A stretch of 64,000 nt of DNA from an uncultured Clostridia bacterium (GTDB lineage Bacteria; Bacillota; Clostridia; Oscillospirales; Acutalibacteraceae), in NCBI GenBank assembly GCA_947598155.1, contig CANQFC010000001.1, forward strand, positions 372,001 through 436,000, in the 5' to 3' direction. Position numbers and translations under genes: made by a program. The notes under the pieces were generated by a model. That model saw only the letters and a program-made list of their open reading frames with translations. It ran no database searches and was not told the origin of the DNA. Positions 1 to 64,000 of the stretch are shown here, piece after piece; the stretch's first letter is position 1, and every line of letters begins with the position of its first letter.

Positions 1-1
1 C

Positions 2-406
2 GGCAGGCTTCTTGACCCCATCGCGGATAAAGTCCTCACCACCGCCGCTCTTTTAGCGTTTATGAAATTGGGGATTTGCAATATTTGGATAGTGATGATA
101 GTTCTTGCGAGAGAATTTACGATAGCCTCAATCCGTATGATAGCCGCTTCAAACGGGGTCGTGATACCCGCGAATATTTGGGGCAAGCTCAAAACGGTGA
201 GCCAAATGGTCTTTACCGTAATTATTATGATTTTAGGTGAGGTATATCAATACGCGGAAAATATTGTGCCGGGCGTAACCGCGCCGTATTATTTTACGCT
301 TTCCAATATTTCTAACACGCTTTTGTGGATAACGGCGGTTCTTGCGGTAATTTCCGGCGTTATTTACATAAAAGACAGTAAAAATGCCATAGATTATTCA
401 AAATAA
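2..406 (+). CDS. pgsA: CDP-diacylglycerol--glycerol-3-phosphate 3-phosphatidyltransferase, C-terminal part
   Basis: The reading frame is already open at base 2 and runs to a TAA at 404-406, so only the 3' part of the gene is present. The first residues, GRLLDPIADK, are the second half of the CDP-alcohol phosphotransferase motif (DGxxAR...GxxxDxxxD), which binds the Mg-CDP-lipid. Three hydrophobic segments follow. In this family the membrane enzyme makes phosphatidylglycerol phosphate, the precursor of anionic phospholipids. An internal ATG at 62 is not the start, because the catalytic motif lies upstream of it. The family name is certain; pgsA is favoured over other CDP-alcohol transferases by its length and Clostridial motif pattern. 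Confidence 0.85.
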   Translation, partial: GRLLDPIADKVLTTAALLAFMKLGICNIWIVMIVLAREFTIASIRMIAASNGVVIPANIWGKLKTVSQMVFTVIIMILGEVYQYAENIVPGVTAPYYFTLSNISNTLLWITAVLAVISGVIYIKDSKNAIDYSK

Positions 407-457
407 CAGTAGATTTTTTAAAAAATTGTGATATACTGTAATAAAATAAATGCGTTG

Positions 458-680
458 ATTAAGAAGAGTAGCAATTTTTTTCCTTTCAGAGAGAAGGCGC
501 CGTCGGCTGAAAGCGCCTTTAAGTCGGATTTTTGCGAAGTGCGCTTATGAGCAGGCAGGGGGAACTTAGTATCTCTGCACGGGTGATTCCGTTATTTATC
601 TTTGAGTTACAAAACGAAGTGGAACCGCGATTATTCGCCTTCGGGGTCTTTATCGGCCCTGAGGGCTTTTTATTTTTCGG
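458..680 (+). promoter_or_regulatory. T-box leader, probably tRNA-Cys specific, in front of cysE-cysS
   Basis: The 14-nt T-box core AAGTGGAACCGCG is at 617-629. It is followed by a competing terminator hairpin (GCCC-TGA-GGGC at 656-666, then a T run). Upstream are a Stem I with an AG-rich bulge (CAGAGAGAAGG near 497) and the matching 3' side ATCTCTGCACGGG. The triplet TGC at 576-578, in the specifier position, is a cysteine codon. That fits the genes downstream, serine acetyltransferase and cysteinyl-tRNA synthetase. Uncharged tRNA-Cys would stabilise the antiterminator and let transcription continue. A -10-like TATACT is at 432-437, but its -35 is poor. Confidence 0.9.
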
Positions 681-695
681 ATTTGAGGAGTTGAT

Positions 696-1355
696 ATGAT
701 GTTTGAACAGTTAAAAGAGGATATTGCGACCGTTAAAGAGAGGGACCCTGCGGCAAAATCAAGCGCGGAAATTCTTTTTCTGTATCCCGGTCTTAAAGCC
801 ATAAGAATGCACAGAAAGGCGTATTGGTTCTGGACTCATAATCATAAATTTATTGCACGCGCCATTTCACAGAGGGCGGTAAAAAAGACGGGAATTGAAA
901 TTCACCCTGCCGCCAAAATCGGCAAACGCTTTTTTATTGACCACGGAACGGGCGTTGTAATAGGTGAGACAACCGAAATAGGCGACGATGTTACTATTTA
1001 TCAGGGCGTTACCCTCGGCGGTACCGGCAAAGATGTCGGCAAACGCCACCCGACAATAGGCAACGGGGTTTTGATTGGCTCAGGCGCGAAGGTCTTAGGC
1101 CCGTTTAAAGTAGGGGATAACACAAATATTGCGGCAGGCGCCGTTGTACTTGACGAAATCCCTCCGAATTCAACTGCGGTCGGCGTACCCGCAAGGGTAG
1201 TAAAGCAGGGAGGCGTTCGCGTAGATAAACTCGACCAAGTTCATATTCCCGACCCCGTATCGCAGGAACTTTGTAAAATGGCAATAAGAATCGACAACCT
1301 GGAAAAAGAACTCAAAGCATATAAGGATAAGGAGAAAAAAGATGAAAATATATAA
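696..1355 (+). CDS. cysE: Serine O-acetyltransferase
   Basis: This enzyme acetylates L-serine with acetyl-CoA to O-acetylserine, the first committed step of cysteine synthesis. The 219 residues show the SAT pattern: a helical N-terminal region, then a left-handed beta-helix of hexapeptide repeats. The signature residues IDHGTGVVIGE and GVTLGGTG carry the catalytic His and Asp region, and GVPARVV closes the fold. A GAGGAG Shine-Dalgarno lies 7-8 bases before the ATG at 696; a second ATG at 699 is possible. The gene overlaps cysS by 14 bp, so the two are translationally coupled and both sit under the Cys T-box. Confidence 0.95.
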   Translation: MMFEQLKEDIATVKERDPAAKSSAEILFLYPGLKAIRMHRKAYWFWTHNHKFIARAISQRAVKKTGIEIHPAAKIGKRFFIDHGTGVVIGETTEIGDDVTIYQGVTLGGTGKDVGKRHPTIGNGVLIGSGAKVLGPFKVGDNTNIAAGAVVLDEIPPNSTAVGVPARVVKQGGVRVDKLDQVHIPDPVSQELCKMAIRIDNLEKELKAYKDKEKKDENI

Positions 1356-2742
1356 TACCCTTACAAGAAAAAAAGAAGAGCTTAAAACCATAAATGAGGG
1401 CGAAGTTAAAATTTACGCCTGCGGACCAACCGTTTATAATTTCATTCATATTGGCAACGCGAGGCCGCTGTGCGTTTTTGACACTCTTCGCCGTTATCTT
1501 GAATACAGAGGCTACAACGTAAGATTTGTACAGAATTTTACCGATATTGACGATAAAATAATTAAAAAAGCTATCGAGGAAAATTCCGATTACAAAACCG
1601 TTTCGGAAAAATATATAAAAGAGTTTTGGAAAGACGTTAAGGGGATGAATTTTAAAGAGGCGACCGTTCACCCGAAGGCAACCGAGAATATTGACGAGAT
1701 TATAAGTATTATCAGTACGCTTGTTGAAAAAGGATACGCCTACGCGGTTGAAAACGGCGACGTTTATTTCAGCCCGAGCAAATTTAAGGATTACGGCAAG
1801 CTGTCGCATCAGCCTCTTGAGGATTTGGAGGCAGGCGCAAGAATAAATATAGGCGAGCTTAAAAAAGAGCCAATGGACTTTGCCCTTTGGAAAGGCGCAA
1901 AGCCCGGCGAGCCCTACTGGGATTCGCCTTGGGGCAAAGGCAGACCGGGCTGGCATATTGAGTGCTCCGCTATGGTACGGCGCTATCTCGGAGAAACTAT
2001 TGATATTCACTGCGGCGGTCAGGATTTGATTTTCCCTCATCACGAAAATGAAATAGCGCAGAGCGAGTGCTGTAACGGCGTTCCGTTTGCCAATTATTGG
2101 ATGCATAACGGGTATATCAATGTTGATAACGTAAAAATGTCTAAATCTCTCGGCAATTTTTTTACGGTTCGCGACGTCGCCGAAAAATATGGTTATGAGC
2201 CTATACGCTATCTGATGATTTCATCGCAGTACAGAAGTCCCATAAATTACAGCGTTGACATTATTGAGCAGTGCAGAGCCGCACTTCAGCGCCTTTACAC
2301 CTGCCGGGACAATCTTGATTTTGCGATTGCCAACGGTTGTCATACTGTTCCGGAAAACTTTGAGGAAATCAAAGATAAGCTCTCTTCCAGACGGGAACAG
2401 TTTATTGAGGCTATGGACGACGACCTGAATACCGCCGACGCGATTTCGGTTATATTTGAGCTTGTCCGCGACATAAACACAAATGTCATAGGAGAAAACG
2501 CGTCAAGTGAACTTGCCGAAATTGCCGCAAATATTTTTGACGAGCTCACAGGAGTGCTCGGCCTTGTGTATAACAGAAAAACAGATTCTCTCGGCGATGA
2601 GATAGAAGAGCTTATTGAATCGCGCCAAAATGCGAGAAAGGAAAAGAACTGGGCGGAAGCGGATAGAATCCGCGATGAACTTAAAGCTCGGGGTATTATT
2701 CTTGAGGACACGCCGCAGGGCGTTAAATGGCACAGGGAATAA
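1342..2742 (+). CDS. cysS: Cysteinyl-tRNA synthetase
   Basis: This class I aminoacyl-tRNA synthetase charges tRNA-Cys. The 466 residues match the usual length. The HIGH motif appears as IHIGN near residue 35, and the KMSKS loop as KMSKSLGNF near 267. Zinc-ligand Cys and His residues are in CGPTVY, WHIECS and FPHHENE. The C-terminal helical anticodon-binding region ends with the typical DRIRDELKARGI...DTPQG stretch. The ATG sits inside the end of cysE with an AAGGAGAAAAAAG ribosome site. Its stop codon touches the stop of the convergent lipoprotein gene at 2743, with no terminator between them. Confidence 0.97.
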   Translation: MKIYNTLTRKKEELKTINEGEVKIYACGPTVYNFIHIGNARPLCVFDTLRRYLEYRGYNVRFVQNFTDIDDKIIKKAIEENSDYKTVSEKYIKEFWKDVKGMNFKEATVHPKATENIDEIISIISTLVEKGYAYAVENGDVYFSPSKFKDYGKLSHQPLEDLEAGARINIGELKKEPMDFALWKGAKPGEPYWDSPWGKGRPGWHIECSAMVRRYLGETIDIHCGGQDLIFPHHENEIAQSECCNGVPFANYWMHNGYINVDNVKMSKSLGNFFTVRDVAEKYGYEPIRYLMISSQYRSPINYSVDIIEQCRAALQRLYTCRDNLDFAIANGCHTVPENFEEIKDKLSSRREQFIEAMDDDLNTADAISVIFELVRDINTNVIGENASSELAEIAANIFDELTGVLGLVYNRKTDSLGDEIEELIESRQNARKEKNWAEADRIRDELKARGIILEDTPQGVKWHRE

Positions 2743-3228
2743 TTAAACTCTTTCGCAGAAAACCGTGACAGACGATTCGTTTGTGATAACTGAATATTGA
2801 AACTTACCGACGGTGTTTAGCTTGTTGCCGTCGGTAAATTTTATGCTCTCAGCGGAAATTTTACAGTCTTCAAGCGCGCGGGAAGTATCGTCGGGCGAAT
2901 TTAGAGTAAAAACCGAAACGCATTTTTTGAAACTGTCCAAAAATGAGGATAATTCGCTTTCTTTTTCTTTAGGCAGTATTCCCGCAAGACCGCGGATATT
3001 ATTGCTGTTTCCCAAATAAAACACAAAAAGGAACGAATTGATATTACAGTAAACAGTGCTGTTTTCTCCGTTTTTTTCGAGAAGTATAGACTTTTCGTCG
3101 AGAACGAGTCCGAAATCCTTTTGTATTCTGTCAGAATATTCGCCTATGCCCATCTTTGTTTCTCTTGAGCAACCGCAGGCTAAAATTAAAATACAAAAAA
3201 CTAAAATTAAAGATATTATTTTCCTCAT
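2743..3228 (-). CDS. Putative lipoprotein of unknown function
   Basis: The product has 161 residues and begins with a short positively charged end and a hydrophobic stretch. This finishes in ILACGC, a plausible lipobox with the lipid-attached Cys at residue 18 or 20. The remainder is a small soluble domain with alternating strands and helices that I do not recognise. The gene converges on cysS with no space between the stops, so read-through antisense to either gene is likely. It is divergent from the efflux adaptor gene at 3374. Expected location is the outer face of the cytoplasmic membrane. The function is not inferable from sequence alone. Confidence 0.7.
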   Translation of the reverse strand: MRKIISLILVFCILILACGCSRETKMGIGEYSDRIQKDFGLVLDEKSILLEKNGENSTVYCNINSFLFVFYLGNSNNIRGLAGILPKEKESELSSFLDSFKKCVSVFTLNSPDDTSRALEDCKISAESIKFTDGNKLNTVGKFQYSVITNESSVTVFCERV

Positions 3229-3305
3229 TTTGACCGCCCTTTATTTTTTTACAGATATATATGAAAATTGTGAACAAAAATTTACAATTTTTTTTAAAAA
3301 ATCTA

Positions 3306-3334
3306 TTGGAAAAAGTATCAAATTTTATTATAAT
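3306..3334 (+). promoter_or_regulatory. Sigma-A type promoter for the efflux adaptor operon
   Basis: TTGGAA (3306-3311) and TATAAT (3329-3334) are separated by exactly 17 bases. The site lies about 40 bases before the TTG start at 3374. The -10 is a perfect consensus. Confidence 0.8.
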
Positions 3335-3373
3335 CATCTGGTATAGATTATTTTTATAAGGTTGTGTGTTATT

Positions 3374-4939
3374 TTGTTAAAAAGTTTTAAGAAAAAAAGC
3401 ACGAAGTCAAAAATTGCAATTATAGCTTTGGCGGTTATTATACTCGCTTTACTGGTTTACGTTCTTTATGAACAGTTTAAGCCCGAAAAACCCGTTTCTT
3501 ATGAAATGGCTGAGGCGTCATACGGTTCGATTACAGATTCGCTTGACGTCAGCGGCACGGTAAAGTCGGGTTACTCTCACAACTACATCGCGATTAAAGG
3601 CGTTGTTGCGGAATCGGTTAAAGTTTCGGTAGGCGATGAAGTAAAAAAAGGCGACCTTATAGCTACCTTTAATGTGAGCGGAGCTTCACAGTACCTTGCA
3701 AATGCAAAAAAAGACTATGATTCCGCTTTAAACGATTATAACAAAGCGCTTTCGGCTGTAAAGAATGCCTCGGAAAGCAAGAGTAAAAATGAAACGGCAA
3801 TTAAGAACAAAAAAGCCGAAATAGCGGCAAAGGAAAAGGAAATTGCCGAATTGGAAAAACAGCTTGAATCATCAAATTCCCAAATTGCTCAAACTAAAAT
3901 TCCCGAAGAACAAATTAAAGCTATCGCCGATTCAATGCGCAATAACGGCGCAACTGAAGAAGAAATAGAGGCGTTTATCGCCTCCGCGTCCAGTGTTACG
4001 GTTCCCACCGCTCCCGAAAACAGCGCGCTTTATCAGACCGTTATTCAGAAAAATTTAGAGCTCTCTCAGCTAAACGCACAGCTTACCTCTTTGCAGGCGG
4101 AAGGTTCTCTGTACATTGATACCGATAACGACTCCTACACCGAAACTCTTAAAAATGTCGCCGACAGCAAAAAAAAGACTTATGAAAGCATAAAATCCGT
4201 TTATGACGAGTTAAAAAACGGCTGGTACGCGGATAAGGACGGCATAATTACAAAGGTAAATGTTAAACCCGGGGAAAATTTTGCGCCTGTTCAGGAAAAC
4301 TCCGCCGCTTTTGACCTCGGTTCGCTTTTCGGAAATTCACAGTACAGCAATATCCTGTCATCACTTATCGGCTCTTCTGATGACGCTCAAATCGGGACAG
4401 GAGTAACGCTTGACAGCTATGACGACCTTATAGTTTCCATTTCTGTCGGAAAAGACGACCTTATAAAGATAAATACCGGTATGAAAGCCTCAGTTACAAG
4501 TCTTGACAAGAGCTATGAGGGCGAAATTATATACGTTGCCGCCTCAGCTGATGAGCAAAGCGGCCTTGATGTAGGTTCTATCGCAGGCAGCCTTTTGAAC
4601 GGTTCGGGGTCTTCGGGAGGCGCGCTTGTAGAGGTTAAAATTAAAAATCCCGATAAAAATGTTGTGATAGGCTTTGACGCCGACGTAAAAATTTCACTTA
4701 AAACGCTGGACAATGTTTTAAAAGTGCCGGTTGAATCGGTACTTTACGACAACGGTTCATATTATGTTTTTGTTTATGACAGCCAAACAGGCAAAGTTAA
4801 AAAACAGCCCGTTGAACACGGAATTCTTGACGATACGCATTACCAGGTAATTTCCGGTGTGAATGAGGGCGATTTGTTAATAAAGAGTCCCGACCCGTTA
4901 ATGACAGACGGAACAAAGGTTGAGCAGAAAAAGGCGTAA
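3374..4939 (+). CDS. HlyD/MacA-type membrane fusion (efflux adaptor) protein
   Basis: After a Lys-rich N-terminus comes one membrane anchor (about residues 10-32). A biotinyl-lipoyl-like half follows (VSGTVKSG...GVVAESVKVSVGDEVKKGDLIATFNVSG), then a long coiled coil rich in Lys, Glu and Ala, the second lipoyl half (GIITKVNVKPGENF), and beta-barrel domains ending with VPVESVLYDNGSYYVFV. In this family the protein couples an ABC permease to export across the envelope. The frame is open from a TTG at 3362; the TTG at 3374 is preferred because ATAAGG at 3356 is too close to the first. The permease gene follows 15 bp after the stop. The length (about 521 residues) is large for the family, mostly because of the coiled coil and a Ser/Gly-rich insertion. 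Confidence 0.85.
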   Translation: MLKSFKKKSTKSKIAIIALAVIILALLVYVLYEQFKPEKPVSYEMAEASYGSITDSLDVSGTVKSGYSHNYIAIKGVVAESVKVSVGDEVKKGDLIATFNVSGASQYLANAKKDYDSALNDYNKALSAVKNASESKSKNETAIKNKKAEIAAKEKEIAELEKQLESSNSQIAQTKIPEEQIKAIADSMRNNGATEEEIEAFIASASSVTVPTAPENSALYQTVIQKNLELSQLNAQLTSLQAEGSLYIDTDNDSYTETLKNVADSKKKTYESIKSVYDELKNGWYADKDGIITKVNVKPGENFAPVQENSAAFDLGSLFGNSQYSNILSSLIGSSDDAQIGTGVTLDSYDDLIVSISVGKDDLIKINTGMKASVTSLDKSYEGEIIYVAASADEQSGLDVGSIAGSLLNGSGSSGGALVEVKIKNPDKNVVIGFDADVKISLKTLDNVLKVPVESVLYDNGSYYVFVYDSQTGKVKKQPVEHGILDDTHYQVISGVNEGDLLIKSPDPLMTDGTKVEQKKA

Positions 4940-4954
4940 GAGGTGTTATAAAGC

Positions 4955-6199
4955 TTGAGTATTAAAGAAAATATTCGCATTGCCATATTCAGCATTAAAA
5001 CCAATATAATGCGCTCGCTTCTCACAATGCTCGGAATTATTATAGGAGTTGCCTCGGTTATCGCTATAATCACAGTAGGCGACGGAGGCAGAGACTACAT
5101 TGTCGGTATGATTCGCAATTTGGGCAACAGCGCGATAGCTTTAACCGTAAACACAAAAACTGCGGACGATGAAGACTATTTTACGGACAGAGATATTGAG
5201 GCTATCAAAAAGCTGGACGGTGTTCAGCACGCTTCAATGCAGTCAATGGCAATGAGCCAGATTACTGTTAACGGGGAAAACGGCTTTTTAATGGGAATAG
5301 GCTGTAACACAGATATTCAGATGATAACGCAGACCCCGTGCCTTTTCGGCAGATATTTCAGCGAAGAAGAATACGTCCAGGGCAAAAAAGTAGGCGTTAT
5401 TGACGTAGGAAGCGCTATGCAGGTTTTTGGCAGAAAAGATGTCGTCGGCGAGTATATCCACTGCAAAAGCAACGATATTACCGTACCGATAAAAATAATC
5501 GGCGTAGTTGATATTATGGCAAGTTACGGCATAGATACGGATGATATGATGAACAGTTTTTCGTCAATGTCGGGCGATATTCAGATGATGAGTTGTATGA
5601 TTCTTATGCCTGCCACGATTGTAAGCGACTTGGGCGGTAAATATAATCATTATGAAACCATAAATATCACCTGTGATGACGAAAGCAAGCTTGACGGTAT
5701 AGGAGCTTCGGCGTTGAATTATATTCGCTCGCTTCACGGTAATTATGATAAGGACTGTTATTCGGTTACAAATTATGCCACTTACATTGATTTGCTTGAC
5801 ACGGTCATAAACGTATTTACAATATTTATTGCGGCGGTAAGCGCGATTTCTCTCATTGTCGGGGGAATAGGCGTTATGAACATAATGCTTGTGTCCATTA
5901 CGGAAAGAACAAGAGAAATCGGTATCAGAAAATCGCTTGGCGCTAAGACGGGCACAATACTTTTCCAGTTCCTTACGGAATCCGTAATTCTCTGCCTTAT
6001 CGGCGGTTCAATCGGCTTGCTTTTAGGCGTTGCCTCAGCGGCATTGGTTTCATATATTATGAAAGTGCCGTTGGCCGTGAAGTTCTCAACCGTTGCAATC
6101 GCAATCGGATTTTCTTCGGCAATCGGCATAATATTCGGTGTTTACCCCGCAAGGCGCGCCGCAAAAATGCCGCCTATTGAGGCTCTCCGCAGAGATTGA
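4955..6199 (+). CDS. MacB-type ABC transporter permease (FtsX family)
   Basis: The 414 residues show the MacB topology: one TM near residues 20-40 (MLGIIIGVASVIAI), a large extracellular MacB_PCD domain, then three C-terminal TMs. These carry the FtsX signature (GGIGVMNIMLVSITERTREIG, IRKSLGA...FLTESV, GIIFGVYPARRAAKMPPIEALR). The TTG start is supported by AGAGGTG eight bases upstream. With the preceding adaptor it should form an export or mechanotransmission complex for a peptide, antibiotic or glycolipid. No ATP-binding subunit is encoded here, although this family needs one, so the ATPase must come from another locus. Confidence 0.88.
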   Translation: MSIKENIRIAIFSIKTNIMRSLLTMLGIIIGVASVIAIITVGDGGRDYIVGMIRNLGNSAIALTVNTKTADDEDYFTDRDIEAIKKLDGVQHASMQSMAMSQITVNGENGFLMGIGCNTDIQMITQTPCLFGRYFSEEEYVQGKKVGVIDVGSAMQVFGRKDVVGEYIHCKSNDITVPIKIIGVVDIMASYGIDTDDMMNSFSSMSGDIQMMSCMILMPATIVSDLGGKYNHYETINITCDDESKLDGIGASALNYIRSLHGNYDKDCYSVTNYATYIDLLDTVINVFTIFIAAVSAISLIVGGIGVMNIMLVSITERTREIGIRKSLGAKTGTILFQFLTESVILCLIGGSIGLLLGVASAALVSYIMKVPLAVKFSTVAIAIGFSSAIGIIFGVYPARRAAKMPPIEALRRD

Positions 6200-6218
6200 T
6201 AATATACGGAATTTTCAC

Positions 6219-6249
6219 ACTCCTCTGATTTTTCAGGGGAGTTTTTTTT
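6219..6249 (+). terminator. Rho-independent terminator after the MacB-like permease
   Basis: The 10-bp stem ACTCCTCTGA/TCAGGGGAGT (one G-U pair) has a TTTT loop and is followed by TTTTTTT. It begins 20 bases after the permease stop. Confidence 0.9.
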
Positions 6250-6651
6250 ATTCTCTTTTTTCGGTTTTGCAGGTAATCCTTCAAAATTAAAAATGAATAT
6301 ACATTTGCATATTCACTAAAAATCTGTTAGCGTAAAGCAATTTGCTTTACAAAAAAATTTCTTATGAAATTAACAAATTGCTTGTTTAGCTCACTTTTAA
6401 ACACTTTCAACAGAGTTTTCAACAATTTGTGTGTTGAAATTTAAGTCAGTTTTTGGCTGAATAATTTAAAATTTAATCTGAATTTTATTCAAAAAAAACA
6501 AAGAGGCGCGGGAAATTATCGCAAAAAATGAAGTAAATCCGTTAAAATCAACAAATAAGTGATAAATTTCTATTTTCGGCAAAATTTTCTTTGATTATCG
6601 GCAATTTTTAAAATTTTTTTAATTTTATTTGAAAAAATATGTATTTTGCTA
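6250..6651. other. AT-rich intergenic region without a recognisable gene
   Basis: About 400 bases, strongly A+T rich, separate the permease terminator from the spo0A promoter. The only clear structure is a 19-bp palindrome at 6332-6350 (GTAAAGCAA-T-TTGCTTTAC) followed by seven A. A related degenerate sequence with AACAAATTGCTTGTT lies 20 bases further on. No ORF with a ribosome site is visible. The length and composition would suit regulatory binding ahead of a master sporulation regulator, but no 0A box or SigH promoter could be defined by eye. Confidence 0.5.
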
Positions 6652-6680
6652 TTGCCATTTTATCCCATTTATGGTAAAAT
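6652..6680 (+). promoter_or_regulatory. Promoter of spo0A
   Basis: TTGCCA (6652-6657) and TAAAAT (6675-6680) are spaced by 17 bases. The spo0A ATG follows 53 bases later with a GGAGG ribosome site at 6722. This looks like vegetative sigma-A. Confidence 0.7.
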
Positions 6681-6733
6681 ATGGAAGAAATAAAGAAGCC
6701 GAGTCAGGCTTTTAAAAATACGGAGGAAAAAAT

Positions 6734-7492
6734 ATGAATAACGGATTAAAAGTAGTAGTGACCGGAGAAGGTACGGATTTCGGAAGGAATTGTGTAAATT
6801 TGCTGCGTTCTTACGGCTGTGAGGTCAGTCTTTGTCAAAAGGACGGCAAAGCACTTCTTTCTAAAATTGAGAAAAGCTCGCCCGATGTTGTGGTGATGGA
6901 TGCGTTTATGTCAGGGTTAGACGCGCTTGGCGTCACTGAGGAGTTGAAATCAAAGGACAATCCGCCGCTTATTATGGTGATGTCAAGCTCTGACAATCAG
7001 CGTTTTGAACAGGAACTTCTTTCCGCAGGAGCGGATTATTATTTCTTAAAGCCATTTGACATTGAAATGCTTGCAAGAAGGATAACACAGCTTTCTTCGC
7101 ACAGCGCAGCTAAGCCCGAGCCGAGAAAGAGCGATGACGCCGAACTTCAGGTAACGGTCAGCGAAATAATGCATCAGATAGGCGTTCCGGCTCACATAAA
7201 AGGTTACTGCTATTTAAGAGAGGCCATTATTCTTTCAATTAACGACCGTGAAATGATGAGCTCCGTTACGAAAATTTTGTATCCGACGGTAGCGAAGATG
7301 TACGGAACAACCGCCTCCCGTGTTGAGCGCGCAATACGCCATGCCATTGAAGTAGCTTGGGACAGGGGAGATATTGACGTTTTAAGCTCATACTTCGGAT
7401 ATACTATTCAAAATTCGCGGGGAAAGCCTACCAATTCGGAGTTTATCGCGATGATAAGCGATAAAATGCGTCTGAGAATGAAAATTTCATAA
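6734..7492 (+). CDS. spo0A: Stage 0 sporulation protein A, master response regulator
   Basis: The 252 residues comprise a receiver domain (phospho-acceptor Asp near residue 56 in VVVMDAF, Ser/Thr switch in VMSSS, Lys in FLKPF) and the Spo0A C-terminal DNA-binding domain. The latter shows the diagnostic [10 protein letters not shown] and [14 protein letters not shown] recognition-helix region. Phosphorylated Spo0A binds 0A boxes and commits the cell to sporulation. The receiver is somewhat degenerate at the N-terminus ([12 protein letters not shown] instead of the usual acidic DD pair). It is a monocistronic gene with its own promoter and a bidirectional terminator. The length and C-terminal motif make the assignment firm. 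Confidence 0.97.
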
Positions 7493-7506
7493 TAAAATTA
7501 AATATA

Positions 7507-7545
7507 AAAAACGGCACACAGAAATGTATGCCGTTTTTGCTGTTT
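7507..7545. terminator. Bidirectional terminator between spo0A and the nitroreductase gene
   Basis: The stem AAAAACGGCA/TGCCGTTTTT at 7507-7538 has additional ACA/TGT pairing inside. A flank and T flank serve both strands. It sits exactly between two convergent genes. Confidence 0.88.
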
Positions 7546-7564
7546 TTATAGCTTTTAATTTTAT

Positions 7565-8233
7565 TTACACGAATACGAAATTTCCTTTGCCTGCGCCCGC
7601 CTCAAAGTGGTATTTTACAATGCCCAGCGTAACGCCTTTGCAAGCGCCGCCGCGCGGGACGAGCTTAACCTCATTGCCGTTTCTGAGGATAAATCGAAAT
7701 TTTTGCTTATTAAGCGCCGTCGGAGCAAGCATGGCGTAATCCATACCCTTCATAAACCACGGGGGCATATCCCCTCTGAAATCACAGAGCTTGTCAATGG
7801 AACAGTTTTTGTGAGGCACGCCCTGCGTTTCGCCGTATCCGACAGTAATAATACAGAGGAGCTTTTCTCCGTTTTCCGTTTTATATTTTGCCTTTCTTCT
7901 GCTGAAAGTGCCGCCGACAAAACAGGTGTTCAGACCTAAGCTCTGCGCCTTTAAAACGACCTGAGTCCCAAAATAACCTGCGTTCATTTCGTTTTCAAAT
8001 GTCTTTTTGCCGATAATCGCGATATAATTGTTTGCGTTTTTAAAACCGATTTTTCTTGAAATATGACAGTCAAAAGCGTATGGTTCGTCCAGATAAAGAC
8101 AGAATTTAAGTCCGCTTTTTTCCTCTGCCGATTTCAGTTCCGCTTTGAGCGTTTCAAGCGTTTCGCCTTCGATTTTCTGTTCTGTGTACTGCCTTACAGA
8201 ATGTCTGCTCTTCATAAGCTGTAAAGTATCCAA
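7565..8233 (-). CDS. Nitroreductase-family protein (TM1586-like)
   Basis: The frame is open from 8281, but the best start is the TTG at 8233. It lies just after the stop of the upstream gene and has AGGAAAGGGG at the right distance, giving 223 residues. The N-terminal MKSRHSVRQYTEQKI is the FMN-binding start of nitroreductases. A Gly-rich stretch (NAGYFGTQVVLKAQSLGLNTCFVGG) and GYGETQG follow, as in the putative TM1586 nitroreductases. These are FMN-dependent, NAD(P)H-using cytoplasmic enzymes of mostly unknown substrate. The gene forms a two-gene unit with the DUF1292 gene upstream. Confidence 0.8.
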   Translation of the reverse strand: MDTLQLMKSRHSVRQYTEQKIEGETLETLKAELKSAEEKSGLKFCLYLDEPYAFDCHISRKIGFKNANNYIAIIGKKTFENEMNAGYFGTQVVLKAQSLGLNTCFVGGTFSRRKAKYKTENGEKLLCIITVGYGETQGVPHKNCSIDKLCDFRGDMPPWFMKGMDYAMLAPTALNKQKFRFILRNGNEVKLVPRGGACKGVTLGIVKYHFEAGAGKGNFVFV

Positions 8234-8237
8234 AATT

Positions 8238-8519
8238 TCAGCCCCTTTCCTCTGAAAGATATTCCTCAAGTTTTTTGTCAATTTCTTTCCACTCGCTGTC
8301 TGACGTAATTGCGGTAAAGGTTATATCCTCGTCGTTGATGTATTCCTCCACTGCGGAGGCAAACACGCTCATATTTCCGTCTTTATCGGTTGAACCGTCC
8401 GTATAAACAATATATACCTTGCCGCTTAATTCGCTTTCAAAAGAAAAAAGTAATTGACATTCAATATCCTTTCCGTCACTACCCTGAACGGTAAAAATTC
8501 CGTCAGTGCTTTCGTACAT
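8238..8519 (-). CDS. DUF1292 family protein
   Basis: The product is a small acidic protein of 93 residues. The ATG at 8519 is chosen over a GTG at 8528 because AGAGGTG sits six bases before it. The pattern (short strand, GSDGKDIECQLLFSFE, KVYIVYTDGS, acidic C-terminus with EEYLSE) fits DUF1292 proteins. These are common in Firmicutes and have no established function. It is the first gene of a two-gene minus-strand unit with its own promoter at 8539-8567; the nitroreductase start follows its stop by five bases. Confidence 0.7.
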   Translation of the reverse strand: MYESTDGIFTVQGSDGKDIECQLLFSFESELSGKVYIVYTDGSTDKDGNMSVFASAVEEYINDEDITFTAITSDSEWKEIDKKLEEYLSEERG

Positions 8520-8538
8520 ATACTTCACCTCTACATAA

Positions 8539-8567
8539 AATATAACACATTACATTTGATTTTGCAA
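8539..8567 (-). promoter_or_regulatory. Promoter of the DUF1292-nitroreductase unit
   Basis: On the minus strand, TTGCAA (8567-8562) and TATATT (8544-8539) are 17 bases apart and about 20 bases before the ATG at 8519. Confidence 0.65.
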
Positions 8568-8582
8568 CTAAAGTCTGCCGTC

Positions 8583-8611
8583 TTGACTTTTGGGGGTGCG
8601 TATGATATAAT
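8583..8611 (+). promoter_or_regulatory. Promoter of the EamA transporter gene
   Basis: TTGACT (8583-8588), a 17-base spacer and TATAAT (8606-8611) form a near-consensus site 34 bases before the ATG. It is back to back with the divergent DUF1292 promoter. Confidence 0.85.
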
Positions 8612-8644
8612 ACGCATAATTTTGAGTAAGAGGTTTTCATTTTT

Positions 8645-9547
8645 ATGTGGTTTTGGTTTTCGGTAATCGCTTTGATTTGTTGGAGCGGTTCTGACTTGTT
8701 TTCAAAAATAGGGTGCGCAGATTCAAAGGATAAATATTCTCATTACAAAATGGTAACGGCCGTAGGCGTCGTTATGGGAATACACGCGGCTTATGAAGTT
8801 TTTGTTTCGGATGTTGAAATTACACTTCCCGCAATTATGAAATATCTTCCCGTCTCCGCGCTGTATATTTTGTCAATGGCGATAGGGTACATAGGACTTC
8901 GCTACATTGAGCTTTCTGTTTCTTCTCCTATTTGCAATTCTTCCGGCGCCGTAGTCGCGGTTCTCTGTATAATAACGGGAAGTTCTTTGGCTGTTCCTCA
9001 GTATATTGCCGTCGCTCTTGTGTGCCTTGGCGTGATAGGTCTTGGTTTTGTCGAATCACACGAGGACGACGAGCTTCGGGCCTTACGTCAGGAAAAGGCA
9101 AATTACAAATATTCAAAATCGTCTCTCGCAATTATTCTTCCGCTTATCTACTGTTTGCTTGACGCTCTTGGAACATTCGCGGACAGTCTTGTGCTCAGAA
9201 CTCTTGATGAAGACGTGGCGAATGTCGCTTACGAACTGACATTTCTTGTCTGCGGTATTGCGTCGTTTATTTATGTTAAGTTTATTAAAAAACAGAAATA
9301 TTTTCCCAAAGCCGAGGCTCCGAAATATGCGGGCGCTGTATTTGAAACGGCAGGTCAGTTTGCATACATTTACGCTCTTGCCGATGAGGAACACGTTGCG
9401 CTTTCAGCGCCGATTATCTCCGCTTACTGCGTGCTTTCGGTAATATGGGGCAGAATCTTCCTCAAAGAAAAGCTCTCTGCTAAACATTACATAGCGATTG
9501 CGGTCGCCATAGCGGGTATAATTATTCTCGGAATTTACGATGCTTAA
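8645..9547 (+). CDS. EamA/DMT-superfamily transporter
   Basis: The 300 residues form about ten hydrophobic helices in two repeats. The first helix, WFWFSVIALICWSGSDLFSKIG, and the last, with WGRIFLKEKLSAKHYIAIAVAIAGIIILG, carry the EamA pattern. A charged loop (ESHEDDELRALRQEK) separates the halves. Members export or import small metabolites across the cytoplasmic membrane; no substrate can be inferred. AAGAGG precedes the ATG by about nine bases. The gene is alone, between its own promoter and a terminator at 9551. Confidence 0.85.
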   Translation: MWFWFSVIALICWSGSDLFSKIGCADSKDKYSHYKMVTAVGVVMGIHAAYEVFVSDVEITLPAIMKYLPVSALYILSMAIGYIGLRYIELSVSSPICNSSGAVVAVLCIITGSSLAVPQYIAVALVCLGVIGLGFVESHEDDELRALRQEKANYKYSKSSLAIILPLIYCLLDALGTFADSLVLRTLDEDVANVAYELTFLVCGIASFIYVKFIKKQKYFPKAEAPKYAGAVFETAGQFAYIYALADEEHVALSAPIISAYCVLSVIWGRIFLKEKLSAKHYIAIAVAIAGIIILGIYDA

Positions 9548-9550
9548 TCT

Positions 9551-9592
9551 AAATGGAACGGTTCATTTTAACGGTGGCTGTTCCATTTTTTA
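9551..9592 (+). terminator. Terminator after the EamA gene
   Basis: The inverted repeat AAATGGAAC (9551-9559) and GTTCCATTT (9580-9588) is followed by further T, directly after the stop codon. The loop is long (20 bases). Confidence 0.7.
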
Positions 9593-9665
9593 ATATACTA
9601 AAATGTGCGTCTTTATATTCCTTTGCAGAGAAATTTGCCTTTTACACATCTTACATTCAAAAGTT

Positions 9666-9701
9666 TTAAATAAGGGGGCTTGCCCCGTCGTTATATAATA
9701 A
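9666..9701. repeat. Copy of a dispersed intergenic repeat
   Basis: The stretch AATAAGGGGGCTTGCCCC followed by GTCGTTATATAA contains the small hairpin GGGG-CTTG-CCCC. Its second half recurs inverted at 25471-25503 with TGCCCCGTCGTTATATAA identical. The AATAAG edge is shared with the other copies of the family (20010, 34504, 34590, 42330). Confidence 0.6.
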
Positions 9702-9716
9702 GTTGTGGGGGATTTT

Positions 9717-11495
9717 ATGAGAGAAAATTTAAAATATATGCTGAAAAACTGGATAAGCTGGGATAAAAAAAGCCTTGTTTACTTTTTTATACGCGTTCCT
9801 GCGCTCGTTTTTCAGCCGATAGTAACCGCTTATATTCCGAAAGCTATAATAGACGCCGTTACAGATGGCGTTACAACACAAAGGCTAATATTGATTGTCG
9901 GCCTTTTAAGCCTGCTTTTAACCTTTACCATATGGATGGACCCTTTTATGAGGGAGCTTATCAGGGGCGGCGCAAGAATAGTGCGTATGCGCTATGCGGT
10001 TATGGCTTTTGAAAAAAATTTAAAGACGGATTATGTCAATATTGAAGACCTTGAAAAGCGCGAAATGCAAAAGCGTGCCGAAAAGTTTTACAGCGGCCGC
10101 TGGTCTGGCGGAGAAAGCTTTATCGACAGGTGCAATCAGTTTTGCGTTGCCGTGGTGGGCGTAATAGCTTCGGGCGCTTTGATAATAAAAATAAACTTTT
10201 TTATAGTTTTGCTCATAGTAGCCTCATGCGCCGTGGAATTTTTCATACTTAAAGATTTGTTTTTAAAAGAGGACGAAACATACGGCGAGATCTCCAAGCG
10301 TTTAAACAGGTTTAATTATTTTTACAGGCTTTGCAAAGACGGCTCTGCGGCAAAGGATATAAAGCTATACAGCCTCAGCGATTATTTTATCAAGGCTCTG
10401 GCTTCCGCCCTGTACGAAACGGAAAAAATATATTCAAAGCTCTCTCATCAGGACGCGGCGGCTGATTTTTTGCTGGCTTTGCTCAATTCGGTGCGTGAGG
10501 CCATAGCCTATTTTTATCTCGTCTACCTTGTAACGAAAGGGCAGATAGGAGTTTCGGATTTCGTCTTCTATTTCGGCGTTGTCACAGGCTTTTCAAATTG
10601 GGTCAGGGGGCTTATACTTTCCGTTATCAACATAGGGAAAAGCTGTAAGGAGTGCGAGGCCTTTATTGCCTATATAAACAGCGGGGATACGGCGGAAAAG
10701 GGCAAAAAGCTCTGCTCAAAAGAGGTAAACAGTATTGAATTTAAAAATGTTTCTTATAAATATCCCTCTGCCGAAAATGAGACTATCAAAAATATCAATC
10801 TTAAATTTTCTTACGGAGAAAAAATTGCGGTGGTCGGCGAAAACGGAGCAGGAAAAACTACGCTTATAAAACTGCTCTGCGGGCTTTACGGCGCTACAAG
10901 CGGAAAAATACTTTTAAACGGGGAGGACATAAGCGGCTTTTCAAAGGAAAGCTATTTCGACCTGTTCGCTCCCATTTTTCAGGATTACTACTTTTTGCCG
11001 ATGACGGTTGCGCAAAACATATGCGCCACGGCAGAATATGACGCCGAAAAGCTGAATCTTGCCTTTGAAAATGCCGGGATAGCGGAAAAAATCAATTCCC
11101 TGCTCGAAAAAGAAAACAGCCTTATGGACAGCCGTGTATATAATAAAGCCGTGGATTTTTCCGGCGGAGAAAAGCAGAAACTTTTGCTTGCAAAGGCAGT
11201 TTATAAGGACGCCCCTGTGCTGATACTCGACGAACCCACGGCGGCGCTCGACCCCATAGCGGAAAACGAGCTTTACCTGAAATACAACGAGCTTACCCGA
11301 GGCAAGCTCTCGTTTTTCATCTCTCACAGGCTCTCCTCAACAAGATTTTGCGACAGGATTTTGTTTATGTCAAACGGCAGAATAACCGAAGAGGGAACCC
11401 ACGAGGAGCTGATGGCCGCAAAAGGGGCGTATTACAGAATGTACAATACGCAAAGCTACTATTACAAGGAACAGGGGGTGGCTGTAAATGAATAA
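9717..11495 (+). CDS. ABC exporter half-transporter 1 (membrane plus ATPase domain)
   Basis: An N-terminal exporter TMD (six hydrophobic segments up to about residue 320) is joined to a nucleotide-binding domain. That domain has Walker A GENGAGKTT near residue 373, signature FSGGEKQK, Walker B LILDEPTA and H-loop SHRLSS. The ATG at 9717 with TGGGGGA upstream is preferred over a GTG at 9705. The gene overlaps the next half-transporter by 8 bp, so the two probably make a heterodimer. The first signature residue is Phe rather than Leu, but the catalytic Glu after Walker B is present. The substrate is unknown; such pairs usually export peptides, lipids or drugs. Confidence 0.88.
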   Translation: MRENLKYMLKNWISWDKKSLVYFFIRVPALVFQPIVTAYIPKAIIDAVTDGVTTQRLILIVGLLSLLLTFTIWMDPFMRELIRGGARIVRMRYAVMAFEKNLKTDYVNIEDLEKREMQKRAEKFYSGRWSGGESFIDRCNQFCVAVVGVIASGALIIKINFFIVLLIVASCAVEFFILKDLFLKEDETYGEISKRLNRFNYFYRLCKDGSAAKDIKLYSLSDYFIKALASALYETEKIYSKLSHQDAAADFLLALLNSVREAIAYFYLVYLVTKGQIGVSDFVFYFGVVTGFSNWVRGLILSVINIGKSCKECEAFIAYINSGDTAEKGKKLCSKEVNSIEFKNVSYKYPSAENETIKNINLKFSYGEKIAVVGENGAGKTTLIKLLCGLYGATSGKILLNGEDISGFSKESYFDLFAPIFQDYYFLPMTVAQNICATAEYDAEKLNLAFENAGIAEKINSLLEKENSLMDSRVYNKAVDFSGGEKQKLLLAKAVYKDAPVLILDEPTAALDPIAENELYLKYNELTRGKLSFFISHRLSSTRFCDRILFMSNGRITEEGTHEELMAAKGAYYRMYNTQSYYYKEQGVAVNE

Positions 11496-13308
11496 CTTGA
11501 AAATGGTATTTAAAATGTACGGCGAAATAGCAAGGCTCGATAAAAGAATTGAGCCTGTAACGGTTTTGTGCGCCCTGATTAACTCGTCAAAGCCGTTTAT
11601 AAACATATATTTCAGCGCAAAAATCGTTTCCTTGCTCACGCTCGGCGCAGAGTATAAGGATATAATTATCTACATCACAGCCGCCGTTGCGCTGAACTTT
11701 ATCCTGATTTTCGCAGGGGAATTTCTCGAAGACCGCTCCGAACGCCTCAGAAATTTGCTGTTTGACAGGGAAAACTTTAAAACGGCGGAAAAACTTTTTA
11801 ATACGGAATATGACAAATTACAGGACGAGCATTACAGAGAGCTTATTCATAAGCACGAGGAGGCCGGCTCAAGCCGCTGGGCAAGGTTCCCGTATTTTAT
11901 GTGGACAACTCAGGTATTTATCAGCGGCGTATATACCGTAGCGGTCTCGGTAATTATGATATTTCCGCTTTTAAAAATCGGGTTTACAAAAACAGGCGAT
12001 TCCTTCTTTGAAAGGCCCGTATTCCTGATTTCGCTTATTGCAATTATTGCCGCAATGGCGGTTATAATGCTCCTCATAGCAATAAGAATGAACAAATCAT
12101 ATCTTGCGGCGAACGAGGCGTATGCCACGCTTGACAGGCTGTTCTACCGCTTTATAGATATTTTCTCGGACTACAAGACGGGCAAGGAAATAAGGCTTTA
12201 CAAAGAGCAGGATTTGATAAATCATATTGCCTCCGACAAAATACTTACGGACGGCGAGGACACACTGCGTAAAATCTCAATGCGAACCGCCAAAACAAGC
12301 TCGGTAGTCGCCGTAATGGGCGCCGCCGTAGCGTTTGGAGTCTATGTGTTTATAGGGGTTAAGGCGAATTTCGGGCTGTTTGATATAGGCGCTCTGGTTA
12401 TGTACTGCGGAGCGTTTATGCAGATAATCAACGGCATAATGCAAATTGCCAATACGCTCGGTAAGCTTGCGGAGATTTTACCGCTGGCAAAGATTTATTT
12501 TGAGATAATCGAGGCAAAGTCCGATAGGGAATACGGGAACAGGGAGCTTGACTCCGACAAAATTGAGATAGAATTTAAAAATGTTTCGTTTAAGTACCCC
12601 GGCTCGGAGAGCTTTGCGCTCCAAAACATAAGCATTAAAATAAACGCAAACGAGCGCTTGGCGGTGGTCGGCAGGAACGGTAGCGGAAAAACCACCTTTA
12701 TAAAGCTGATGTGCCGTCTTTACGACGTTACAAGCGGCGAAATACTTGTCAACGGAATTAACATCAAAGAGTATTCCAAAGAAAGTATAGAAAATCTTTA
12801 TTCGGTAGTTTTTCAGGATTTCCAAATATTTTCTGTTACGTTAAAAGATAATATCTGCGCCGGTAAGGATTACGATAAAGAGCGGCTTTATGAGTGCCTG
12901 AATAACTCAAACGTGCTTGAAAAAACAATGCAAATGCCGAATAAAGAAAACACATATCTGTATAAGGATATTGACAAAAACGGCGTTGAAATATCAGGCG
13001 GAGAGGCGCAAAAATTGGCTCTTGCGAGAGCGCTTTACAAGGACAGTCCCATAGTTATACTCGACGAGCCCACGGCGGCGCTTGACCCCATAGCGGAAAA
13101 TGAGATATACAGCCGATTTAATTCTTTTGTCGGCAATAAAACCGCCGTATATATTTCGCACAGGCTTTCAAGCTGTATTTTCTGTAACCGTATAGCTGTT
13201 TTTGATAAAGGCAAACTGCAAGAAATAGGCACTCATCAGGAACTGCTTAATTTAAACGGCAAATACTCTGAGCTTTGGAACGCTCAGGCAAAATATTATG
13301 TAAGCTGA
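11488..13308 (+). CDS. ABC exporter half-transporter 2 (membrane plus ATPase domain)
   Basis: The partner of the preceding gene has 606 residues and the same TMD-NBD order. Walker A is GRNGSGKTT near residue 395, with signature ISGGEAQK, Walker B VILDEPTAALD and SHRLSS. Both NBDs keep the catalytic Glu, so this is not the classic pair with one degenerate site. Start and stop overlap (11488 against 11495) implies coupled translation. The two proteins share the segment DPTAALDPIAENE-like in the D-loop, suggesting an ancient tandem duplication. A strong terminator follows at 13329. Confidence 0.88.
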   Translation: MNNLKMVFKMYGEIARLDKRIEPVTVLCALINSSKPFINIYFSAKIVSLLTLGAEYKDIIIYITAAVALNFILIFAGEFLEDRSERLRNLLFDRENFKTAEKLFNTEYDKLQDEHYRELIHKHEEAGSSRWARFPYFMWTTQVFISGVYTVAVSVIMIFPLLKIGFTKTGDSFFERPVFLISLIAIIAAMAVIMLLIAIRMNKSYLAANEAYATLDRLFYRFIDIFSDYKTGKEIRLYKEQDLINHIASDKILTDGEDTLRKISMRTAKTSSVVAVMGAAVAFGVYVFIGVKANFGLFDIGALVMYCGAFMQIINGIMQIANTLGKLAEILPLAKIYFEIIEAKSDREYGNRELDSDKIEIEFKNVSFKYPGSESFALQNISIKINANERLAVVGRNGSGKTTFIKLMCRLYDVTSGEILVNGINIKEYSKESIENLYSVVFQDFQIFSVTLKDNICAGKDYDKERLYECLNNSNVLEKTMQMPNKENTYLYKDIDKNGVEISGGEAQKLALARALYKDSPIVILDEPTAALDPIAENEIYSRFNSFVGNKTAVYISHRLSSCIFCNRIAVFDKGKLQEIGTHQELLNLNGKYSELWNAQAKYYVS

Positions 13309-13328
13309 AAGCGCAGTAAAAAAGTATC

Positions 13329-13361
13329 GCAAAAAGCCTCGCCGTCGGCGAGGCTTTTTGC
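13329..13361 (+). terminator. Terminator after the ABC exporter pair
   Basis: The perfect stem AAAAAGCCTCGCC/GGCGAGGCTTTTT has a three-base GTC loop. It can act on both strands, so it may also stop the minus-strand tRNA transcript. Confidence 0.92.
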
Positions 13362-13447
13362 GGAAAAGGAGGAGCAAGGTAGCGGGCGGATAACGCTTTT
13401 TCCGCAGGCATAAAAAAAGTCGGAGCAAAGTCCGCTTTGCTCCGATA

Positions 13448-13522
13448 TGGCTGGGGAGGCGAGATTCGAACTCACGCATGCAGCAGTCAAAGTGCTGTGT
13501 CTTACCGCTTGACGACTCCCCA
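13448..13522 (-). tRNA. tRNA-Gln (anticodon TTG)
   Basis: The seven-bp acceptor is TGGGGAG/CTCCCCA with discriminator G and encoded CCA. The anticodon arm CAGCA-CTTTGAC-TGCTG gives TTG, and the T-loop is TTCGAATC. It is the last tRNA of the minus-strand cluster. Confidence 0.93.
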
Positions 13523-13581
13523 ATATATAATTTTATTTTTATTAAAAAATCCGCCCAAACGCTCGGAAAGGGCGGAAAAGG

Positions 13582-13659
13582 TGGGGTGGAATATCGGATT
13601 CGAACCGATGGTCTCCAGTGCCACAAACTGGCGCTTTAACCAACTAAGCTAATCCCACC
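13582..13659 (-). tRNA. tRNA-His (anticodon GTG)
   Basis: The acceptor stem has eight base pairs (GGTGGGAT/ATTCCACC), the extra G-1:C73 pair that identifies tRNA-His. The anticodon arm is CCAGT-TTGTGGC-ACTGG and CCA is encoded. Confidence 0.94.
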
Positions 13660-13683
13660 AAATAAATGTACGCCGCTCACCCC

Positions 13684-13736
13684 TACGAAAAAAAGCCGCT
13701 TTAGAATCACAGCGTTTATGGCGCGCTGAGAGGGAC
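13684..13736. repeat. Direct repeat copy 1, with duplicated 3' end of tRNA-Arg
   Basis: This 53-bp sequence is identical to 13865-13917, 181 bp away. Its last 18 bases are the 3' end of the tRNA-Arg gene including CCA (minus strand), and its first part is the downstream sequence with an A run. A 15-bp repeat (TACGCCGCTCACCCC) also occurs at 13669 and 13816. The copy is a tRNA-end duplication, not a tRNA. Confidence 0.9.
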
Positions 13737-13864
13737 AGTGATTCTGCGAATCACGCGTCCTCGTGCACAGCACTTCGGACTTCGCGGCTAAAAACAATTC
13801 ACTGAATTGTTTTTTTACGCCGCTCACCCCCTCGGTGTTCGAGTCCGCCGAATGAGATGACCGA

Positions 13865-13899
13865 TACGAAAAAAAGCCGCTTTAGAATCACAGCGTTTA

Positions 13900-13917
<18 letters not shown>
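13865..13917. repeat. Direct repeat copy 2, overlapping the true tRNA-Arg 3' end
   Basis: This is the second copy of the 53-bp repeat described at 13684-13736. Here it continues into the complete tRNA-Arg gene (13900-13976). Confidence 0.9.
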
Positions 13918-13976
<59 letters not shown>

Positions 13977-13978
13977 AT

Positions 13979-14052
13979 TGGAGCGGGTGATGAGAATCGA
14001 ACTCACACGACCAGCTTGGAAGGCTGGGATTCTGCCATTGAACTACACCCGC
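13979..14052 (-). tRNA. tRNA-Gly (anticodon TCC)
   Basis: The acceptor is GCGGGTG/CACCCGC with discriminator T and encoded CCA. The anticodon arm CCAGC-CTTCCAA-GCTGG gives TCC. It is the first tRNA after the cluster promoter. Confidence 0.94.
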
Positions 14053-14068
14053 ATCTTAGCGCTTAAAT

Positions 14069-14097
14069 ATTCTATCATAACACTATTTTTTTGTCAA
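14069..14097 (-). promoter_or_regulatory. Promoter of the tRNA cluster
   Basis: On the minus strand, TTGACA (14097-14092), a 17-base spacer and TAGAAT (14074-14069) lie about 17 bases before the 5' end of tRNA-Gly. Confidence 0.85.
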
Positions 14098-14253
14098 CAG
14101 AAAAATTCAATTTTATCAATAAAAAACTGCGAAAATTTATTTCCCGTTTGAGAAAAACGCAGATATTCCGCGGCAAAATCAACATACATTTTCTCTTAAA
14201 TCCGTATATCTGATTTCAATTTTACGTTTACGCCGTTAAATCAATATGATTTA

Positions 14254-14282
14254 TTGACATTTAATATTTTGATTGGTAAAAT
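14254..14282 (+). promoter_or_regulatory. Promoter of the ECF S-component gene
   Basis: TTGACA (14254-14259) and TAAAAT (14277-14282) are 17 bases apart. The GTG start follows 22 bases after the -10, so the leader is very short and leaves no room for a riboswitch. Confidence 0.82.
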
Positions 14283-14304
14283 ATAGTTTAAGGAGTGATG
14301 AATT

Positions 14305-14862
14305 GTGAAAAGCAAAGAAATTAAAAATATTACTCTTTCGGCTATGTTCTTAGGATTAGGGCTTGTCTTGCCTTTCCTTACGGGGCAAATTCAGGTAATA
14401 GGCAAAATGCTTCTTCCAATGCACCTGCCGGTGCTTCTCTGCGGTCTTATCTGCGGTTGGCAATACGGAGCGGTTATCGGTTTTGTTACGCCGTTATTGC
14501 GCTCGTTTATGTTTGGAATGCCTGCACTTTACCCCACGGCTATCGCTATGGCGTTTGAGCTTGCGTCATACGGATTTTTTATCGGTTTTTTGTTTTCCCA
14601 TTCAAAATGGCAGTGTATTAAATCTCTTTACCGTTCACTGATTATTTCTATGATTGCGGGCAGAGCCGTTTCGGGACTTGCCAATATTATTCTTTTAGGT
14701 TTAAAAGGCGATGCGTATTCGCTCTCGGCCTTTATTGCCGCCCATTTCACAAGCGCGATTCCCGGAATCATTCTTCAGTTAACGCTCATTCCCGCAATTA
14801 TGTTACTGCTTAATCGCACACATCTGGTTCCGTTTAGGAAAAGAGAAAGTGAAAAAATCTGA
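14305..14862 (+). CDS. ECF transporter S component (substrate-specific membrane subunit)
   Basis: The 185 residues are mostly hydrophobic, with five or six membrane helices. The N-terminal MKSKEIKNITLSAMFLGLGL and the following PMHLPVLLCGLICGW and YGAVIGFVTPLLRS motifs are typical of ECF S components, which pair with a shared AAT energising module encoded elsewhere. The GTG start has TAAGGAG ten bases upstream. The gene overlaps the uridine-kinase-like gene by 14 bp; that pairing hints at uptake and phosphorylation of one substrate, perhaps a nucleoside or a vitamin, but the substrate is not determinable here. Confidence 0.8.
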   Translation: MKSKEIKNITLSAMFLGLGLVLPFLTGQIQVIGKMLLPMHLPVLLCGLICGWQYGAVIGFVTPLLRSFMFGMPALYPTAIAMAFELASYGFFIGFLFSHSKWQCIKSLYRSLIISMIAGRAVSGLANIILLGLKGDAYSLSAFIAAHFTSAIPGIILQLTLIPAIMLLLNRTHLVPFRKRESEKI

Positions 14863-15415
14863 GCTTATTTTGCTACTTCGGGAATGGGAAAAACAAAAAG
14901 AGCGTAAAATAATAGCGATAGACGGCAGGTGCGCCTCCGGAAAAACGACGCTGGCTTATTTTATTTCGGAAAATATTGCGTGCGATTGTATTCACGTTGA
15001 CGATTTTTTCCTGCCGTTTGAAAAGCGCACGAAAGAATTGGCAGGCCGAGCGGGAGGAAATATTGACTTTGAAAGGTTAATTTCCGAAGTTCTGATTCCG
15101 ATAAAGAACGGGGAATGCTATATTTATTCAAAATTTTCGTGCAAAGACGGCTCTTTAACAGAAGGAGTTAAAACGGCGGCCCCGAAAATAACGGTAGTCG
15201 AGGGCTCGTATTCCTGCCATCCAAGTTTATATTCGCTGTATGATTTGCATATTTTTATTGACATAGACAAAAAAACGCAGAGCGAGCGTATTTTGCGCAG
15301 AAATAAGCGCAATTCAGACGATTTTTTCAAAAAATGGATACCGTATGAGGAAAGATACTTCAGCGAATTTAAAATAAAAGAAAATTGCGAAATCGTATTA
15401 ACGCAAGCGGATTGA
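14849..15415 (+). CDS. Uridine kinase-like P-loop phosphotransferase
   Basis: The 188 residues hold a P-loop GRCASGKTT near residue 30, then IHVDDFFLP, which resembles the uridine/phosphoribulokinase substrate loop. The DFERL...EVLIPI segment and a LID-like Arg-rich stretch (SERILRRNKR) follow. Enzymes of this family phosphorylate nucleosides, pantothenate or other small alcohols using ATP. The GTG start lies inside the end of the ECF S gene, giving translational coupling. The linkage suggests that it phosphorylates and traps the imported compound. The family is secure, the substrate is not. Confidence 0.75.
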   Translation: MKKSELILLLREWEKQKERKIIAIDGRCASGKTTLAYFISENIACDCIHVDDFFLPFEKRTKELAGRAGGNIDFERLISEVLIPIKNGECYIYSKFSCKDGSLTEGVKTAAPKITVVEGSYSCHPSLYSLYDLHIFIDIDKKTQSERILRRNKRNSDDFFKKWIPYEERYFSEFKIKENCEIVLTQAD

Positions 15416-15454
15416 TGTTCGGTAAAACATTTGTATTTTGAAAGGAAATAAATT

Positions 15455-16342
15455 ATGGAAAAAGCAAAAGTATATTTTTCAAAAGAAATCACTCCCGAAA
15501 AGGTGACCGAGCTTTACAAGATGTTGGGCGCGGACCTTGGCGGAAAGACGGCTGTAAAACTTCATTCAGGCGAAAAAGGCAATCAAAATTATCTAAAGCC
15601 GCTGTTCTGGAAACCGATAATTGAAGAGGTAAACGGTACGGTTGTTGAATGCAATACGGCGTATGACGGCGAAAGAAATTCGACCGAAAAGCACAAAAGG
15701 CTTATTGCCGAGCATGAGTGGGACAAATACTTTACAGTTGACCTTATGGACGCCGAGGGCCCCGATTTGGAGCTTTATATACCTAACGGCAAGATTTTGA
15801 AAAAGAACTATGTCGGGAAAAATATAAAAAATTACGACTCAATGCTTGTTCTGTCTCACTTTAAGGGTCACCCTGCCGGCGGATACGGCGGAGCGCTTAA
15901 ACAGCTTTCAATCGGCTGCGCCTCAAGCAAGGGTAAATCACTGATTCACTCTGCCGGTTTTACCGACGACCAGTCGATAGTTTGGGATCATATGGCTCAG
16001 CAGGACAGGTTTCTTGAATCTATGGCAGACGCGGCGCAGTCTGTTGTAAATTTATTCGGCAAAAAATTAGCTTATATAAACGTTATGAAAAATCTTTCGG
16101 TCGACTGCGATTGCTGCGCCGTTGCCGAAGACCCTTGTATGAACGACATAGGCGTTTTGGCGTCGTTAGACCCTGTCGCAATCGACAAGGCTTGTATAGA
16201 CTTAATTTACGCCGCAAAGGACGACGCCGGTCAAAAGCATTTTCTTGAGCGCCTTGAATCTCTCAACGGCGCGCACACTGTTGAGGCCGCCGAAAATCTC
16301 GGATTCGGAACGACCGATTACGAGCTGATTGAAGTATTATAA
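15455..16342 (+). CDS. DUF362 domain protein
   Basis: The 295 residues show the DUF362 pattern: MEKAKVYF start, GGKTAVKLHSGE, a central SHFKGHPAGGYGGALKQLSIGCASSKGK stretch given here only by its ends (about residues 130-150), and the C-terminal DPVAIDKACIDLI signature. A CDCC...DPC cluster near residue 205-220 could bind a metal or FeS centre. Many DUF362 proteins carry ferredoxin domains; this one ends without the two CxxCxxC motifs. GAAAGGAAA precedes the ATG. The reaction is unknown. A terminator at 16408 ends the unit. Confidence 0.82.
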   Translation: MEKAKVYFSKEITPEKVTELYKMLGADLGGKTAVKLHSGEKGNQNYLKPLFWKPIIEEVNGTVVECNTAYDGERNSTEKHKRLIAEHEWDKYFTVDLMDAEGPDLELYIPNGKILKKNYVGKNIKNYDSMLVLSHFKGHPAGGYGGALKQLSIGCASSKGKSLIHSAGFTDDQSIVWDHMAQQDRFLESMADAAQSVVNLFGKKLAYINVMKNLSVDCDCCAVAEDPCMNDIGVLASLDPVAIDKACIDLIYAAKDDAGQKHFLERLESLNGAHTVEAAENLGFGTTDYELIEVL

Positions 16343-16407
16343 TAACGGGGGACAGCCCATTATTCAATTAAATAAACCTAAAATATTTTTGGACTTGCAA
16401 AAAAACG

Positions 16408-16444
16408 CCGCCTTTGTCATACCTTTGACAGAGGTGGTTTTTTT
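16408..16444 (+). terminator. Terminator hairpin after DUF362, overlapping the sigK translation start
   Basis: The 12-bp stem CCGCCTTTGTCA/TGACAGAGGTGG (two G-U pairs) has a six-base loop and is followed by TTTTTTT. The 3' arm contains AGAGGTGG, the only Shine-Dalgarno-like sequence for the sigK start at 16443. Confidence 0.85.
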
Positions 16445-17144
16445 GTTTATTCAGTTACTCCAAACAATTTCGCAGAATTTACTCTATTTTATGCTCCACT
16501 TGACGTCGGGCAATTCATTTCCAAAGCCGCTTTCGTTAGCAGAGGAAACAGAGGCTCTAAGAGCCTTTCAAGAGCAGGGGGATATGAAAGCGAGAGAAAA
16601 GCTCATAAATCACAATATGAGGCTGGTGGCTCATATTGTTAAAAAATACTATGCGAATTATTCCGACCAGGACGATATTATTTCTATCGGCACAATAGGG
16701 CTAATTAAGGGCATTGACAGCTTTGACTATACAAAAAGCACGCGCCTTGCCACATATGCTTCACGCTGTATTGAAAATGAGATTTTGATGCATTTCAGAG
16801 CGAAAAAAAAGACGGAAAAGGACATTTCTATGAACGAACCGATTGATATGGATTCGGAGGGTAATCCGTTAACCTTTACAGATATAATTTTCAGCGAAAG
16901 TACGGTTTTTGACGACGTTGATTTAAAAATGCGCTCCGAAAAGCTGTATCAGTACCTCAAAAAGCTTTCGGACCCGCGTGAACGCAGAATACTCGTAATG
17001 CGTTACGGTCTTTACGACACAACGCCTCTCCCTCAGCGGGAGGTTGCGGAAAAACTTGGAATTTCGCGCTCATATGTTTCAAGAATTGAGAAAAAAGCGC
17101 TGTCAGAGCTTAGAAAAATGTTTGATAACCCTGAAAAAGAATAA
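16443..17144 (+). CDS. sigK: RNA polymerase sporulation sigma factor SigK (pro-form)
   Basis: After a hydrophobic pro-sequence (FIQLLQTISQNLLYFMLHL), region 2 ([47 protein letters not shown]) and region 4 (REVAEKLGISRSYVSRIEKKAL) match SigK very well. SigK drives late mother-cell genes after the pro-sequence is cut. The frame is open upstream to 16329, but that part runs through the DUF362 terminator and has no homology. TTG at 16443 or GTG at 16434 are the likely starts. The coding sequence is continuous, so there is no skin-type insertion. The Shine-Dalgarno lies inside the terminator stem. Confidence 0.93.
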   Translation: MFIQLLQTISQNLLYFMLHLTSGNSFPKPLSLAEETEALRAFQEQGDMKAREKLINHNMRLVAHIVKKYYANYSDQDDIISIGTIGLIKGIDSFDYTKSTRLATYASRCIENEILMHFRAKKKTEKDISMNEPIDMDSEGNPLTFTDIIFSESTVFDDVDLKMRSEKLYQYLKKLSDPRERRILVMRYGLYDTTPLPQREVAEKLGISRSYVSRIEKKALSELRKMFDNPEKE

Positions 17145-17151
17145 ATTACTG

Positions 17152-17180
17152 TTGAAATAGCGCCTTAAATCTGATACAAT
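17152..17180 (+). promoter_or_regulatory. Promoter of the glycosidase gene
   Basis: TTGAAA (17152-17157), a 17-base spacer and TACAAT (17175-17180) lie 30 bases before the ATG at 17210. Confidence 0.75.
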
Positions 17181-17209
17181 AACAAAAATATATTTTTTTG
17201 AGGTGCAAT

Positions 17210-19915
17210 ATGAGAGCGGTCGGAGAAAAAATGCTTGATTTAATGGGTATTTGGGGGCCTTATTCTAAAAAATACAGCGGTATATCAAGAATTACCGACC
17301 ACGAATCGCAAAAAGGCGTAAGGTTTGACTGTGTTGTAAGCCCCGCGATAGAAAACGCGGATTCACGGGTTCCGAACGTAACCGTTCCGACAGGGATTCA
17401 CCCTTGGGAGGCCGCTTCGGATTACAGCTTTTATTCATACCGATGTGACCTTGAGTGGAAAGACCGCGTCTATGCCGACGTATCGTTTACAAAACTTTCA
17501 AAAGAGAGCGTCCTTATCCGCACGGAATTTTTTAATAATACCGAAATGAAACAGATTTGCCTTTTAAATCTGTTTTCTGCCGTTGAATACCCCGGCGTTT
17601 TGTCGGTAACGCCCGTTTTGCCCGAAAAGTGCGTTTTTATTGACGCGCTTGACTACATTTCTTATGAATATGCGACTTCTCGCCCGTGGGACAGACAGAC
17701 TCACGACGCTTTAAAAAAAGGCGAATTTCTTGACGACCGCTTTTGCGGACGCAGGGGGCTGGGCGACAGAGACGAACACCGCTATATTTTGGAAAAATTC
17801 CCTAAATTTGCCGCAGAGAAGGGCGATACCGTTATCTATTCGGCGGACGTTAATGAGGATTTTGCCGAGCCTGCTCTTTTTGTAAGGTACAGAACTACCG
17901 ACGGTGAAGCGGCAAAATTTTCGCTCAACGGAAAAACCGTTGTTTTCCCGGAAAGCGGCGATTTAAAAATAATTAAGTTACCCATTGACATTGCAAAGGG
18001 TAAAAACGAATTTACGTTCATATCTGAAGGAACAGGCGGAATAGAGCTTGACTTTTTGGCTGTCTGCGAGGCGGGCGATGAAGTAAAGGTTATAAGCGAG
18101 CCGAACAAATATGTGCCGCAGATTAAAATGTATGAAACGGAAAACGGCAAAAAAGTATCTTATAAATATGACGGAATAGACGGTGAGTTCTGTCTTCGCA
18201 CCTTTAATTCATCTACACGTTTCAGAGATTTCCCCACAGGCTGTCTTGAGGACAGCCCTACCGCGAGAATTTCTCAGCCCGATGAAAGCTTTAAAAATAT
18301 GCTTGAAACATTTTCGGGTTCGTTTTCCGAAAAACATTCCGACGACGGGTTTTACCACAATACTGTCGTTCACACAATTTACATTGACCCTTGGACAACT
18401 CATATTGAATATGCCGTTCTGTCTTTTGGAGAAACGGATTATCTGACGGAAGGGGAATATGAGAAAATATATAATAAAGCGTTGAGTTCTCTTGAAAAGC
18501 CAAAGCTAAACAAATCGGGTGAAAAATATGAATTTTCAAACAGGATTCTCCGCGCGACCGTTCTTCAGAACACGGTTTACCCTCTTTACCGCCACGGCGA
18601 GTATATAATCCACCACACTCCGGGTAAACGCTGGGATTCTTTTTACACATGGGATTCCGGTTTTATTGGGCTCGGTATGCTTGAATATGCGCCGCAAATT
18701 TCGGACTATATTCTTGATACTTATTTGAGCTCCGAGGACAACCCCGATTACGCGTTTTTACTTCACGGAAGCCCGGTTCCCACGCATATTTATCAGTATT
18801 TTGAAATGCTTTGCAGAAATAACGATAAATCGGAGCTTTTGAAATATTATCCGAGAGTTAAAATGTATTACGATTTTCTTGCCGGGAAAATAAACGGTTC
18901 CCGCACAGATAAATTCAACACGGGGCTTACCTCTACGTTTGACTATTTTTACAACTGCAGCGGTATGGACGATTTACCGCCTCAAAAGCAGATGTATAAG
19001 GATTCGCTCCAAAAATATGCCGCTCCTGTTATATCGACCTCACAAGTAATAAGATGCGCAAAAATTCTTTATATTGTTGCGGATGTTTTGGGACTTGAGG
19101 AAGATAAAATCGCTTATTCAAAGGATATTGAAAAACGCGCGGCCGCTCTTCAAAAATATTCGTGGGACGTCAATGCCGGGTATTTTTCATACGTTATTCA
19201 CGATAAAGACGGAAATTTTAATCGCCGTTACAAAACCGAAAGCGGAGAAAATCTCAATAAAACAATTGACGGAATTTACCCGATTATCGCGGGGGCGGTT
19301 ACAAAAGAGCAAAAAGAAAAAATCCTTTCGCATCTTAAAAGCGAAAAGGAATTGTTTACGCCTGCCGGGCTGAGCGCAGTTGACAGAACGGCCTCGTATT
19401 ATGTAACGAACGGTTATTGGAACGGCAACGTTTGGATGGCGCACCAGTGGTTTATCTGGAAAACGATGCTCGATTTGGGCGAAACCGATTTTGCTTATAA
19501 AATCGCAAAAACAGCAATAGATATTTGGAAAAAAGAGGTCGAGTATTCTTACTATACTTTTGAAATGATAAATATTGAAACACAGCGTGGCGGCTGGTTC
19601 CACAATTTCGGCGGCCTTTCAACGCCGATAAACATTTGGACTAACGCTTATTATAAACCCGGAACGCTCTCGGCAGGGCTTGATACTCTTGTAAACCACA
19701 GTGAATTTAACGAAGAGCGCACAGAAATGAAATGTAATCTGACATATTACGGCGGAAACGAAAGTTTTTCCGTTCTCGCCGTAATGAACGGGGAAAAGGA
19801 GAATTACAGCGTATTTGTCAACGGCGAAAAAAAGCCGTTTGTTATGCGTGATAACAGCGCCGCCGAAATAACTCTTGACGGAAAAGAAAGGGAATATGAG
19901 ATAGTTATAGCTTAG
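17210..19915 (+). CDS. GH63-like (alpha/alpha)6 glycoside hydrolase
   Basis: The roughly 901-residue protein has no signal peptide, so it is cytoplasmic. The N-terminal half is beta-rich. From about residue 430 it is an (alpha/alpha)6 barrel with the motif GKRWDSFYTWDSGF near 471, like the WDS motif of GH63/GH37 glucosidases and trehalases. NGYWNGNVWMAHQW and ETQRGGWFHNFGGLS, which would hold the catalytic acid/base region, follow near 745-800. It probably acts on an imported alpha-linked oligosaccharide. The ATG at 17210 is preferred over a TTG at 17198 because GAGGTG precedes it. The exact GH family and substrate remain open. Confidence 0.75.
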   Translation: MRAVGEKMLDLMGIWGPYSKKYSGISRITDHESQKGVRFDCVVSPAIENADSRVPNVTVPTGIHPWEAASDYSFYSYRCDLEWKDRVYADVSFTKLSKESVLIRTEFFNNTEMKQICLLNLFSAVEYPGVLSVTPVLPEKCVFIDALDYISYEYATSRPWDRQTHDALKKGEFLDDRFCGRRGLGDRDEHRYILEKFPKFAAEKGDTVIYSADVNEDFAEPALFVRYRTTDGEAAKFSLNGKTVVFPESGDLKIIKLPIDIAKGKNEFTFISEGTGGIELDFLAVCEAGDEVKVISEPNKYVPQIKMYETENGKKVSYKYDGIDGEFCLRTFNSSTRFRDFPTGCLEDSPTARISQPDESFKNMLETFSGSFSEKHSDDGFYHNTVVHTIYIDPWTTHIEYAVLSFGETDYLTEGEYEKIYNKALSSLEKPKLNKSGEKYEFSNRILRATVLQNTVYPLYRHGEYIIHHTPGKRWDSFYTWDSGFIGLGMLEYAPQISDYILDTYLSSEDNPDYAFLLHGSPVPTHIYQYFEMLCRNNDKSELLKYYPRVKMYYDFLAGKINGSRTDKFNTGLTSTFDYFYNCSGMDDLPPQKQMYKDSLQKYAAPVISTSQVIRCAKILYIVADVLGLEEDKIAYSKDIEKRAAALQKYSWDVNAGYFSYVIHDKDGNFNRRYKTESGENLNKTIDGIYPIIAGAVTKEQKEKILSHLKSEKELFTPAGLSAVDRTASYYVTNGYWNGNVWMAHQWFIWKTMLDLGETDFAYKIAKTAIDIWKKEVEYSYYTFEMINIETQRGGWFHNFGGLSTPINIWTNAYYKPGTLSAGLDTLVNHSEFNEERTEMKCNLTYYGGNESFSVLAVMNGEKENYSVFVNGEKKPFVMRDNSAAEITLDGKEREYEIVIA

Positions 19916-20045
19916 GCAAGATGTTTCGTTCTTCTATAAACGGCGGGTTCGTTTAGAAATCATGGGGGATATACTATTTCAATTCTGATTCCTCCGTGCG
20001 GCTGTTGCCGCTCCGCTGGGCGGGGTAAGCGCTTATTGAAAACAA
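19905..20045. repeat. Intergenic repeat block with hairpins
   Basis: It starts in the last codons of the glycosidase gene with AGCTTAGGCAAGATG, similar to the heads at 34690 and 41508. It contains a GGGGATATACTATTTC stretch, two GC-rich hairpins (GTGCGGCTGTTGCCGCTCC near 19997) and ends with GCTTATTGAA at 20031-20040, the edge shared by the family. No gene is visible in it. Confidence 0.6.
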
Positions 20046-20351
20046 CTATCCTGTTAAATCTTCGATTATTTTTTGGAGTTCTTCCGGAGTTTCCACGGTA
20101 ATTCCGAGCGACAAAAGCTCTCTGTCGCTTTCCGGAAGACTTGAAACGGCGGTGTCAAACACTTTAACGGGCATTTCGCTGTCGTCTGAAAATACGGCGA
20201 TTTGCCCTTCGTATTCACGAACTGTATATGTGTTTGAAACTGTAATCGGAGCGCCGTTGTCCCTCGTTTTATTTAAATTTGTTTTTGGCAGGTAAAGGCA
20301 CAGCAAAAGTACGGCTGTCAGCCCAAGACAGAGGAAAAATATCTTTTTCAT
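20046..20351 (-). CDS. BofC C-terminal-domain-like exported protein
   Basis: The 101 residues begin with an uncleaved signal or anchor (KKIFFLCLGLTAVLLLCLYL). The soluble part has the pattern YTVREYEGQIAVFSDDS, VFDTAVSSLPESDRELLSLGI and EELQKIIEDLTG. This is the common Clostridial form of the BofC C-terminal domain. In Bacillus, BofC inhibits SpoIVB proteolysis and thereby the SigK checkpoint; whether this short Clostridial form does so is not established. AGAGGTG lies six bases before the ATG. The gene is divergent from the PBP gene. Confidence 0.75.
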   Translation of the reverse strand: MKKIFFLCLGLTAVLLLCLYLPKTNLNKTRDNGAPITVSNTYTVREYEGQIAVFSDDSEMPVKVFDTAVSSLPESDRELLSLGITVETPEELQKIIEDLTG

Positions 20352-20503
20352 AATGTCACCTCTGAATTTATTATTACAATTCGGTTACAAATTATTAAAA
20401 ATATGAAATTTTTTTAAAACTACTAAACTTTTTTGAATTTTTATGATACAATACCTTTATAAACTTAAAATGCGTATTTTATGGTTTATTGCGGAGGAAG
20501 TTT

Positions 20504-22762
20504 ATGAGAAAAAGGACTTCAGAATCTATTAACAGAAAACCGCTGAAAGAAAGAAAAGGTCTTTTGGCGTTTTTGGCTGTGCTTTTTACTTTTATGATGA
20601 TAGGCGTAATATGCTGTTCATACGTTTTGCACAATGTAATCAAAACAGTGCACGGCGACCGCCTTATAGACCTTGATTTCTATAAGCAAAATCAGGACCA
20701 GACTACAATTATTTACGCTTATGACGAAAGCAACAATCCCGTTGAGCTTGTCCGCGTTCACGGCTCGGAGAACCGCGTTTGGGTATCAAGCGAAAATATG
20801 TCTGAATGGCTTGGAAAAGCTTTTGTAGCGCTGGAGGATAAGCGTTTTGAAAAACACAACGGAGTCGACTGGATAAGAACTGTCGGCGGCGTTGCAAAAT
20901 CAAAATTTAAGCAGGGCGGTTCCACCATCACTCAACAGCTTATAAAAAACCTTACCGGTGAAAACGGCAGAACAATCAACCGTAAATACAATGAAATACT
21001 TTCTGCATTGAATCTTGAAAGATATTACGATAAACCCGTAATTTTAGAGGCGTACCTTAACACAATTTATCTGAGCGAAGGCTGTTACGGAGTAAAAACC
21101 GCCGCCGAAAAATATTTTGGTAAAGACGTTAAGGACTTAAATCTTGCGGAGTGCGCCTCTCTTGCGGCCATTACGCAGGAGCCGTCCACTTATGACCCGC
21201 TTATTAAACCTCAAAACAACAAGGCGCGTCAGGAAATGTGCCTTAAAATGATGTTTGATCAGCATATGATAAGCAAAGAGCAGTATGAAGACGCCGTAAA
21301 CTACAAGCTCATTTTTACAAACAGTCCGGATTATGTTCCGTCGGACGAAAATATTGACAAAGAGCTCAACAACGATGATGAAATTTGGAGCTATTACGTC
21401 GACTATGTAATTTCATCCGTAATCAGGGATTTGAAGGACGCGGGTTATTCAAATTACGAGGCTACAAGAATGGTTTATTCGGGCGGTCTCAGAATTTATT
21501 CTGCCGTTGATTTGCGTATTCAGGATATAGTTGAAAATGTATATGTTAACCGTAAAAACTTCCCAACGGAGGCAGTAAAAGACCCCAAGGACGCATCACA
21601 ATCCGCGATTACTGTTATGGATTACAACGGCAGAGTAGTCGCAATTTGCGGAGGCGCGGGGGAAAAGACCGAAAACCGTTCAAATAACCGCGCGGTTTCC
21701 GCCAAAAGACAGCCCGGTTCTTCAATTAAGCCGCTGTCCATTTATGCTCCCGCCATAGAAGAAAATTTCATTACGTGGTCTTCTAAAATTAAAAACTACG
21801 GAATAATGTGGGACGGGAAAATTTGGCCTAAAAACTACGGCGGAGATCCCGGTTCGCCCAATTCATATGTTACGGCCCAGTATGCGCTGTCTATTTCATA
21901 CAACACCGTTCCCGCGCAGATACTTATGATGATGGGCTTTGAAAAGAGCTACGGGTATTTAACCGACACGTTCCATATCACAACTTACAGCAATGATGAC
22001 CGCTATATGCCGTCTTCTTTGGCGACAGGAGGTTCACACGGCGGAGTTACAACTCTTGAAATGGCGGCGGCATTCGCCTCATTTGGCAACGGGGGTAAAT
22101 ATTACAAGCCGTATTGCTATTACGAAGTGACCGACAGCACGGGCGAAAACATTGTTCTTAAATCAAATTCCGAGCCTGAGCAGATAATTTCTCCCGAAAC
22201 GTCGTATGTTATGAACCAATTACTCAGAACCGTATTTACGGGGTATGCCGGTACCGCAAAGGGATACGGCGTCAGAGGGTTTACAACCTTCGGCAAAACA
22301 GGTACCACTACCGATAACTTTGACCGTTGGTGCGTGGCGGGAACGCCTTATTACATTGCGGCGGTTTGGTTCGGGTACGATTACAATAAACAGATTATGG
22401 CAAGCGGAAGCCCTGCGGGCAGAATTTTCAAAACAGTTATGGATGAAGTTCATAAGGGGCTTGCAGTTAAATCGTTTGACCAATTCTCCGACAAGGTAGT
22501 ACAGAGAACCTATTGCACAAGAACGGGGCTTTTGGCGAGCAGCTCTTGTCCGTCTACCGCGACCGGGTGGTACAAGATGTCAAATCTTCCGGCGACGTGC
22601 GCGGGCTGTAAGGGCGTGCAGGCGCCTTCGACTGACGACAAAGACACCGATGATAAGCCGACAACGGGTTCATCGGATGAAACTACCTCAGCGCCGACGC
22701 CCGCCGAAGAGACGACCGCCGCTCCTCCGGCGCCTTCGACTGAGCCACAGGCCGCGGAATAA
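20504..22762 (+). CDS. Class A penicillin-binding protein 1A (bifunctional transglycosylase/transpeptidase)
   Basis: This enzyme polymerises glycan strands from lipid II and cross-links them. It has a short cytoplasmic tail and one TM near residues 20-45. The GT51 domain contains EDKRFEKHNGVDW near 110 and GGSTITQQLIKNL near 143. The transpeptidase domain has the catalytic SSIKP near residue 405, SYN near 465 and KTGTT near 600. The C-terminal tail is rich in Thr, Pro, Ala and Glu, like other Firmicute PBP1A. The ATG at 20504 follows GCGGAGGAAG; the TTG at 20489 upstream is rejected. An extended -10 (TGATACAAT, 20444-20452) is likely its promoter. Confidence 0.92.
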   Translation: MRKRTSESINRKPLKERKGLLAFLAVLFTFMMIGVICCSYVLHNVIKTVHGDRLIDLDFYKQNQDQTTIIYAYDESNNPVELVRVHGSENRVWVSSENMSEWLGKAFVALEDKRFEKHNGVDWIRTVGGVAKSKFKQGGSTITQQLIKNLTGENGRTINRKYNEILSALNLERYYDKPVILEAYLNTIYLSEGCYGVKTAAEKYFGKDVKDLNLAECASLAAITQEPSTYDPLIKPQNNKARQEMCLKMMFDQHMISKEQYEDAVNYKLIFTNSPDYVPSDENIDKELNNDDEIWSYYVDYVISSVIRDLKDAGYSNYEATRMVYSGGLRIYSAVDLRIQDIVENVYVNRKNFPTEAVKDPKDASQSAITVMDYNGRVVAICGGAGEKTENRSNNRAVSAKRQPGSSIKPLSIYAPAIEENFITWSSKIKNYGIMWDGKIWPKNYGGDPGSPNSYVTAQYALSISYNTVPAQILMMMGFEKSYGYLTDTFHITTYSNDDRYMPSSLATGGSHGGVTTLEMAAAFASFGNGGKYYKPYCYYEVTDSTGENIVLKSNSEPEQIISPETSYVMNQLLRTVFTGYAGTAKGYGVRGFTTFGKTGTTTDNFDRWCVAGTPYYIAAVWFGYDYNKQIMASGSPAGRIFKTVMDEVHKGLAVKSFDQFSDKVVQRTYCTRTGLLASSSCPSTATGWYKMSNLPATCAGCKGVQAPSTDDKDTDDKPTTGSSDETTSAPTPAEETTAAPPAPSTEPQAAE

Positions 22763-22774
22763 CAGGTTTCGTAT

Positions 22775-23182
22775 ATGGTAATTATCTCTGTTGACTACGG
22801 CGATGTAAGAACGGGCATAGCCGCCTGCGATAAATTTCAAATGCTCGCTTCGCCGGTCTGTGTTATCGTTGAAAAAAACCGTGAAAAGCTAATCTTAAAA
22901 ATTGCCGAAATAGCGGCGGAAAAAAATGCGGAGAGGTTTTGCGTCGGCTTGCCTAAGAATATGGACGGCTCTTTGGGATTTCGCGCGCAGTCTTGCCGTG
23001 AATTCGGAGAAGAGCTTGAAAAGGCAACAGGAATCCCCGTCGTTTTCCGCGATGAAAGGCTGACGACTGTTTCGGCTCACGAAATACTCAATACAAACGA
23101 CGTCAGAGGAAAAAAGCGGAAAAACATTGTAGACGCTGTTTCGGCTGTGCTGATATTGGAGGAATATCTTAAAACTCTTTGA
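22775..23182 (+). CDS. ruvX: Putative pre-16S rRNA nuclease / Holliday junction resolvase-like YqgF
   Basis: The 135 residues match the YqgF fold: IISVDYGDVRTGIA near the N-terminus (first catalytic Asp), FCVGLPKNMDGSLG, a middle FRDERLTTVSA (catalytic Glu) and the C-terminal DAVSAVLILEEYL (final Asp). The family matures the 5' end of 16S rRNA and resembles RuvC-type resolvases. It begins 12 bases after the PBP stop and is probably cotranscribed. A terminator follows at 23222. Confidence 0.92.
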   Translation: MVIISVDYGDVRTGIAACDKFQMLASPVCVIVEKNREKLILKIAEIAAEKNAERFCVGLPKNMDGSLGFRAQSCREFGEELEKATGIPVVFRDERLTTVSAHEILNTNDVRGKKRKNIVDAVSAVLILEEYLKTL

Positions 23183-23221
23183 CGTTATCTGCGCGCTAAC
23201 CCACAAAATGACAAAAAATAT

Positions 23222-23261
23222 ACCTGATACCAATTATAATATAAGAGGTATCAGGTTTTTT
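23222..23261 (+). terminator. Terminator after ruvX
   Basis: The perfect 10-bp inverted repeat ACCTGATACC/GGTATCAGGT (23222-23231, 23247-23256) is followed by TTTTTT. The loop is 15 bases and A+T rich. Confidence 0.9.
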
Positions 23262-23283
23262 GTTTGGGAGGGAGGCGGATTGA

Positions 23284-24102
23284 TTGGTCGTTTATGTTGA
23301 CGTGCTTGTGCTTATAAACGCCTTGGTAAATTACTTTATGCTTTTAGGCGTAAAGATTATTACGGGCGCTGAGACAAAGCGTTTCAGACTCATTTTCGGC
23401 GCTTTGGCGGGCGGAGTTTCCGCGCTATCCGTTTTTTTAAATATCGGGGCCGCGGTGACCTTAATAAAGATTTTAACTGCGGTTTTAATGGTCCGAATCT
23501 CTTTTCCGTTTGTTTCGGCAAAGGCTTTTTTTAAAAAGTGCGTTTGGCTGTTTATTATAAGCGCGGTATTTTCGGGAGTATGTCTTGCCGCTTATTTGCT
23601 TTTCGACACCGATTTAATGATATATTCAAACGGTACCGTCTATTTTGACGTCGACATAACGTTTTTAACGGTCTGCACGGTAATTTCGTATGCCGTAATA
23701 ACGCTTATTTTAAGATTTACGGATAAAAAAATACCTAAAAAACAGTTTTATCCGATAACTTTGATTTCGGGCGGCAAAAGTTTTACTCTGCGTGGATTTA
23801 TGGATACGGGAAATAACCTTAAAGAACCGTTTTCGTTTGCGCCGGTAGTCGTGACAAATGATGAGATATATAAGAAGATGCGCGCCGAGGGCAAAAATAA
23901 AACGGAGAGAATTATTCCCGTTTCAACGGTTGACGGCGACGGAATAATGACGGCGTTTAAGCTTGACGGCGCAGTTTTTAATGAAAAAGAGATACATAAT
24001 ATTTATTTGGGGCGCGGCGAAAGGCTGCCGCAGAACTGCGATGTTTTGCTTTGCCCCGATTTGCTGGGAGATAATTATGAAAAAATTAAAAAATCTGTTT
24101 AG
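23284..24102 (+). CDS. spoIIGA: Sigma-E processing peptidase SpoIIGA
   Basis: The N-terminal half holds about five membrane helices starting [20 protein letters not shown]. The C-terminal half is a retroviral-type aspartic protease with the active motif FMDTGN near residue 175. This protease removes the SigE pro-sequence in the mother cell once the forespore signal arrives. It starts at TTG 23284 behind GGGAGGGAGGCGG. The 3' end overlaps sigE by 26 bp, the expected operon order for spore formers. The length (272) is slightly below the Bacillus protein. Confidence 0.92.
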
Positions 24103-24781
24103 AAAACTATATATAAAGCTGTTTAAAAAAGACGTATTTTATTTGGACGGAACTCTCTCACTTCCGGAACCTCTCACAAAAGAGGAAGAAGACGAGCTGA
24201 TAGAGCGAATGGCGCAGGGAGACGAGCGCACAAGAGACGAGCTTATAGTACATAACCTGCGCTTAGTCGTTTATGTAGCCAAAAAATTTGAAACATCGGG
24301 AATAGCGCTGGAGGATTTAATTTCCATCGGCACAATAGGGCTGATAAAGTCAATCAACACGTTTTCACCGCAAAAAAATACCAAAATCGCAACTTATGCC
24401 TCAAGGTGCATTGAAAACGAGATACTTATGTATCTTCGCAAAATTTCGTCGCAAAAATTAGAGGTATCCCTTGACGAGCCGTTAAATGTGGATTGGGACG
24501 GCAATGAGCTTATGCTCTCAGACGTTTTGGGCAGTCAGGCAGATGAAATCGACAGCGAAATTGAGTCTGAGGACGAAAAACGGGTTTTGAGAAAGGTGAT
24601 TGAAACTCTCAACCCGCGTGAAAAGACAATTATTGATATGCGGTACGGCCTGAGCGGCGGCAGAGAGCTTACCCAAAGAGAGGTGGCGGATAACCTTGGC
24701 ATTTCGCAAAGCTACATTTCACGTCTTGAGAAAAAAATACTGAAACGGCTCGGCGATAAGATGAAAACGCTGAACAAATAG
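24077..24781 (+). CDS. sigE: RNA polymerase sporulation sigma factor SigE (pro-form)
   Basis: The 234 residues start [19 protein letters not shown], a basic amphipathic pro-sequence. Region 2 ([51 protein letters not shown]), the SigE-specific [20 protein letters not shown], and region 4 ([25 protein letters not shown]) follow. SigE drives early mother-cell genes. The frame is open from 23963, but the ATG at 24077 with GGGAG upstream and conserved N-terminus is the true start, lying inside the end of spoIIGA. Confidence 0.97.
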
Positions 24782-24846
24782 GAATTTTGTTGCAATATTG
24801 AAAACATAAATATAGACATATTTTTTATAAAAATATTACAAAAACC

Positions 24847-24875
24847 TTGACGCGCAGATAAAAATTTTGTATAGT
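24847..24875 (+). promoter_or_regulatory. Promoter of the small membrane-anchored protein gene
   Basis: TTGACG (24847-24852), a 17-base spacer and TATAGT (24870-24875) lie about 90 bases before the ATG at 24967. Confidence 0.75.
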
Positions 24876-24966
24876 GTAATTGGAAATATATGGAAAGAGA
24901 TGAATCTAATTTACTTCAAAAAATGATTGGTTATTTACTATACAAAATAACCGGGAGCTGATATGA

Positions 24967-25434
24967 ATGTTAAAATCCAAAAAAACAGGTAAAGCTGTTG
25001 CAGTATGCGCGTTAGTCATAGCAGTCACCGTTGTTATTTGTTTTGCGGTGAACAGCTATTTATCAAAAAAGCAAATAAAAGAATTAGAAAACCGTTTTGA
25101 CGGTTCAATTGTTGAAATTAGATTGCGGCAAACGGTGGATTCAATTGACTGTGTTGCTTTTGATGATGCTGAGCTTGTTGAAAAATGGGAAAGCGCCTTG
25201 AAAAAAATGAGCGTGCTTGACAGCAGAAATTATACACGGCAGGAAAAGCAAATGTATGGAGGTAAACCTACAATAGTTCTGAAATATCAAAATGAAGAAC
25301 TGACATTTTGTATTTTTGACGGTTGTTTGGAGTTTGACGGAAAGCTTTATACTGTTGACAAAGATTTACAGAAAGTGTTTGACGAAACGTATAAAATCGC
25401 AGTTGAAAAATACGGTCTTACACGTATGAATTAA
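24967..25434 (+). CDS. Hypothetical membrane-anchored protein
   Basis: The product has 155 residues. A basic start is followed by one membrane helix (about residues 8-30, AVAVCALVIAVTVVICFAV). The exported domain of about 120 residues is rich in strands and acidic residues, without motifs I recognise. It has Cys at two positions outside (DCVAF, FCIFDGCLEF). GGGAGC precedes the ATG. The gene has its own promoter and terminator. It could be a small sensor or a signalling-type lipoprotein-like protein, but nothing in the sequence decides this. Confidence 0.65.
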   Translation: MLKSKKTGKAVAVCALVIAVTVVICFAVNSYLSKKQIKELENRFDGSIVEIRLRQTVDSIDCVAFDDAELVEKWESALKKMSVLDSRNYTRQEKQMYGGKPTIVLKYQNEELTFCIFDGCLEFDGKLYTVDKDLQKVFDETYKIAVEKYGLTRMN

Positions 25435-25443
25435 GGTTTATCA

Positions 25444-25470
25444 GGGCAGGCGCACAGCCTGCCCGTTTTT
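25444..25470 (+). terminator. Terminator after the membrane-anchored protein gene
   Basis: The stem GGGCAGGC/GCCTGCCC has a five-base loop and GTTTTT follows. It lies ten bases after the stop. Confidence 0.92.
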
Positions 25471-25503
25471 ATATAACGACGGGGCAGGCTCTTATTGAAT
25501 TTT
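25471..25503. repeat. Copy of the dispersed intergenic repeat (inverted against 9666)
   Basis: ATATAACGACGGGGCA and GGCTCTTATTGAAT form the element. Read on the minus strand it shares TGCCCCGTCGTTATATAA with the copy at 9666-9701, and it ends in the family edge CTTATTGAA. Confidence 0.6.
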
Positions 25504-25615
25504 TAATAAAAATTTCAAAAAAAGTATGTTAATTTTATGTCAAATGTGATATAATTATTTTTACAAAATATTTTCGGATGCAAACAATGTGTTCGGGAGG
25601 AAAAAAGGTGAAATT

Positions 25616-27043
25616 ATGACATATGATGTCGCTATTGTAGGAGCCGGTGTTGTCGGCGGGCTTATCGCAAGAGAGCTCAGCCGATTTAACATTTCCGTAG
25701 CTTTGCTCGAAAAATGCAATGATATGGCAATGGGCACTACAAAGGCAAACAGCGCAATCGTTCACGGCGGGTATGACGCTCAGCCCGGTACGCTGAAAGC
25801 AAAACTCAATGTTGAAGGTACAGCTTTAATGCCAAAGGTTTGCGAAAAGCTCAGCGTGCCGTTTAAAAATAACGGCTCGTTGGTGGTCGCTTTTTCGGAG
25901 TCCGAAATGGAGCACGTAAAGGTTCTTTATGACCGCGGCATCAAAAACGGCGTTCCGGGGCTTTCTGTTATTGACCGTGACGAGTTAAGACGTATTGAGC
26001 CTAATATAAGTGAAAGCGCGGTCGGCGCGTTGCTTTGCGAGAGCGCGGGCATTGTCTGCCCATATGAGCTGACAATAGCCGCTGTTGAAAACGCTGTTGT
26101 AAACGGCGTTGAGTTTATCCGCAACTGCCGCGTTCAGTCCATTGAGCAAAACGGGGATTATACGCTTAAAACAACGGCTGGCGACATAAAAGCGAAATTT
26201 ATTATAAACGCGGCCGGCAATTATTCAGACAAGCTTGCGTCGATGGTCGGCGATGATTCCATTGACCTTGTGCCGAGAAAAGGCGAGTATTATCTGCTTG
26301 ACAAGTCGGTAGGCGGTTTAGCGGTACATACCATTTTCCAATGCCCAAACGAAATGGGCAAGGGGATACTTGTAACGCCCACAGTTGACGGGAACCTGCT
26401 TATCGGCCCAACGGCTAAAAATATTGACGACAAGGGCGATACAACAACTACTTCCGAAGGCTTGAGAGAAATAGTCGAAAAAGCTCTCAAATCAGTTCCG
26501 ACCGTTTCCCCCAGAAACGCTATAACTTCATTCGCCGGCGTCAGAGCGCACCCGGTTTGCGACGATTTTATAATAGGCTGGTGCGAAAAATCAGAGCATT
26601 TCCTAAATGTTGCCGGCATTGAATCACCGGGGCTTTCGGCCTCGCCCGCAATAGCGCTGTATGTACGCGAAATCCTTTCCGAAAAGCTGAATCTTACCGA
26701 AAAAGAGCATTACAGCGATGTCCGTAAAGCGCCGGTTCGATTCCGCCATATGAATGACGTTGAAAGGGCGGAGCTTATTAAGAAAAATCCTGCGTACGGC
26801 AGAATTGTGTGCCGATGCGAAACAGTGACCGAGGGCGAAATTATTGACGCTATAAGGGCGCCTGCCGGCGCGCGCGATGTTGACGGCGTTAAACGCAGAA
26901 CAAGAGCCGGTATGGGCAGATGCCAGGGCGGTTTCTGCGGAAGTAAAGTCGTTGAAATTCTTTCCCGTGAGCTTGCCGTACCGATGAATGAGGTTACGAA
27001 ATTCGGCGGCGAGTCGAAGATAATTTACGAGAGGACAAAGTGA
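25616..27043 (+). CDS. FAD-dependent oxidoreductase, GlpA-type (glycerol-3-phosphate dehydrogenase-like)
   Basis: The dinucleotide-binding motif VGAGVVGGLIAREL is at residues 8-21. The DAO core follows, with SAIVHGGYDAQPGTLKA-like spacing near 45-60 and the FAD-end motif SFAGVRAHP near 300. The C-terminal BFD-like [2Fe-2S] domain has CRCE...GRCQGGFC, Cys residues near 396-445. Such proteins act with the NAD/FAD oxidoreductase and DUF1667 proteins encoded next, as an anaerobic GlpABC-like complex oxidising glycerol-3-phosphate or a related 2-hydroxyacid. The ATG at 25616 follows GGGAGGAAAAAAGGTG. An extended -10 (TGATATAAT) is at 25547-25555. Confidence 0.85.
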   Translation: MTYDVAIVGAGVVGGLIARELSRFNISVALLEKCNDMAMGTTKANSAIVHGGYDAQPGTLKAKLNVEGTALMPKVCEKLSVPFKNNGSLVVAFSESEMEHVKVLYDRGIKNGVPGLSVIDRDELRRIEPNISESAVGALLCESAGIVCPYELTIAAVENAVVNGVEFIRNCRVQSIEQNGDYTLKTTAGDIKAKFIINAAGNYSDKLASMVGDDSIDLVPRKGEYYLLDKSVGGLAVHTIFQCPNEMGKGILVTPTVDGNLLIGPTAKNIDDKGDTTTTSEGLREIVEKALKSVPTVSPRNAITSFAGVRAHPVCDDFIIGWCEKSEHFLNVAGIESPGLSASPAIALYVREILSEKLNLTEKEHYSDVRKAPVRFRHMNDVERAELIKKNPAYGRIVCRCETVTEGEIIDAIRAPAGARDVDGVKRRTRAGMGRCQGGFCGSKVVEILSRELAVPMNEVTKFGGESKIIYERTK

Positions 27044-27053
27044 GGTGCGGAAT

Positions 27054-28307
27054 ATGACGGATTTTGATTTAGCGGTAGTGGGCGGCGGCCCCGCGGGTAT
27101 GGCCGCGGCGCTTAAAGCGCACGAAGAAGGCATTGAAAAAATTGTTATTTTGGAACGCGCCGAAACACTGGGCGGTATTCTTGAGCAGTGCATTCATACG
27201 GGCTTTGGTCTTCATTATTTCGGGGAGGAGCTTTCCGGCCCCGAATACGCGGGCAGATTTATAAAACTGCTTGCAGACACGGATATTGTTGTTAAAACCG
27301 ACACAATGGTTCTTGATATTGCCTCCGACAATACTGTTACCGCTGTCAACAAAACAGACGGACTTCTTAAAATATCCGCCAAAGCGGTAGTCCTCGCTAT
27401 GGGTTGCCGGGAGAGGCCAAGAGGCGCTCTTTCTATCGCGGGCACGCGCAATTCGGGCATTATGACTGCCGGCACTGCGCAGAAGTATGTTAATATTTAC
27501 GGGTATATGCCGGGTCATGAGGTCGTAATTTTAGGTTCGGGCGATATTGGTCTTATTATGGCAAGAAGAATGACTCTTGAGGGCGCAAAGGTAAAAATGG
27601 TATGCGAGCTTATGCCGTATTCAGGCGGCCTTACAAGAAATATTGTTCAGTGCCTTAATGACTTTGATATTCCGTTAAAGCTTTCAACCACAGTTGTCGC
27701 AACGCACGGAAAAGACAGACTTGAGGGCGTTACAATAGCGAAGGTAGACGGGAATTTACAGCCGATAGAGGGAACAGAGGAATATGTTCCCTGCGATACG
27801 CTTATGCTGTCGGTAGGTCTTATTCCCGAAAACGAGCTTTCAAAAAACGCGGGGCTTGAACTTGACCGCATAACGAACGGCCCTAAGGTGGATGAATACC
27901 GTGAAACCGAGCAAAAGGGCGTTTTTGCCTGCGGCAACGTTTTGCAGGTGCACGACCTTGTCGATTATGTAACCGAAGAAAGCCAAATCGCGGGCTTAGG
28001 CGCGGCAAAGTTTATTAAAGGTGAAAAAATCAGCGGCGCCTGCGTTACAACAAGCGGCACGAACGGCGTTCGTTACATAGTACCGCAAAGAATTAACTGT
28101 GAAACCGACGCGGACGTTAAGCTTTATTTCCGCGTAGGCGCGGTTTATACAAACGCTTCAATAGTCGTTGAGTCAAACGGCAAAATAATTCTTTCAAAGA
28201 AAAAGAAGAAACTTTGCCCGGGCGAAATGGAATATGTTTTATTAAAAAAGGACGTAATTGCGGGTCTTCCGAAGGATTCTGTTATTACCGTAAGAGTGGA
28301 GGCGTAA
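27054..28307 (+). CDS. NAD(P)/FAD-dependent oxidoreductase, GlpB-partner type
   Basis: FAD motif GGGPAGMAAALKA (residues 9-21), a second NAD-binding motif ILGSGDIGLIMARRM near 160, and a final FAD-contact VFACGNVLQVHDLVDYV near 292 give a two-dinucleotide-fold oxidoreductase of about 417 residues. The chain also has ALGCRERPRG-like MGCRERPRGAL near 118. The gene starts ten bases after the GlpA-like stop; ATG 27054 behind GAGGTG is preferred over GTG 27045. It is expected to pass electrons from the GlpA-like subunit to an acceptor. It lacks the redox-active CxxC of thioredoxin reductases. Confidence 0.85.
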   Translation: MTDFDLAVVGGGPAGMAAALKAHEEGIEKIVILERAETLGGILEQCIHTGFGLHYFGEELSGPEYAGRFIKLLADTDIVVKTDTMVLDIASDNTVTAVNKTDGLLKISAKAVVLAMGCRERPRGALSIAGTRNSGIMTAGTAQKYVNIYGYMPGHEVVILGSGDIGLIMARRMTLEGAKVKMVCELMPYSGGLTRNIVQCLNDFDIPLKLSTTVVATHGKDRLEGVTIAKVDGNLQPIEGTEEYVPCDTLMLSVGLIPENELSKNAGLELDRITNGPKVDEYRETEQKGVFACGNVLQVHDLVDYVTEESQIAGLGAAKFIKGEKISGACVTTSGTNGVRYIVPQRINCETDADVKLYFRVGAVYTNASIVVESNGKIILSKKKKKLCPGEMEYVLLKKDVIAGLPKDSVITVRVEA

Positions 28308-28311
28308 GGTT

Positions 28312-28674
28312 ATGGAAAAAAGAGAACTTGTCTGTGTGGCCTGCCCTTTAGGCTGCGGTATTACGGTAACGCTGGGCGATAACGGCGAGGTTTTGGACGT
28401 CACCGGCAATACCTGTAAGCGGGGTGACGCTTACGCAAGGAGCGAATGTACCGCTCCAACGCGCTCGCTCACTACCACTGTCAGGGTTGAGGGCGGCAAA
28501 GATTACGTCGTACCCGTTAAATCAGCGGCGCCAATTCCGAAAAATGCGATGTTTGACTGTATGAAAGTCATTAACGAAACTTCCGTTAAAGCTCCTGTGA
28601 AAATCGGCGATATTATAATTAAAGATATTTTAGGAACCGGAGTTGACATAATTGCGACAAACAATGCAGAATGA
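28312..28674 (+). CDS. DUF1667 protein, third subunit of the GlpABC-like set
   Basis: The 120-residue protein has the DUF1667 signature: CVACPLGCGITV near residues 8-19, then TGNTCKRGDAYARSE near 40-54, with four conserved Cys likely holding an FeS cluster or zinc. The gene is nearly always found directly after GlpA- and GlpB-like genes, as here (four bases after the stop). Its likely role is electron transfer in the same complex. The GH29 start lies inside its last codons, so the fucosidase belongs to the same transcript. Confidence 0.85.
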   Translation: MEKRELVCVACPLGCGITVTLGDNGEVLDVTGNTCKRGDAYARSECTAPTRSLTTTVRVEGGKDYVVPVKSAAPIPKNAMFDCMKVINETSVKAPVKIGDIIIKDILGTGVDIIATNNAE

Positions 28675-30079
28675 CTCGGTTTTCCTTGCGTCAAATGTAA
28701 CGCCCTCGCAAAGGCAGCTTGAATGGCAAAAACTTGAATTTTACGCTTTTTGCCATTTCGGCACTAATACTTTCACAGGGAAAGAGTGGGGCGACGGCAA
28801 CTGCTCGCCGTTATTGTTTGCTCCTAAGCGCTTTGACGCGGAACAATGGGTAACAGAGATAAAAAACGCGGGTATGAAAGCGCTGATTTTAACCTGCAAG
28901 CATCACGACGGGTTTTGCCTTTGGCCGAGTAAATATACGGATTATTCCGTTAAAAACAGTCCGTTCAGAAACGGGAACGGAGACGTTGTCAAAGAGGTGA
29001 GCGACGCCTGCAAAAAATATGGTATTAAATTCGGAGTTTACCTCTCCCCGTGGGACAGACACGAAAAGACATACGGCACAGGCGAGCAGTATAACGATTA
29101 CTTTGTAAATCAGCTTACCGAGCTTGCGGAAAATTACGGCGAAATTTTCTGCTTTTGGTTTGACGGCGCCTGCGGAGAGGGCAAAAACGGCAAAGTGCAA
29201 ATGTATGATTGGAACCGTTATTTTGCGCTGATAAGAGAAAAACAGCCTAACGCTGTGCTGAGCATATGCGGAACAGATGTGCGATGGTGCGGAAACGAGG
29301 CCGGTAAGTACCGCACAGCCGAATGGAGCGTTGTTCCGTCATATGTAGGTAATCAGCAGTACACAGCGGAGCGTTCCCAGCAAAGCGATGATATAAATTT
29401 TTCAAAACGTATAAACGGTACCGCAAGCGACCTCGGGAGCAGAAACGCGATTGAGGGAGTCAGCGACTTTATTTGGTACCCTTGCGAAACCGACGTTTCC
29501 ATAAGACCCGGTTGGTTTTATCACAAATCTCAGGATTTTCGGGTAAAGTCGGTTAAAAAGCTGATGAACATTTATTATGGCACAGTGGGAGGAAATTCCG
29601 CTTTGCTTCTCAATATTCCTCCCGATAAAAACGGGCTGATTTCAAAGTATGATGTAAGGGTTCTGCGTAAGCTCGGCAAAAGACTCAGGCAGGAATTTTC
29701 CGAAAATTCAGCCGTAAATGCAAAGGCCTCGGCTTCTTCGGAGACCGAAGAAAACAAGGCTTCAAACGTAATTTCGGAAAACGGTTTTTGGCAGTGCGCC
29801 GAGGGCGATTTATGTCCGGAAATCACACTTGAATTTGACGAGCCTGTTAAAATCGACAAGGTCGTTCTGCGTGAAAACATTGAAACGGGCCAGCAAATAG
29901 AAAAATTTGAGATTTTTGCCGAAACAGACGGCGGCTTTACAAAAATTTCATCAGGTGAAACGATAGGTAATAAACGTATCTGCGTAATTAACCCTGTTAA
30001 GGTGCAAAAAATTAAGGTTAAAATTACATCATACAGAAGAATTGCGGCGTTAAAGCGAATTGAGCTTTACTGCAAATAA
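28664..30079 (+). CDS. Alpha-L-fucosidase, GH29
   Basis: The protein has about 471 residues and no signal peptide. The GH29 catalytic barrel begins WQKLEFYAFCHFGTNTFTG, with LTCKHHDGFCLWPSKYTDY near 85 and EIFCFWFDGACGEG near 160, whose Asp is the family nucleophile. A C-terminal discoidin-like beta domain (about 345-471) follows. It should release alpha-L-fucose from glycans taken into the cell. The ATG at 28664 overlaps DUF1667 by 11 bp; the TTG at 28652 is an alternative and no good ribosome site is seen for either. Confidence 0.88.
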   Translation: MQNDSVFLASNVTPSQRQLEWQKLEFYAFCHFGTNTFTGKEWGDGNCSPLLFAPKRFDAEQWVTEIKNAGMKALILTCKHHDGFCLWPSKYTDYSVKNSPFRNGNGDVVKEVSDACKKYGIKFGVYLSPWDRHEKTYGTGEQYNDYFVNQLTELAENYGEIFCFWFDGACGEGKNGKVQMYDWNRYFALIREKQPNAVLSICGTDVRWCGNEAGKYRTAEWSVVPSYVGNQQYTAERSQQSDDINFSKRINGTASDLGSRNAIEGVSDFIWYPCETDVSIRPGWFYHKSQDFRVKSVKKLMNIYYGTVGGNSALLLNIPPDKNGLISKYDVRVLRKLGKRLRQEFSENSAVNAKASASSETEENKASNVISENGFWQCAEGDLCPEITLEFDEPVKIDKVVLRENIETGQQIEKFEIFAETDGGFTKISSGETIGNKRICVINPVKVQKIKVKITSYRRIAALKRIELYCK

Positions 30080-30090
30080 AATAAGTGCGA

Positions 30091-30126
30091 AAAACGCGCC
30101 CTGAGAATTTTCTCAAGGCGCGTTTT
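30091..30126. terminator. Bidirectional terminator between GH29 and the hydrolase gene
   Basis: The stem AAAACGCGCC/GGCGCGTTTT is extended inside by TGAGA/TCTCA. It is symmetrical and serves both convergent genes. Confidence 0.92.
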
Positions 30127-30137
30127 ATGTTTAGATT

Positions 30138-32213
30138 TTAAGCGGATTCTTCATTTCTTTTTCTTCTGACTGTGTAAATTGCCGTTGCGCTCAATCCCAA
30201 AACAATCAACGCGAAAGCGGATATTACAGCCGCTTTTGTAATTTTTGTATCGGTTTGCGGTATATTCGTGTCAGTAACCGGCTCTTTCTCATCATCAGTG
30301 ACAGGCTCCTTATCAGGCTCGGTCGGCTCATCGCCCGTATTTCCGCCTAATGAACCGATTACATCTTGGATTATTTCGCCGGGAATTTCGGTGTATCCGT
30401 TTGAACCCGCTATGCTGAAGAACCAAAGGCTTAATTTCCTCACAAGGTCAGACGGCATTTCCGCCGCGGCAGGTTCAACTGCGCCGATTTTTTCGAGTAT
30501 GCTTCTAAGCCTTGCGGTGACAGCGGGCGCTTCTCCCTCAACGCCTATCGTTCTTGCGAGCATATCATCCGCCGCATCAATAGATTCGGTAAGCTCTTTG
30601 GCGTCCTCGTTGCTGAGCGTTGACGGGTCAATTTCTCTCGCGATGGGAAGAAGCTCATTTCTGAGCTCAGCCGTTTCTCTGCCTATATTAAACTGAGGAT
30701 AATTTGGGTCTGAATATACGTTTTCAATTTTGTCGCTTGTAACTAAATCGGTGGCGAGCAACATAATAATATCGTCCGAGCCCGTTGTCGCGTGGTTTTG
30801 CCCCTTAAAATAGAAAGTTGTATCCGGAAATGCACCTGCCGAAGCGTCAACTACGTTATCGGGGGAGATATGGTTGTGCTTTGAATCGGTGCAATAGGTA
30901 TTTTTAGCCTTATAACCGGCGGGAAGAGTTTCTCCCGCATTGGCGCTGAAAGCGCCCATAGAGGTAGACCTTAGCGGTATGATTCCGTCCCCGTTTTCGG
31001 TATTCCATGAGTTGCCTACGTTATAAAGGGGCAAATCGTAATCCACAATATCAAATATTTTTACGCCTTTATCCTGCAATTTTTTAAGATTGGCGACAGA
31101 ATTGCATTGCGCTTTGTAATAAAGGTCGGTTTGGCGTCTTATCTCTCTTTTTTCACTTGACGATAAATAGATATTTGCCAAATCTTTATACTCTTCTTTG
31201 GGACAAAGCGCCCACATACTTGTTGAATTTGAAATCGCTACATCAATAATTCGGTCAACAGTCTTTTCAATAACCGCCTGTATTACTTCATCGGGCAGTA
31301 CGCGCAAAGCAAGCTCAATAAGCCTTGCGTCGCTCTCACTCATAATTTCCTCAAGAAAACCGTTATAAAGATAATTCATATCAAGGAAGGTGAGCTCTTT
31401 TTTCAATATATCGCTAACTATTGTAGAGCCGTTAAGCGCGGGAACAACAAACGCAATTTTATTTACGTCCTTGTAAATATTGGGATAACGGTATATAAGT
31501 TCGTTGGCTAAAGCGCCGCCCATACTTATGGGAACAAGATTGACCTTGTCATGGCCTGTCTGCTCCTTTACCATTTGAATGAACTCATAAAGCTCGTCAG
31601 CTTCATCTATAATGTTGCCGAAAGAATTATACGCGAAGAAATAAACGTGGTCTTCGCCGGACCTTTCAAAAAGCTCTGAAACCGGAGTTACTCTAAGAAT
31701 AAATTCTTTTTCCTCAGCGGTACATTCGGCTATGGAATGACAGTATTTTTCAACCTCAACATTGCCCATAGGCTGACCGTTATTATCGGTAGCGTTTACT
31801 GAGAACGCCTCCTCGGCTACGTCCGCCACAGCGTCGGAAAGCCCAACGTCGCGCTGTGCGGCAATGGAAAGCGCAAGAGGGCGCGAAAGCTGTTGCAGTA
31901 TCGAATCAATATCAAACACTCCGGGGAAACAGTTTATCTTATTGCCGTTTTCATCGAGCTTGTAGTTGCCGTTTTCGTCAAGCAACCAAACGTTTGATTG
32001 ACTGATTCCGGGTATGATAACTGTCGGCACAACGCCGCATTCGCCGCCGCAATCGGTTTTTAATTCATAACTGCTCAGATTAAATATCCGGCGAATTATG
32101 TTCTCTCCGTAACCGGCGGCCGAAACCGTGGTCAAAAAGACCGATGACGTCATAGCAAGCGCCAAAAGCACTGCCAGACATTTTTTTACAAGCTGTTTTC
32201 CTGAGCTTTTCAT
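30138..32213 (-). CDS. Surface-anchored alpha/beta hydrolase (lipase/esterase-like)
   Basis: The product has about 691 residues. A signal peptide (ending TTVSAAG near residue 31) leads an alpha/beta hydrolase domain. Its nucleophile elbow is VNLVPISMGGALANELIYRYP (residues 221-241, key PISMGG), so the Gly of GxSxG is replaced by Pro. A later region with GDGIIPLRSTSMGAF and NHATTGSDDI could hold the Asp and His. A helical region, an acidic Thr/Pro spacer and a C-terminal TM with Arg-Lys-rich tail anchor it. It is likely a secreted, membrane-tethered esterase. ATG 32213 follows GAAAGGATG. Confidence 0.75.
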   Translation of the reverse strand: MKSSGKQLVKKCLAVLLALAMTSSVFLTTVSAAGYGENIIRRIFNLSSYELKTDCGGECGVVPTVIIPGISQSNVWLLDENGNYKLDENGNKINCFPGVFDIDSILQQLSRPLALSIAAQRDVGLSDAVADVAEEAFSVNATDNNGQPMGNVEVEKYCHSIAECTAEEKEFILRVTPVSELFERSGEDHVYFFAYNSFGNIIDEADELYEFIQMVKEQTGHDKVNLVPISMGGALANELIYRYPNIYKDVNKIAFVVPALNGSTIVSDILKKELTFLDMNYLYNGFLEEIMSESDARLIELALRVLPDEVIQAVIEKTVDRIIDVAISNSTSMWALCPKEEYKDLANIYLSSSEKREIRRQTDLYYKAQCNSVANLKKLQDKGVKIFDIVDYDLPLYNVGNSWNTENGDGIIPLRSTSMGAFSANAGETLPAGYKAKNTYCTDSKHNHISPDNVVDASAGAFPDTTFYFKGQNHATTGSDDIIMLLATDLVTSDKIENVYSDPNYPQFNIGRETAELRNELLPIAREIDPSTLSNEDAKELTESIDAADDMLARTIGVEGEAPAVTARLRSILEKIGAVEPAAAEMPSDLVRKLSLWFFSIAGSNGYTEIPGEIIQDVIGSLGGNTGDEPTEPDKEPVTDDEKEPVTDTNIPQTDTKITKAAVISAFALIVLGLSATAIYTVRRKRNEESA

Positions 32214-32255
32214 ATACAACATCCTTTCAATTTTTCAAAAATAACACCTTAATAA

Positions 32256-32284
32256 ATTTTACCATAAAATTTAGAACATTACAA
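32256..32284 (-). promoter_or_regulatory. Promoter of the surface hydrolase gene
   Basis: On the minus strand TTGTAA (32284-32279) and TAAAAT (32261-32256) are 17 bases apart, 42 bases before the ATG. Confidence 0.68.
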
Positions 32285-32419
32285 TACATTTGTATTGAAA
32301 ACGGCGTCTTATTTTGTGTTATTTGTTGCGAAAAGTCAGAAAAATTAAATATTCAGCAATTTAATTTTTTTAATGTCGTTGCAAACTGCTTGTTGAATGG
32401 AATTGTTCGCGCGTTCTTG

Positions 32420-33721
32420 CTATTTTCTTTTTAAACCGTCTGTCGCGGGATTGTCCAAAAGCGAGCCGTCCTCGCTGAATCTTGAGCCGTGGCAGGGGCA
32501 ATCCCAAGTATGCTCCGCGCGGTTCCATTTAAGCGCGCATCCGAGGTGCGGACAGCGCTTGCCGCTCGGAGTAATAAGTCCGCAGACAGATTCAAATGCG
32601 TTGGAAATAAGCTGTGGGCGCAAAACCGTTCTTGAAGGCGAAAACAATTCCGAATATTTGTTGCTCCTGTCCTGAACCAAATCTCGGAGAATTTTTGCCG
32701 CGACCATGGAAGATGTCATTCCCCATTTGTTGAATCCGGTTGCAACGAACATATTGTTTGTATTGGCGGAATAATGACCGATGTACGGAACACCGTCCAA
32801 ACTCATACAGTCCTGAGTCGCCCAGTAAAATTTTTCTTTTGATTGCGGATAGTGTTTTTTTGCAAATCTTCGCAATTCATCGTAATTTCCGCCGTCTTTT
32901 CCCGTTCTGTGGCCGCCCCCGCCCAGTAAAAGCAAATTGCCGTAATTTCTGAAGGATAAGCTGTGCTGTGCCTCGCCGATGTACATACCGTCGACATTTT
33001 GGGCATTTTCAAGGGCAATAACGTAGGAGCGATCCTGATAAAGCTTTATAAAATAGCTTCCGTGCTTGTTTATAAACGGGAAATGCGTTGCAACGATTAT
33101 TTTATCGGCGGTAATGCTTCCCATATTAGTCACGGCGGTTGTACCTTTAAGCTCGCGAACCTTGGTGTGCTCGTAAATTTTTAAACCCCTTGAAATTGAA
33201 TAGGCAAATTTTAAAGGATTGAACTGCGCCTGATTTTTAAACCGTACCGCGCCCAAAATTTTAAACGGCAGGGGAGTGTCGTGAACCAAATCGGCGTCAT
33301 ATCCCAAAATTTTCATCGCCTGAGCCTCTTTTTCAATTTTTGGCAAGTTATTTATTGTATAGACGTACGCGTCCTTTTCCTCAAAATCGCAGTCTATATC
33401 TGAACACATTTTGCGGTATTCCTCTAACGCGGAATTGTTGGCCTCAAGGTAAAGTTGGGCTTTATGCACTCCGAAACGACGGATAAGGTCATCGTAAACG
33501 GCGCCGTGCTGGGACGTGATTTTTGCCGTTGTATTTTCGCTTACTCCGCCGCATATTTTATTTGATTCGACAATTACGGCGTCCGCGCCGTCGCTGTTCA
33601 AAAAATATGCGCACAAAAGCCCCGCCATTCCGCCGCCGATTATCAAAACGTCGGTTTTAATATCGTGCCTGAGTTCGGGGAAATTACCGTTTATAGCGGT
33701 GTAATGCCATAGAGATTTCAT
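32420..33721 (-). CDS. FAD-dependent oxidoreductase with C-terminal Rieske domain
   Basis: The N-terminal VLIIGGGMAGLLCAYFL (near residues 25-41) binds FAD in a DAO-type fold. The C-terminal 60 residues hold a Rieske [2Fe-2S] centre with CPHLGC and CPCHGS. This fusion (DadA-like plus Rieske) is widespread in Firmicutes, and its substrate is not established. The frame extends to a TTG at 33736. ATG 33721 (MKSLWHYT) is chosen because family members begin there; neither has a good ribosome site. A strong AAAGGAGAG lies 50 bases upstream. Confidence 0.85.
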   Translation of the reverse strand: MKSLWHYTAINGNFPELRHDIKTDVLIIGGGMAGLLCAYFLNSDGADAVIVESNKICGGVSENTTAKITSQHGAVYDDLIRRFGVHKAQLYLEANNSALEEYRKMCSDIDCDFEEKDAYVYTINNLPKIEKEAQAMKILGYDADLVHDTPLPFKILGAVRFKNQAQFNPLKFAYSISRGLKIYEHTKVRELKGTTAVTNMGSITADKIIVATHFPFINKHGSYFIKLYQDRSYVIALENAQNVDGMYIGEAQHSLSFRNYGNLLLLGGGGHRTGKDGGNYDELRRFAKKHYPQSKEKFYWATQDCMSLDGVPYIGHYSANTNNMFVATGFNKWGMTSSMVAAKILRDLVQDRSNKYSELFSPSRTVLRPQLISNAFESVCGLITPSGKRCPHLGCALKWNRAEHTWDCPCHGSRFSEDGSLLDNPATDGLKRK

Positions 33722-33784
33722 TTCAGATTTGCACAAAGCGATAATTAAGATTTACTTTTGCGCAATGTGCCTCTCCTTTCATCG

Positions 33785-34459
33785 TTACTTTAAAGGAAAT
33801 AAAGACAGATTATTGTCCTTATCGCATAAGCCGAGATATATTTCTTTAGCGTTTTTGTACCCTTCGGCTTTAAGCTGTTTGTTGAGCCATGTTAAATCAA
33901 GACCGGCTCTTTTTAAGTTTTCGTCGAGAATACGCCCGTCCATAATTATTTCTGTGCTTATATAATCGGCTTTGGGAGTTAAATTTAAATCCTCAGGCGT
34001 GGCGGGTCTGCTTGTGCTTGTAGGCAAAACAGTTAATTTTCCATTGTTCTCAAAAACGGCGGTTTGAATATCGTTTAAATCAAAATACCCCTGTTCACGG
34101 CACATCATAAGAAATTCGCTTAAATCAAGTTTTGCCTTTTTCATATTCCTTCGGTATATTTTACCGTTATCCATAATAATCGCGGGAGAGCCGTTGATAT
34201 ATTTTCTTGATTTTGGAAATTTGCTTGTAATAAGATTAAGCATAAATGCGGCCGTTCCGTAAATCAGAATAGCTATCGCGGGTTTCCAAGGGTCCTCAAG
34301 CTCAGTTGCCAATTCCGCGGCGACCGAGCCTATCGTTATGCCGGTAATATAGTCAAAAAAGTCAAGCTGAGAAACCTGACGGTGCCCCATTATTTTGGCA
34401 ATTAGGAATAATATAAGCACGGAAAACAACGATGTTAAAATCACCTTGAAAATATCCAT
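33785..34459 (-). CDS. DUF421/YetF-family membrane protein
   Basis: The 224 residues hold three N-terminal membrane helices (MDIFKVILTSLFSVLILFLIA, DYITGITIGSVAAE, AIAILIYGTAAFML). A cytoplasmic domain typical of YetF/YcaP proteins follows, with NGSPAIIMDNGKIYRRNMKKAKL and FDLNDIQTAVFENNGKLTVLP. In sporulating Firmicutes, relatives of this family affect spore germination or lipid handling, but the function of this one is unknown. GGAGTG precedes the ATG. The gene is followed by the Rieske oxidoreductase and may be cotranscribed. Confidence 0.85.
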   Translation of the reverse strand: MDIFKVILTSLFSVLILFLIAKIMGHRQVSQLDFFDYITGITIGSVAAELATELEDPWKPAIAILIYGTAAFMLNLITSKFPKSRKYINGSPAIIMDNGKIYRRNMKKAKLDLSEFLMMCREQGYFDLNDIQTAVFENNGKLTVLPTSTSRPATPEDLNLTPKADYISTEIIMDGRILDENLKRAGLDLTWLNKQLKAEGYKNAKEIYLGLCDKDNNLSLFPLK

Positions 34460-34499
34460 ATTTCACACTCCGAAAATACATAACTTAGGCGCGCCATTT

Positions 34500-34612
34500 A
34501 ATGTGACAAACCTCTTATTGAATTTTTTCCTCAAAAAAATATAATATACATTAGTTTTGCCTTGATGTGAATTTTTATTTCAAAACTAAGGCAAGTCCCT
34601 TATTGAATAATT
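34500..34612. repeat. Two edges of the dispersed intergenic repeat family
   Basis: GACAAACCTCTTATTGAA ends at about 34522, and AAGGCAAGTCCCTTATTGAA at 34588-34607. Between them is an A+T rich stretch with an inverted AACTAAGGCAAG/TTAGTTTTGCCTTG pair (34550-34566 against 34583-34594), which gives a hairpin. No coding sequence is visible. Confidence 0.6.
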
Positions 34613-34659
34613 AAATCCTTTTCAAATCCGTTGTTTACCTATATTTGCATATACGTTTC

Positions 34660-34688
34660 TTGACAAAACTGTGGGGAGAATATATAAT
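34660..34688 (+). promoter_or_regulatory. Promoter of the hybrid sensor kinase gene
   Basis: TTGACA (34660-34665), a 17-base spacer and TATAAT (34683-34688) form a perfect consensus promoter. The expected start of transcription (about 34695) falls on the repeat head AGGCAAGAGATGTCCCC. Confidence 0.88.
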
Positions 34689-34884
34689 AGCTTAGGCAAG
34701 AGATGTCCCCCGCCTCCTTAGGCGGATTCCGTTTTGGAATCAGTGGGGTATATAATCACTTTCAGATTTTTCAATAAATCAGGTTAATAATATGATTTAC
34801 ACAAAACGACAGTGTTCATATTAAGCGTGATTTTTTCTCGGAGCGTGAAAGACGTAAAAAAATGTCGTTATTAGGAGAATTTAT
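34689..34884 (+). other. Structured leader of the hybrid kinase gene (contains repeat head)
   Basis: About 190 bases of 5' leader start with the repeat head AGGCAAGAGATGTCCCC. Two hairpins follow (CCGCCTCCTTAGGCGG and GATTCCGTTTTGGAATC, 34708-34742), then GTGGGGTATATAATCAC. I do not recognise a known riboswitch class. The head is shared with 41508 and, less well, 19905. Confidence 0.4.
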
Positions 34885-37800
34885 ATGAAAATGTTACGCC
34901 GTATATTGTGTTTAATGCTTGCCGTGCTTATGCTGACGCAGGGATGTTTTCTTGTTGAGGCGGCGCAGGCGGAAAACGAACAGCAGGAAGTGCTTAAGGT
35001 TGGCTTTTTCGCTTTCCCCGGGTACCATACGATTGATAAAGACGGCCGGCGCAGCGGCTACGGTTATGATTTTCTTCAGCGTATAGCAATACACGGGGGA
35101 TGGACTTATGAGTATGTCGGCTATGACAGCTCATACGCCGACGCGCTTGATATGCTCAGAAACGGAGAGGTAGATATTGTTACCTCTGTTTCAAAAACCG
35201 AAGAAAGAGAGAATGAATTTCTTTTTTCTGACCAGTCTATTGGTATAAACTCAACAATTCTCACCGTTAAAGCGGGAAACGACAATATTATAGAGGGAAA
35301 TTATGAAACATACGACGGCATAAATGTCGGTATGCTTGAAGGTAACTCTAAAAATAAAAATTTTGAACAATTCGCGCAGGAGCATTCGTTTACATTTAAC
35401 CCTGTGTACTTTAAGACTCAGGACGAGCTGTCGGCGGCTCTTCAGTCGGGAGAGGTGGACGCTTCCGTTTCAGGGAGTCTGAGATTGCTTGACGATAATG
35501 AGTGGGTTTTAGAGTCGTTCAGCGCGAGCCGTTTTTACGTCTGCACAAATAAAAATAACCGCGAACTTATGAATAGGATAAACGCGGCAATTAACGAAAT
35601 GGACCTTCACGACCCCAATTGGCGCGATACGCTTCATGACCAATATTATTCTACCGATACCTCGGGTTCAATTATTATGAATGCGGGCGAGAGGGAATTT
35701 ATTGAAAAACTTCACGCCTCGGGCAAGACCTTACGCTTGCTGATAAATCCCGAGCATGTTCCGTATTGTTATTTTAAAGACGGACAAGCAGTCGGCATTC
35801 TTCCGTCAATTTTTGAAGTAATAGCTAAAAATTTGGACTTAAAATATGAATATATCCCTGTAAAGGACAGAAAAGAGTACTACTCTCTGCGCGCGCAGGG
35901 AGCGGCAGATATAGTTCTGGACTTCACGGGCGATTATTATCTTGCGGAGAAAGAGGGCTATAAGATAACCGTTCCTTATTTTAAGACCAACTTTGCCCGT
36001 CTTACATTAGACGGATTTACGGGAAAGGTAAACCGTTTAGCGATTCTTGAAAGAGCGGATGAACTTACAGCTTTGGTTGCCAACCGTTACGCGGATAGAA
36101 CTATAATTAAATATTCTACGACCGATGAATGCGTTCAGGCCGTTTTGAACGGCGAGGCGGACGCTACCATTCTTTATTCTTACACTGCCGAGACGTATGT
36201 GAAAAGGGATGTGCGTAACCGTCTTTCTTCCGTCGTTTTCGGAGATACGTCTATGTCATATGCTGTCGGAAACGATGTAGAAGGCGGACGTTATCTGCTC
36301 TCAATTCTTGATAAATTTGAGGACTGTTTTTCCGAAACGGAATTGGAAGCGTTAATATCCCGTGAAATGGATAAAGATTCACAGGTGGACTTGACCCTCG
36401 TCGGATTTTTATACCGTAACCCGATTTACAGCGTATTGGGAGTTATGACTGTACTTTTGCTTCTTTTTGTTATAGCAATGCTCGTGATTCGCACGCGAAA
36501 TCAGAAACGGTTAAAGAAAAAAATCGCTGATGCGACAAGCGAACTTGAGAAAAAGACAGACGAGCTGTCAAACGCGCTTCAGGCGGCCGACGCCGCAAAC
36601 CGCGCCAAAACCACATTTTTAAACAATATGTCTCACGATATACGAACGCCTATGAACGCTATTATAGGTTATACGGCGCTTACTACCACGCACCTTGATA
36701 ACAAAGAGCGCGCGCAGGACTACCTTTCAAAGATTGCCCAGGCGTCGAATCATCTGCTTTCTCTTATCAACGATGTGTTGGATATGAGCCGAATTGAGTC
36801 GGGTAAGGTCACAATCAACGAACATCCCGAAAATCTTGCCGATATACTTCAGGGTCTGCGAAACATTATTCAGTCGGATATTCACGCAAAACGAATGGAA
36901 CTGTTTATTGATACGGTTGATATTACCGACGAGGAGGTGTACTGCGATAAGCTAAGACTTAATCAAATACTGCTTAATCTCACCTCAAACGCCATAAAAT
37001 TCACTCCCACCGGCGGAACGGTGGCCATTCGTGTGACTCAAAAGCCCTCTCGTTCTTCAAAAAGGGGATTGTATGAATTTAAAGTCAGCGATACGGGAAT
37101 CGGTATGAGCAAAGAATTTGCCAAAACTGTTTTTGACCCGTTTACACGCGAGCAGACATCCACTGTAAGCGGTATTCAGGGCACAGGTTTAGGTATGGCT
37201 ATTACTAAAAATATAGTGGATATGATGGGCGGCACAATAAGCGTTGAAAGCGAGCAGGAAAAAGGCACAACGTTTACCGTGAATTTGGAACTGCGTTTTT
37301 CTGCCGAACATAAGGATATGGACCCGATTTCCGAACTGAAAGGATTTAGAGGCCTTGTAGTTGATGACGATATGGTATGTTGTCAGAGCGTATCAAAAAT
37401 GCTCAGGCAGATAGGTATGCGGGCAGAGTGGGCATTGTCGGGAGTTGAAGCCATTGCGCGCACCAATGAAGCGGTGGATATGAGCGACCCGTTTGAGGTC
37501 TACATAGTTGACTGGTCAATGCCGAATTTGAGCGGAATAGAAACGGTCCGTGAAATACGCAAGATAGTAGGCGACGATTCCCCGATAATCCTTATGTCTG
37601 CCTATGATTGGTCGGATATTGAGCAGGAGGCTCTTATGGCGGGGGTTACCGGGTTTATCAGCAAACCTCTGTTTGCCTCCGATTTGCATAATACTCTTGA
37701 GCGCAGTTTGGGAGTTATCAAAAAAGAGGCGGTTATCGAAAAAACTACCGAGCCGACCGATAACAACTTTGAGGGCAAGCGCATTCTTTTGGCGGAAGAT

Positions 37801-38157
37801 AACGAACTTAACCGCGAAATTGCCGTAGAAATATTAACAGAGGCCGGGTTTACCGTAGAATGTGCGGAAAACGGTAAGCAAACCTGCGAAATGGTAAGCA
37901 ATGCTGACCCGGGATATTACGATATGATACTTATGGATATTCAGATGCCTATTATGGACGGATATGCCGCCACCCGAGCTATTCGCTCTATGAGTAATCC
38001 GGGTGTTTCGGAGATACCCATTATCGCGATGACAGCCAATGCGTTTGAGGAGGACCGTCAGCGCGCGCTTGAATCAGGTATGAACGGGCATTTGCCTAAA
38101 CCTATCGATTTGGACGAAATGATGAATCTTTTGCGTGATATATTTAAAGATAAGTAA
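34885..38157 (+). CDS. Hybrid sensor histidine kinase with two extracellular solute-binding domains and two receivers
   Basis: The 1090 residues are ordered as follows. A signal peptide (1-27) leads two type-3 solute-binding domains (about 37-265 and 280-505); TM near 515-537; a coiled coil; HisKA with MSHDIRTPMN (His near 585); HATPase_c with the N box LTSNAIKFTPTGG, DTGIGMS and GTGLGMAI; receiver 1 with Asp near 873 (IVDWSMP) and Lys in FISKPL; receiver 2 with LLAEDNELNR, Asp near 1017 (LMDIQMP) and LPKPID. It resembles EvgS/BvgS-type kinases, which sense small molecules such as amino acids. No partner regulator is adjacent, so output may be through the receivers or an HPt protein elsewhere. 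Confidence 0.92.
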   Translation: MKMLRRILCLMLAVLMLTQGCFLVEAAQAENEQQEVLKVGFFAFPGYHTIDKDGRRSGYGYDFLQRIAIHGGWTYEYVGYDSSYADALDMLRNGEVDIVTSVSKTEERENEFLFSDQSIGINSTILTVKAGNDNIIEGNYETYDGINVGMLEGNSKNKNFEQFAQEHSFTFNPVYFKTQDELSAALQSGEVDASVSGSLRLLDDNEWVLESFSASRFYVCTNKNNRELMNRINAAINEMDLHDPNWRDTLHDQYYSTDTSGSIIMNAGEREFIEKLHASGKTLRLLINPEHVPYCYFKDGQAVGILPSIFEVIAKNLDLKYEYIPVKDRKEYYSLRAQGAADIVLDFTGDYYLAEKEGYKITVPYFKTNFARLTLDGFTGKVNRLAILERADELTALVANRYADRTIIKYSTTDECVQAVLNGEADATILYSYTAETYVKRDVRNRLSSVVFGDTSMSYAVGNDVEGGRYLLSILDKFEDCFSETELEALISREMDKDSQVDLTLVGFLYRNPIYSVLGVMTVLLLLFVIAMLVIRTRNQKRLKKKIADATSELEKKTDELSNALQAADAANRAKTTFLNNMSHDIRTPMNAIIGYTALTTTHLDNKERAQDYLSKIAQASNHLLSLINDVLDMSRIESGKVTINEHPENLADILQGLRNIIQSDIHAKRMELFIDTVDITDEEVYCDKLRLNQILLNLTSNAIKFTPTGGTVAIRVTQKPSRSSKRGLYEFKVSDTGIGMSKEFAKTVFDPFTREQTSTVSGIQGTGLGMAITKNIVDMMGGTISVESEQEKGTTFTVNLELRFSAEHKDMDPISELKGFRGLVVDDDMVCCQSVSKMLRQIGMRAEWALSGVEAIARTNEAVDMSDPFEVYIVDWSMPNLSGIETVREIRKIVGDDSPIILMSAYDWSDIEQEALMAGVTGFISKPLFASDLHNTLERSLGVIKKEAVIEKTTEPTDNNFEGKRILLAEDNELNREIAVEILTEAGFTVECAENGKQTCEMVSNADPGYYDMILMDIQMPIMDGYAATRAIRSMSNPGVSEIPIIAMTANAFEEDRQRALESGMNGHLPKPIDLDEMMNLLRDIFKDK

Positions 38158-38345
38158 CGGCAAAAATCATCAGTATAGGCATTTTACTGAATAGTTTTTC
38201 AATGAAGGAAACAAAACGGTACTTAAATAAATAAAAATTATTTGGAGTAAAGGCTATTTCAAACAGCAATGACCGATTGATTACGCTTTTAGATGCTAAT
38301 AGTTTCTGATTGCTATTGACAAAAAATTGTCCTCACGCTCCTTGC

Positions 38346-38374
38346 AAAAAAACGTCCCGCAGGGACGTTTTTTT
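38346..38374. terminator. Terminator about 190 bp after the hybrid kinase gene
   Basis: The stem AAAAAAACGTCCC/GGGACGTTTTTTT has a short GCA-type loop. It is symmetrical and active on either strand in principle. Confidence 0.9.
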
Positions 38375-38397
38375 ATGTTCAGATTCTCTCGGATTTA

Positions 38398-38672
38398 AAT
38401 CCCGTAAAATGAAAAACGGCGGGCAGAACGCAAGCTGAAAAGGTGTTGAGAAAGAGAAAACCTCCAAGTAAAATGTAAGCGGTTTGGCGTCCGCATTACA
38501 TAAACAAGGAGGAATTCAGCAATAAAAAATAATGAAATAAAAATAATTTGATGCCCAACTGTCAGCGCCGCCTTTTAGGCGGCAAGCCGATAGGCGCCCC
38601 TTTTAGGGGCTGTGCAAACCACCAGTTCAACTGGTGGTTTGATTTTAGCCTAATTGATTTTGCCTATGTTTG
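38398..38672. other. Gene-free region with a series of hairpins
   Basis: The 22-base AATCCCGTAAAATGAAAAACGG at 38398-38419 recurs at 42538-42559 beside the tRNA-Ser remnant. A nested hairpin at 38461-38512 pairs CCTCC with GGAGG and ATGTAAGCGG with CCGCATTACAT, so its GGAGG is masked. Three further hairpins follow: GCCGCC-TTTTA-GGCGGC (38570-38586), GCGCCCC-TTTTA-GGGGCTG (38595-38613) and AAACCACCAGTT/AACTGGTGGTTT (38617-38641). The last has TTTT after it and may terminate the GH51 transcript or be part of an insertion-element end. Confidence 0.55.
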
Positions 38673-41444
38673 TTATTTTGCAAGCCTTATTACGGTTATG
38701 CTGTATGGCTCAAGCGCGTAGTTAAACTGCGGCGAGACGCCGTCAAGCTCAGTTTTATTCAAGGTAACTACTTCTTTTTCGCCGAGGATATTGTCGTTGT
38801 CGGGAGAAGTGCCTACAACCTTGTAAAGCTCCGCCTGCGGCTTTATTGTATCCGCGTTTTTAACATCTATCGCAACGGTTTTTACCTTGTCGCAAACATT
38901 TACAAGCTTAATTATGGTATCGCCCGTTTCGTCGGTGGAAACTACGCTGTAAACATCGGAAAGCGTGGTTTCGGGCACATCGTAGTCTACATACAGCTCG
39001 CCGTCAATGTAGCATTTTACATTCCTGCCGCTTACAACAACCTTGAGCTTGTAGGTTTTGCCCTTTTCAATTTCGATTTTCTTTTCCGTTCCGGGAATTT
39101 CGGCGGATTTTGAGGCTCCGTCAACTCTTTGGAGGGCCGATTTTGTGTTCCACCAACCGCCGATGTTCCAGAAAATATTGTTATCCTTGTCGCTGACGGC
39201 AAACGGGATAAGGAATCCCTCCGAGCCGCCTGTTTTTTTGGCGTCCACGGTTAACGTGTAATTTGACCAGTCGGTATTTCCGAAATACATTACAGTACCC
39301 GTGTTGTTGTATTTTTCCGTATCGGTTTCTTTGGATTTTTGACTCAGCTTGCCGCCTAAAACAGACCACTTGCCGTCGGATACCTTTTCCCAATTATCGG
39401 TTAAGCTGTAACGGTTGAAATTGTCTTTTGCCAAAACCTCTCCCGTTTCATTGTCGGTAATAACCAAGTTGTCGAACTTTGCGCTCGTGTTCCAAGTTCC
39501 TAAGCCGACCTTTCCCTTTAAATCGGTAGCATTATCAATTTGCGTACTGCTAAAGCTGTACTTTAAAACATCTGTACCCTGATTTATCGAAAATACCTGC
39601 TGGGCGTAATAGTCAACCGATTTTGTAACGGTTGTGTTGTTAAACCATATAAGGTTCGGCGACCAGTGCGTTGCAGTGGTGTTGCCGAACAGGGGAGCGT
39701 AAGCCGCCATTTTTACTATATCGCCGTTTCGCTCCAGACCCGTCATATATGCGGCCTCCGCAAGACCTGCCTTCCATGTGTTTGAACGGGCGGCGTATTC
39801 GCCTAAAAATACAGGTATTCCGCCGCCGTATTTTGCGCTGTCAAGGTCCTTTTCGTCCCTTGAATAGTTACTTTCGTCATAGTAATCCGTGTGCGTAAGG
39901 AACCAGCCCGGGTCGTTATAATAGTGCTGATCGGTTGCGCCCGCAAAATCCGTTAAGCTCTTATCGGGGTTATTTTCAAGCCATTCCTCGGCGTTTGTGT
40001 ATGAGGGAATGTAATCGGGATTGTTGCTGTCGCCGTCGTCCACACCGGAGGAGTAAATCAGCTCTATACCCTTGTATAAATCGGGCTTTTCTGCTTTTGC
40101 TTTATTAAAAGCCTTGACAAACTCGGCATAATGGGTGTAAAAGGCCTTGCCCCACTGTTCGTTGCCTATGCCTATGTATTTAAGCTCAAACGGCTCGGTA
40201 TGACCCATTGCAATGCGAACCGCGCCCCATTTTGTAGAGGCGTCGCCGCGGCAGAACTCAACAAGGTCGAGCATATTTTGAATATAGTAATTCATTTCGT
40301 CGGAGCCGATTTTTGCATACTGCGTCTGATCGCCCCTGCCCATACAGCAAATGCCGCAGTTTATAACGGGAACGCCTACTGCGCCTATTTTTTCCGCAAG
40401 GCAGAAATATTCGTAAAAGCCCAGCCCGTAGGTCATATATGAGGGATAGGGGTCGTCGGTAAGGTCTTCGTTAATCCAAATATTCTGACCCATTTTTCTC
40501 GCCGCAACATCGCCGTAAACGCCGTTGAATTTGTAAGGCTCGCCGTTTTCGTCTGCGCCGACGGAGTCCTTCCAGTCATATGCAAGGTCAAGCGTGTGAC
40601 CCTCTATAACACAGCCGCCGGGGAAACGCAAAAACTTAGGCTTAAGCTCTTTAAGTGCCTCGACAAGATCCGCTCTCATATTGTCATCGGCACTTTCGGG
40701 GATAAGCGATACCATATCGACGCTGACGCTACCTTTATCAATGAGCAGGGCAAGCGTTACATCTTTATTTGCGCTCAATTCAGAGGTGAGCGTAAGGTCA
40801 AACTTTTTCCATTCGTTCGTTATTCCGTCAAGCTCTGCGCTTGCCGCGGTTTTGTCGCCCGCCTTCAGTTGAACAGAGAGCTTGCCTTTGTAATCCGAGC
40901 TTTTCAAGTAAACGGAGAATTTGTAATTCTCGCCCTCTTTAATCGCCATACCGTCAAGAAAACCCGAATTTTCAATACCCGCTTTTTCGGAAGAACCGTT
41001 TGTCAGCACCATATAATTAGGGTTGTTCGGATTAAGGCAGCCTGCTTTATCGTCCTTTTTTACATTTGCGGATATTTCGCCTATGTCCGACCAGGCGTGC
41101 TTTTCGTTGTCCTTTGCAATTTCGTTGAATTCAAAGGAGCGATTTTGTACCATTTCGGCATAAAGTCCGCCGTCTGCCGCAAAGTTAATGTCCTCAAAGA
41201 ACACTCCGTAAAGCAGCTCGCTTATGCGCTTGATTTTGTCTGAAGCGTCAATTTCAAGCGTGTAATCGGCATTTTGAACGTCATATTTTGTAAGAGTCCC
41301 TGCCTGACCGTTTGAGGAGCTTTCGCTTTCTGTTTTAGCAGTCGTTATTTTGGGCTTGCCGGCAATAGGTACAAGCACCGCTAAAATTACAGCGGCGCAG
41401 ACTGCAAGCGCAACAACTGCCATTATAATTTTTCCCTTTTTCAT
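38673..41444 (-). CDS. Secreted/membrane-anchored alpha-L-arabinofuranosidase, GH51, with inserted carbohydrate-binding-type domain
   Basis: The product has 923 residues. A basic N-terminus and one TM (8-30), then a Ser/Gly linker, precede a beta-sandwich. The GH51 barrel has acid/base Glu in GIGNEQWG (near residue 427) and nucleophile Glu in FLGEYAA (near 548). A laminin-G/concanavalin-like domain of about 180 residues (DNFNRYSLTDNWEKVSDGKW to YVDYDVPET) is inserted before the C-terminal beta domain. It should remove arabinose side chains from plant arabinoxylan or arabinan outside the cell. AAAGGGGAAA precedes the ATG. Confidence 0.88.
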   Translation of the reverse strand: MKKGKIIMAVVALAVCAAVILAVLVPIAGKPKITTAKTESESSSNGQAGTLTKYDVQNADYTLEIDASDKIKRISELLYGVFFEDINFAADGGLYAEMVQNRSFEFNEIAKDNEKHAWSDIGEISANVKKDDKAGCLNPNNPNYMVLTNGSSEKAGIENSGFLDGMAIKEGENYKFSVYLKSSDYKGKLSVQLKAGDKTAASAELDGITNEWKKFDLTLTSELSANKDVTLALLIDKGSVSVDMVSLIPESADDNMRADLVEALKELKPKFLRFPGGCVIEGHTLDLAYDWKDSVGADENGEPYKFNGVYGDVAARKMGQNIWINEDLTDDPYPSYMTYGLGFYEYFCLAEKIGAVGVPVINCGICCMGRGDQTQYAKIGSDEMNYYIQNMLDLVEFCRGDASTKWGAVRIAMGHTEPFELKYIGIGNEQWGKAFYTHYAEFVKAFNKAKAEKPDLYKGIELIYSSGVDDGDSNNPDYIPSYTNAEEWLENNPDKSLTDFAGATDQHYYNDPGWFLTHTDYYDESNYSRDEKDLDSAKYGGGIPVFLGEYAARSNTWKAGLAEAAYMTGLERNGDIVKMAAYAPLFGNTTATHWSPNLIWFNNTTVTKSVDYYAQQVFSINQGTDVLKYSFSSTQIDNATDLKGKVGLGTWNTSAKFDNLVITDNETGEVLAKDNFNRYSLTDNWEKVSDGKWSVLGGKLSQKSKETDTEKYNNTGTVMYFGNTDWSNYTLTVDAKKTGGSEGFLIPFAVSDKDNNIFWNIGGWWNTKSALQRVDGASKSAEIPGTEKKIEIEKGKTYKLKVVVSGRNVKCYIDGELYVDYDVPETTLSDVYSVVSTDETGDTIIKLVNVCDKVKTVAIDVKNADTIKPQAELYKVVGTSPDNDNILGEKEVVTLNKTELDGVSPQFNYALEPYSITVIRLAK

Positions 41445-41493
41445 ATTATCTTTTCCCCTTTCTAAAAAATTATAAAAATTATATGTTTTACCT

Positions 41494-41592
41494 GTCTAAG
41501 TTATAATTTAGACAAGAGATGTCCCCTCATCAATAGGCGGCAGGTTCTGTGTTCCTGCCGAGTTTGGTACAAGCAGGGGGTTATTATATTAA
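41494..41592. repeat. Palindrome and repeat block upstream of GH51
   Basis: A near-perfect 20-bp palindrome (GTCTAAGTTATAATTTAGAC, 41494-41513) runs into the repeat head TAGACAAGAGATGTCCCC. The hairpin GGCAGG...CCTGCC (41543-41566) and a GGGGG stretch follow. The head matches the one at 34690. The palindrome lies about 50 bases before the GH51 start and could serve as an operator. Confidence 0.5.
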
Positions 41593-41637
41593 AAACAAAC
41601 AGCCTTATTTTTGCTTAAGAAATATGCAAACCTCCCA

Positions 41638-42057
41638 CTAAAGTTCGTACCTCGTGCCGTGCGAAAGCAGTACGGCATCTGCTAATTCCAGACGCAAAAT
41701 AATGGTATTTTTATCCGAAAAATCATTATGGCCGTTGTCGATCCAGCTTGCAAATGCTTTCTTCATTTTTTCGGCAAGGAGACGATTCTTTTCATCACAA
41801 AACCAGCCCAAACTCTCTCCTTGTGCGTGTGCGGTAAACCAGTCGCCCGCAATTGCAACTGTGGGGCTTGTTTGAATATGCCGCATTTTATTGGAGAGCG
41901 CATGTGTGATAATATAAAAGGAACCTTCCTCATAATACGCATTGACATATCGCACATAGGGAACTTCGTTTTCCAAAGTCGCCAAAGGGATGATATTATC
42001 TTTGCCATTGCCAAAGCGTTCCGTCATGATTATTTCAGCCTGCTCGTTCCAATTCAT
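41638..42057 (-). CDS. Pyridoxamine 5'-phosphate oxidase-like flavin protein
   Basis: The 139-residue protein has the split-barrel FMN-binding pattern of small PNPOx-like proteins: ENEVPYVRYVNAYYEEGSFYIITH, then ALSNKMRHIQTSPTVAIAGDWF, and a C-terminal ADAVLLSHGTRYEL. These proteins bind FMN, F420 or heme, and few have known substrates. The ribosome site is weak (AAGAGAAAG). The gene stands alone between two repeat blocks and has no visible terminator of its own. Confidence 0.8.
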   Translation of the reverse strand: MNWNEQAEIIMTERFGNGKDNIIPLATLENEVPYVRYVNAYYEEGSFYIITHALSNKMRHIQTSPTVAIAGDWFTAHAQGESLGWFCDEKNRLLAEKMKKAFASWIDNGHNDFSDKNTIILRLELADAVLLSHGTRYEL

Positions 42058-42554
42058 AGTCTTTCTCTTCTTTAAAATTCAAATTAACCGAATGGATATA
42101 GCTCCACCCCGTAATAAATTGTACCACGGAATCGGGAATGAATCTATTGCCACGTTCGGCACACATTTTACACCGCAAGCAAAAATTACACCGAAAAGGC
42201 ACACTTGGGGTTTTCCTTGGCTTTGTATCAAACTCTGTAAGATTATATCTATTTTCGGAATCAGGAGGGGATTTGGTCTACACTGATTCCTCTGCGCGGT
42301 TTACACCGCGCATCTTGCCACGCCACTTGACAGGACTAGCCCTTATTGAAATAGTTTGGAAAGCCGATATTCTTTTCCTCGTATTCATTAACAAGGTTGA
42401 GTTTATTCACGTGACCGTCAATTTTCCGCACGCAAATTTTGCATTGTATGTGCTTATATTATAGCTGAATATTTATAAAAATCAATAGGTTGGCACGCTT
42501 TTTCAAAAAACGCACGTTAAAATCAAATCCAACATTGAATCCCGTAAAATGAAA
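42058..42554. repeat. Intergenic stretch with a repeat-family block (about 42250-42350)
   Basis: No gene is seen in 500 bases. On the minus strand 42254-42321 reads GGCAAGATG, the hairpin GCGCGGTGTAAACCGCGC and GGAATCAGTGTAGACC, parts also seen at 19905 and 34690. On the plus strand CTAGCCCTTATTGAA at 42337-42351 is the shared family edge. The remainder is unremarkable. Confidence 0.55.
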
Positions 42555-42587
42555 AACGGAGATTGCCAAAAGCAACCTCCGTTTTTT
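42555..42587 (-). terminator. Terminator of the former tRNA-Ser gene
   Basis: Read on the minus strand, CGGAGGTTGC-TTTT-GGCAATCTCCG followed by TTTTT lies directly behind the CCA of the tRNA-Ser fragment. Confidence 0.88.
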
Positions 42588-42648
42588 TGGCGGAGAGTTA
42601 GGGATTCGAACCCTAGGTTCCTTGTGGGAACACAGCATTTCGAGTCTT
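42588..42648 (-). other. Attachment site: displaced 3' fragment of a tRNA-Ser gene
   Basis: On the minus strand this reads from the anticodon loop (CTCGAAA, anticodon CGA) through the long variable arm (GTTCC-CACAA-GGAAC), T-arm (TAGGG-TTCGAAT-CCCTA) and acceptor strand ACTCTCC to discriminator G and CCA. The 5' half of the tRNA, including the other strand of the anticodon stem, is absent to the right. This is the footprint left when an element integrates between the anticodon loop and the 3' end of a tRNA-Ser. Confidence 0.85.
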
Positions 42649-42693
42649 TTCGTCAGCGTGTCAATTTTTTCTGTTCGCTGAACTTCCGTTCAA

Positions 42694-42756
42694 TCACCCG
42701 CAAAAGCTTTTGGCATATCCAAACGATGAACGATTTTAGCCGGAAGATGAAACAGA
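42694..42756. repeat. Direct repeat copy A (about 62 bp)
   Basis: It begins TCACCCGCAAAAGC, continues TTTTGGCATATCCAAA and ends GGAAGATGAAACAGAA. It matches 45524-45585 at most positions (about nine in ten), with one base of length difference. It brackets a 2.8-kb module with copy B. Confidence 0.85.
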
Positions 42757-42906
42757 ATAAGCTACTATACAACTAAACAGACGATAAGAATTATCATATG
42801 CATCAATCGCAGAGGCTTAAACTACCTCTGCCATAATGGTTGTGTCTACTTGTGTTTACATGTGAATATCACAACAAAATATTGTGTTTATTTTCAAAAA
42901 AAGTAC

Positions 42907-42963
42907 TTGACTTTTTTGGTAAGATAAGTTATACTTTTGGTAAGTTGGAGTGAGTGATACTCC
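42907..42963 (+). promoter_or_regulatory. Promoter and probable operators of the XRE-ImmA unit
   Basis: TTGACT (42907-42912) and TATACT (42930-42935) are 17 bases apart. Two copies of TTTTGGTAAG (42914-42923 and 42935-42944), 21 bp or two helical turns apart, lie in the spacer and just after the -10. The inverted repeat GGAGT-N7-ACTCC follows at 42947-42963. They are good candidates for binding by the XRE protein, giving self-repression. Confidence 0.7.
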
Positions 42964-42983
42964 GAATATAAGGAGGAAAAACT

Positions 42984-43295
42984 ATGAGTAAAGCATTCGG
43001 ACAACGATTATTAAGCCTATTACAAAAACAAGGAGTAACACAAAAGGAGCTTGCTGATAGAATTAACACAACCGAAGCCACGCTCTCGCGTTATGTTTCC
43101 GGTGACAGGGAGCCAAAAGCGGATATGCTTGCAAATATTGCTACTGCCCTGCACACTACATCTGATTATTTGCTCGGCATTGAAAAGGACGAGTTTGATT
43201 TTCCGAAGGTAGAGCGTTTATTGGCAAGAAACTCCGCAACAATGTCGGAAAAGCAAAAACGGGCACTTATTTCTGCTCTGTTCGGGGAGGACTAA
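42984..43295 (+). CDS. XRE-family transcriptional regulator
   Basis: The 103-residue protein has an N-terminal HTH (FGQRLLSLLQKQGVTQKELADRINTTEATLSRYVSGDR, about residues 5-41) and a short C-terminal helical part. The ribosome site AAGGAGG is ideal. It is followed three bases later by an ImmA/IrrE metallopeptidase gene. In ICEBs1-type elements, the peptidase cleaves the XRE repressor to induce excision; the same arrangement here suggests control of the element. The operator-like repeats upstream support autorepression. Confidence 0.88.
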   Translation: MSKAFGQRLLSLLQKQGVTQKELADRINTTEATLSRYVSGDREPKADMLANIATALHTTSDYLLGIEKDEFDFPKVERLLARNSATMSEKQKRALISALFGED

Positions 43296-43297
43296 TA

Positions 43298-43846
43298 TTG
43301 GCATTTAGATTATCTGACAAACGATGTGAAGAAATTAAAGAAATTGTGGTCAACACTTTTGAAGAACTTAACATTCGCTGTATTCCTATTAGCGGTTTTG
43401 AAATGGCAACGAAGCTCGGCGCAATTGTAGTCCCTTATTCCTCAAAATCTGAAGAAACACGTGGGCTTATGATGGATGAAAGCGAGGACGGCTTCTCGGT
43501 AAAGAAAGACGGCGTGTGGTACGTTTTTTATAACGATTCAAAAGGCTATGGGCGTATCAATAATACTCTCACTCACGAATGTGGGCATATTGTGTTGGAT
43601 CATACCGAAGAAAGCGAGTTGGCAGAAGCCGAAGCGAAATTCTTTGCAAAATACGCTCTTGCCCCGCCCGTGCTCATCCACAAGTTGGAAATAAAGGATG
43701 CCTACGAGGTTTACGAGCATTTTGATATCAGCCTTGAAGCAGCAGGTTACGCCTTCACTTACTATCGTAAATGGTTGACTTACGGTAATAAGGATTATAC
43801 CAATTACGAGGAGCGGTTACTCCATCTTTTCGAAGAAGCTGTGTAA
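43298..43846 (+). CDS. ImmA/IrrE-family metallopeptidase
   Basis: The 182-residue protein has the zinc-peptidase motif LTHECGHIVLDH (HExxH at about residues 93-97) and a downstream acidic EAEAKFFAKYALAPP segment giving the third ligand, as in ImmA. In known pairs it degrades the neighbouring repressor after DNA damage or quorum signals. The TTG start with GGGGAGGA seven to ten bases upstream is accepted because no ATG fits. The gene directly follows the XRE gene. Confidence 0.88.
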   Translation: MAFRLSDKRCEEIKEIVVNTFEELNIRCIPISGFEMATKLGAIVVPYSSKSEETRGLMMDESEDGFSVKKDGVWYVFYNDSKGYGRINNTLTHECGHIVLDHTEESELAEAEAKFFAKYALAPPVLIHKLEIKDAYEVYEHFDISLEAAGYAFTYYRKWLTYGNKDYTNYEERLLHLFEEAV

Positions 43847-43877
43847 TAAAAACTAAGAGAAAGGACGGTGATGTGAA

Positions 43878-44084
43878 TTGATTGTTGAAAAGCAAAAAGA
43901 AAACACTGTACAGATTGTTGGCGCAATCAATACAGTGTTAATCTCCGAATGTGACCATTCGTACCTTGGTAAGTACATATTAGCACATTCCGGAGAAAGA
44001 TGCAACAGAAATCGTACAAAATGTGCGATTTTCTGCTGTGAAAAAGTTATTCAAAAAACAAACTTTATTTCGGAGGTGTCATAA
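43878..44084 (+). CDS. Small Cys-rich protein, uncertain
   Basis: A 68-residue ORF from TTG 43878 to a stop one base before the DUF4417 start. It has Cys residues at SECDHS, GERCNR, KCAIFCCE. I do not recognise it. The position between two genes and the tight junction argue for translation, but the start is poor (the ribosome-like AAAGGACGG is 10-15 bases away), so it may be only a leader. Confidence 0.35.
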   Translation: MIVEKQKENTVQIVGAINTVLISECDHSYLGKYILAHSGERCNRNRTKCAIFCCEKVIQKTNFISEVS

Positions 44085-44085
44085 T

Positions 44086-44709
44086 ATGACCAGTAAAACC
44101 ATGAGGGGCAACCCTCTCTCTATGCGAAATTCTTTTGCGCCCGATGGCAAGTGGGGTATACCCCTTGTCAAGAAACAAGAGCTATCTACCGATGATATTA
44201 TGTTGGTAGCCTGCTCTGATACAAAGATGAACGATAACGAAATAAACAAGAAAGAAGGTGTACATTTCTTTGTTGACGATTATCGTTTTTCGGGGATATA
44301 TGATAACTCCGATAGTTCATTGAAACGCTATTCTCAATATGCATTTCTACTTACTCCTGATTTTTCAACCTATGTCGATATGGATTTATGGCGGCAGCTT
44401 GAAAGCGTTGCGAAAAATCGTTGGGTGGGTGCATATTGGCATGGTAAGGGCAGAACAGTTATACCGACTATCAGTTGGAGTGATGCCCGTAGCTTTGAAT
44501 TTTGCTTTGACGGCGTAGAGCAAGGCGGCACGGTTACCGTTGGTATGATCGTGTGTAAAAGTTCACGTATAGGCTTTATGCGTGGTTACAACGAAATGTT
44601 AGAGTGTTTGCAACCCGATAAAATCATCGTGTTCGGCACTCCGTTTCCCGAAATGAAAGGAAACATTGTGTCGGTGGACTACCAATCTTCAAGAAAGGTG
44701 GTGCGCTGA
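44086..44709 (+). CDS. DUF4417 family protein
   Basis: The true start is ATG 44086 behind GGAGGTG, although the frame is open from 44023; this gives 207 residues. The pattern GKWGIPLVKKQEL, HFFVDDYRFSGIYD, LLTPDFSTYVDMDLW, RWVGAYWHGKGRTVIPTISW and CFDGVEQGGTVTVG matches DUF4417, found on integrative elements and phages in Firmicutes. The function is unknown; conserved Asp and Trp positions suggest an enzyme or binding protein acting in the cytoplasm. Confidence 0.8.
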   Translation: MTSKTMRGNPLSMRNSFAPDGKWGIPLVKKQELSTDDIMLVACSDTKMNDNEINKKEGVHFFVDDYRFSGIYDNSDSSLKRYSQYAFLLTPDFSTYVDMDLWRQLESVAKNRWVGAYWHGKGRTVIPTISWSDARSFEFCFDGVEQGGTVTVGMIVCKSSRIGFMRGYNEMLECLQPDKIIVFGTPFPEMKGNIVSVDYQSSRKVVR

Positions 44710-44710
44710 T

Positions 44711-45088
44711 ATGGGTGGTAGAGGTACATTTGCGGCAGGTAATAATGTTGCATATACATACGAAACTGTTGGAAAAATTGATGGTGTGAAGATATTGCAA
44801 GGCAAAGATAGTAATTCAAAAGGATTACCGGTCGAAGCACATTCAAGTGTCGCTTATATACAATTACATCCTGACGGAAAATTTAAAATGTACAGAGAAT
44901 ATGATAAAGACCATTATCCTGTAAAAGAAATTGCATATCATCCAGAACCCAATTTGACGGGGAATTATAAGCCGGTATTACATATTCACGAATATAAACG
45001 AGACAATTTTGCTGATAGAACACCGCGCCTATTGACAAAAAATGAATATGAAAAATATAAAAAATATTTTAAGGGGCTGAATTTATGA
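44711..45088 (+). CDS. Hypothetical element-encoded protein with MGGRG start
   Basis: The 125-residue protein begins MGGRGTFAAGNNVAYTYET; such starts occur in proteins beside phage or element DUF4417 genes. The remainder (IDGVKILQGKDSN, HPDGKFKMYREYDKD, LHIHEYKRDNF) looks like a small alpha+beta domain. The ATG at 44711 has AAAGGTGG upstream, and the frame is open from 44666. It overlaps the next small gene by 4 bp (ATGA). The pair could be a toxin with its immunity protein, but this is only an idea from the layout. Confidence 0.6.
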   Translation: MGGRGTFAAGNNVAYTYETVGKIDGVKILQGKDSNSKGLPVEAHSSVAYIQLHPDGKFKMYREYDKDHYPVKEIAYHPEPNLTGNYKPVLHIHEYKRDNFADRTPRLLTKNEYEKYKKYFKGLNL

Positions 45089-45374
45089 AAGGCGGAAATG
45101 TATATAAATTTATTGATCAAACCACATTTGAGAAATGTGCTGTGATATATAAAGGCGTAAAATACTTTTTTCACGGTCTCATATTTGACAAAGAAAAGAA
45201 TGAATACTCTTATGTGATTGATGCTTGGGACAACAACGGGAACTATGATAAAACCGCATTTAACAAAACGGCTCCACTTTAGAAAAATGTTTAGAGATTG
45301 CCCAAAACGAGCCCATTTCTGAAGGCAAAACATTTTGGGAAGCTGAAGCAGATATGGAGTGGGTTGAATGGTAA
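45085..45374 (+). pseudogene. Small element protein broken by a one-base frameshift
   Basis: The frame from ATG 45085 stops at 45282 after 65 residues. One base later in frame, the reading GSTLEKCLEIAQ continues to 45374 and ends MEWVEW. The shift sits in AACAAAACGG at 45264-45269, where five A instead of four would restore one protein of about 95 residues. It may be a mutation, a sequence error or slippage. The start overlaps the preceding gene. Confidence 0.6.
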
Positions 45375-45523
45375 GCAATGGGCTGACAAAATGACAGAAA
45401 TGAAAATAATAGAATTTATGAACAAAATATATTACGATTACATAATCGAATCCTCTGTTGATGTGATGTTTGCTTAAAACTATACGGCAGCGACACTGTT
45501 CTCTACCGTGTTTTTTGTACGAT

Positions 45524-45585
45524 TCACCCGCAAAAGCCTTTGGCATATCCAAATGCTGAACAATTTACCTGGAAGATGAAGCAGA
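45524..45585. repeat. Direct repeat copy B (about 62 bp)
   Basis: This is the counterpart of 42694-42756, with TCACCCGCAAAAGCC and TTTGGCATATCCAAA. Both copies have the same orientation. The DNA between them carries the XRE-ImmA-DUF4417 group. Confidence 0.85.
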
Positions 45586-45672
45586 AAATTTTTAAAATAT
45601 GCGTATAGAAAGAGTAAAATCACAATAGAAATTTAGATTTAATTAAAAAAATAAAACGCAACAAAAATAACG

Positions 45673-45701
45673 TTGACAAACATTATGTTTTGGCGTATAA
45701 T
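45673..45701 (+). promoter_or_regulatory. Promoter of the second XRE regulator
   Basis: TTGACA (45673-45678), a 17-base spacer and TATAAT (45696-45701) form a perfect consensus promoter, 23 bases before the ATG. Confidence 0.88.
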
Positions 45702-45724
45702 ATAAATGTTAAAGAGGTATCGTT

Positions 45725-46264
45725 ATGGAAAATTTTAATAATATGAAAAAAATACGGGAGATATATGGTGCCACCCAGGATGAAATCGCAAAAGTAGCTG
45801 GTGTGAATCGTTCCACTGTATCTCAGTGGGAAACTGGTGCGATAAAAGCATCTAATACTAAGCTTGAAAAACTTTCTTTGTTTTATGGAATAGGACCAGA
45901 AAGTTTTTATGAATTGCCTGAGATTGATGAAACCCGAAGAGATATGCTAATTGCCAGTGCTCAAAAGGCAAAGGAAGTTGAAGCAGCCTCAGAGGCAAAA
46001 CGAAACAAAGCAGATGAATTCAAACAGTTGTTGGAAAGTGTAACATTCACGGAAGCCAGAGGCCGTTTCATGTTCGCAATGAAATTACTTTTAGCGACTG
46101 CTGACAGTGCCAAACTTGAAGATTTAAAAGTTGCTTATCAAATTACCCAAAAGATGGCAAAACGCCTTGATGCATTTATTCATATTAGAGAAGAAGAAGA
46201 AAAAGCTAAAAAAGAAAATAACGAAGAAACGTTGTTTGATATTTTGGATTCTTTTTCGGAATAA
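45725..46264 (+). CDS. XRE-family regulator with C-terminal coiled coil
   Basis: The 179-residue protein carries an HTH at about residues 8-60 (ATQDEIAKVAGVNRSTVSQWETGAIKASNTKL) and a long helical C-terminal region (FKQLLESVTFTEARGRFMF, KMAKRLDAFIHIREEEEKAKK). Its ribosome site is AAAGAGG. It stands alone with its own strong promoter. It may regulate the minus-strand defence locus or the element itself; no direct evidence links it to either. Confidence 0.8.
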   Translation: MENFNNMKKIREIYGATQDEIAKVAGVNRSTVSQWETGAIKASNTKLEKLSLFYGIGPESFYELPEIDETRRDMLIASAQKAKEVEAASEAKRNKADEFKQLLESVTFTEARGRFMFAMKLLLATADSAKLEDLKVAYQITQKMAKRLDAFIHIREEEEKAKKENNEETLFDILDSFSE

Positions 46265-46298
46265 AAACCTCTTGTTCAAACTGAGCAAAAGAAAAAGC

Positions 46299-46330
46299 CT
46301 TGTCGAGATTAGGGCCTCAACAAGACTTTA
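46299..46330 (+). terminator. Probable terminator after the second XRE gene
   Basis: The stem CTTGTCGAG/CTCAACAAG (one G-U pair) has an eight-base loop, and a short T stretch follows. It begins 35 bases after the stop. The region onward to 46525 has no gene. Confidence 0.45.
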
Positions 46331-46525
46331 AGGAAACAATAAATGATATTATCGTCTCCATAGTACTTTGATAATAATATCATTTTTTAAGACGTTTGTC
46401 AATGTTTCTTGTGATATTATAGTCTAAAAGGAAGTGAAGTATTCAACTGATTCGCTCTTTTGCTCAGTTTTATATATAAATTTAAAATAAATTTACAGCA
46501 CATAGTGCAGAAAGAGTGATTATAT

Positions 46526-46735
46526 ATGGCTTATTATATTATCAACAAAAACGCGGACAACAATGGACGAAATGAAGTTCACACGACATCTTGTGGACAC
46601 TTACCTCTTTTACAGAACCAAGTTTCCCTTGGCTGGCATTCTGATGCTATATCAGCAGTGGCATACGCAAAGCTTGCTGGTTGGAAGAGTGCAGATGGAT
46701 GCTATTACTGTTGCGAAGAATCGCATCACGGTTAA
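46526..46735 (+). CDS. Small Cys/His protein
   Basis: The 69-residue protein starts YYIINKNADNNGRNEVHTTSC and ends with DGCYYCCEESHHG. The spacing H-x3-C-x(n)-A-x2-A...C-x2-C resembles short metal-binding modules in which a His and three Cys hold zinc. The ribosome site AGAAAGAGTG is moderate. It heads a run of three small genes (46526, 46752, 46987). I do not recognise a function. Confidence 0.55.
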   Translation: MAYYIINKNADNNGRNEVHTTSCGHLPLLQNQVSLGWHSDAISAVAYAKLAGWKSADGCYYCCEESHHG

Positions 46736-46751
46736 AAAGGGGTGGGTTGAA

Positions 46752-46982
46752 ATGAATCGATATGTAACTTATGATATTAAAGACGGAAATAAGTATGACT
46801 CTCTTTATAATTATTTTGATGAAGTAAAAGCAAAAAAAATTACAGAATCTACCTACAAAGTTAGTTCAACGTTGAAGTTGGAGGATTTTTGTAGCAAGCT
46901 TAGAGGTCTTACCTCCTATGGAGATTCTGTTGTTGTTATCACTTGCAACAAAGACGGAGTTTTTCATAAAACAGCGAGGTGA
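46752..46982 (+). CDS. Small hypothetical protein
   Basis: The product has 76 residues and starts at ATG 46752 with AAGGGGTGGG upstream. The frame is also open earlier, but that part overlaps the previous gene and lacks a ribosome site. The sequence has alternating strands and helices (YVTYDIKDGNKYDSLYNYFDE, DSVVVITCNKDGVFHK). It looks like a compact alpha/beta protein of unknown role, perhaps cotranslated with its neighbours. Confidence 0.55.
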   Translation: MNRYVTYDIKDGNKYDSLYNYFDEVKAKKITESTYKVSSTLKLEDFCSKLRGLTSYGDSVVVITCNKDGVFHKTAR

Positions 46983-46986
46983 AAAT

Positions 46987-47211
46987 ATGGCAAAGAATCA
47001 ACACATTACTCCGCATCCAAAGGGCGGTTGGCAAGTAAAAGGAGCTGGAAACAGCAGAGCAACCATAAGAACAGATACTCAAAAACAAGCTATTAACATT
47101 GGACGTTCAATAGCAAAGAATCAGCAAGCGGAGCTTGTTATTCATCGCCCCAATGGACAAATCAGAGATAAAAATTCTTATGGCAACGACCCGTTTCCAC
47201 CAAAAGGTTAA
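46987..47211 (+). CDS. DUF2188 family protein
   Basis: The 74-residue protein matches DUF2188: QHITPHPKGGWQVKGAGNSRAT, KQAINIGRSIAKNQQAELVIHRPNGQIRDKNSYGNDPFPP (given as positions 32-71). This fold is a small beta-alpha-beta with a conserved His/Arg surface and occurs often on mobile elements. ATG 46987 follows GAGGTG. No function is established; the neighbourhood (mobile element, small Cys/His protein) suggests a regulatory or stress role. Confidence 0.75.
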   Translation: MAKNQHITPHPKGGWQVKGAGNSRATIRTDTQKQAINIGRSIAKNQQAELVIHRPNGQIRDKNSYGNDPFPPKG

Positions 47212-47283
47212 CGTTAAATCCCTGGCTTTAGCTAGGGGTTATTCTATGCAGTGTAATTTTCGATTTATAAATTCGAACACTCG

Positions 47284-47335
47284 CACCTGTTTTTCGATTT
47301 TGCTAAACTGTAATCGAAAGGCAGGTGCATTTTTA
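47284..47335 (+). promoter_or_regulatory. Long nested hairpin before the DUF6809 remnant
   Basis: GCACCTG pairs with CAGGTGC and inside it TTCGATT pairs with AATCGAA, with ATTTTT following. It could end the transcript of the small-gene run or belong to the leader of the pseudogene, since the ATG lies directly after it. Confidence 0.6.
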
Positions 47336-47597
47336 TGTCACAGTTTACAGAAGAATTTTATTACGGAAATATTGATCCGCAGGCACGCAGTACAAAAAAG
47401 AATAAGGCGTACAAAAGCAAATGAAAAGCCTAATGAAGAACGAAGATTTGCTGACAAACGCCATGACCGACAAGCCGAAGAAATGGCTTCTCGATTATGT
47501 GAACGCTTGGTGCGTTGTGAACGGAGAATCAAATCTCGACATTTTCATTATGGATCTCTGCTTCGGCGAAAACTTCGCGTATAAAGCTTTTATCTAA
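47336..47597 (+). pseudogene. DUF6809-type protein, frameshifted
   Basis: The frame from ATG 47336 reads SQFTEEFYYGNIDPQARST and stops at 47422. The next frame continues MKNEDLLTNAMTDKPKKW to FGENFAYKAFI at 47597. Intact relatives have a single frame of about 100 residues with this start and end. The shift lies near 47415. Such proteins are passengers on Firmicute elements. Confidence 0.65.
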
Positions 47598-47760
47598 ACC
47601 GAAATACTATTTGAAGATTTGTTAAAGGAGTAATTCTATTCCCAAAAAATCTTTGATTTTTATTGTTAGTCGTAAAAAGTGTAATGAACAGCAGAATATT
47701 CGTTGTATTTTTGTGATTAGCATTTTTTTAATCAAATTAAGTGAAAAGGAGGTTTACTAT

Positions 47761-48085
47761 ATGAAATCAATATTTGAACAAATCAGCGGTATATACACAC
47801 TGCAAGGCGATTACCGCTTACCTAATCTTACTTTACTCGCCAAAGAAAAACTCCCTATCGGCTTATGGGGCTATGTAGGCAGAACTACTTAAAGCACAAC
47901 TGTAAAGTTTTGTATTACAACCCGCTCACTTCCGGCAAGCTCTATTCCCACCTCACCGACACCGAAGAACAGGCATAAAAACTTTTCTCTTGATTGGTAA
48001 ATGAATATGCAGAAAGAGAAGGATTTACTGAGCAACTCAAAGCCACCGACCAAATGAAGTGGGGCTAGAGGATGAATATTATACG
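47761..48085 (+). pseudogene. tnpV: TnpV-type transposon protein, degenerate
   Basis: The start MKSIFEQISGIYTLQGDYRLPNLTL is a clear TnpV N-terminus behind a perfect AAGGAGG. A stop comes at 47892. Downstream frames still read YYNPLTSGKLYSHLTD and FTEQLKATDQMKW, the rest of TnpV, with extra stops. TnpV accompanies TnpX-type serine-recombinase transposons (Tn4451 family). The gene is broken, so it is only a remnant of another mobile element inside this one. Confidence 0.7.
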
Positions 48086-48129
48086 TAGTATAGTTGCAGA
48101 AATGGTTTTTAAAGAAATTATCTATATAT

Positions 48130-48166
48130 AAAAAATTACAGGTACTTTTTGTGCCTGTAATTTTTT
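48130..48166. terminator. Terminator at the end of the minus-strand defence operon
   Basis: AAAAATTACAGGTAC-TTTTT-GTGCCTGTAATTTTTT is a stem of about 15 bp with A and T flanks on both sides, six bases from the stop of the last defence gene. Confidence 0.9.
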
Positions 48167-48171
48167 ATGTG

Positions 48172-48984
48172 TTAATTGCTACTCAATAAAAGTTTGTTTA
48201 TGTATTCCGAATCTAAATTATCTTTGAGTATTGATTTAATCCAATCTTTTTGCGAGTCTTGTAATTGTTCTGATAATTCGTTTTTTACTTCTTGAGCAAC
48301 TATGAGTATACGGTTTAATGGAATTGCTAATACGGCATATTCAGGAAGAAAACAATACTTGTCCTTCTCATCAACCAAGTATGTAAGTGTTTTTTTGATT
48401 CCGAATTTAGTTATATCCTCTATTATGTCATCCCAAATATCAATTGTTTCAGGATCGTGAAATACACCATCTTTGTAATTAACAATTTCTCTGCAATTTT
48501 TTAGCCAAAAATAAGCATTCATATTTTCTAATGTATTACTACAGAAGAAATCGGTTCGCTGAAACAAATCGACATATGTGTGTATAGTTCCACCGTGGTC
48601 TGTCATTTCTTTTGGTTTATCATATTGTTCTCCTAGAGCAATTTTGAATTTATACAAATGTTTGTTTGCTCTTACTAAAACAATATTTCTACAAAGAAGA
48701 GACGATCGTAAGCCAAAATAAACTGAATAATAAAGTTTTATAGTTGCCCAAGTATAATTTTTACTAGAAAATGCATCTAAACCTTCAGAAAAAGATAACA
48801 ATGATTTGTAATAAAAACTAAGAATATCGTCTTTTCGTGCATTGCAATACAAAGAAATATCCGAGGGATCTACTGTTGTTTTATTGATGGTTTTTCCGGA
48901 GTTGAAATCATGAAATGGAATTCCACTTGCTCCGGTAAATCTATTTCTGAAGATCTCTTGGCATTTTGCTGTATTAAAAGTCAT
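48172..48984 (-). CDS. Hypothetical helical protein at the end of the defence operon
   Basis: The product has 270 residues from ATG 48984 (GTG 48996 is possible). It overlaps the end of the DGQHR gene, which indicates translational coupling. A helical central part, FYYKSLLSFSEGLDAFSSKNYTWATIKLYYSVYFGLRSSLL (about residues 58-98), resembles HEPN-like helical bundles, but the RxxxxH RNase motif is not seen. I do not recognise the family. As the last gene of the operon it may be a target-cleaving or accessory effector. Confidence 0.65.
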   Translation of the reverse strand: MTFNTAKCQEIFRNRFTGASGIPFHDFNSGKTINKTTVDPSDISLYCNARKDDILSFYYKSLLSFSEGLDAFSSKNYTWATIKLYYSVYFGLRSSLLCRNIVLVRANKHLYKFKIALGEQYDKPKEMTDHGGTIHTYVDLFQRTDFFCSNTLENMNAYFWLKNCREIVNYKDGVFHDPETIDIWDDIIEDITKFGIKKTLTYLVDEKDKYCFLPEYAVLAIPLNRILIVAQEVKNELSEQLQDSQKDWIKSILKDNLDSEYINKLLLSSN

Positions 48985-50278
48985 AATCAGATTCACCCGG
49001 AGTCTCGGAAATGAACGCTTCCTTCAAATTATCGATAACACGTTTTCTCGCAGTTCGACCGTCCGTTGTTTCAATGCTTTTGGGAGTGATCAACTCAACA
49101 TCTGAAAAATCAAACATTTTTACAATCACTTCTTGTTTAAAACTTCTTTGAGCAACGCATTTAGGCAAAACATTTTCCATAAAGAATTCAATTGCTCCAA
49201 TAAACCCTGCTGCCTTATAAAAAATATTAGAAGAAATTGTACTCCATTTTGATACCTTATCTGCATGATATTTCAATGCATTAAAGTAGTTTTGTAGTAC
49301 TGATGCTTGTAAATTCAGACTAGTAACATTCTTTTCTTCAAGTTTACCATCGTGATCAACATATGATTTTAATGCATTAACAACAGTAGATAAATCCAAC
49401 TTGCCTTTTCCTCTGGGTGTACCCGGATATTTGATAACATTGTAAAACGGAGAGTTTACATCTTCGTTTAAAATGCGTGCAATATCTTCAGCTCGATTAA
49501 TAGCGAAATTGCGGTCCTCATCAGTAACACCATACAAATCATAAATCAAACTTTTAGGAACGGGTTTTTGTTCGGAATTGATATTCAAGAAAATCTTAGC
49601 AGCATCTTTGGTTTCCAAATTAATAGCAAGTGAGACAATGATTGTTTTATTCGCTAAATCAGGATTTTCTGTCATGGCGACCTTAATGCCCTCTAAACGA
49701 TGTTGTCCGTCAATCAACTGTGCTGCACCGTAAAGTATTGGCAATTCTATTTCCGCTTCAGTTATAATAGGTAAACTTTTAGTGTATGTCCAGTTAATGA
49801 CAAAAGTGTTCACAAACAAATTATCATCGAGAACATAATTTTTTATGGACATAATTCGCTGACGATTTAAAACACGTTGTACAGCGCCTTCTTCAGTATC
49901 TTTTCCTCGTACAGCCACATAACTGATATTTGCCAAATCTTTAACACTCATTATAAGAGTATAGATGGGTATTCCATTTATCTCTGTGGAAATATATTTG
50001 TACTTTTTGTTTTCATCCATAACCTGACCTCGCCTATATTTCAACAAAAAGACTTCAGTTCCATCTTTTTGCTCGGAGATAAAAGCTTTTTTATCGGAAG
50101 CAAAACTAATGGTTTTGTCCTCGCAGTACCGCATTATTTGAATCCGCAAAGCATCAAGCGGTTTTTTTGCACCAAATTCATAATAATTATTCTCTATAAT
50201 TTTATTATAAATTTGCTGAAGAGTTAGTCCTTCATCTTCGTTTTCTAAAACCTTTATTACAGCATCCGTTATAGTCAT
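48974..50278 (-). CDS. DGQHR-domain protein (DndB-like) with N-terminal HARE-HTH domain
   Basis: Residues 1-80 match a HARE-HTH domain (TITDAVIKVLENEDEGLTL, YEFGAKKPLDALRIQIMRY), a fold proposed to read modified DNA. Residues 95-430 are a ParB/DGQHR domain with GAAQLIDGQHRLEG (DGQHR at 190-194), as in DndB, the regulator of phosphorothioation. The ribosome site GAGGAG precedes ATG 50278. DndB represses or modulates the Dnd genes in known systems; a DGQHR protein can also serve as restriction subunit. The fusion with HARE-HTH is notable. Confidence 0.8.
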   Translation of the reverse strand: MTITDAVIKVLENEDEGLTLQQIYNKIIENNYYEFGAKKPLDALRIQIMRYCEDKTISFASDKKAFISEQKDGTEVFLLKYRRGQVMDENKKYKYISTEINGIPIYTLIMSVKDLANISYVAVRGKDTEEGAVQRVLNRQRIMSIKNYVLDDNLFVNTFVINWTYTKSLPIITEAEIELPILYGAAQLIDGQHRLEGIKVAMTENPDLANKTIIVSLAINLETKDAAKIFLNINSEQKPVPKSLIYDLYGVTDEDRNFAINRAEDIARILNEDVNSPFYNVIKYPGTPRGKGKLDLSTVVNALKSYVDHDGKLEEKNVTSLNLQASVLQNYFNALKYHADKVSKWSTISSNIFYKAAGFIGAIEFFMENVLPKCVAQRSFKQEVIVKMFDFSDVELITPKSIETTDGRTARKRVIDNLKEAFISETPGESDYDF

Positions 50279-50332
50279 TATTATCTCCTCTTTATAAATA
50301 AATATTATTTGAATTATCAGGAAATGCTCAGA

Positions 50333-50815
50333 TTATACGATCAATTCACTATTGAAAGAGTCTACTATCTCATAAATCTTTGCAAGGTAATCATCCTTGG
50401 TTGTTGTTCCTTCTGTAAATTGCTCATACAGCCACTCGATTCCGCCTCGAACATAGGAGTTAAATAACTCCATATTTTCAGGGGTGTCAGGCGATTTAAA
50501 TGTGCGATTAATTTTTTCATCAGCATTTAAGCCTGTACTATTATCAACAAGCATAGCAATCCTAAAAATAAATGTTAAATTGTCCTGTTCTTTAAGAACT
50601 GTATCAACGTGGATTTTGGCTTTATCGGGACTATTATCCGCTTCTCTACGAAGGCCAAAGTTCAAACCAACAATGGCGGCAGTCAGATAAACATCAATGT
50701 CTCTTTTGAAAACTCCAGCAACTTTTTCGCTTTTGTCGTTTTTTTCTGTTTTTTCACTTAAAAATTTAAGCCATGATGCGTATTTTCCTCTGACATAAAT
50801 ATCGCTAGTAAACAT
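50333..50815 (-). CDS. Small Dnd-associated-type protein
   Basis: The product has 160 residues, and its start overlaps the stop of the SMC-like gene by one base (TGATG). The segment FKRDIDVYLTAAIVGLNFGLRRE (residues 37-59) resembles the central helix of small proteins linked to dnd loci. The C-terminal FNSYVRGGIEWLYEQFTEG is an acidic amphipathic region. Its role is unknown. Its fixed place directly after the ATPase suggests a subunit of that complex, comparable in position to DndE but not clearly homologous. Confidence 0.6.
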   Translation of the reverse strand: MFTSDIYVRGKYASWLKFLSEKTEKNDKSEKVAGVFKRDIDVYLTAAIVGLNFGLRREADNSPDKAKIHVDTVLKEQDNLTFIFRIAMLVDNSTGLNADEKINRTFKSPDTPENMELFNSYVRGGIEWLYEQFTEGTTTKDDYLAKIYEIVDSFNSELIV

Positions 50816-52803
50816 CAGCCGTTCCTCCTTATTGAAGATTTGATTTCAGAATGCTTTTCTATTTGATACAACATACCAACCTTGTTATTCATATTGGACT
50901 GCGCATATTCCCAGTCTTTGTTCATCACAACAAGAATTACCTGTTCTGCTACTTGCGGCAGTACTTTTGAGATATTTGCGATATGCTTATCATCGGCATT
51001 TGAAAAAGGTGCATCCATTACAATGGGATATGGTTCGCTTGAATATTGAATGCCTTCCAACTCATTACCTTTGGTTTGTGCTTTTTTTCGGGCAAGATCT
51101 ACTATACCAGCAATGAACGCAAAATTTTTAACTGTGTCCAAACCGGGTGAAGTATCGTTTACGAAGATGCCCTTGCCATTATCAACTTTTAACGTGATAT
51201 GGTAGTTATCATCTATCTCTACCGTTCTTTGACCGTGATACATTTGTGAGAACAAATCGTTTATGCTTGTATAAAGATCTTCTTTTACATCTTTTTCAGA
51301 CTTGTCATAACTCTGCTTAAACCATTCGTATATTTTTGTGGCATAAGCAATATATGAATTGATTTTTTTATTCTTTTCGGTTGCGACTTGCAGTCCGTTA
51401 ATAGTAGATTCCAAAGATTGAATTTGATTCTTATTCTCACCGATAGATGAGGAAATGTTTACAAGCAACATTCTCTTTTCCTTCAGTTGTTTTTCGTTTT
51501 CAACATTATCTCGTTCAAATTTACCAACATCAACATTGCCTTGTAACAAGCGGCTCAACTCGGCGAGCTGACTTCTTTTATCGTCTATTTGATTAGCGTT
51601 TTCTCGCATTCTGATGTAATCGCTTTTAACGACTTCGGCATAATCTTCTACTTCGGTTTCAGCTCTCTGACAGTCACGCTTAAACTCTCTTATTTCTGTT
51701 CCGATATGCTGAGGGGGCAAAAGACTTTGTTCATAACGAATGTTATTTACTGCACCCTGATTCAAAGTTAAATCAGCACCGCAAATACACTTTCCTCTTT
51801 TCAAAATAAATTCAATAGAGTCTGAGTGCATTTTAGGTATACCTTCTCCGTCTTGTTTAGCATCAGCGATAACCTTATACACTTTTGCATAGAGTGATTT
51901 TGCAAAGAACTTATACGAATCTTTTGTAAAGTCCCGTACGATTTGACGTTCTACAGTTTCTTGGTTACCTTGAAGATAATTTAAATCTCTTTCAATACGA
52001 ATTTTTTCTTCTTGACGAGCTTTGGTAGCTGCATTTGCTAGTATTTTGGCATCTAACTCTTTTTTTCGTTCTTCGAAGTAATTGATTTCATTTTCAACCT
52101 GAGTTTTTCTTTGTTCAAGTGATTGTAGCTTTTCTTTGGCAGTAGACAAGCTGACTTTCAACTGCGCATCTTTTTGGTCTTGTCCGATATCAAGTTCTTT
52201 ATGTAACTTACTGATTACTGAGTTTGCTTTTTGGGGATCAAAATGGTCTACAGCTTCGCTTATGGTTTCTAATCCCATTAATCCTCTAACAGCAGATACA
52301 ACATTTCCTTTGTTATTAATATCTGCTATATGTTCGCCATCGAAAAAGAAATATCCGGACAGGGCTTCAGGTAAAATTTTATCTACAGTGTTTTGAGCCT
52401 CAATCGAAGGAATCTCTTGCATTTCACCATTTGCCTCTTGATACTCAACTTTCAGAGTCGGTCTGGCGAAAGTTGGTGCTCGATTAGCTTCGTTTTTTGT
52501 TACCGTTTGTGTTCGTCTAATTACATAAAGACGTTCTTCGTGTTGTAGTTCTACCTCAACAGAGACTTCGTTCGTTGAATATAGTCCCATTTCCTGGAGA
52601 GATTCTGAATTGATCAATTCTCGTGTTTTAAAAGATGTTAATCCATAAAGACACCAGTTAAAGGCTTGAATTAATGTTGTTTTTCCGCTAGTGTTGTCTC
52701 CGAGGATTACCGTAACATTTTTCTCTTTATCACAAGAAAATTCGACAACTTGCTTTTCTTTGTATTGTCTAAAATTAGACAAAGTAATCTGCTTAATTAA
52801 CAT
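50815..52803 (-). CDS. SMC/Rad50-like ATPase, DndD-type
   Basis: The 662-residue protein opens MLIKQITLSNFRQYKEKQVV with Walker A GDNTSGKTT at 35-43. A long coiled coil is split by a zinc-hook-like GKCICGADL near 338. The C-terminal half has the signature region SPGLDTVKNFAFIAGIVDLARKK and Walker B PIVMDAPFSNAD. DndD proteins of phosphorothioation systems are ATPases of this class and may open or nick DNA. The gene is coupled to its neighbours by overlaps on both sides, so it is cotranslated with the helicase unit. Confidence 0.85.
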   Translation of the reverse strand: MLIKQITLSNFRQYKEKQVVEFSCDKEKNVTVILGDNTSGKTTLIQAFNWCLYGLTSFKTRELINSESLQEMGLYSTNEVSVEVELQHEERLYVIRRTQTVTKNEANRAPTFARPTLKVEYQEANGEMQEIPSIEAQNTVDKILPEALSGYFFFDGEHIADINNKGNVVSAVRGLMGLETISEAVDHFDPQKANSVISKLHKELDIGQDQKDAQLKVSLSTAKEKLQSLEQRKTQVENEINYFEERKKELDAKILANAATKARQEEKIRIERDLNYLQGNQETVERQIVRDFTKDSYKFFAKSLYAKVYKVIADAKQDGEGIPKMHSDSIEFILKRGKCICGADLTLNQGAVNNIRYEQSLLPPQHIGTEIREFKRDCQRAETEVEDYAEVVKSDYIRMRENANQIDDKRSQLAELSRLLQGNVDVGKFERDNVENEKQLKEKRMLLVNISSSIGENKNQIQSLESTINGLQVATEKNKKINSYIAYATKIYEWFKQSYDKSEKDVKEDLYTSINDLFSQMYHGQRTVEIDDNYHITLKVDNGKGIFVNDTSPGLDTVKNFAFIAGIVDLARKKAQTKGNELEGIQYSSEPYPIVMDAPFSNADDKHIANISKVLPQVAEQVILVVMNKDWEYAQSNMNNKVGMLYQIEKHSEIKSSIRRNG

Positions 52804-52966
52804 TGTCTACCTCCTGCGAAATAAGTTTAATAATTTTTTCTACAACTTCATTATCCTTGAGCTTTTTGGTTTTGTAGTTTTCTCTTTCAAGAAGATAAAT
52901 ACGAAGTTGTAACTTTTTTAGTTTTTCTTCATCTAAAACAATTTGATCTTGAGGATTAAATTCCAT
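52793..52966 (-). CDS. Small coiled-coil protein between helicase and SMC genes
   Basis: A 57-residue frame from ATG 52966 to a TAA at 52793. It overlaps the helicase end (11 bp) and the SMC-like start (11 bp), a typical coupled chain. The ribosome site CGGAGGTAAC precedes the ATG. It is Lys, Glu and Leu rich (LDEEKLKKLQLRIYLLERE, KIIKLISQEV), predicted as a single helix with a heptad pattern. It could bridge the helicase and the ATPase. No known family is recognised. Confidence 0.75.
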   Translation of the reverse strand: MEFNPQDQIVLDEEKLKKLQLRIYLLERENYKTKKLKDNEVVEKIIKLISQEVDNVN

Positions 52967-55112
52967 AATCGTTACCTCCGATATAATTCAACTGATAATA
53001 CTCATTGATTTCGTCTATCAATTTATACGATTCTGAAGGATTCTCGCATAAACGAACAAAGTCATCTAATCGTTCTTTTTCTCTTTTAAAAAGAGTAAGT
53101 TCATAATCACGATTTGTAGATGGCGCCTGTGAGCCTAATGGTCTTGGCAATGTTATAAAGTCATATATGACAGCATAATCTTTTCCATCTGCTTTTCTTA
53201 ACACTCTTCCTCGGCGCTGAACATACTCTTTAGGGTTAGTGCTACTTGCCAGAATAAATGCTGTTCGTATTCCGGGAATGTTTACACCTTCGTCTAAACA
53301 TTTAATTGCAACCAAAGCCTGGAGCATTTTACCTTCGGCGAAACTATCTTTTATGCGCTCTCGTTCTTGGGGATCTTCATTTGAAGTGAACATAGAGACA
53401 CGCATTTTAAGCTGGTTTCCTAAAATATCTACGACCTTCTCAATTTGCCTTATTTCTTCACTGGTATCATCTGACGAGTCAGATGATACCTTTGTGGCAC
53501 CACAATATACCAATATGTTGTTATCGTTCTTATATGGCTCTATTACCGCCTTTAATGCAGAAAGTTTGTTTCTTGCTCCGGCAATAATTCGAGCTCTTTT
53601 GATTAGCAACATCTCTGCAGATTTTGGTAGATCATAATCTCGATTTTTGCGTAAGATATTGACAACTTTTTCTGTGATTTCGATATATTCTTCCAACTCA
53701 TCTTCATCAAGCGATACAACGATCGGATGGTAATAATAAGGCGTTAAAAATCCTTGATGTATCGCATCATCTAAGGTAAATGTAATACATTTTTGTCCGA
53801 AATAATTATAAAGGCTATTTGTACCTTCTTCATCGTGATGTCTTTCTAAAGTCGCCGATAATGCTAATCGATATTTGAAGTTCGGCAACATACAAAGTTG
53901 TAATCTCTTTGAACCAAAGTTATGTGCTTCATCTACAACTAAACAAAGATTTCCTTTTACCGAACTTAAAATTTCTTGAACATATGGCATAGAGTATGAT
54001 GCATTAACCATTATTGCACAGAAATTTTTTACAACGCCTAATTTGAAATCGGAAACAAGCATTTTAAATTTCTTTTTCCAATCGTATTTGGAATAGCATA
54101 CTAACGGAGTTACATTGAACTTGTTTATGTCATCAATCCATTGCTCAACAAGATGTTGGTAGGGACAAAGAATAATAACACCTAACTGATCATCAAGTTT
54201 TTCTGATAGTTTAGACAAAGCCCCTAATGCCGTATATGTTTTTCCTGCACCAGTAGCCATATCAAATATGCCAATTGAACCAGAGTCAATCCATTTATTA
54301 ATTGCCTCTAATTGGTAGGGGTGGTCATCGAAACTAACACTTCCTGGAACTCTAAAAAAAACATTTTTAGGAATGATAGTACTTGGCTGTTGAGGTTTAC
54401 TAATAAGCTCCTCGTGGTCTACAGTCTTATCAATAACATCTCGTTTATAAGTTAATAGTTTGTTGATTGCCACTTGAGGAAAATCAATTATTGTTACTTC
54501 AGAATCGGCATTAGTCCATAATAGATGAAATGCGAATTCTTTTTGTTCCACTTTTTTAGCCTCAAAATCCGATTGCCAAGAACAATATACATCCATAACT
54601 TCATAGTTGGAGATAAATGCATTTTCCGTCTCGTTTGTTGATCCCGAAAAAGCGATAACATTATTTTCGGAATCGTACATCAAGCCCATCTTTTCGTGAT
54701 AGATTCCCAATTGGTTTTGATCTTCTGTAAATGCGACTTTTATATCAAGTCTATCGCTAGCAATTAGAGTTGCTAACATATTCAATCGTTCACTATCAAA
54801 ATAACTTGTTGGTTCTTTGAACTCACGCATTAAAGCATTATTTATTATTTCTTCTCTTCTATCATACCCTGTTTTTATTGCATAAATGTCCTCCTTAGAT
54901 AAACGTGGAGAAACAATTAGTTGAATTTTGCCGCCGTTAGAAACCAGCTCGGAAATACCTCTTGCTATTTGAATCAAAGCTGTAGAAGAAAAGAAACCTA
55001 CTGCACGTTGATACTTTACGGCATGGGATAGTACCGGTATATAGAAATCACCGATAACATTGCTTTTACCTGAGCGATATTCGGTTTTAATTTCAATATC
55101 TTTAAATGACAT
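52956..55112 (-). CDS. PLD-nuclease/SF2 helicase, phosphorothioation-linked restriction enzyme type
   Basis: The 718-residue protein has an N-terminal phospholipase-D-type nuclease domain (VGFFSSTALIQIARGI; the motif IYHEKMGLMYDSENNV with H139/K141, then SGSTNETENAF) and an SF2 helicase. The latter has motif I ATGAGKT at 286-292, DEAH at about 388, SATLERH and the C-terminal QRRGRVLRKADG. Helicases of this layout accompany phosphorothioation loci as restriction enzymes that would attack unmodified DNA. ATG 55112 has AAGGAG upstream. Confidence 0.83.
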   Translation of the reverse strand: MSFKDIEIKTEYRSGKSNVIGDFYIPVLSHAVKYQRAVGFFSSTALIQIARGISELVSNGGKIQLIVSPRLSKEDIYAIKTGYDRREEIINNALMREFKEPTSYFDSERLNMLATLIASDRLDIKVAFTEDQNQLGIYHEKMGLMYDSENNVIAFSGSTNETENAFISNYEVMDVYCSWQSDFEAKKVEQKEFAFHLLWTNADSEVTIIDFPQVAINKLLTYKRDVIDKTVDHEELISKPQQPSTIIPKNVFFRVPGSVSFDDHPYQLEAINKWIDSGSIGIFDMATGAGKTYTALGALSKLSEKLDDQLGVIILCPYQHLVEQWIDDINKFNVTPLVCYSKYDWKKKFKMLVSDFKLGVVKNFCAIMVNASYSMPYVQEILSSVKGNLCLVVDEAHNFGSKRLQLCMLPNFKYRLALSATLERHHDEEGTNSLYNYFGQKCITFTLDDAIHQGFLTPYYYHPIVVSLDEDELEEYIEITEKVVNILRKNRDYDLPKSAEMLLIKRARIIAGARNKLSALKAVIEPYKNDNNILVYCGATKVSSDSSDDTSEEIRQIEKVVDILGNQLKMRVSMFTSNEDPQERERIKDSFAEGKMLQALVAIKCLDEGVNIPGIRTAFILASSTNPKEYVQRRGRVLRKADGKDYAVIYDFITLPRPLGSQAPSTNRDYELTLFKREKERLDDFVRLCENPSESYKLIDEINEYYQLNYIGGNDYGI

Positions 55113-55113
55113 T

Positions 55114-56256
55114 TTATAAACTCCTTAAAGATTCTATCAAGCAATCTATATCGTTTTCCGTGTTAAAGTATCCTAAACTCACACGTACAGTACCCCGTGT
55201 ACTTTTTGTGTCAATAAGTTCGTGAATAAACGGCGCACAATGAAAGCCTGTCCTAACCGCTATATCAAAATCTCCGCTAAGAATTGCACCTACTTCTGAT
55301 GGTTCATAGTCAGGAACGGTGAAAGAAATAACACTTGTATGCTCAACACCATCTGCTGGGGTATACAGAACAACTGGAAGGCTTTTCAATCCTTCGATTA
55401 AATGATTCATTAAGTGCTTCTTTTTCTTTGCTATAGTATCTATTCCAATTTCTTTCAACCATTTCAAAGAGGCGTTCAGACTAGCAATTGCAATTATATT
55501 GGGACTTCCAAATTCAAAGCTTGATGGATAAGAATCACCCATTGAAAGATTCAAAGAGTCCGAACCGGTTCCACCGGCAAAAGCATTAATCAGTCGATGG
55601 GGACTATTTTTTATAAAACCGCCAATTCCCCAAGAGGCATATAAATTTTTATGGCCTGCAAATATTAAATAATCGAATTTGGATTTTTGAAGATTGTACT
55701 CAAGTAACCCGACAGATTGAGATCCATCAACAATAACAGTTGCGTCATATACTTTTGAAGAAGATGTAATAATATCAACTGGTAAAACTGCGCCGGTAAC
55801 ATTACTAATATGGTTGATAAAAACGTAATCGGGAGGATTGAGCGCAAAGTCCTGTTCCATTTGCTCAAAATCCAACTTTTGAGTAACACCATCAAAAGGC
55901 AATTGTAGCAATGTGATATTGTATCTTTGTTTGATTATTTCTAGTGGTCTTGCAATTGCGTTGTGCTCAAAAGGCGAAACATATACTACCTTGTATTCAT
56001 CCCATTCTAAGCCCATAATAATTTGGTTTGCTGCAATAGTTGCAGATGGGGCAAAAATGATATTATTTGGATTGGTTGCATTTAATAACTCGGCCATTAA
56101 AAATCGAGTTTCATCAACTATTTTCATCGCATCATTTGCGGCTTGATAGCTTCCTCTGCCCACATTGACAGCTAAATTGCGCTGAATGTGGTCAACCATA
56201 GAGTAAACATCTTCTGGTTTTGGGAAAGTGGTTGCAGCATTATCCAAATAAATCAT
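55114..56256 (-). CDS. Cysteine desulfurase, DndA/SspA-type (class V aminotransferase)
   Basis: The 380-residue PLP enzyme starts MIYLDNAATTFPKPEDVYS. It has the Schiff-base Lys in FAGHKNLYA (near 204) and the sulfur-carrying Cys in RTGFHCAP (near 345); VDGSQSVG holds the PLP Asp. It should take sulfur from cysteine and pass it to the PP-loop enzyme encoded upstream. Housekeeping NifS/IscS could be confused with it, but its place inside the defence operon (one base from the helicase gene) fixes its role. The SspC-like ATPase gene ends 11 bases upstream. Confidence 0.85.
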   Translation of the reverse strand: MIYLDNAATTFPKPEDVYSMVDHIQRNLAVNVGRGSYQAANDAMKIVDETRFLMAELLNATNPNNIIFAPSATIAANQIIMGLEWDEYKVVYVSPFEHNAIARPLEIIKQRYNITLLQLPFDGVTQKLDFEQMEQDFALNPPDYVFINHISNVTGAVLPVDIITSSSKVYDATVIVDGSQSVGLLEYNLQKSKFDYLIFAGHKNLYASWGIGGFIKNSPHRLINAFAGGTGSDSLNLSMGDSYPSSFEFGSPNIIAIASLNASLKWLKEIGIDTIAKKKKHLMNHLIEGLKSLPVVLYTPADGVEHTSVISFTVPDYEPSEVGAILSGDFDIAVRTGFHCAPFIHELIDTKSTRGTVRVSLGYFNTENDIDCLIESLRSL

Positions 56257-56267
56257 TTTTAGGCTCC

Positions 56268-59200
56268 TTAATGTATAATTTCTTCGATAAGTTTTGCTAA
56301 AATAGCCAACTGCTCATCGGGTTCTAACGCATCGTTATATTCGTCAAAAACTGAACGCAAATTACTTAAAGCCGTTTTGCCCAAAGGCGATATTTCATCT
56401 GAGGTAAAGGTTTTTTCGTGAACGCCTCCACCCAACTGAATAGATAATCTAAACTTGTTAGATGCATTAGTGCTTTCTTTGTATTCAGAAATACGTTGAA
56501 TTGATTCGCTAATAGATGACATAAAGCTGTCAGAGACAGAATCGTTCCAATCAGCAAGCTGAATTGAGGTGAAAGCGTTAATCAAATCATCAATCAACGC
56601 ATCGTCATTGTAAGAGGTAACATCTTTTACTATAGATAGCAAAAGATTCGAATTACTATCAAACATATGGCTTTTTGTGTATTCAGGTAGTTTTTTATAC
56701 CAGGTTATTGCAGCATTAGATAAGCTACCTTGATACCCTGGATTAAAAAGTTCAGTTAATTTTAACCCCAACTCTCTTTTGCAGACTGCCAAGTGTGAGT
56801 CAAGCATTTCTTTTGCTAATTGAATACTTTTTATGCTTTCGCTATAGTTGTTGTTTCCAATGCCTGATACAAAAGTCTGAAATAGAAGTTCTCTAGCATT
56901 AATTTCAAACTTTAACAACTCTGTTCTGATAATCAATGTCTGCTTATCTAAATCTACGTATTCTCCATTTACAAAGTGCTTCTTGCATTTTTTTGAGTAT
57001 TCAGGCAGACTTCTTATCCAATTCTGCATTGATTTAATTACAGAGTATGATTTGTTTACGCTCGAATCCTTAATGTCCGAATGCTGTTCGAACAATTTTT
57101 CAAGCGTATTTAAATATTTTTCTTTTTCTTGAGTCCCGGTTTCAATAAGCAAATAATAATTCTCGGGATTCTCATTCAAACTATTGAGAATAGAAGAGGA
57201 AAGTTCTACTTCTTTGTCCTTGAAATATAGAACTATATTGCTTTTATATTGTCTCAGAACATATGCTAAAAAAAGCGGGATTAAGCCATTGCGAATGCCA
57301 TAGGGAGGTGCGGAAAGTGTTTGATAGAGTCCTGAGAAATTTACTCTTTTCTTTTCACAACCAGTTATAAACCCCTTAATGAAATCTAGCACAGAAGTAA
57401 TACCATTATCAGATACATTTGCGGATTTGTATAACCCTGTGCGTTTAAACGCAGAATTGAAAATACTAACTTCAGGACCATAGCCACTTATGGCGGGAAT
57501 TTCATTTTTGTCAGAATTTTCGAGTATCCAAGCAACTACAATATCTCTGCCCTTCATATTCTGAGAATTAAGAACTCTTTTGTTTACCATTTCATTGTTA
57601 ATCACCGGAGTCAAATGATAAAGTTGTCCACAAATTTCAGAAAGTTCTCTGCTAAGCGACATATTGTTCGTGATTTCAATTTGCCCGTTACAATTATAAA
57701 ATTCACTTTGTTTGCTTGAGTAGCCAAAAAGATCGTCTATAACGGTTCTGATCCTGTGTTTGTTATCTTCTTCAAATATTTCGAGTTCCCGTAAATAGTC
57801 AGAATCAGATTTGTTTTCTTCTTTAAGTTGTGAAATGGCAACCGATCTCTTTAGCAAATCGTAAGATGCAAAAGGAAGTTTTGAAACGCATATTACGATA
57901 TTCGGAGTTTCTTTAAATGTCTCTATTTTTTCTAAAACAGCTTCTCTTTTGGAATTATCGTAATCTAAGATATTAATGATGAGACCATCACACGGATATT
58001 CTAAAAGAAGTTGTTTTGCGTTTTTAAGCTCAATAAATGTAGTTGATTCCATATATATCTTTTTGAAATATCGAAACATACTAAATTTATCATTGTATTC
58101 TCTAGGTGTTGCAAAACCAAGATTATAGTTCTTTTCAAGAATATCACAGCATTTGAATTTGATGTTTTTACTCTTAATATGATTTTCTATTGCTGTGTTA
58201 ACACTTACTCCGTTATCAGTTAGTAGAACATATTCAAGTGTTTCTCTTTGGTTGATAATTTGATTTTTAAGCAAACCATTAATAGCTTTTTCAAAAGATT
58301 TATCATCTATCATTAAACAAGCTTTAATGTGAACAGGGATGGGCTTCAACTTATCATCTGCAATTATGTTTATTATAGCTATAGCCTTTAGTATCTTAAT
58401 CTGATCTTCGCTTGTCGCTTTTTTGATTGCGGCATAAGTTTTTGCCCAAGAATTATGGACTCTATTATTGAAGATTTCTTTTTTGAATAATTCTTCAAAA
58501 TAGTTATAGATATAGTCCACCGTAATAAATTCAAATGACTTCCGTTCGGTTTCTGCAAAGGAGTTCAATGTATACTCTTCATTTTGGGACAAGAAGGTAA
58601 ACAACGTGCGTTCGTTTTGCCCAACTATTTCACTAACACGAAGGAGAGCGTAAGCACTCATCGGTGCCAATGGGAAACAGCCGTATACGATTTTATTCTT
58701 GTATGCATCATCACTCAATTCATTGAATACACCAACCGTTGAATAGCAATTGATTGCGCACTGAAAAGCCCCATCATTTTCTTGAGAAAAAGTGGAGAAA
58801 GAAGACTTTTTAATGATTGCATTTGCGATTAATTCATAGCTTTGTTCCGAGGAAGCGACAAATCTAATCTTTTTAAATCTACCTTCGACTGTTTTAAAAC
58901 TATCGCTTGAAGAGTAATCAAGTATGTCTTTGTGGGTGACACAAGTAAAATGTATCTGTGTTTTTCCGCTTCTTGTTGCGGCTTCTGCCATATCTTGAAT
59001 AATCTTGAAATTAAGCATTTTGCTCTTATCAAGATTTGCTTCAAGGAATTTGCTAAATTCGTCAAAAATGATATTGATTCCACAGTAAGGAGTTTGTTCT
59101 TGAAGTGCATTTGCAATTGCAATATACATCTTTACAACATCCATATTAGTCAGCGGATTGAATTCAGTTCCGGCAGCAATATTAGGATATATTGAGCAAA

Positions 59201-59846
59201 AAAGTTCATAGGATGTACGATTGAATTGCTTTAATCCTATGCAAAGATCTTCAATGTTACTTTTTGTTTTCTTAAGTTCAATTTGCAAAGTCTTATATGC
59301 TTGCGGAAAAGAAATACGCCATTTCTCGATAATTGCTAAAGCGGAATCAAAATACGTAGAAGGCAACAATTGTTGTAGATTGGCTTTATACAAGGCATCT
59401 TTAATAGCCAACATAAATGCTTGATTTATGTCAGTAGAGTTGCTGTTAACTATTACAGGCAAAGTTCGTATTTTGGAATCTACTATCGTTTTCGATAATG
59501 CTCCGACTTCTTTATCAATATCACTAATTTTATTGCAAACTTCATTAAGCACAGTTAAACCAAATTGGTTTTCCTCTTCATTAATTGAAGCTAAGTCCAA
59601 AGAAGTAAGCGCTGTCAAAAGCAATAATAAATGAGATTTTCCTCTTCCGTACGGACCTACAAGAACAGTTGCTCTATTCTGCGGTTCATTACTGTAATAA
59701 AAAGAGCGCAGAAAATCGCCGAGAATTTTCACAGATTGCTCGGTAGGAATATAGGATTTTATTTTTTCGATTTTATTTAAGTCATATTCGAGATTTATTG
59801 AGGCTTGAAAGCCTTCTTTTATTCCTAAATAGTCTGAATACTTCAT
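56268..59846 (-). CDS. Large P-loop ATPase, SspC/BrxC-like
   Basis: The protein has about 1192 residues from ATG 59846 (AGAGG upstream; TTG 59849 also in frame). Walker A is GPYGRGKS near residues 65-72, and Walker B is probably NIIFDEFSKFL near 255. The middle and C-terminal regions are long and helical, without clear motifs. The P-loop resembles BrxC/PglY of BREX. Large ATPases next to DUF4007 and PP-loop genes are the SspC position of SspABCD systems. No PglZ, PglX or BrxL is present, so BREX is excluded. Confidence 0.75.
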   Translation of the reverse strand: MKYSDYLGIKEGFQASINLEYDLNKIEKIKSYIPTEQSVKILGDFLRSFYYSNEPQNRATVLVGPYGRGKSHLLLLLTALTSLDLASINEEENQFGLTVLNEVCNKISDIDKEVGALSKTIVDSKIRTLPVIVNSNSTDINQAFMLAIKDALYKANLQQLLPSTYFDSALAIIEKWRISFPQAYKTLQIELKKTKSNIEDLCIGLKQFNRTSYELFCSIYPNIAAGTEFNPLTNMDVVKMYIAIANALQEQTPYCGINIIFDEFSKFLEANLDKSKMLNFKIIQDMAEAATRSGKTQIHFTCVTHKDILDYSSSDSFKTVEGRFKKIRFVASSEQSYELIANAIIKKSSFSTFSQENDGAFQCAINCYSTVGVFNELSDDAYKNKIVYGCFPLAPMSAYALLRVSEIVGQNERTLFTFLSQNEEYTLNSFAETERKSFEFITVDYIYNYFEELFKKEIFNNRVHNSWAKTYAAIKKATSEDQIKILKAIAIINIIADDKLKPIPVHIKACLMIDDKSFEKAINGLLKNQIINQRETLEYVLLTDNGVSVNTAIENHIKSKNIKFKCCDILEKNYNLGFATPREYNDKFSMFRYFKKIYMESTTFIELKNAKQLLLEYPCDGLIINILDYDNSKREAVLEKIETFKETPNIVICVSKLPFASYDLLKRSVAISQLKEENKSDSDYLRELEIFEEDNKHRIRTVIDDLFGYSSKQSEFYNCNGQIEITNNMSLSRELSEICGQLYHLTPVINNEMVNKRVLNSQNMKGRDIVVAWILENSDKNEIPAISGYGPEVSIFNSAFKRTGLYKSANVSDNGITSVLDFIKGFITGCEKKRVNFSGLYQTLSAPPYGIRNGLIPLFLAYVLRQYKSNIVLYFKDKEVELSSSILNSLNENPENYYLLIETGTQEKEKYLNTLEKLFEQHSDIKDSSVNKSYSVIKSMQNWIRSLPEYSKKCKKHFVNGEYVDLDKQTLIIRTELLKFEINARELLFQTFVSGIGNNNYSESIKSIQLAKEMLDSHLAVCKRELGLKLTELFNPGYQGSLSNAAITWYKKLPEYTKSHMFDSNSNLLLSIVKDVTSYNDDALIDDLINAFTSIQLADWNDSVSDSFMSSISESIQRISEYKESTNASNKFRLSIQLGGGVHEKTFTSDEISPLGKTALSNLRSVFDEYNDALEPDEQLAILAKLIEEIIH

Positions 59847-59851
59847 CAATA

Positions 59852-60757
59852 TTACCTCTCTTGCGATTTCTCGTAATATTCTCTCATAATATCTACAACG
59901 GATTTTTGAGTATTAACATAAACCATATCCAATCCAGCAGTTCTGTTTATGGTTATTAAATCAATTGCTCTTAATTGATCTAAATATTCATTTATCATAG
60001 AGCGGTTGAGATTGAATACTCGACCGATATTATTTGGAGCTTTCCATAGTTCATCAATGCTGACAGAATTTTTATCTGCAGATAAATTTTGCTTTATCAC
60101 ATAAAGAATGGCGTATTTATTTAATACCTCTTTGGAGGGGGTACATTTATCATAATTACCCCTATTGTTTTTCTTGATAAGACCAAGTTCAGATAATGGA
60201 GATCCCAAATTATCTTCCGGATCGCCATTATGATCGGTTTCTTGATACATACGGATAATACTCGCACAATCATCACGTAATGAATTGGACGAATACGCAA
60301 CACCTTGTATCAATCGTTTTTTTAAATATTCTTCACACGTTTCGTACATATTGTCTCGTGTGAAGTTTTCTCCTTCATATTCATTGAAGAATATATTCCA
60401 CATCGTACACAATTCGTGTTTGTTAGAAACTATATGATAATGAATTAAAGACAAAGTGAAAATATCATCAAAATAAGGATCGTACTGCTCGATAATTCTT
60501 CCGAAATCTTCAGTTATAAATTGTTGTCTAGCACGATTTCCGCCTTGGTTTTGTTCTTCGCAAAGATTAGTGGCTTGCAACCAATAACGAATCGACTTAA
60601 CCATTTTACTACCAACGCCCAATATCTCCATAACATCTGATCGTGAAAATAGATCAGGATAATCGTTAATACTTCTCATCCCTTTTCGAAGCCATCCTTC
60701 ACGGATATTAAAAGACTCATTTCCTTTGAGTTTAACTTTTTTTAAGTAATTAGTCAT
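59852..60757 (-). CDS. DUF4007 family protein, SspB position
   Basis: The 301-residue protein starts at ATG 60757, overlapping the stop of the PP-loop gene by 8 bp; the longer frame to 60793 has no ribosome site. It shows the DUF4007 signature GNESFNIREGWLRKGM and MEILGVGSKMVKSIRYWLQAT, and a C-terminal winged-helix-like part (NNIGRVFNLNRSMINEYLDQLRAI). DUF4007 genes stand beside PP-loop genes in phosphorothioation loci, and SspB is described as a DNA nickase acting in single-strand modification. The link between DUF4007 and SspB is from memory. Confidence 0.75.
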   Translation of the reverse strand: MTNYLKKVKLKGNESFNIREGWLRKGMRSINDYPDLFSRSDVMEILGVGSKMVKSIRYWLQATNLCEEQNQGGNRARQQFITEDFGRIIEQYDPYFDDIFTLSLIHYHIVSNKHELCTMWNIFFNEYEGENFTRDNMYETCEEYLKKRLIQGVAYSSNSLRDDCASIIRMYQETDHNGDPEDNLGSPLSELGLIKKNNRGNYDKCTPSKEVLNKYAILYVIKQNLSADKNSVSIDELWKAPNNIGRVFNLNRSMINEYLDQLRAIDLITINRTAGLDMVYVNTQKSVVDIMREYYEKSQER

Positions 60758-62495
60758 TTTCAGAATATCCCTTTCCTCTTGGTAATAATACACGACGCAT
60801 ATAACAGCCGCCGGTATAATGATTTATACAATCAAAACAATGAACACACTTGTTTTCATCAATTTCATAACGATAATCGCAATCTGATTCACCATTTTTA
60901 ATTAGTTTGATAGCATTGTGTTTGCAAGCATTTTCACAAGCGTGACATCCTGCACATAATTGATATTTCGTAATTTGGCATTTAAACTTCAATTCTATTT
61001 CGGCTATCTTTGTTCTATTAGCTATGGGGGTATTTAAAATAGAAATCTTCAATTCATTTGTTCCCAGTCGTCCTTGGAGTTTGATGATTGGAAGTTTGGT
61101 CTTAAAATCTAATACGTATACTTCCCCAAGTCTCGATTTACCCATATCAAAATTCAAAAAACCAAAGGGTTTAAAAAACTCATAAAGTTGTTCGGCTATT
61201 GGCTTATTCAGAACGTAATTGAAACTTTTTGAATCTGTAGCACACGGCTTAAAGTTGATTGCAACATTCTTGCTTAGTTCTATACCAGCACCGCCTTGTC
61301 GAGCCTTCCATCCTCCGTTAATAACATACTCAGCAGGATCGTCTTTTCCCATTTTGACAGCAAATCTATATAGGATATCATAAAACTTTTCGTACAACTC
61401 GGGCATATACACACTGGCGAGAAATTGCGACCATTGGCTGTTGTTTGGACAACACCAACAGCCAACCCTTGTATAGCCTAATCTATATGCATCGTTAAAA
61501 TCAATTTTTGTGCATAAAATATATAGCCAAATGTCGTAATCAATCCAATCGATAATAGGAGAAGCTACAAGTTGCTTACTAATTTTCTCTCCTTCAGATG
61601 AACGCTCGTATTTACTTCTACTGGTAGATTCGCTTCTTCTGATGCCATAAAATGTTAAAACCTTTTTTCTGTCCGCAAAAGTGCTTTTAATCTTCTCACC
61701 AATAAATCCTGTTTTGAAAATAGTACAACACCAACGAAGTGTGCGGCTTGGCGGACCAAATGTTTCACAAAGATTAAAAAAGTCTTGTTCTTTATTTTCG
61801 GCACGAAGCATAGGAGTTTTTCTGTTTTCAGCCCTAAACCTTGCAACATAATCATAGGTGTGAGGAAACTCCAACGTGGTATTACCAAAAATGTGAATGA
61901 TAGATGGATTTGCCAACGCTTTGCGCACCAAATCACTGACAACGGTTGAATCTTTTCCTCCCGAAAAAGAAACGAATGCTGCATTTGTTTCATCGTTCAA
62001 ATATTTTGACGATAGTTCATTAATATACTGCTTTGCTTCAGTTGTAATAAATTCAAAGTGTGCCTTATTCGCAGCAACCCACTTTTCTATATAAGCGTTA
62101 AAGGGATCATAGGAATTAAGCCCTGTATATTTTTCGATCTCCTGACGGACAGCATTTGGATCAAATTCTTTAACTTTTGAAATTTTGAGAGGTATTTTTT
62201 TGCCATTAACATAGTATCTATTGCCAGTACCGTTCCATACAGAGTCATTTATAAATGCAAGTGGTTTGTCCAAAATAATTTCCAATAACAATCTTTCTTC
62301 AGGAAATACCGGACGAGCGTCAGAAGTAAAATATTCACAGTTATTTTGGCATAAAGGGCACACCGAATCATATGTAGGAACATTACAGTTACTACACCAA
62401 AACAATTCGCTTTTAACTTCTGTTCGCTCACCACAAACCGGGCATTCGCTGTGGCTTACATCTATATCACATTTATTGCAATGATAATTTATCAT
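60750..62495 (-). CDS. PAPS-reductase-like PP-loop protein with zinc ribbons and two-cluster ferredoxin tail (SspD/DndC-like)
   Basis: The 581 residues hold two N-terminal zinc ribbons (CNKC/CPVC near 6-21 and CSNC/CPLC near 34-49), then a PP-loop SFSGGKDS at 176-183 for AMP transfer. RWCC near 256 and GCWCC near 346 form a likely [4Fe-4S] site as in DndC. The C-terminal ferredoxin has CAGCHACENAC near 514 and CVHCFDCINHYTGGC near 550. It would activate the backbone phosphate for sulfur insertion. GGAGAT precedes ATG 62495. A weak promoter (TTCAAT-N17-TATATT) may lie in the 121-base gap upstream. Confidence 0.85.
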   Translation of the reverse strand: MINYHCNKCDIDVSHSECPVCGERTEVKSELFWCSNCNVPTYDSVCPLCQNNCEYFTSDARPVFPEERLLLEIILDKPLAFINDSVWNGTGNRYYVNGKKIPLKISKVKEFDPNAVRQEIEKYTGLNSYDPFNAYIEKWVAANKAHFEFITTEAKQYINELSSKYLNDETNAAFVSFSGGKDSTVVSDLVRKALANPSIIHIFGNTTLEFPHTYDYVARFRAENRKTPMLRAENKEQDFFNLCETFGPPSRTLRWCCTIFKTGFIGEKIKSTFADRKKVLTFYGIRRSESTSRSKYERSSEGEKISKQLVASPIIDWIDYDIWLYILCTKIDFNDAYRLGYTRVGCWCCPNNSQWSQFLASVYMPELYEKFYDILYRFAVKMGKDDPAEYVINGGWKARQGGAGIELSKNVAINFKPCATDSKSFNYVLNKPIAEQLYEFFKPFGFLNFDMGKSRLGEVYVLDFKTKLPIIKLQGRLGTNELKISILNTPIANRTKIAEIELKFKCQITKYQLCAGCHACENACKHNAIKLIKNGESDCDYRYEIDENKCVHCFDCINHYTGGCYMRRVLLPRGKGYSEND

Positions 62496-62616
62496 ATCTA
62501 TCTCCGATTTCTATTTCTATTAATATAATTTCGAGATTCATACCATTGAACCTCGGCTTGAGGAAAAGATATAAGGATATAAGATAATATGTTGTCTAAA
62601 TTTTCACTAATGAGTT

Positions 62617-63522
62617 TTATTCCTCGGTATTATAAAACTCATCTAACACATAAGTCTTAACCGGTGTGATGTACAGTTCGTATCGTATAACCAGTCTTAC
62701 TAATTCGTTGCCGTCAATTAAGGTAATAGGGGAGCCTTCTCTTGCAGCAATTCTTGCAGCATTTGTAAATCTACCGTTTGTGATAAATACACCATAGTCT
62801 GCTTGATACTTATTCATAGCGCCTAAAAACTGGTTGATTTCCGGCTCGGACACGGGTACAACATTATATCGTTTGCATTGAATGACTACTCTTGTTGTTC
62901 TGAAATCATTAGCATCAATGTGGTAGCCATATCCGTCGATTCCACCGTCATTGCTGATCTGAACGCCTCTTTCGGTGAATTCAACGCCCATTCGGTTTAA
63001 TAATGCTCTTGAAAAAACTTCAAACTTTTTGGGTGACATTTTGGCAATAGAGGCAAGCAGATTTTCCTTGAAATCATCCTTGATTTTTTCTTCGCCGTGT
63101 GTTTCTTCTTCGTTATCGCTGATATCAACAACTTTATTTTTCTTGTTGCTTTTGCTTAGATTTTCCCAATGTTTCTTGGAAGTTTCGATAATCTCTTTTT
63201 GAACATCAAGGTTGTCAACATCAAGATACAAACCTTTTTCCGTCAAAGTAATCGGGGATAAATCGGTGTATGTCAAGAGGCCATTAAAAAGCAAATCTTT
63301 GATAGCAAAGTTGAATTTGTAATTAAACTCTTTATATGTGTTGCCGGTTTGTTTCGATTTCTTTTCAAGCACAGAGTATTCAGCAATTTGGTCATCCATA
63401 TCTGCAATGCGTTCTTTGATTTCAGAACGCTCTAATTGACCGCCTGCCTCTTGCAATACCTTTAATATGGGTTTAATCAAATATGCAATTTTACCTTCCG
63501 AAGATAATGATTTTAAGATCAT
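62617..63522 (-). CDS. Mrr-type restriction endonuclease
   Basis: The 301-residue protein has an Mrr N-terminal winged helix (AYLIKPILKVLQEAGGQLERSEI, about residues 12-34). The Mrr catalytic domain shows MGVEFTERGVQISNDGGIDGYGY near 185-207, then VVIQCKRYN near 218 (the D...QxK active site), and NGRFTNAARIAAREGSPITLIDG. Mrr-type nucleases cut modified or methylated DNA in other bacteria. ATG 63522 with AGAGGTG is preferred over GTG 63531. It lies upstream of the Ssp-like genes with a 121-base gap, so it may be a separate unit. Confidence 0.85.
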   Translation of the reverse strand: MILKSLSSEGKIAYLIKPILKVLQEAGGQLERSEIKERIADMDDQIAEYSVLEKKSKQTGNTYKEFNYKFNFAIKDLLFNGLLTYTDLSPITLTEKGLYLDVDNLDVQKEIIETSKKHWENLSKSNKKNKVVDISDNEEETHGEEKIKDDFKENLLASIAKMSPKKFEVFSRALLNRMGVEFTERGVQISNDGGIDGYGYHIDANDFRTTRVVIQCKRYNVVPVSEPEINQFLGAMNKYQADYGVFITNGRFTNAARIAAREGSPITLIDGNELVRLVIRYELYITPVKTYVLDEFYNTEE

Positions 63523-63536
63523 TTTTAACACCTCTT

Positions 63537-63998
63537 TTACAATTCTTCCGTCTTAAAGGTCGTATAACCCTCGTAGTAGTAGCTGTGGTCAATGCCTTTC
63601 ATATAGATTTCACGGCTGTTTATTTCGTCTGTAAGCGCACCTTTCAGCAACGCTTTGATTTCCACATCTTTAATCGGGCTGCGTTCCATTGCGAGTAGGT
63701 AATCTTCCTTATCAACCTTGCTCCAGTCGACAACCTTGCCGATTTCATTTTTCAATATATGGTCAATCCAAATGCGGGTACTGCGTCCGTTACCTTCCCT
63801 AAAAGGGTGGGCAATGTTCATCTCAACATATTTTTCTACTATCTCATCAAAGTTCGACTGCGGCATTTTGTCGATGTTATCAAGCGCCGCCTGCAAGTAC
63901 ATTACAGGCGCAAAACGGAAATTGCCCTTTGCAATATTGACTGTTCTGAGTTCACCCGCGAAGTCGTAAATATCTTCAAATAGGAACTTGTGGATTGC
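63537..63998 (-). CDS. Fic-domain protein, C-terminal part (start outside window)
   Basis: The frame is open to the window edge. It contains [19 protein letters not shown] and the catalytic Fic motif HPFREGNGR, so its N-terminus is beyond base 64000. Fic proteins transfer AMP from ATP to target proteins and act as toxins or regulators. The C-terminal part ([21 protein letters not shown]) is typical for Fic proteins of restriction islands. The stop lies 14 bases before the Mrr start, so the two form one unit. Confidence 0.88.
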
Positions 63999-64000
63999 CT

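Follow-up and report, generated by a model that had tools for sequence, protein, structure and literature searches.

The window, a 64,000-nt stretch of DNA from an uncultured Clostridia bacterium of the family Acutalibacteraceae, carries ten coupled open reading frames on its minus strand at positions 48172..62495, all at the place and strand reported in an earlier note. Counted from 62495 downward, the first five junctions are a 44-bp overlap, gaps of 2, 11 and 1 bp and an 11-bp overlap, and the last four, toward 48172, are overlaps of 11 and 1 bp, a 54-bp gap and a 23-bp overlap. When the operon was scanned for promoters and terminators, promoter-like sites were no more frequent (56) than in shuffled sequences (60.2). 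Strong matches to curated families, far beyond chance, were obtained for seven of the ten proteins, including the writer components (PAPS_reduct, E = 1.2e-31; DUF4007, 2e-80; SspC, 1.7e-117; Aminotran_5, 9.5e-72), two components of the restriction arm (PbeA, 6.9e-244; PbeC, 2.1e-115) and a DGQHR protein in the fifth slot of that arm (3.2e-35); the 57-aa and 274-aa proteins had no convincing match among the curated family models. This gene content identifies the operon as a predicted DNA-sulfur writer of Ssp/BREX-4 type joined to PbeABCD restriction genes, and it probably has an antiviral role. Other defence genes are found on its upstream side.

The Ssp writer set is complete, comprising a DUF4007 SspB, SspC, a PP-loop SspD in its long BrxP-like form and a desulfurase. 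The long SspD/BrxP-like PP-loop sulfurtransferase (60750..62495; this and all following features lie on the minus strand) has 581 aa, with an SGGKDS loop and a GCWCC motif set between Zn-ribbon-like cysteines at the N-terminus and ferredoxin-like cysteines at the C-terminus. It matches PF01507 and, weakly, Fer4, and SGGKDS is present in all 16 aligned sequences. The earlier note had assigned it to the SspD position, which holds for its PP-loop, Ssp-like character, but the protein is nearer to the BREX type 4 form (PADLOC BrxP 286 bits, SspD 50, DndC 46) than to short SspD (266–305 aa in the forms compared). Set against individual relatives it scored 179–184 bits with BrxP, 46–56 with short SspD, 44 with DndC and 32 with E. 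coli CysH; long branches meet in a deep tree of the PP-loop families, and placement relies on this score order only. The PAPS-reductase Pfam match might also be taken to mean that the operon is no DNA-sulfur system and that its PP-loop and desulfurase genes act in sulfur metabolism or in the thiolation of tRNA. The earlier note had named grouping with metabolic PAPS reductases as the result that would speak against its own reading; instead, CysH is the weakest match among the relatives compared and its ECGLH motif is absent from the window protein, and a metabolic PAPS reductase was rejected on these grounds. Together with the operon context of SspB, SspC and Pbe genes, this makes the metabolic explanation highly improbable.

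The SspB gene (59852..60793) encodes a DUF4007 protein (PF13182, 270 bits) similar to the solved SspB structure 6JUF (E = 7.8e-16), and DUF4007 has been described as a tripartite winged-helix DNA-binding module. SspC (56268..59849) is a BrxC-related ATPase (PADLOC SspC 392 bits, BrxC 112) with Walker A and B motifs kept in 17 of 17 aligned sequences. The cysteine desulfurase at the SspA position (55114..56256) matches PF00266 with 242 bits and TIGR01977 with 368 bits, the latter just under the cut-off of 377, and the catalytic Cys is found in each of 14 aligned sequences.

Homologues of SspB, SspC and SspD are shared with BREX type 4 (brxPCZL), for which the available part of the published account counts 255 of 457 taxa with a desulfurase and describes a ferredoxin-type region in the PAPS reductase and retention of PglZ in all analysed taxa (PMC12839542). 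The window operon resembles this system in its BrxP-like PP-loop protein, DUF4007, BrxC/SspC and desulfurase. The operon might instead be BREX type 4 in a derived or degenerate form, and not Ssp; the BrxP score of the PP-loop protein and the BrxC match of SspC would be compatible with this, and in locus L077 PglZ and BrxL accompany a related, unfused writer. We nevertheless consider this derivation improbable: DUF4007 is a separate gene from the BrxP-like one, the PP-loop protein is closer to 11 other long writers (43–76% identity) than to fused BrxP (28%), and Pbe stands in place of PglZ and BrxL. Neither PglZ nor BrxL was recognised by PADLOC among the ten proteins, and PF08665 found no PglZ in the genome itself, although this model misses some type-4 PglZ, having overlooked the PADLOC-recognised PglZ of L082 and L083. 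The sole DndC match in the genome is the SspD-like gene, at 38.7 bits against a cut-off of 290.4, and a Dnd writer elsewhere in the genome was rejected in the lack of any DndC above cut-off. Since there is no PglZ match and the only DndC match is the PP-loop protein, far below cut-off, the operon is, on its sequence, neither BREX-4 nor Dnd. Compared with SspABCD accompanied by SspE or SspFGH (PMC8092258), it shares SspB (DUF4007), SspC, a PP-loop SspD and a desulfurase but differs in its Pbe arm and in the 581-aa, ferredoxin-bearing SspD; PADLOC found no SspE, SspFGH or DndFGH among the ten proteins. These family matches bear out the proposal of the earlier note that the operon is of phosphorothioation type and has an Ssp-like core, is distinct from canonical Dnd and SspE loci, and mixes in DndB-like (DGQHR) and DndD-like (PbeC; PADLOC DndD 115 bits) parts.

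The same note had described the arm as unusual. Its inventory of a PLD-helicase, an SMC-like ATPase and small genes is accurate, but such an arm is already known as PbeABCD from the DndCDEA-PbeABCD system of Haloterrigena jeotgali, which the available part of its description credits with phosphorothioate (PT)-dependent protection that is impaired by loss of any one of the four pbe genes (PMC6459918). Writer and arm are each of a known kind, and the window joins the two. PbeA (52956..55112), an HKD (PLD) nuclease domain fused to an SF2 helicase, scored 809 bits against the PADLOC PbeA model and 504 against TIGR04095 (below the cut-off of 600), and its HEKxxxxxD, GSxN and helicase Walker A motifs are intact across 18 of 18 aligned sequences. 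PbeC (50815..52803) is indeed an ATPase, more exactly a CxC-hook ABC ATPase related to DndD (PADLOC PbeC 385 bits), with CxC in all 18 aligned sequences and Walker A GK[ST] in 17 of them. Between these two genes, and overlapping both, lies that of a 57-aa protein (52793..52966), placed at the PbeB position by location and size, which has partners of 59–75% identity in L023, L070 and L084 and weaker ones in L024 and L085. The 160-aa protein at the PbeD position (50333..50815) matches TIGR04062 dnd_assoc_4 weakly (E = 5.1e-4, 20.2 bits, cut-off 74.25), and 11 of 17 aligned members of this position match the same model at E ≤ 0.01. PbeD has been called a DndE cognate in the literature; for the window protein, comparison with solved structures (PDB) turned up no relative, DndE included, and the predicted fold is not confident. 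In place and size the two small genes agree with published PbeB and PbeD (66 and 152 aa; PMC6459918, available part), and the restriction arm is accordingly identified from sequence as PbeABCD, these two genes filling the PbeB and PbeD positions.

Gene order (PbeA-B-C-D), similar sizes, linkage to a PT writer and the possibility of a following DGQHR gene are common to the window and DndCDEA-PbeABCD, whereas the window writer is of Ssp/BREX-4 type and not DndCDE. The PbeA of the window also falls in a separate clade and shares 34–36% identity with PbeA from two plasmid loci, one Dnd-Pbe (L131) and one haloarchaeal (L132), these two rather than H. jeotgali PbeA being the sequences measured and the H. 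jeotgali system being compared by its published description. The architecture of PbeA, PbeC and a protein at the PbeD position, and the CxC hook, are likewise those of the CxC ABC-ATPase/DndE systems, which are described, in the available part of that source, with Dnd writers or methylases and not with SspB/C writers (PMC10853773).

The fifth arm slot is occupied by a protein combining HARE-HTH and DGQHR (DndB/ParB-like) regions (48974..50278), which scores 122 bits with TIGR03187 (cut-off 58.85), 70.6 bits with PF14072 (over cut-off), 80 bits with TIGR04172 (far below the cut-off of 450) and, at its N-terminus, 28.9 bits with HARE-HTH PF05066 (cut-off 25.9). A DGQHR gene following Pbe is not alien: on a Ruegeria plasmid, one also closes a Dnd-Pbe locus. 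HARE-HTH is not supported as a general Pbe part: of the 13 genomes scanned in which Pbe adjoins the writer, only that of the window has it in the operon, and L084 is the sole further case seen. Elsewhere the slot holds a GmrSD-type nuclease (GmrSD-type proteins in L065, L074 and L084), a PLD nuclease or a sigma-like factor. The terminal gene (48172..48996), which overlaps the DGQHR gene by 23 bp, encodes the 274-aa protein without a family match. Searches of phage and plasmid records (tblastn, E 0.01) and a scan for close relatives in viral contigs found nothing similar to it, its own genome was the only match among 381 class genomes, and a single-sequence structure model was unusable (pLDDT 33.7).

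The writer–Pbe pairing recurs in related bacteria and seems to be exchanged between them. Among 398 phylum genomes, PbeA (at least 560 bits) is present in 21, DUF4007 in 31 and both in 13; PbeA lies 4.6–5.9 kb from DUF4007 in 10 of the 30 other DUF4007 genomes, and Pbe is the commonest arm seen beside DUF4007 loci in this sample. The pairing is also found at L018, L020, L023, L024, L084 and L085, and in G701, one of the genomes with this spacing, Pbe lies upstream rather than downstream; the Pbe of L056 (L128) is an upstream one. Ssp-linked PbeA sequences form a single clade (18 rows versus 13 other PbeA, support 100/99), one of the 18 rows lying 36 kb from its writer; G794, which has DUF4007 and a PbeA 146 kb away, falls outside it. 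A phage-borne system was considered and rejected, as the nearest 'Bacteriophage sp.' record, MT835506 (L084), reads as bacterial DNA because the same stretch contains arabinose isomerase, sugar kinase and ABC transporter genes. Viral contigs yielded no relative with PbeD or PbeA as query, the single-protein PbeA scan reaching close relatives only, and a scan of a barely sampled genome-contig collection with a single SspC query gave two loci. We found no published account of an Ssp-type writer paired with Pbe in a literature whose coverage is incomplete for key papers.

Comparison of the sequences indicates that writer and arm recombine and have separate histories. The closest writers to that of the window (SspD 73–76% identical) have either Pbe or SspFGH as arm, and SspFGH is the native arm of the L016-type writer. 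Across all 14 loci, writer–arm correlations are low yet nominally significant (r 0.25–0.43, p 0.0025–0.031), and the writer-to-Pbe distance correlation is near zero once the closest trio is set aside. On the writer tree, with four rows (L057, L060, L071, L078) omitted, labels for all arms are slightly clustered, requiring 9 changes where shuffling gives a mean of 10.6 and as few as 9 in 12 of 200 shuffles, and the Pbe label alone, with 8 changes against a mean of 8.5 and as few as 8 in 246 of 500, is not; L083, counted here as BREX, has confirmed PglZ and BrxL. Such low co-variation could also mean that the arm is independent of that particular writer. Pbe might even be a free-standing anti-phage system that reads no PT and merely shares a defence island with a neighbouring writer of Ssp type, as the loss of co-variation beyond the closest trio, the defence genes upstream and the lack of a DndC over cut-off in 8 of the 10 genomes in which no Ssp writer adjoins Pbe would allow. 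Rakesh et al. argue, in the available part of their paper, that CxC/Pbe often occurs without Dnd writers (PMC10853773). We think this unlikely, however, given the near-constant DUF4007–PbeA spacing in 11 genomes (4.6–5.9 kb), the overlapping or almost touching genes of the window and the separate clade of PbeA adjoining Ssp writers.

We favour, as the likely reading, an operon of two modules, one for PT marking and one for Pbe-mediated restriction of unmarked DNA. We infer the individual steps as follows. The desulfurase would draw sulfur from cysteine, and the long SspD/BrxP-like protein would activate it and pass it to the DNA backbone, with SspB (DUF4007) and SspC selecting and opening the site; by analogy with SspABCD, PT would be placed on one strand, at whatever motif these proteins recognise. 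PbeC and PbeD, as a DndD/DndE-like pair, would scan DNA and, where the Ssp-type mark is absent, engage PbeA, which would halt replication of incoming DNA, probably via cutting. PbeB may tether or restrain the complex, and the probable task of the HARE-HTH/DGQHR protein is to adjust marking or to read the mark. In the available part of the H. jeotgali study, Xiong et al. saw PT-marked virus pass and unmarked virus restricted, with no cleavage of viral DNA (PMC6459918). This last observation counts against the reading, as do the NCBIfam scores of PbeA and PbeD, both below cut-off, and the structure results for PbeD. The arm might alternatively act by abortive infection, PbeA cutting host DNA once PbeB or the marks have been blocked or removed by a virus, as the available part of Rakesh et al. 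proposes for CxC systems (PMC10853773). The small size of PbeB and the GmrSD-type proteins in the fifth slot of three loci are consistent with this tentative alternative, to which we give a minor but real chance; the published sparing of marked virus resembles self/non-self discrimination instead.

A broader extension of the two-module reading, whose prospects we judge to be evenly balanced, is that the common PT mark of Ssp/BREX-4-type writers serves at least four exchangeable arms, proposed to be PbeABCD, SspFGH, PglZ-BrxL and a helicase-GHKL-PLD set. A dedicated Pbe subfamily would read this mark, the fifth arm gene would be rapidly exchanged, and some orphan writers and solitary Pbe loci would be mutual partners. 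For SspFGH, toxicity or inactivity in the absence of its writer is reported to be cured by any Ssp writer and not by a Dnd writer (PMC8092258). In a survey of 2,678 sspBCD writers, 196 occurred with SspFGH, 199 with SspE and 36 more with both, leaving most partnerless, and 'pbe' is absent from the main text (PMC8092258). Conversely, 320 of 553 PbeAC are given without dndCD nearby, 155 of those 320 near methylase genes, in the available part of PMC6459918. The writer–Pbe pairing could explain part of both partnerless sets. It also opens a direct test of whether arms read a writer class, through the Ssp-type mark, or one cognate writer, for which nature provides a swap in the clade of the window, where close writers bear one of two arms, Pbe or SspFGH.

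Ten coupled minus-strand open reading frames, reported in an earlier note, are present at 48172-62495 with junctions that vary between an overlap of 44 bp and a gap of 54 bp, in a host assembly of 2.1 Mb in 33 contigs. Family library scans firmly named seven of the ten proteins and an eighth weakly; the transcription order is a long SspD/BrxP-like protein, SspB (DUF4007), SspC, a cysteine desulfurase, PbeA, a 57-aa protein, PbeC, a 160-aa protein, a HARE-HTH/DGQHR protein and a 274-aa unknown protein. The restriction arm, earlier considered unusual, is in fact the known PbeABCD, with all four places filled in the published haloarchaeal order. In haloarchaea, PbeB has 66 aa, PbeD has 152 aa and deletion of each single pbe gene impairs protection (PMC6459918; here and below, papers are cited from the parts of their text available). 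The window's PbeA and PbeC gave strong family matches, and the 57-aa and 160-aa proteins were assigned to PbeB and PbeD by place and size. The dnd_assoc_4 model matches the 160-aa protein weakly (20.2 bits, cut-off 74.25) and 11 of 17 aligned PbeD-position members with E values no higher than 0.01, the lowest being 4.3e-5. Genes upstream of the operon form a defence island encoding an Mrr-type nuclease, a Fic protein, a TIR protein and a type I specificity subunit (window 62617-63998; locus L008, 5537-14481).

Catalytic motifs are intact across the compared set, including SGGKDS of SspD (16/16), the desulfurase catalytic cysteine (14/14), SspC Walker motifs (17/17), PbeA HKD and GSxN (18/18) and PbeC CxC (18/18). 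Two PbeC depart from the Walker A pattern: that of locus L074, a short frame of 419 aa, has none, and that of L080 has it without the first glycine. The sole short SspD of the set (L058) has no ferredoxin cysteines. The intact HKD residues would favour a cutting step by PbeA, for which Rakesh et al. also argue (PMC10853773), although Xiong et al. observed no cleavage of viral DNA by Pbe (PMC6459918). In the reinterpretation of Rakesh et al., PbeA is an HKD nuclease-helicase, PbeB a small protein, PbeC a CxC ABC ATPase and PbeD a DndE cognate.

The window's writer, the gene set for predicted phosphorothioate (PT) marking, is of the Ssp/BREX-4 kind by its homologies. Its PP-loop protein is nearest to other long writers and then to fused BrxP (184 and 179 bits by BLAST), with lower scores against short SspD (46-56 bits), DndC (44) and Escherichia coli CysH (32). 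It also lacks ECGLH, a CysH motif, and by these scores resembles SspD/DndC more than metabolic CysH. BREX-4 writers share SspB, SspC and SspD homologues, and 255 of 457 taxa also have a desulfurase; the PAPS reductase of these writers carries an extra domain and a ferredoxin-type region, the latter also found in some SspD (PMC12839542). A ferredoxin region is likewise present in the window's PP-loop protein, which scores as BrxP, but DUF4007 is encoded by a gene of its own. PglZ, present in every BREX-4 locus (PMC12839542), had no match among the ten operon proteins (PADLOC) or in the host genome with PF08665, a model of incomplete sensitivity that failed on two PglZ recognised by PADLOC, those of L082 and L083.

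The pairing of such a writer with PbeABCD is not peculiar to the host genome. In a sample of 398 genomes of the window's phylum, other phyla having been barely covered by the analysis, DUF4007 occurred in 31, PbeA of at least 560 bits in 21 and both in 13; excluding the host, 12 genomes had both against 1.5 expected (Fisher p 2.8e-10). At E 1e-30 the PbeA model matched 52 genomes, and the other 31 were left out of these counts; among them are G910 (matched in two stretches of one frame; tree row L126), G733 with a fragment, G761 with a remnant, and cases where only part of a longer protein matched. The distance between PbeA and DUF4007 is 4.6-5.9 kb in 11 genomes, one of them the host, and all 11 genomes with PbeA of at least 800 bits encode DUF4007, ten of them adjacently and G612 at 36 kb. 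The pairing was also found in L023, L024, L084 and L085; L058 shows it too, with a short SspD of the classical kind. The complete operon of L084 (MT835506.1, filed as 'Bacteriophage sp.') shares 55-78% identity with that of the window; upstream of it the record carries genes for an arabinose isomerase, a sugar kinase and an ABC transporter, and looks like bacterial chromosome.

No description of an Ssp or BREX-4 writer with PbeABCD was found in the available text of PMC6459918, PMC10853773, PMC12839542, PMC8092258, PMC7464106, PMC12707154 or PMC11931770; the SspABCD-SspE paper (Nat. Microbiol. 2020), the 2024 Annual Review and the BREX-4 PT paper may mention it. Because the strain counts of PMC7464106 for PT genes and pbeA-D drew on dnd as well as ssp queries, its data may include strain-level co-occurrence; its available text describes no writer-Pbe operon.

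In the phylum sample, tblastn and family scans gave the remaining 30 DUF4007 loci these arms: Pbe in 10 (L080 yielding no SspD with the queries used, and L056 having its arm upstream), SspFGH in six (L068 on weak matches of 50-77 bits), PglZ/BrxL in three, helicase-GHKL-PLD in two and GmrSD-like in one (L063, with the same PADLOC families as L065, where Pfam sees GmrSD_N). One further locus, L060, holds a Pbe arm in decay, a stop-bearing PbeA remnant (9177-9947) adjoining a writer with four open frames, and seven had no arm assigned, five being at contig ends and one (L057) having Pbe 36 kb away. Two nearer samples added eight DUF4007 genomes: two of 147 relatives (G121, helicase-GHKL-PLD; G141, SspFGH) and six of 391 class genomes (G204 and G427, Pbe; G422, SspFGH; G226, SspGH-like; G388, contig end; G436, no recognised writer). 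In G141 (L007, 2101-17087) the SspFGH arm is followed by a diverged second pair of SspB and SspC and by a WYL protein; the large SspH-like protein of this genome scores as DndH too (255 bits). The SspFGH arm of G422 is in L016, from 13503 on. L077 (8495-17900) has a BREX-4-like arm on an unfused writer, with a second SspB/SspC-like pair, PglZ and BrxL. The helicase, GHKL ATPase and PLD nuclease set stands behind the same writer type in L005 (7971-12424), L067 (about 3911-8410) and L086 (25462-29894), accompanied by a DndB-like gene in the first two, and also occurs on Treponema saccharophilum plasmid pTS1; it is possibly a PT arm new to the literature, which was barely searched on this set.

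We take the fifth slot, after PbeD, to be an accessory place. Of 17 loci examined, 12 have the start of another gene no more than 60 bp beyond PbeD, and the identity of the gene in this slot varies: the HARE-HTH/DGQHR protein in the window (48974-50278, minus strand), a GmrSD-type protein in L065, L074 and L084, a PLD nuclease in L061, a directly coupled sigma-70-like protein in L024 (19904-20995), L079 (14772-15860) and L127 (16254-17354), and unknown proteins in L018, L020 and L085. A 5'-nucleotidase fills the slot in L070 and may not belong, and in L058 the next gene is an integrase 296 bp on. The GmrSD-type protein of L084 (30222-32369) and the window's DGQHR protein carry similar HARE-HTH domains (42% identity over 73 aa), fused in each case to a different partner. 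A Dnd-Pbe plasmid locus of Ruegeria likewise ends in a DGQHR protein.

By trees and distances, writer and arm behave as two modules. The arm label, as first assigned, was scattered over a tree of 30 long or fused writers (14 changes, shuffled mean 14.1). With corrected labels on 26 rows there were 9 changes against a minimum of 4 and a shuffled mean of 10.6, and 12 of 200 shuffles gave so low a count; over all arms the label is thus slightly clustered. The Pbe label alone was unclustered (8 changes against a shuffled mean of 8.5, with 246 of 500 shuffles no higher). A single clade of Pbe-armed writers was rejected (AU p 1.2e-41) on a tree set that includes long branches. The window's own writer clade (100/100), with SspD 73-76% identical to the window's, unites three Pbe-armed and two SspFGH-armed writers. 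Pairwise distances across 14 Pbe-armed loci (13 for SspA) correlated within the writer (r 0.79-0.95) and between PbeA and PbeC (0.85), but only at 0.25-0.43 from writer to arm (p 0.0025-0.031). Without L023 and L084, the window's close kin, the values were 0.69-0.94, 0.72 and -0.12 to 0.11 (p 0.24-0.82), respectively. Individual loci also switch partners with strong support in both trees: L074 groups with the window by writer and with L061 by PbeA, and L018 pairs with L070 by writer, the PbeA of L070 falling in the window group.

One class of Pbe goes with Ssp writers. Eighteen PbeA form one clade (support 100/99) against 13 others; 17 of them adjoin an Ssp-type writer and one lies 36 kb away in a genome with such a writer. 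The 13 others come from Dnd-linked, solitary or plasmid loci and include the PbeA of G794, a genome in which the Ssp writer lies 146 kb off and has an SspFGH arm of its own. This split agrees with published results on SspFGH toxicity, which is relieved by foreign SspBCD and not by DndBCDE (PMC8092258). We thus infer that arms may recognise the class of mark rather than a single partner.
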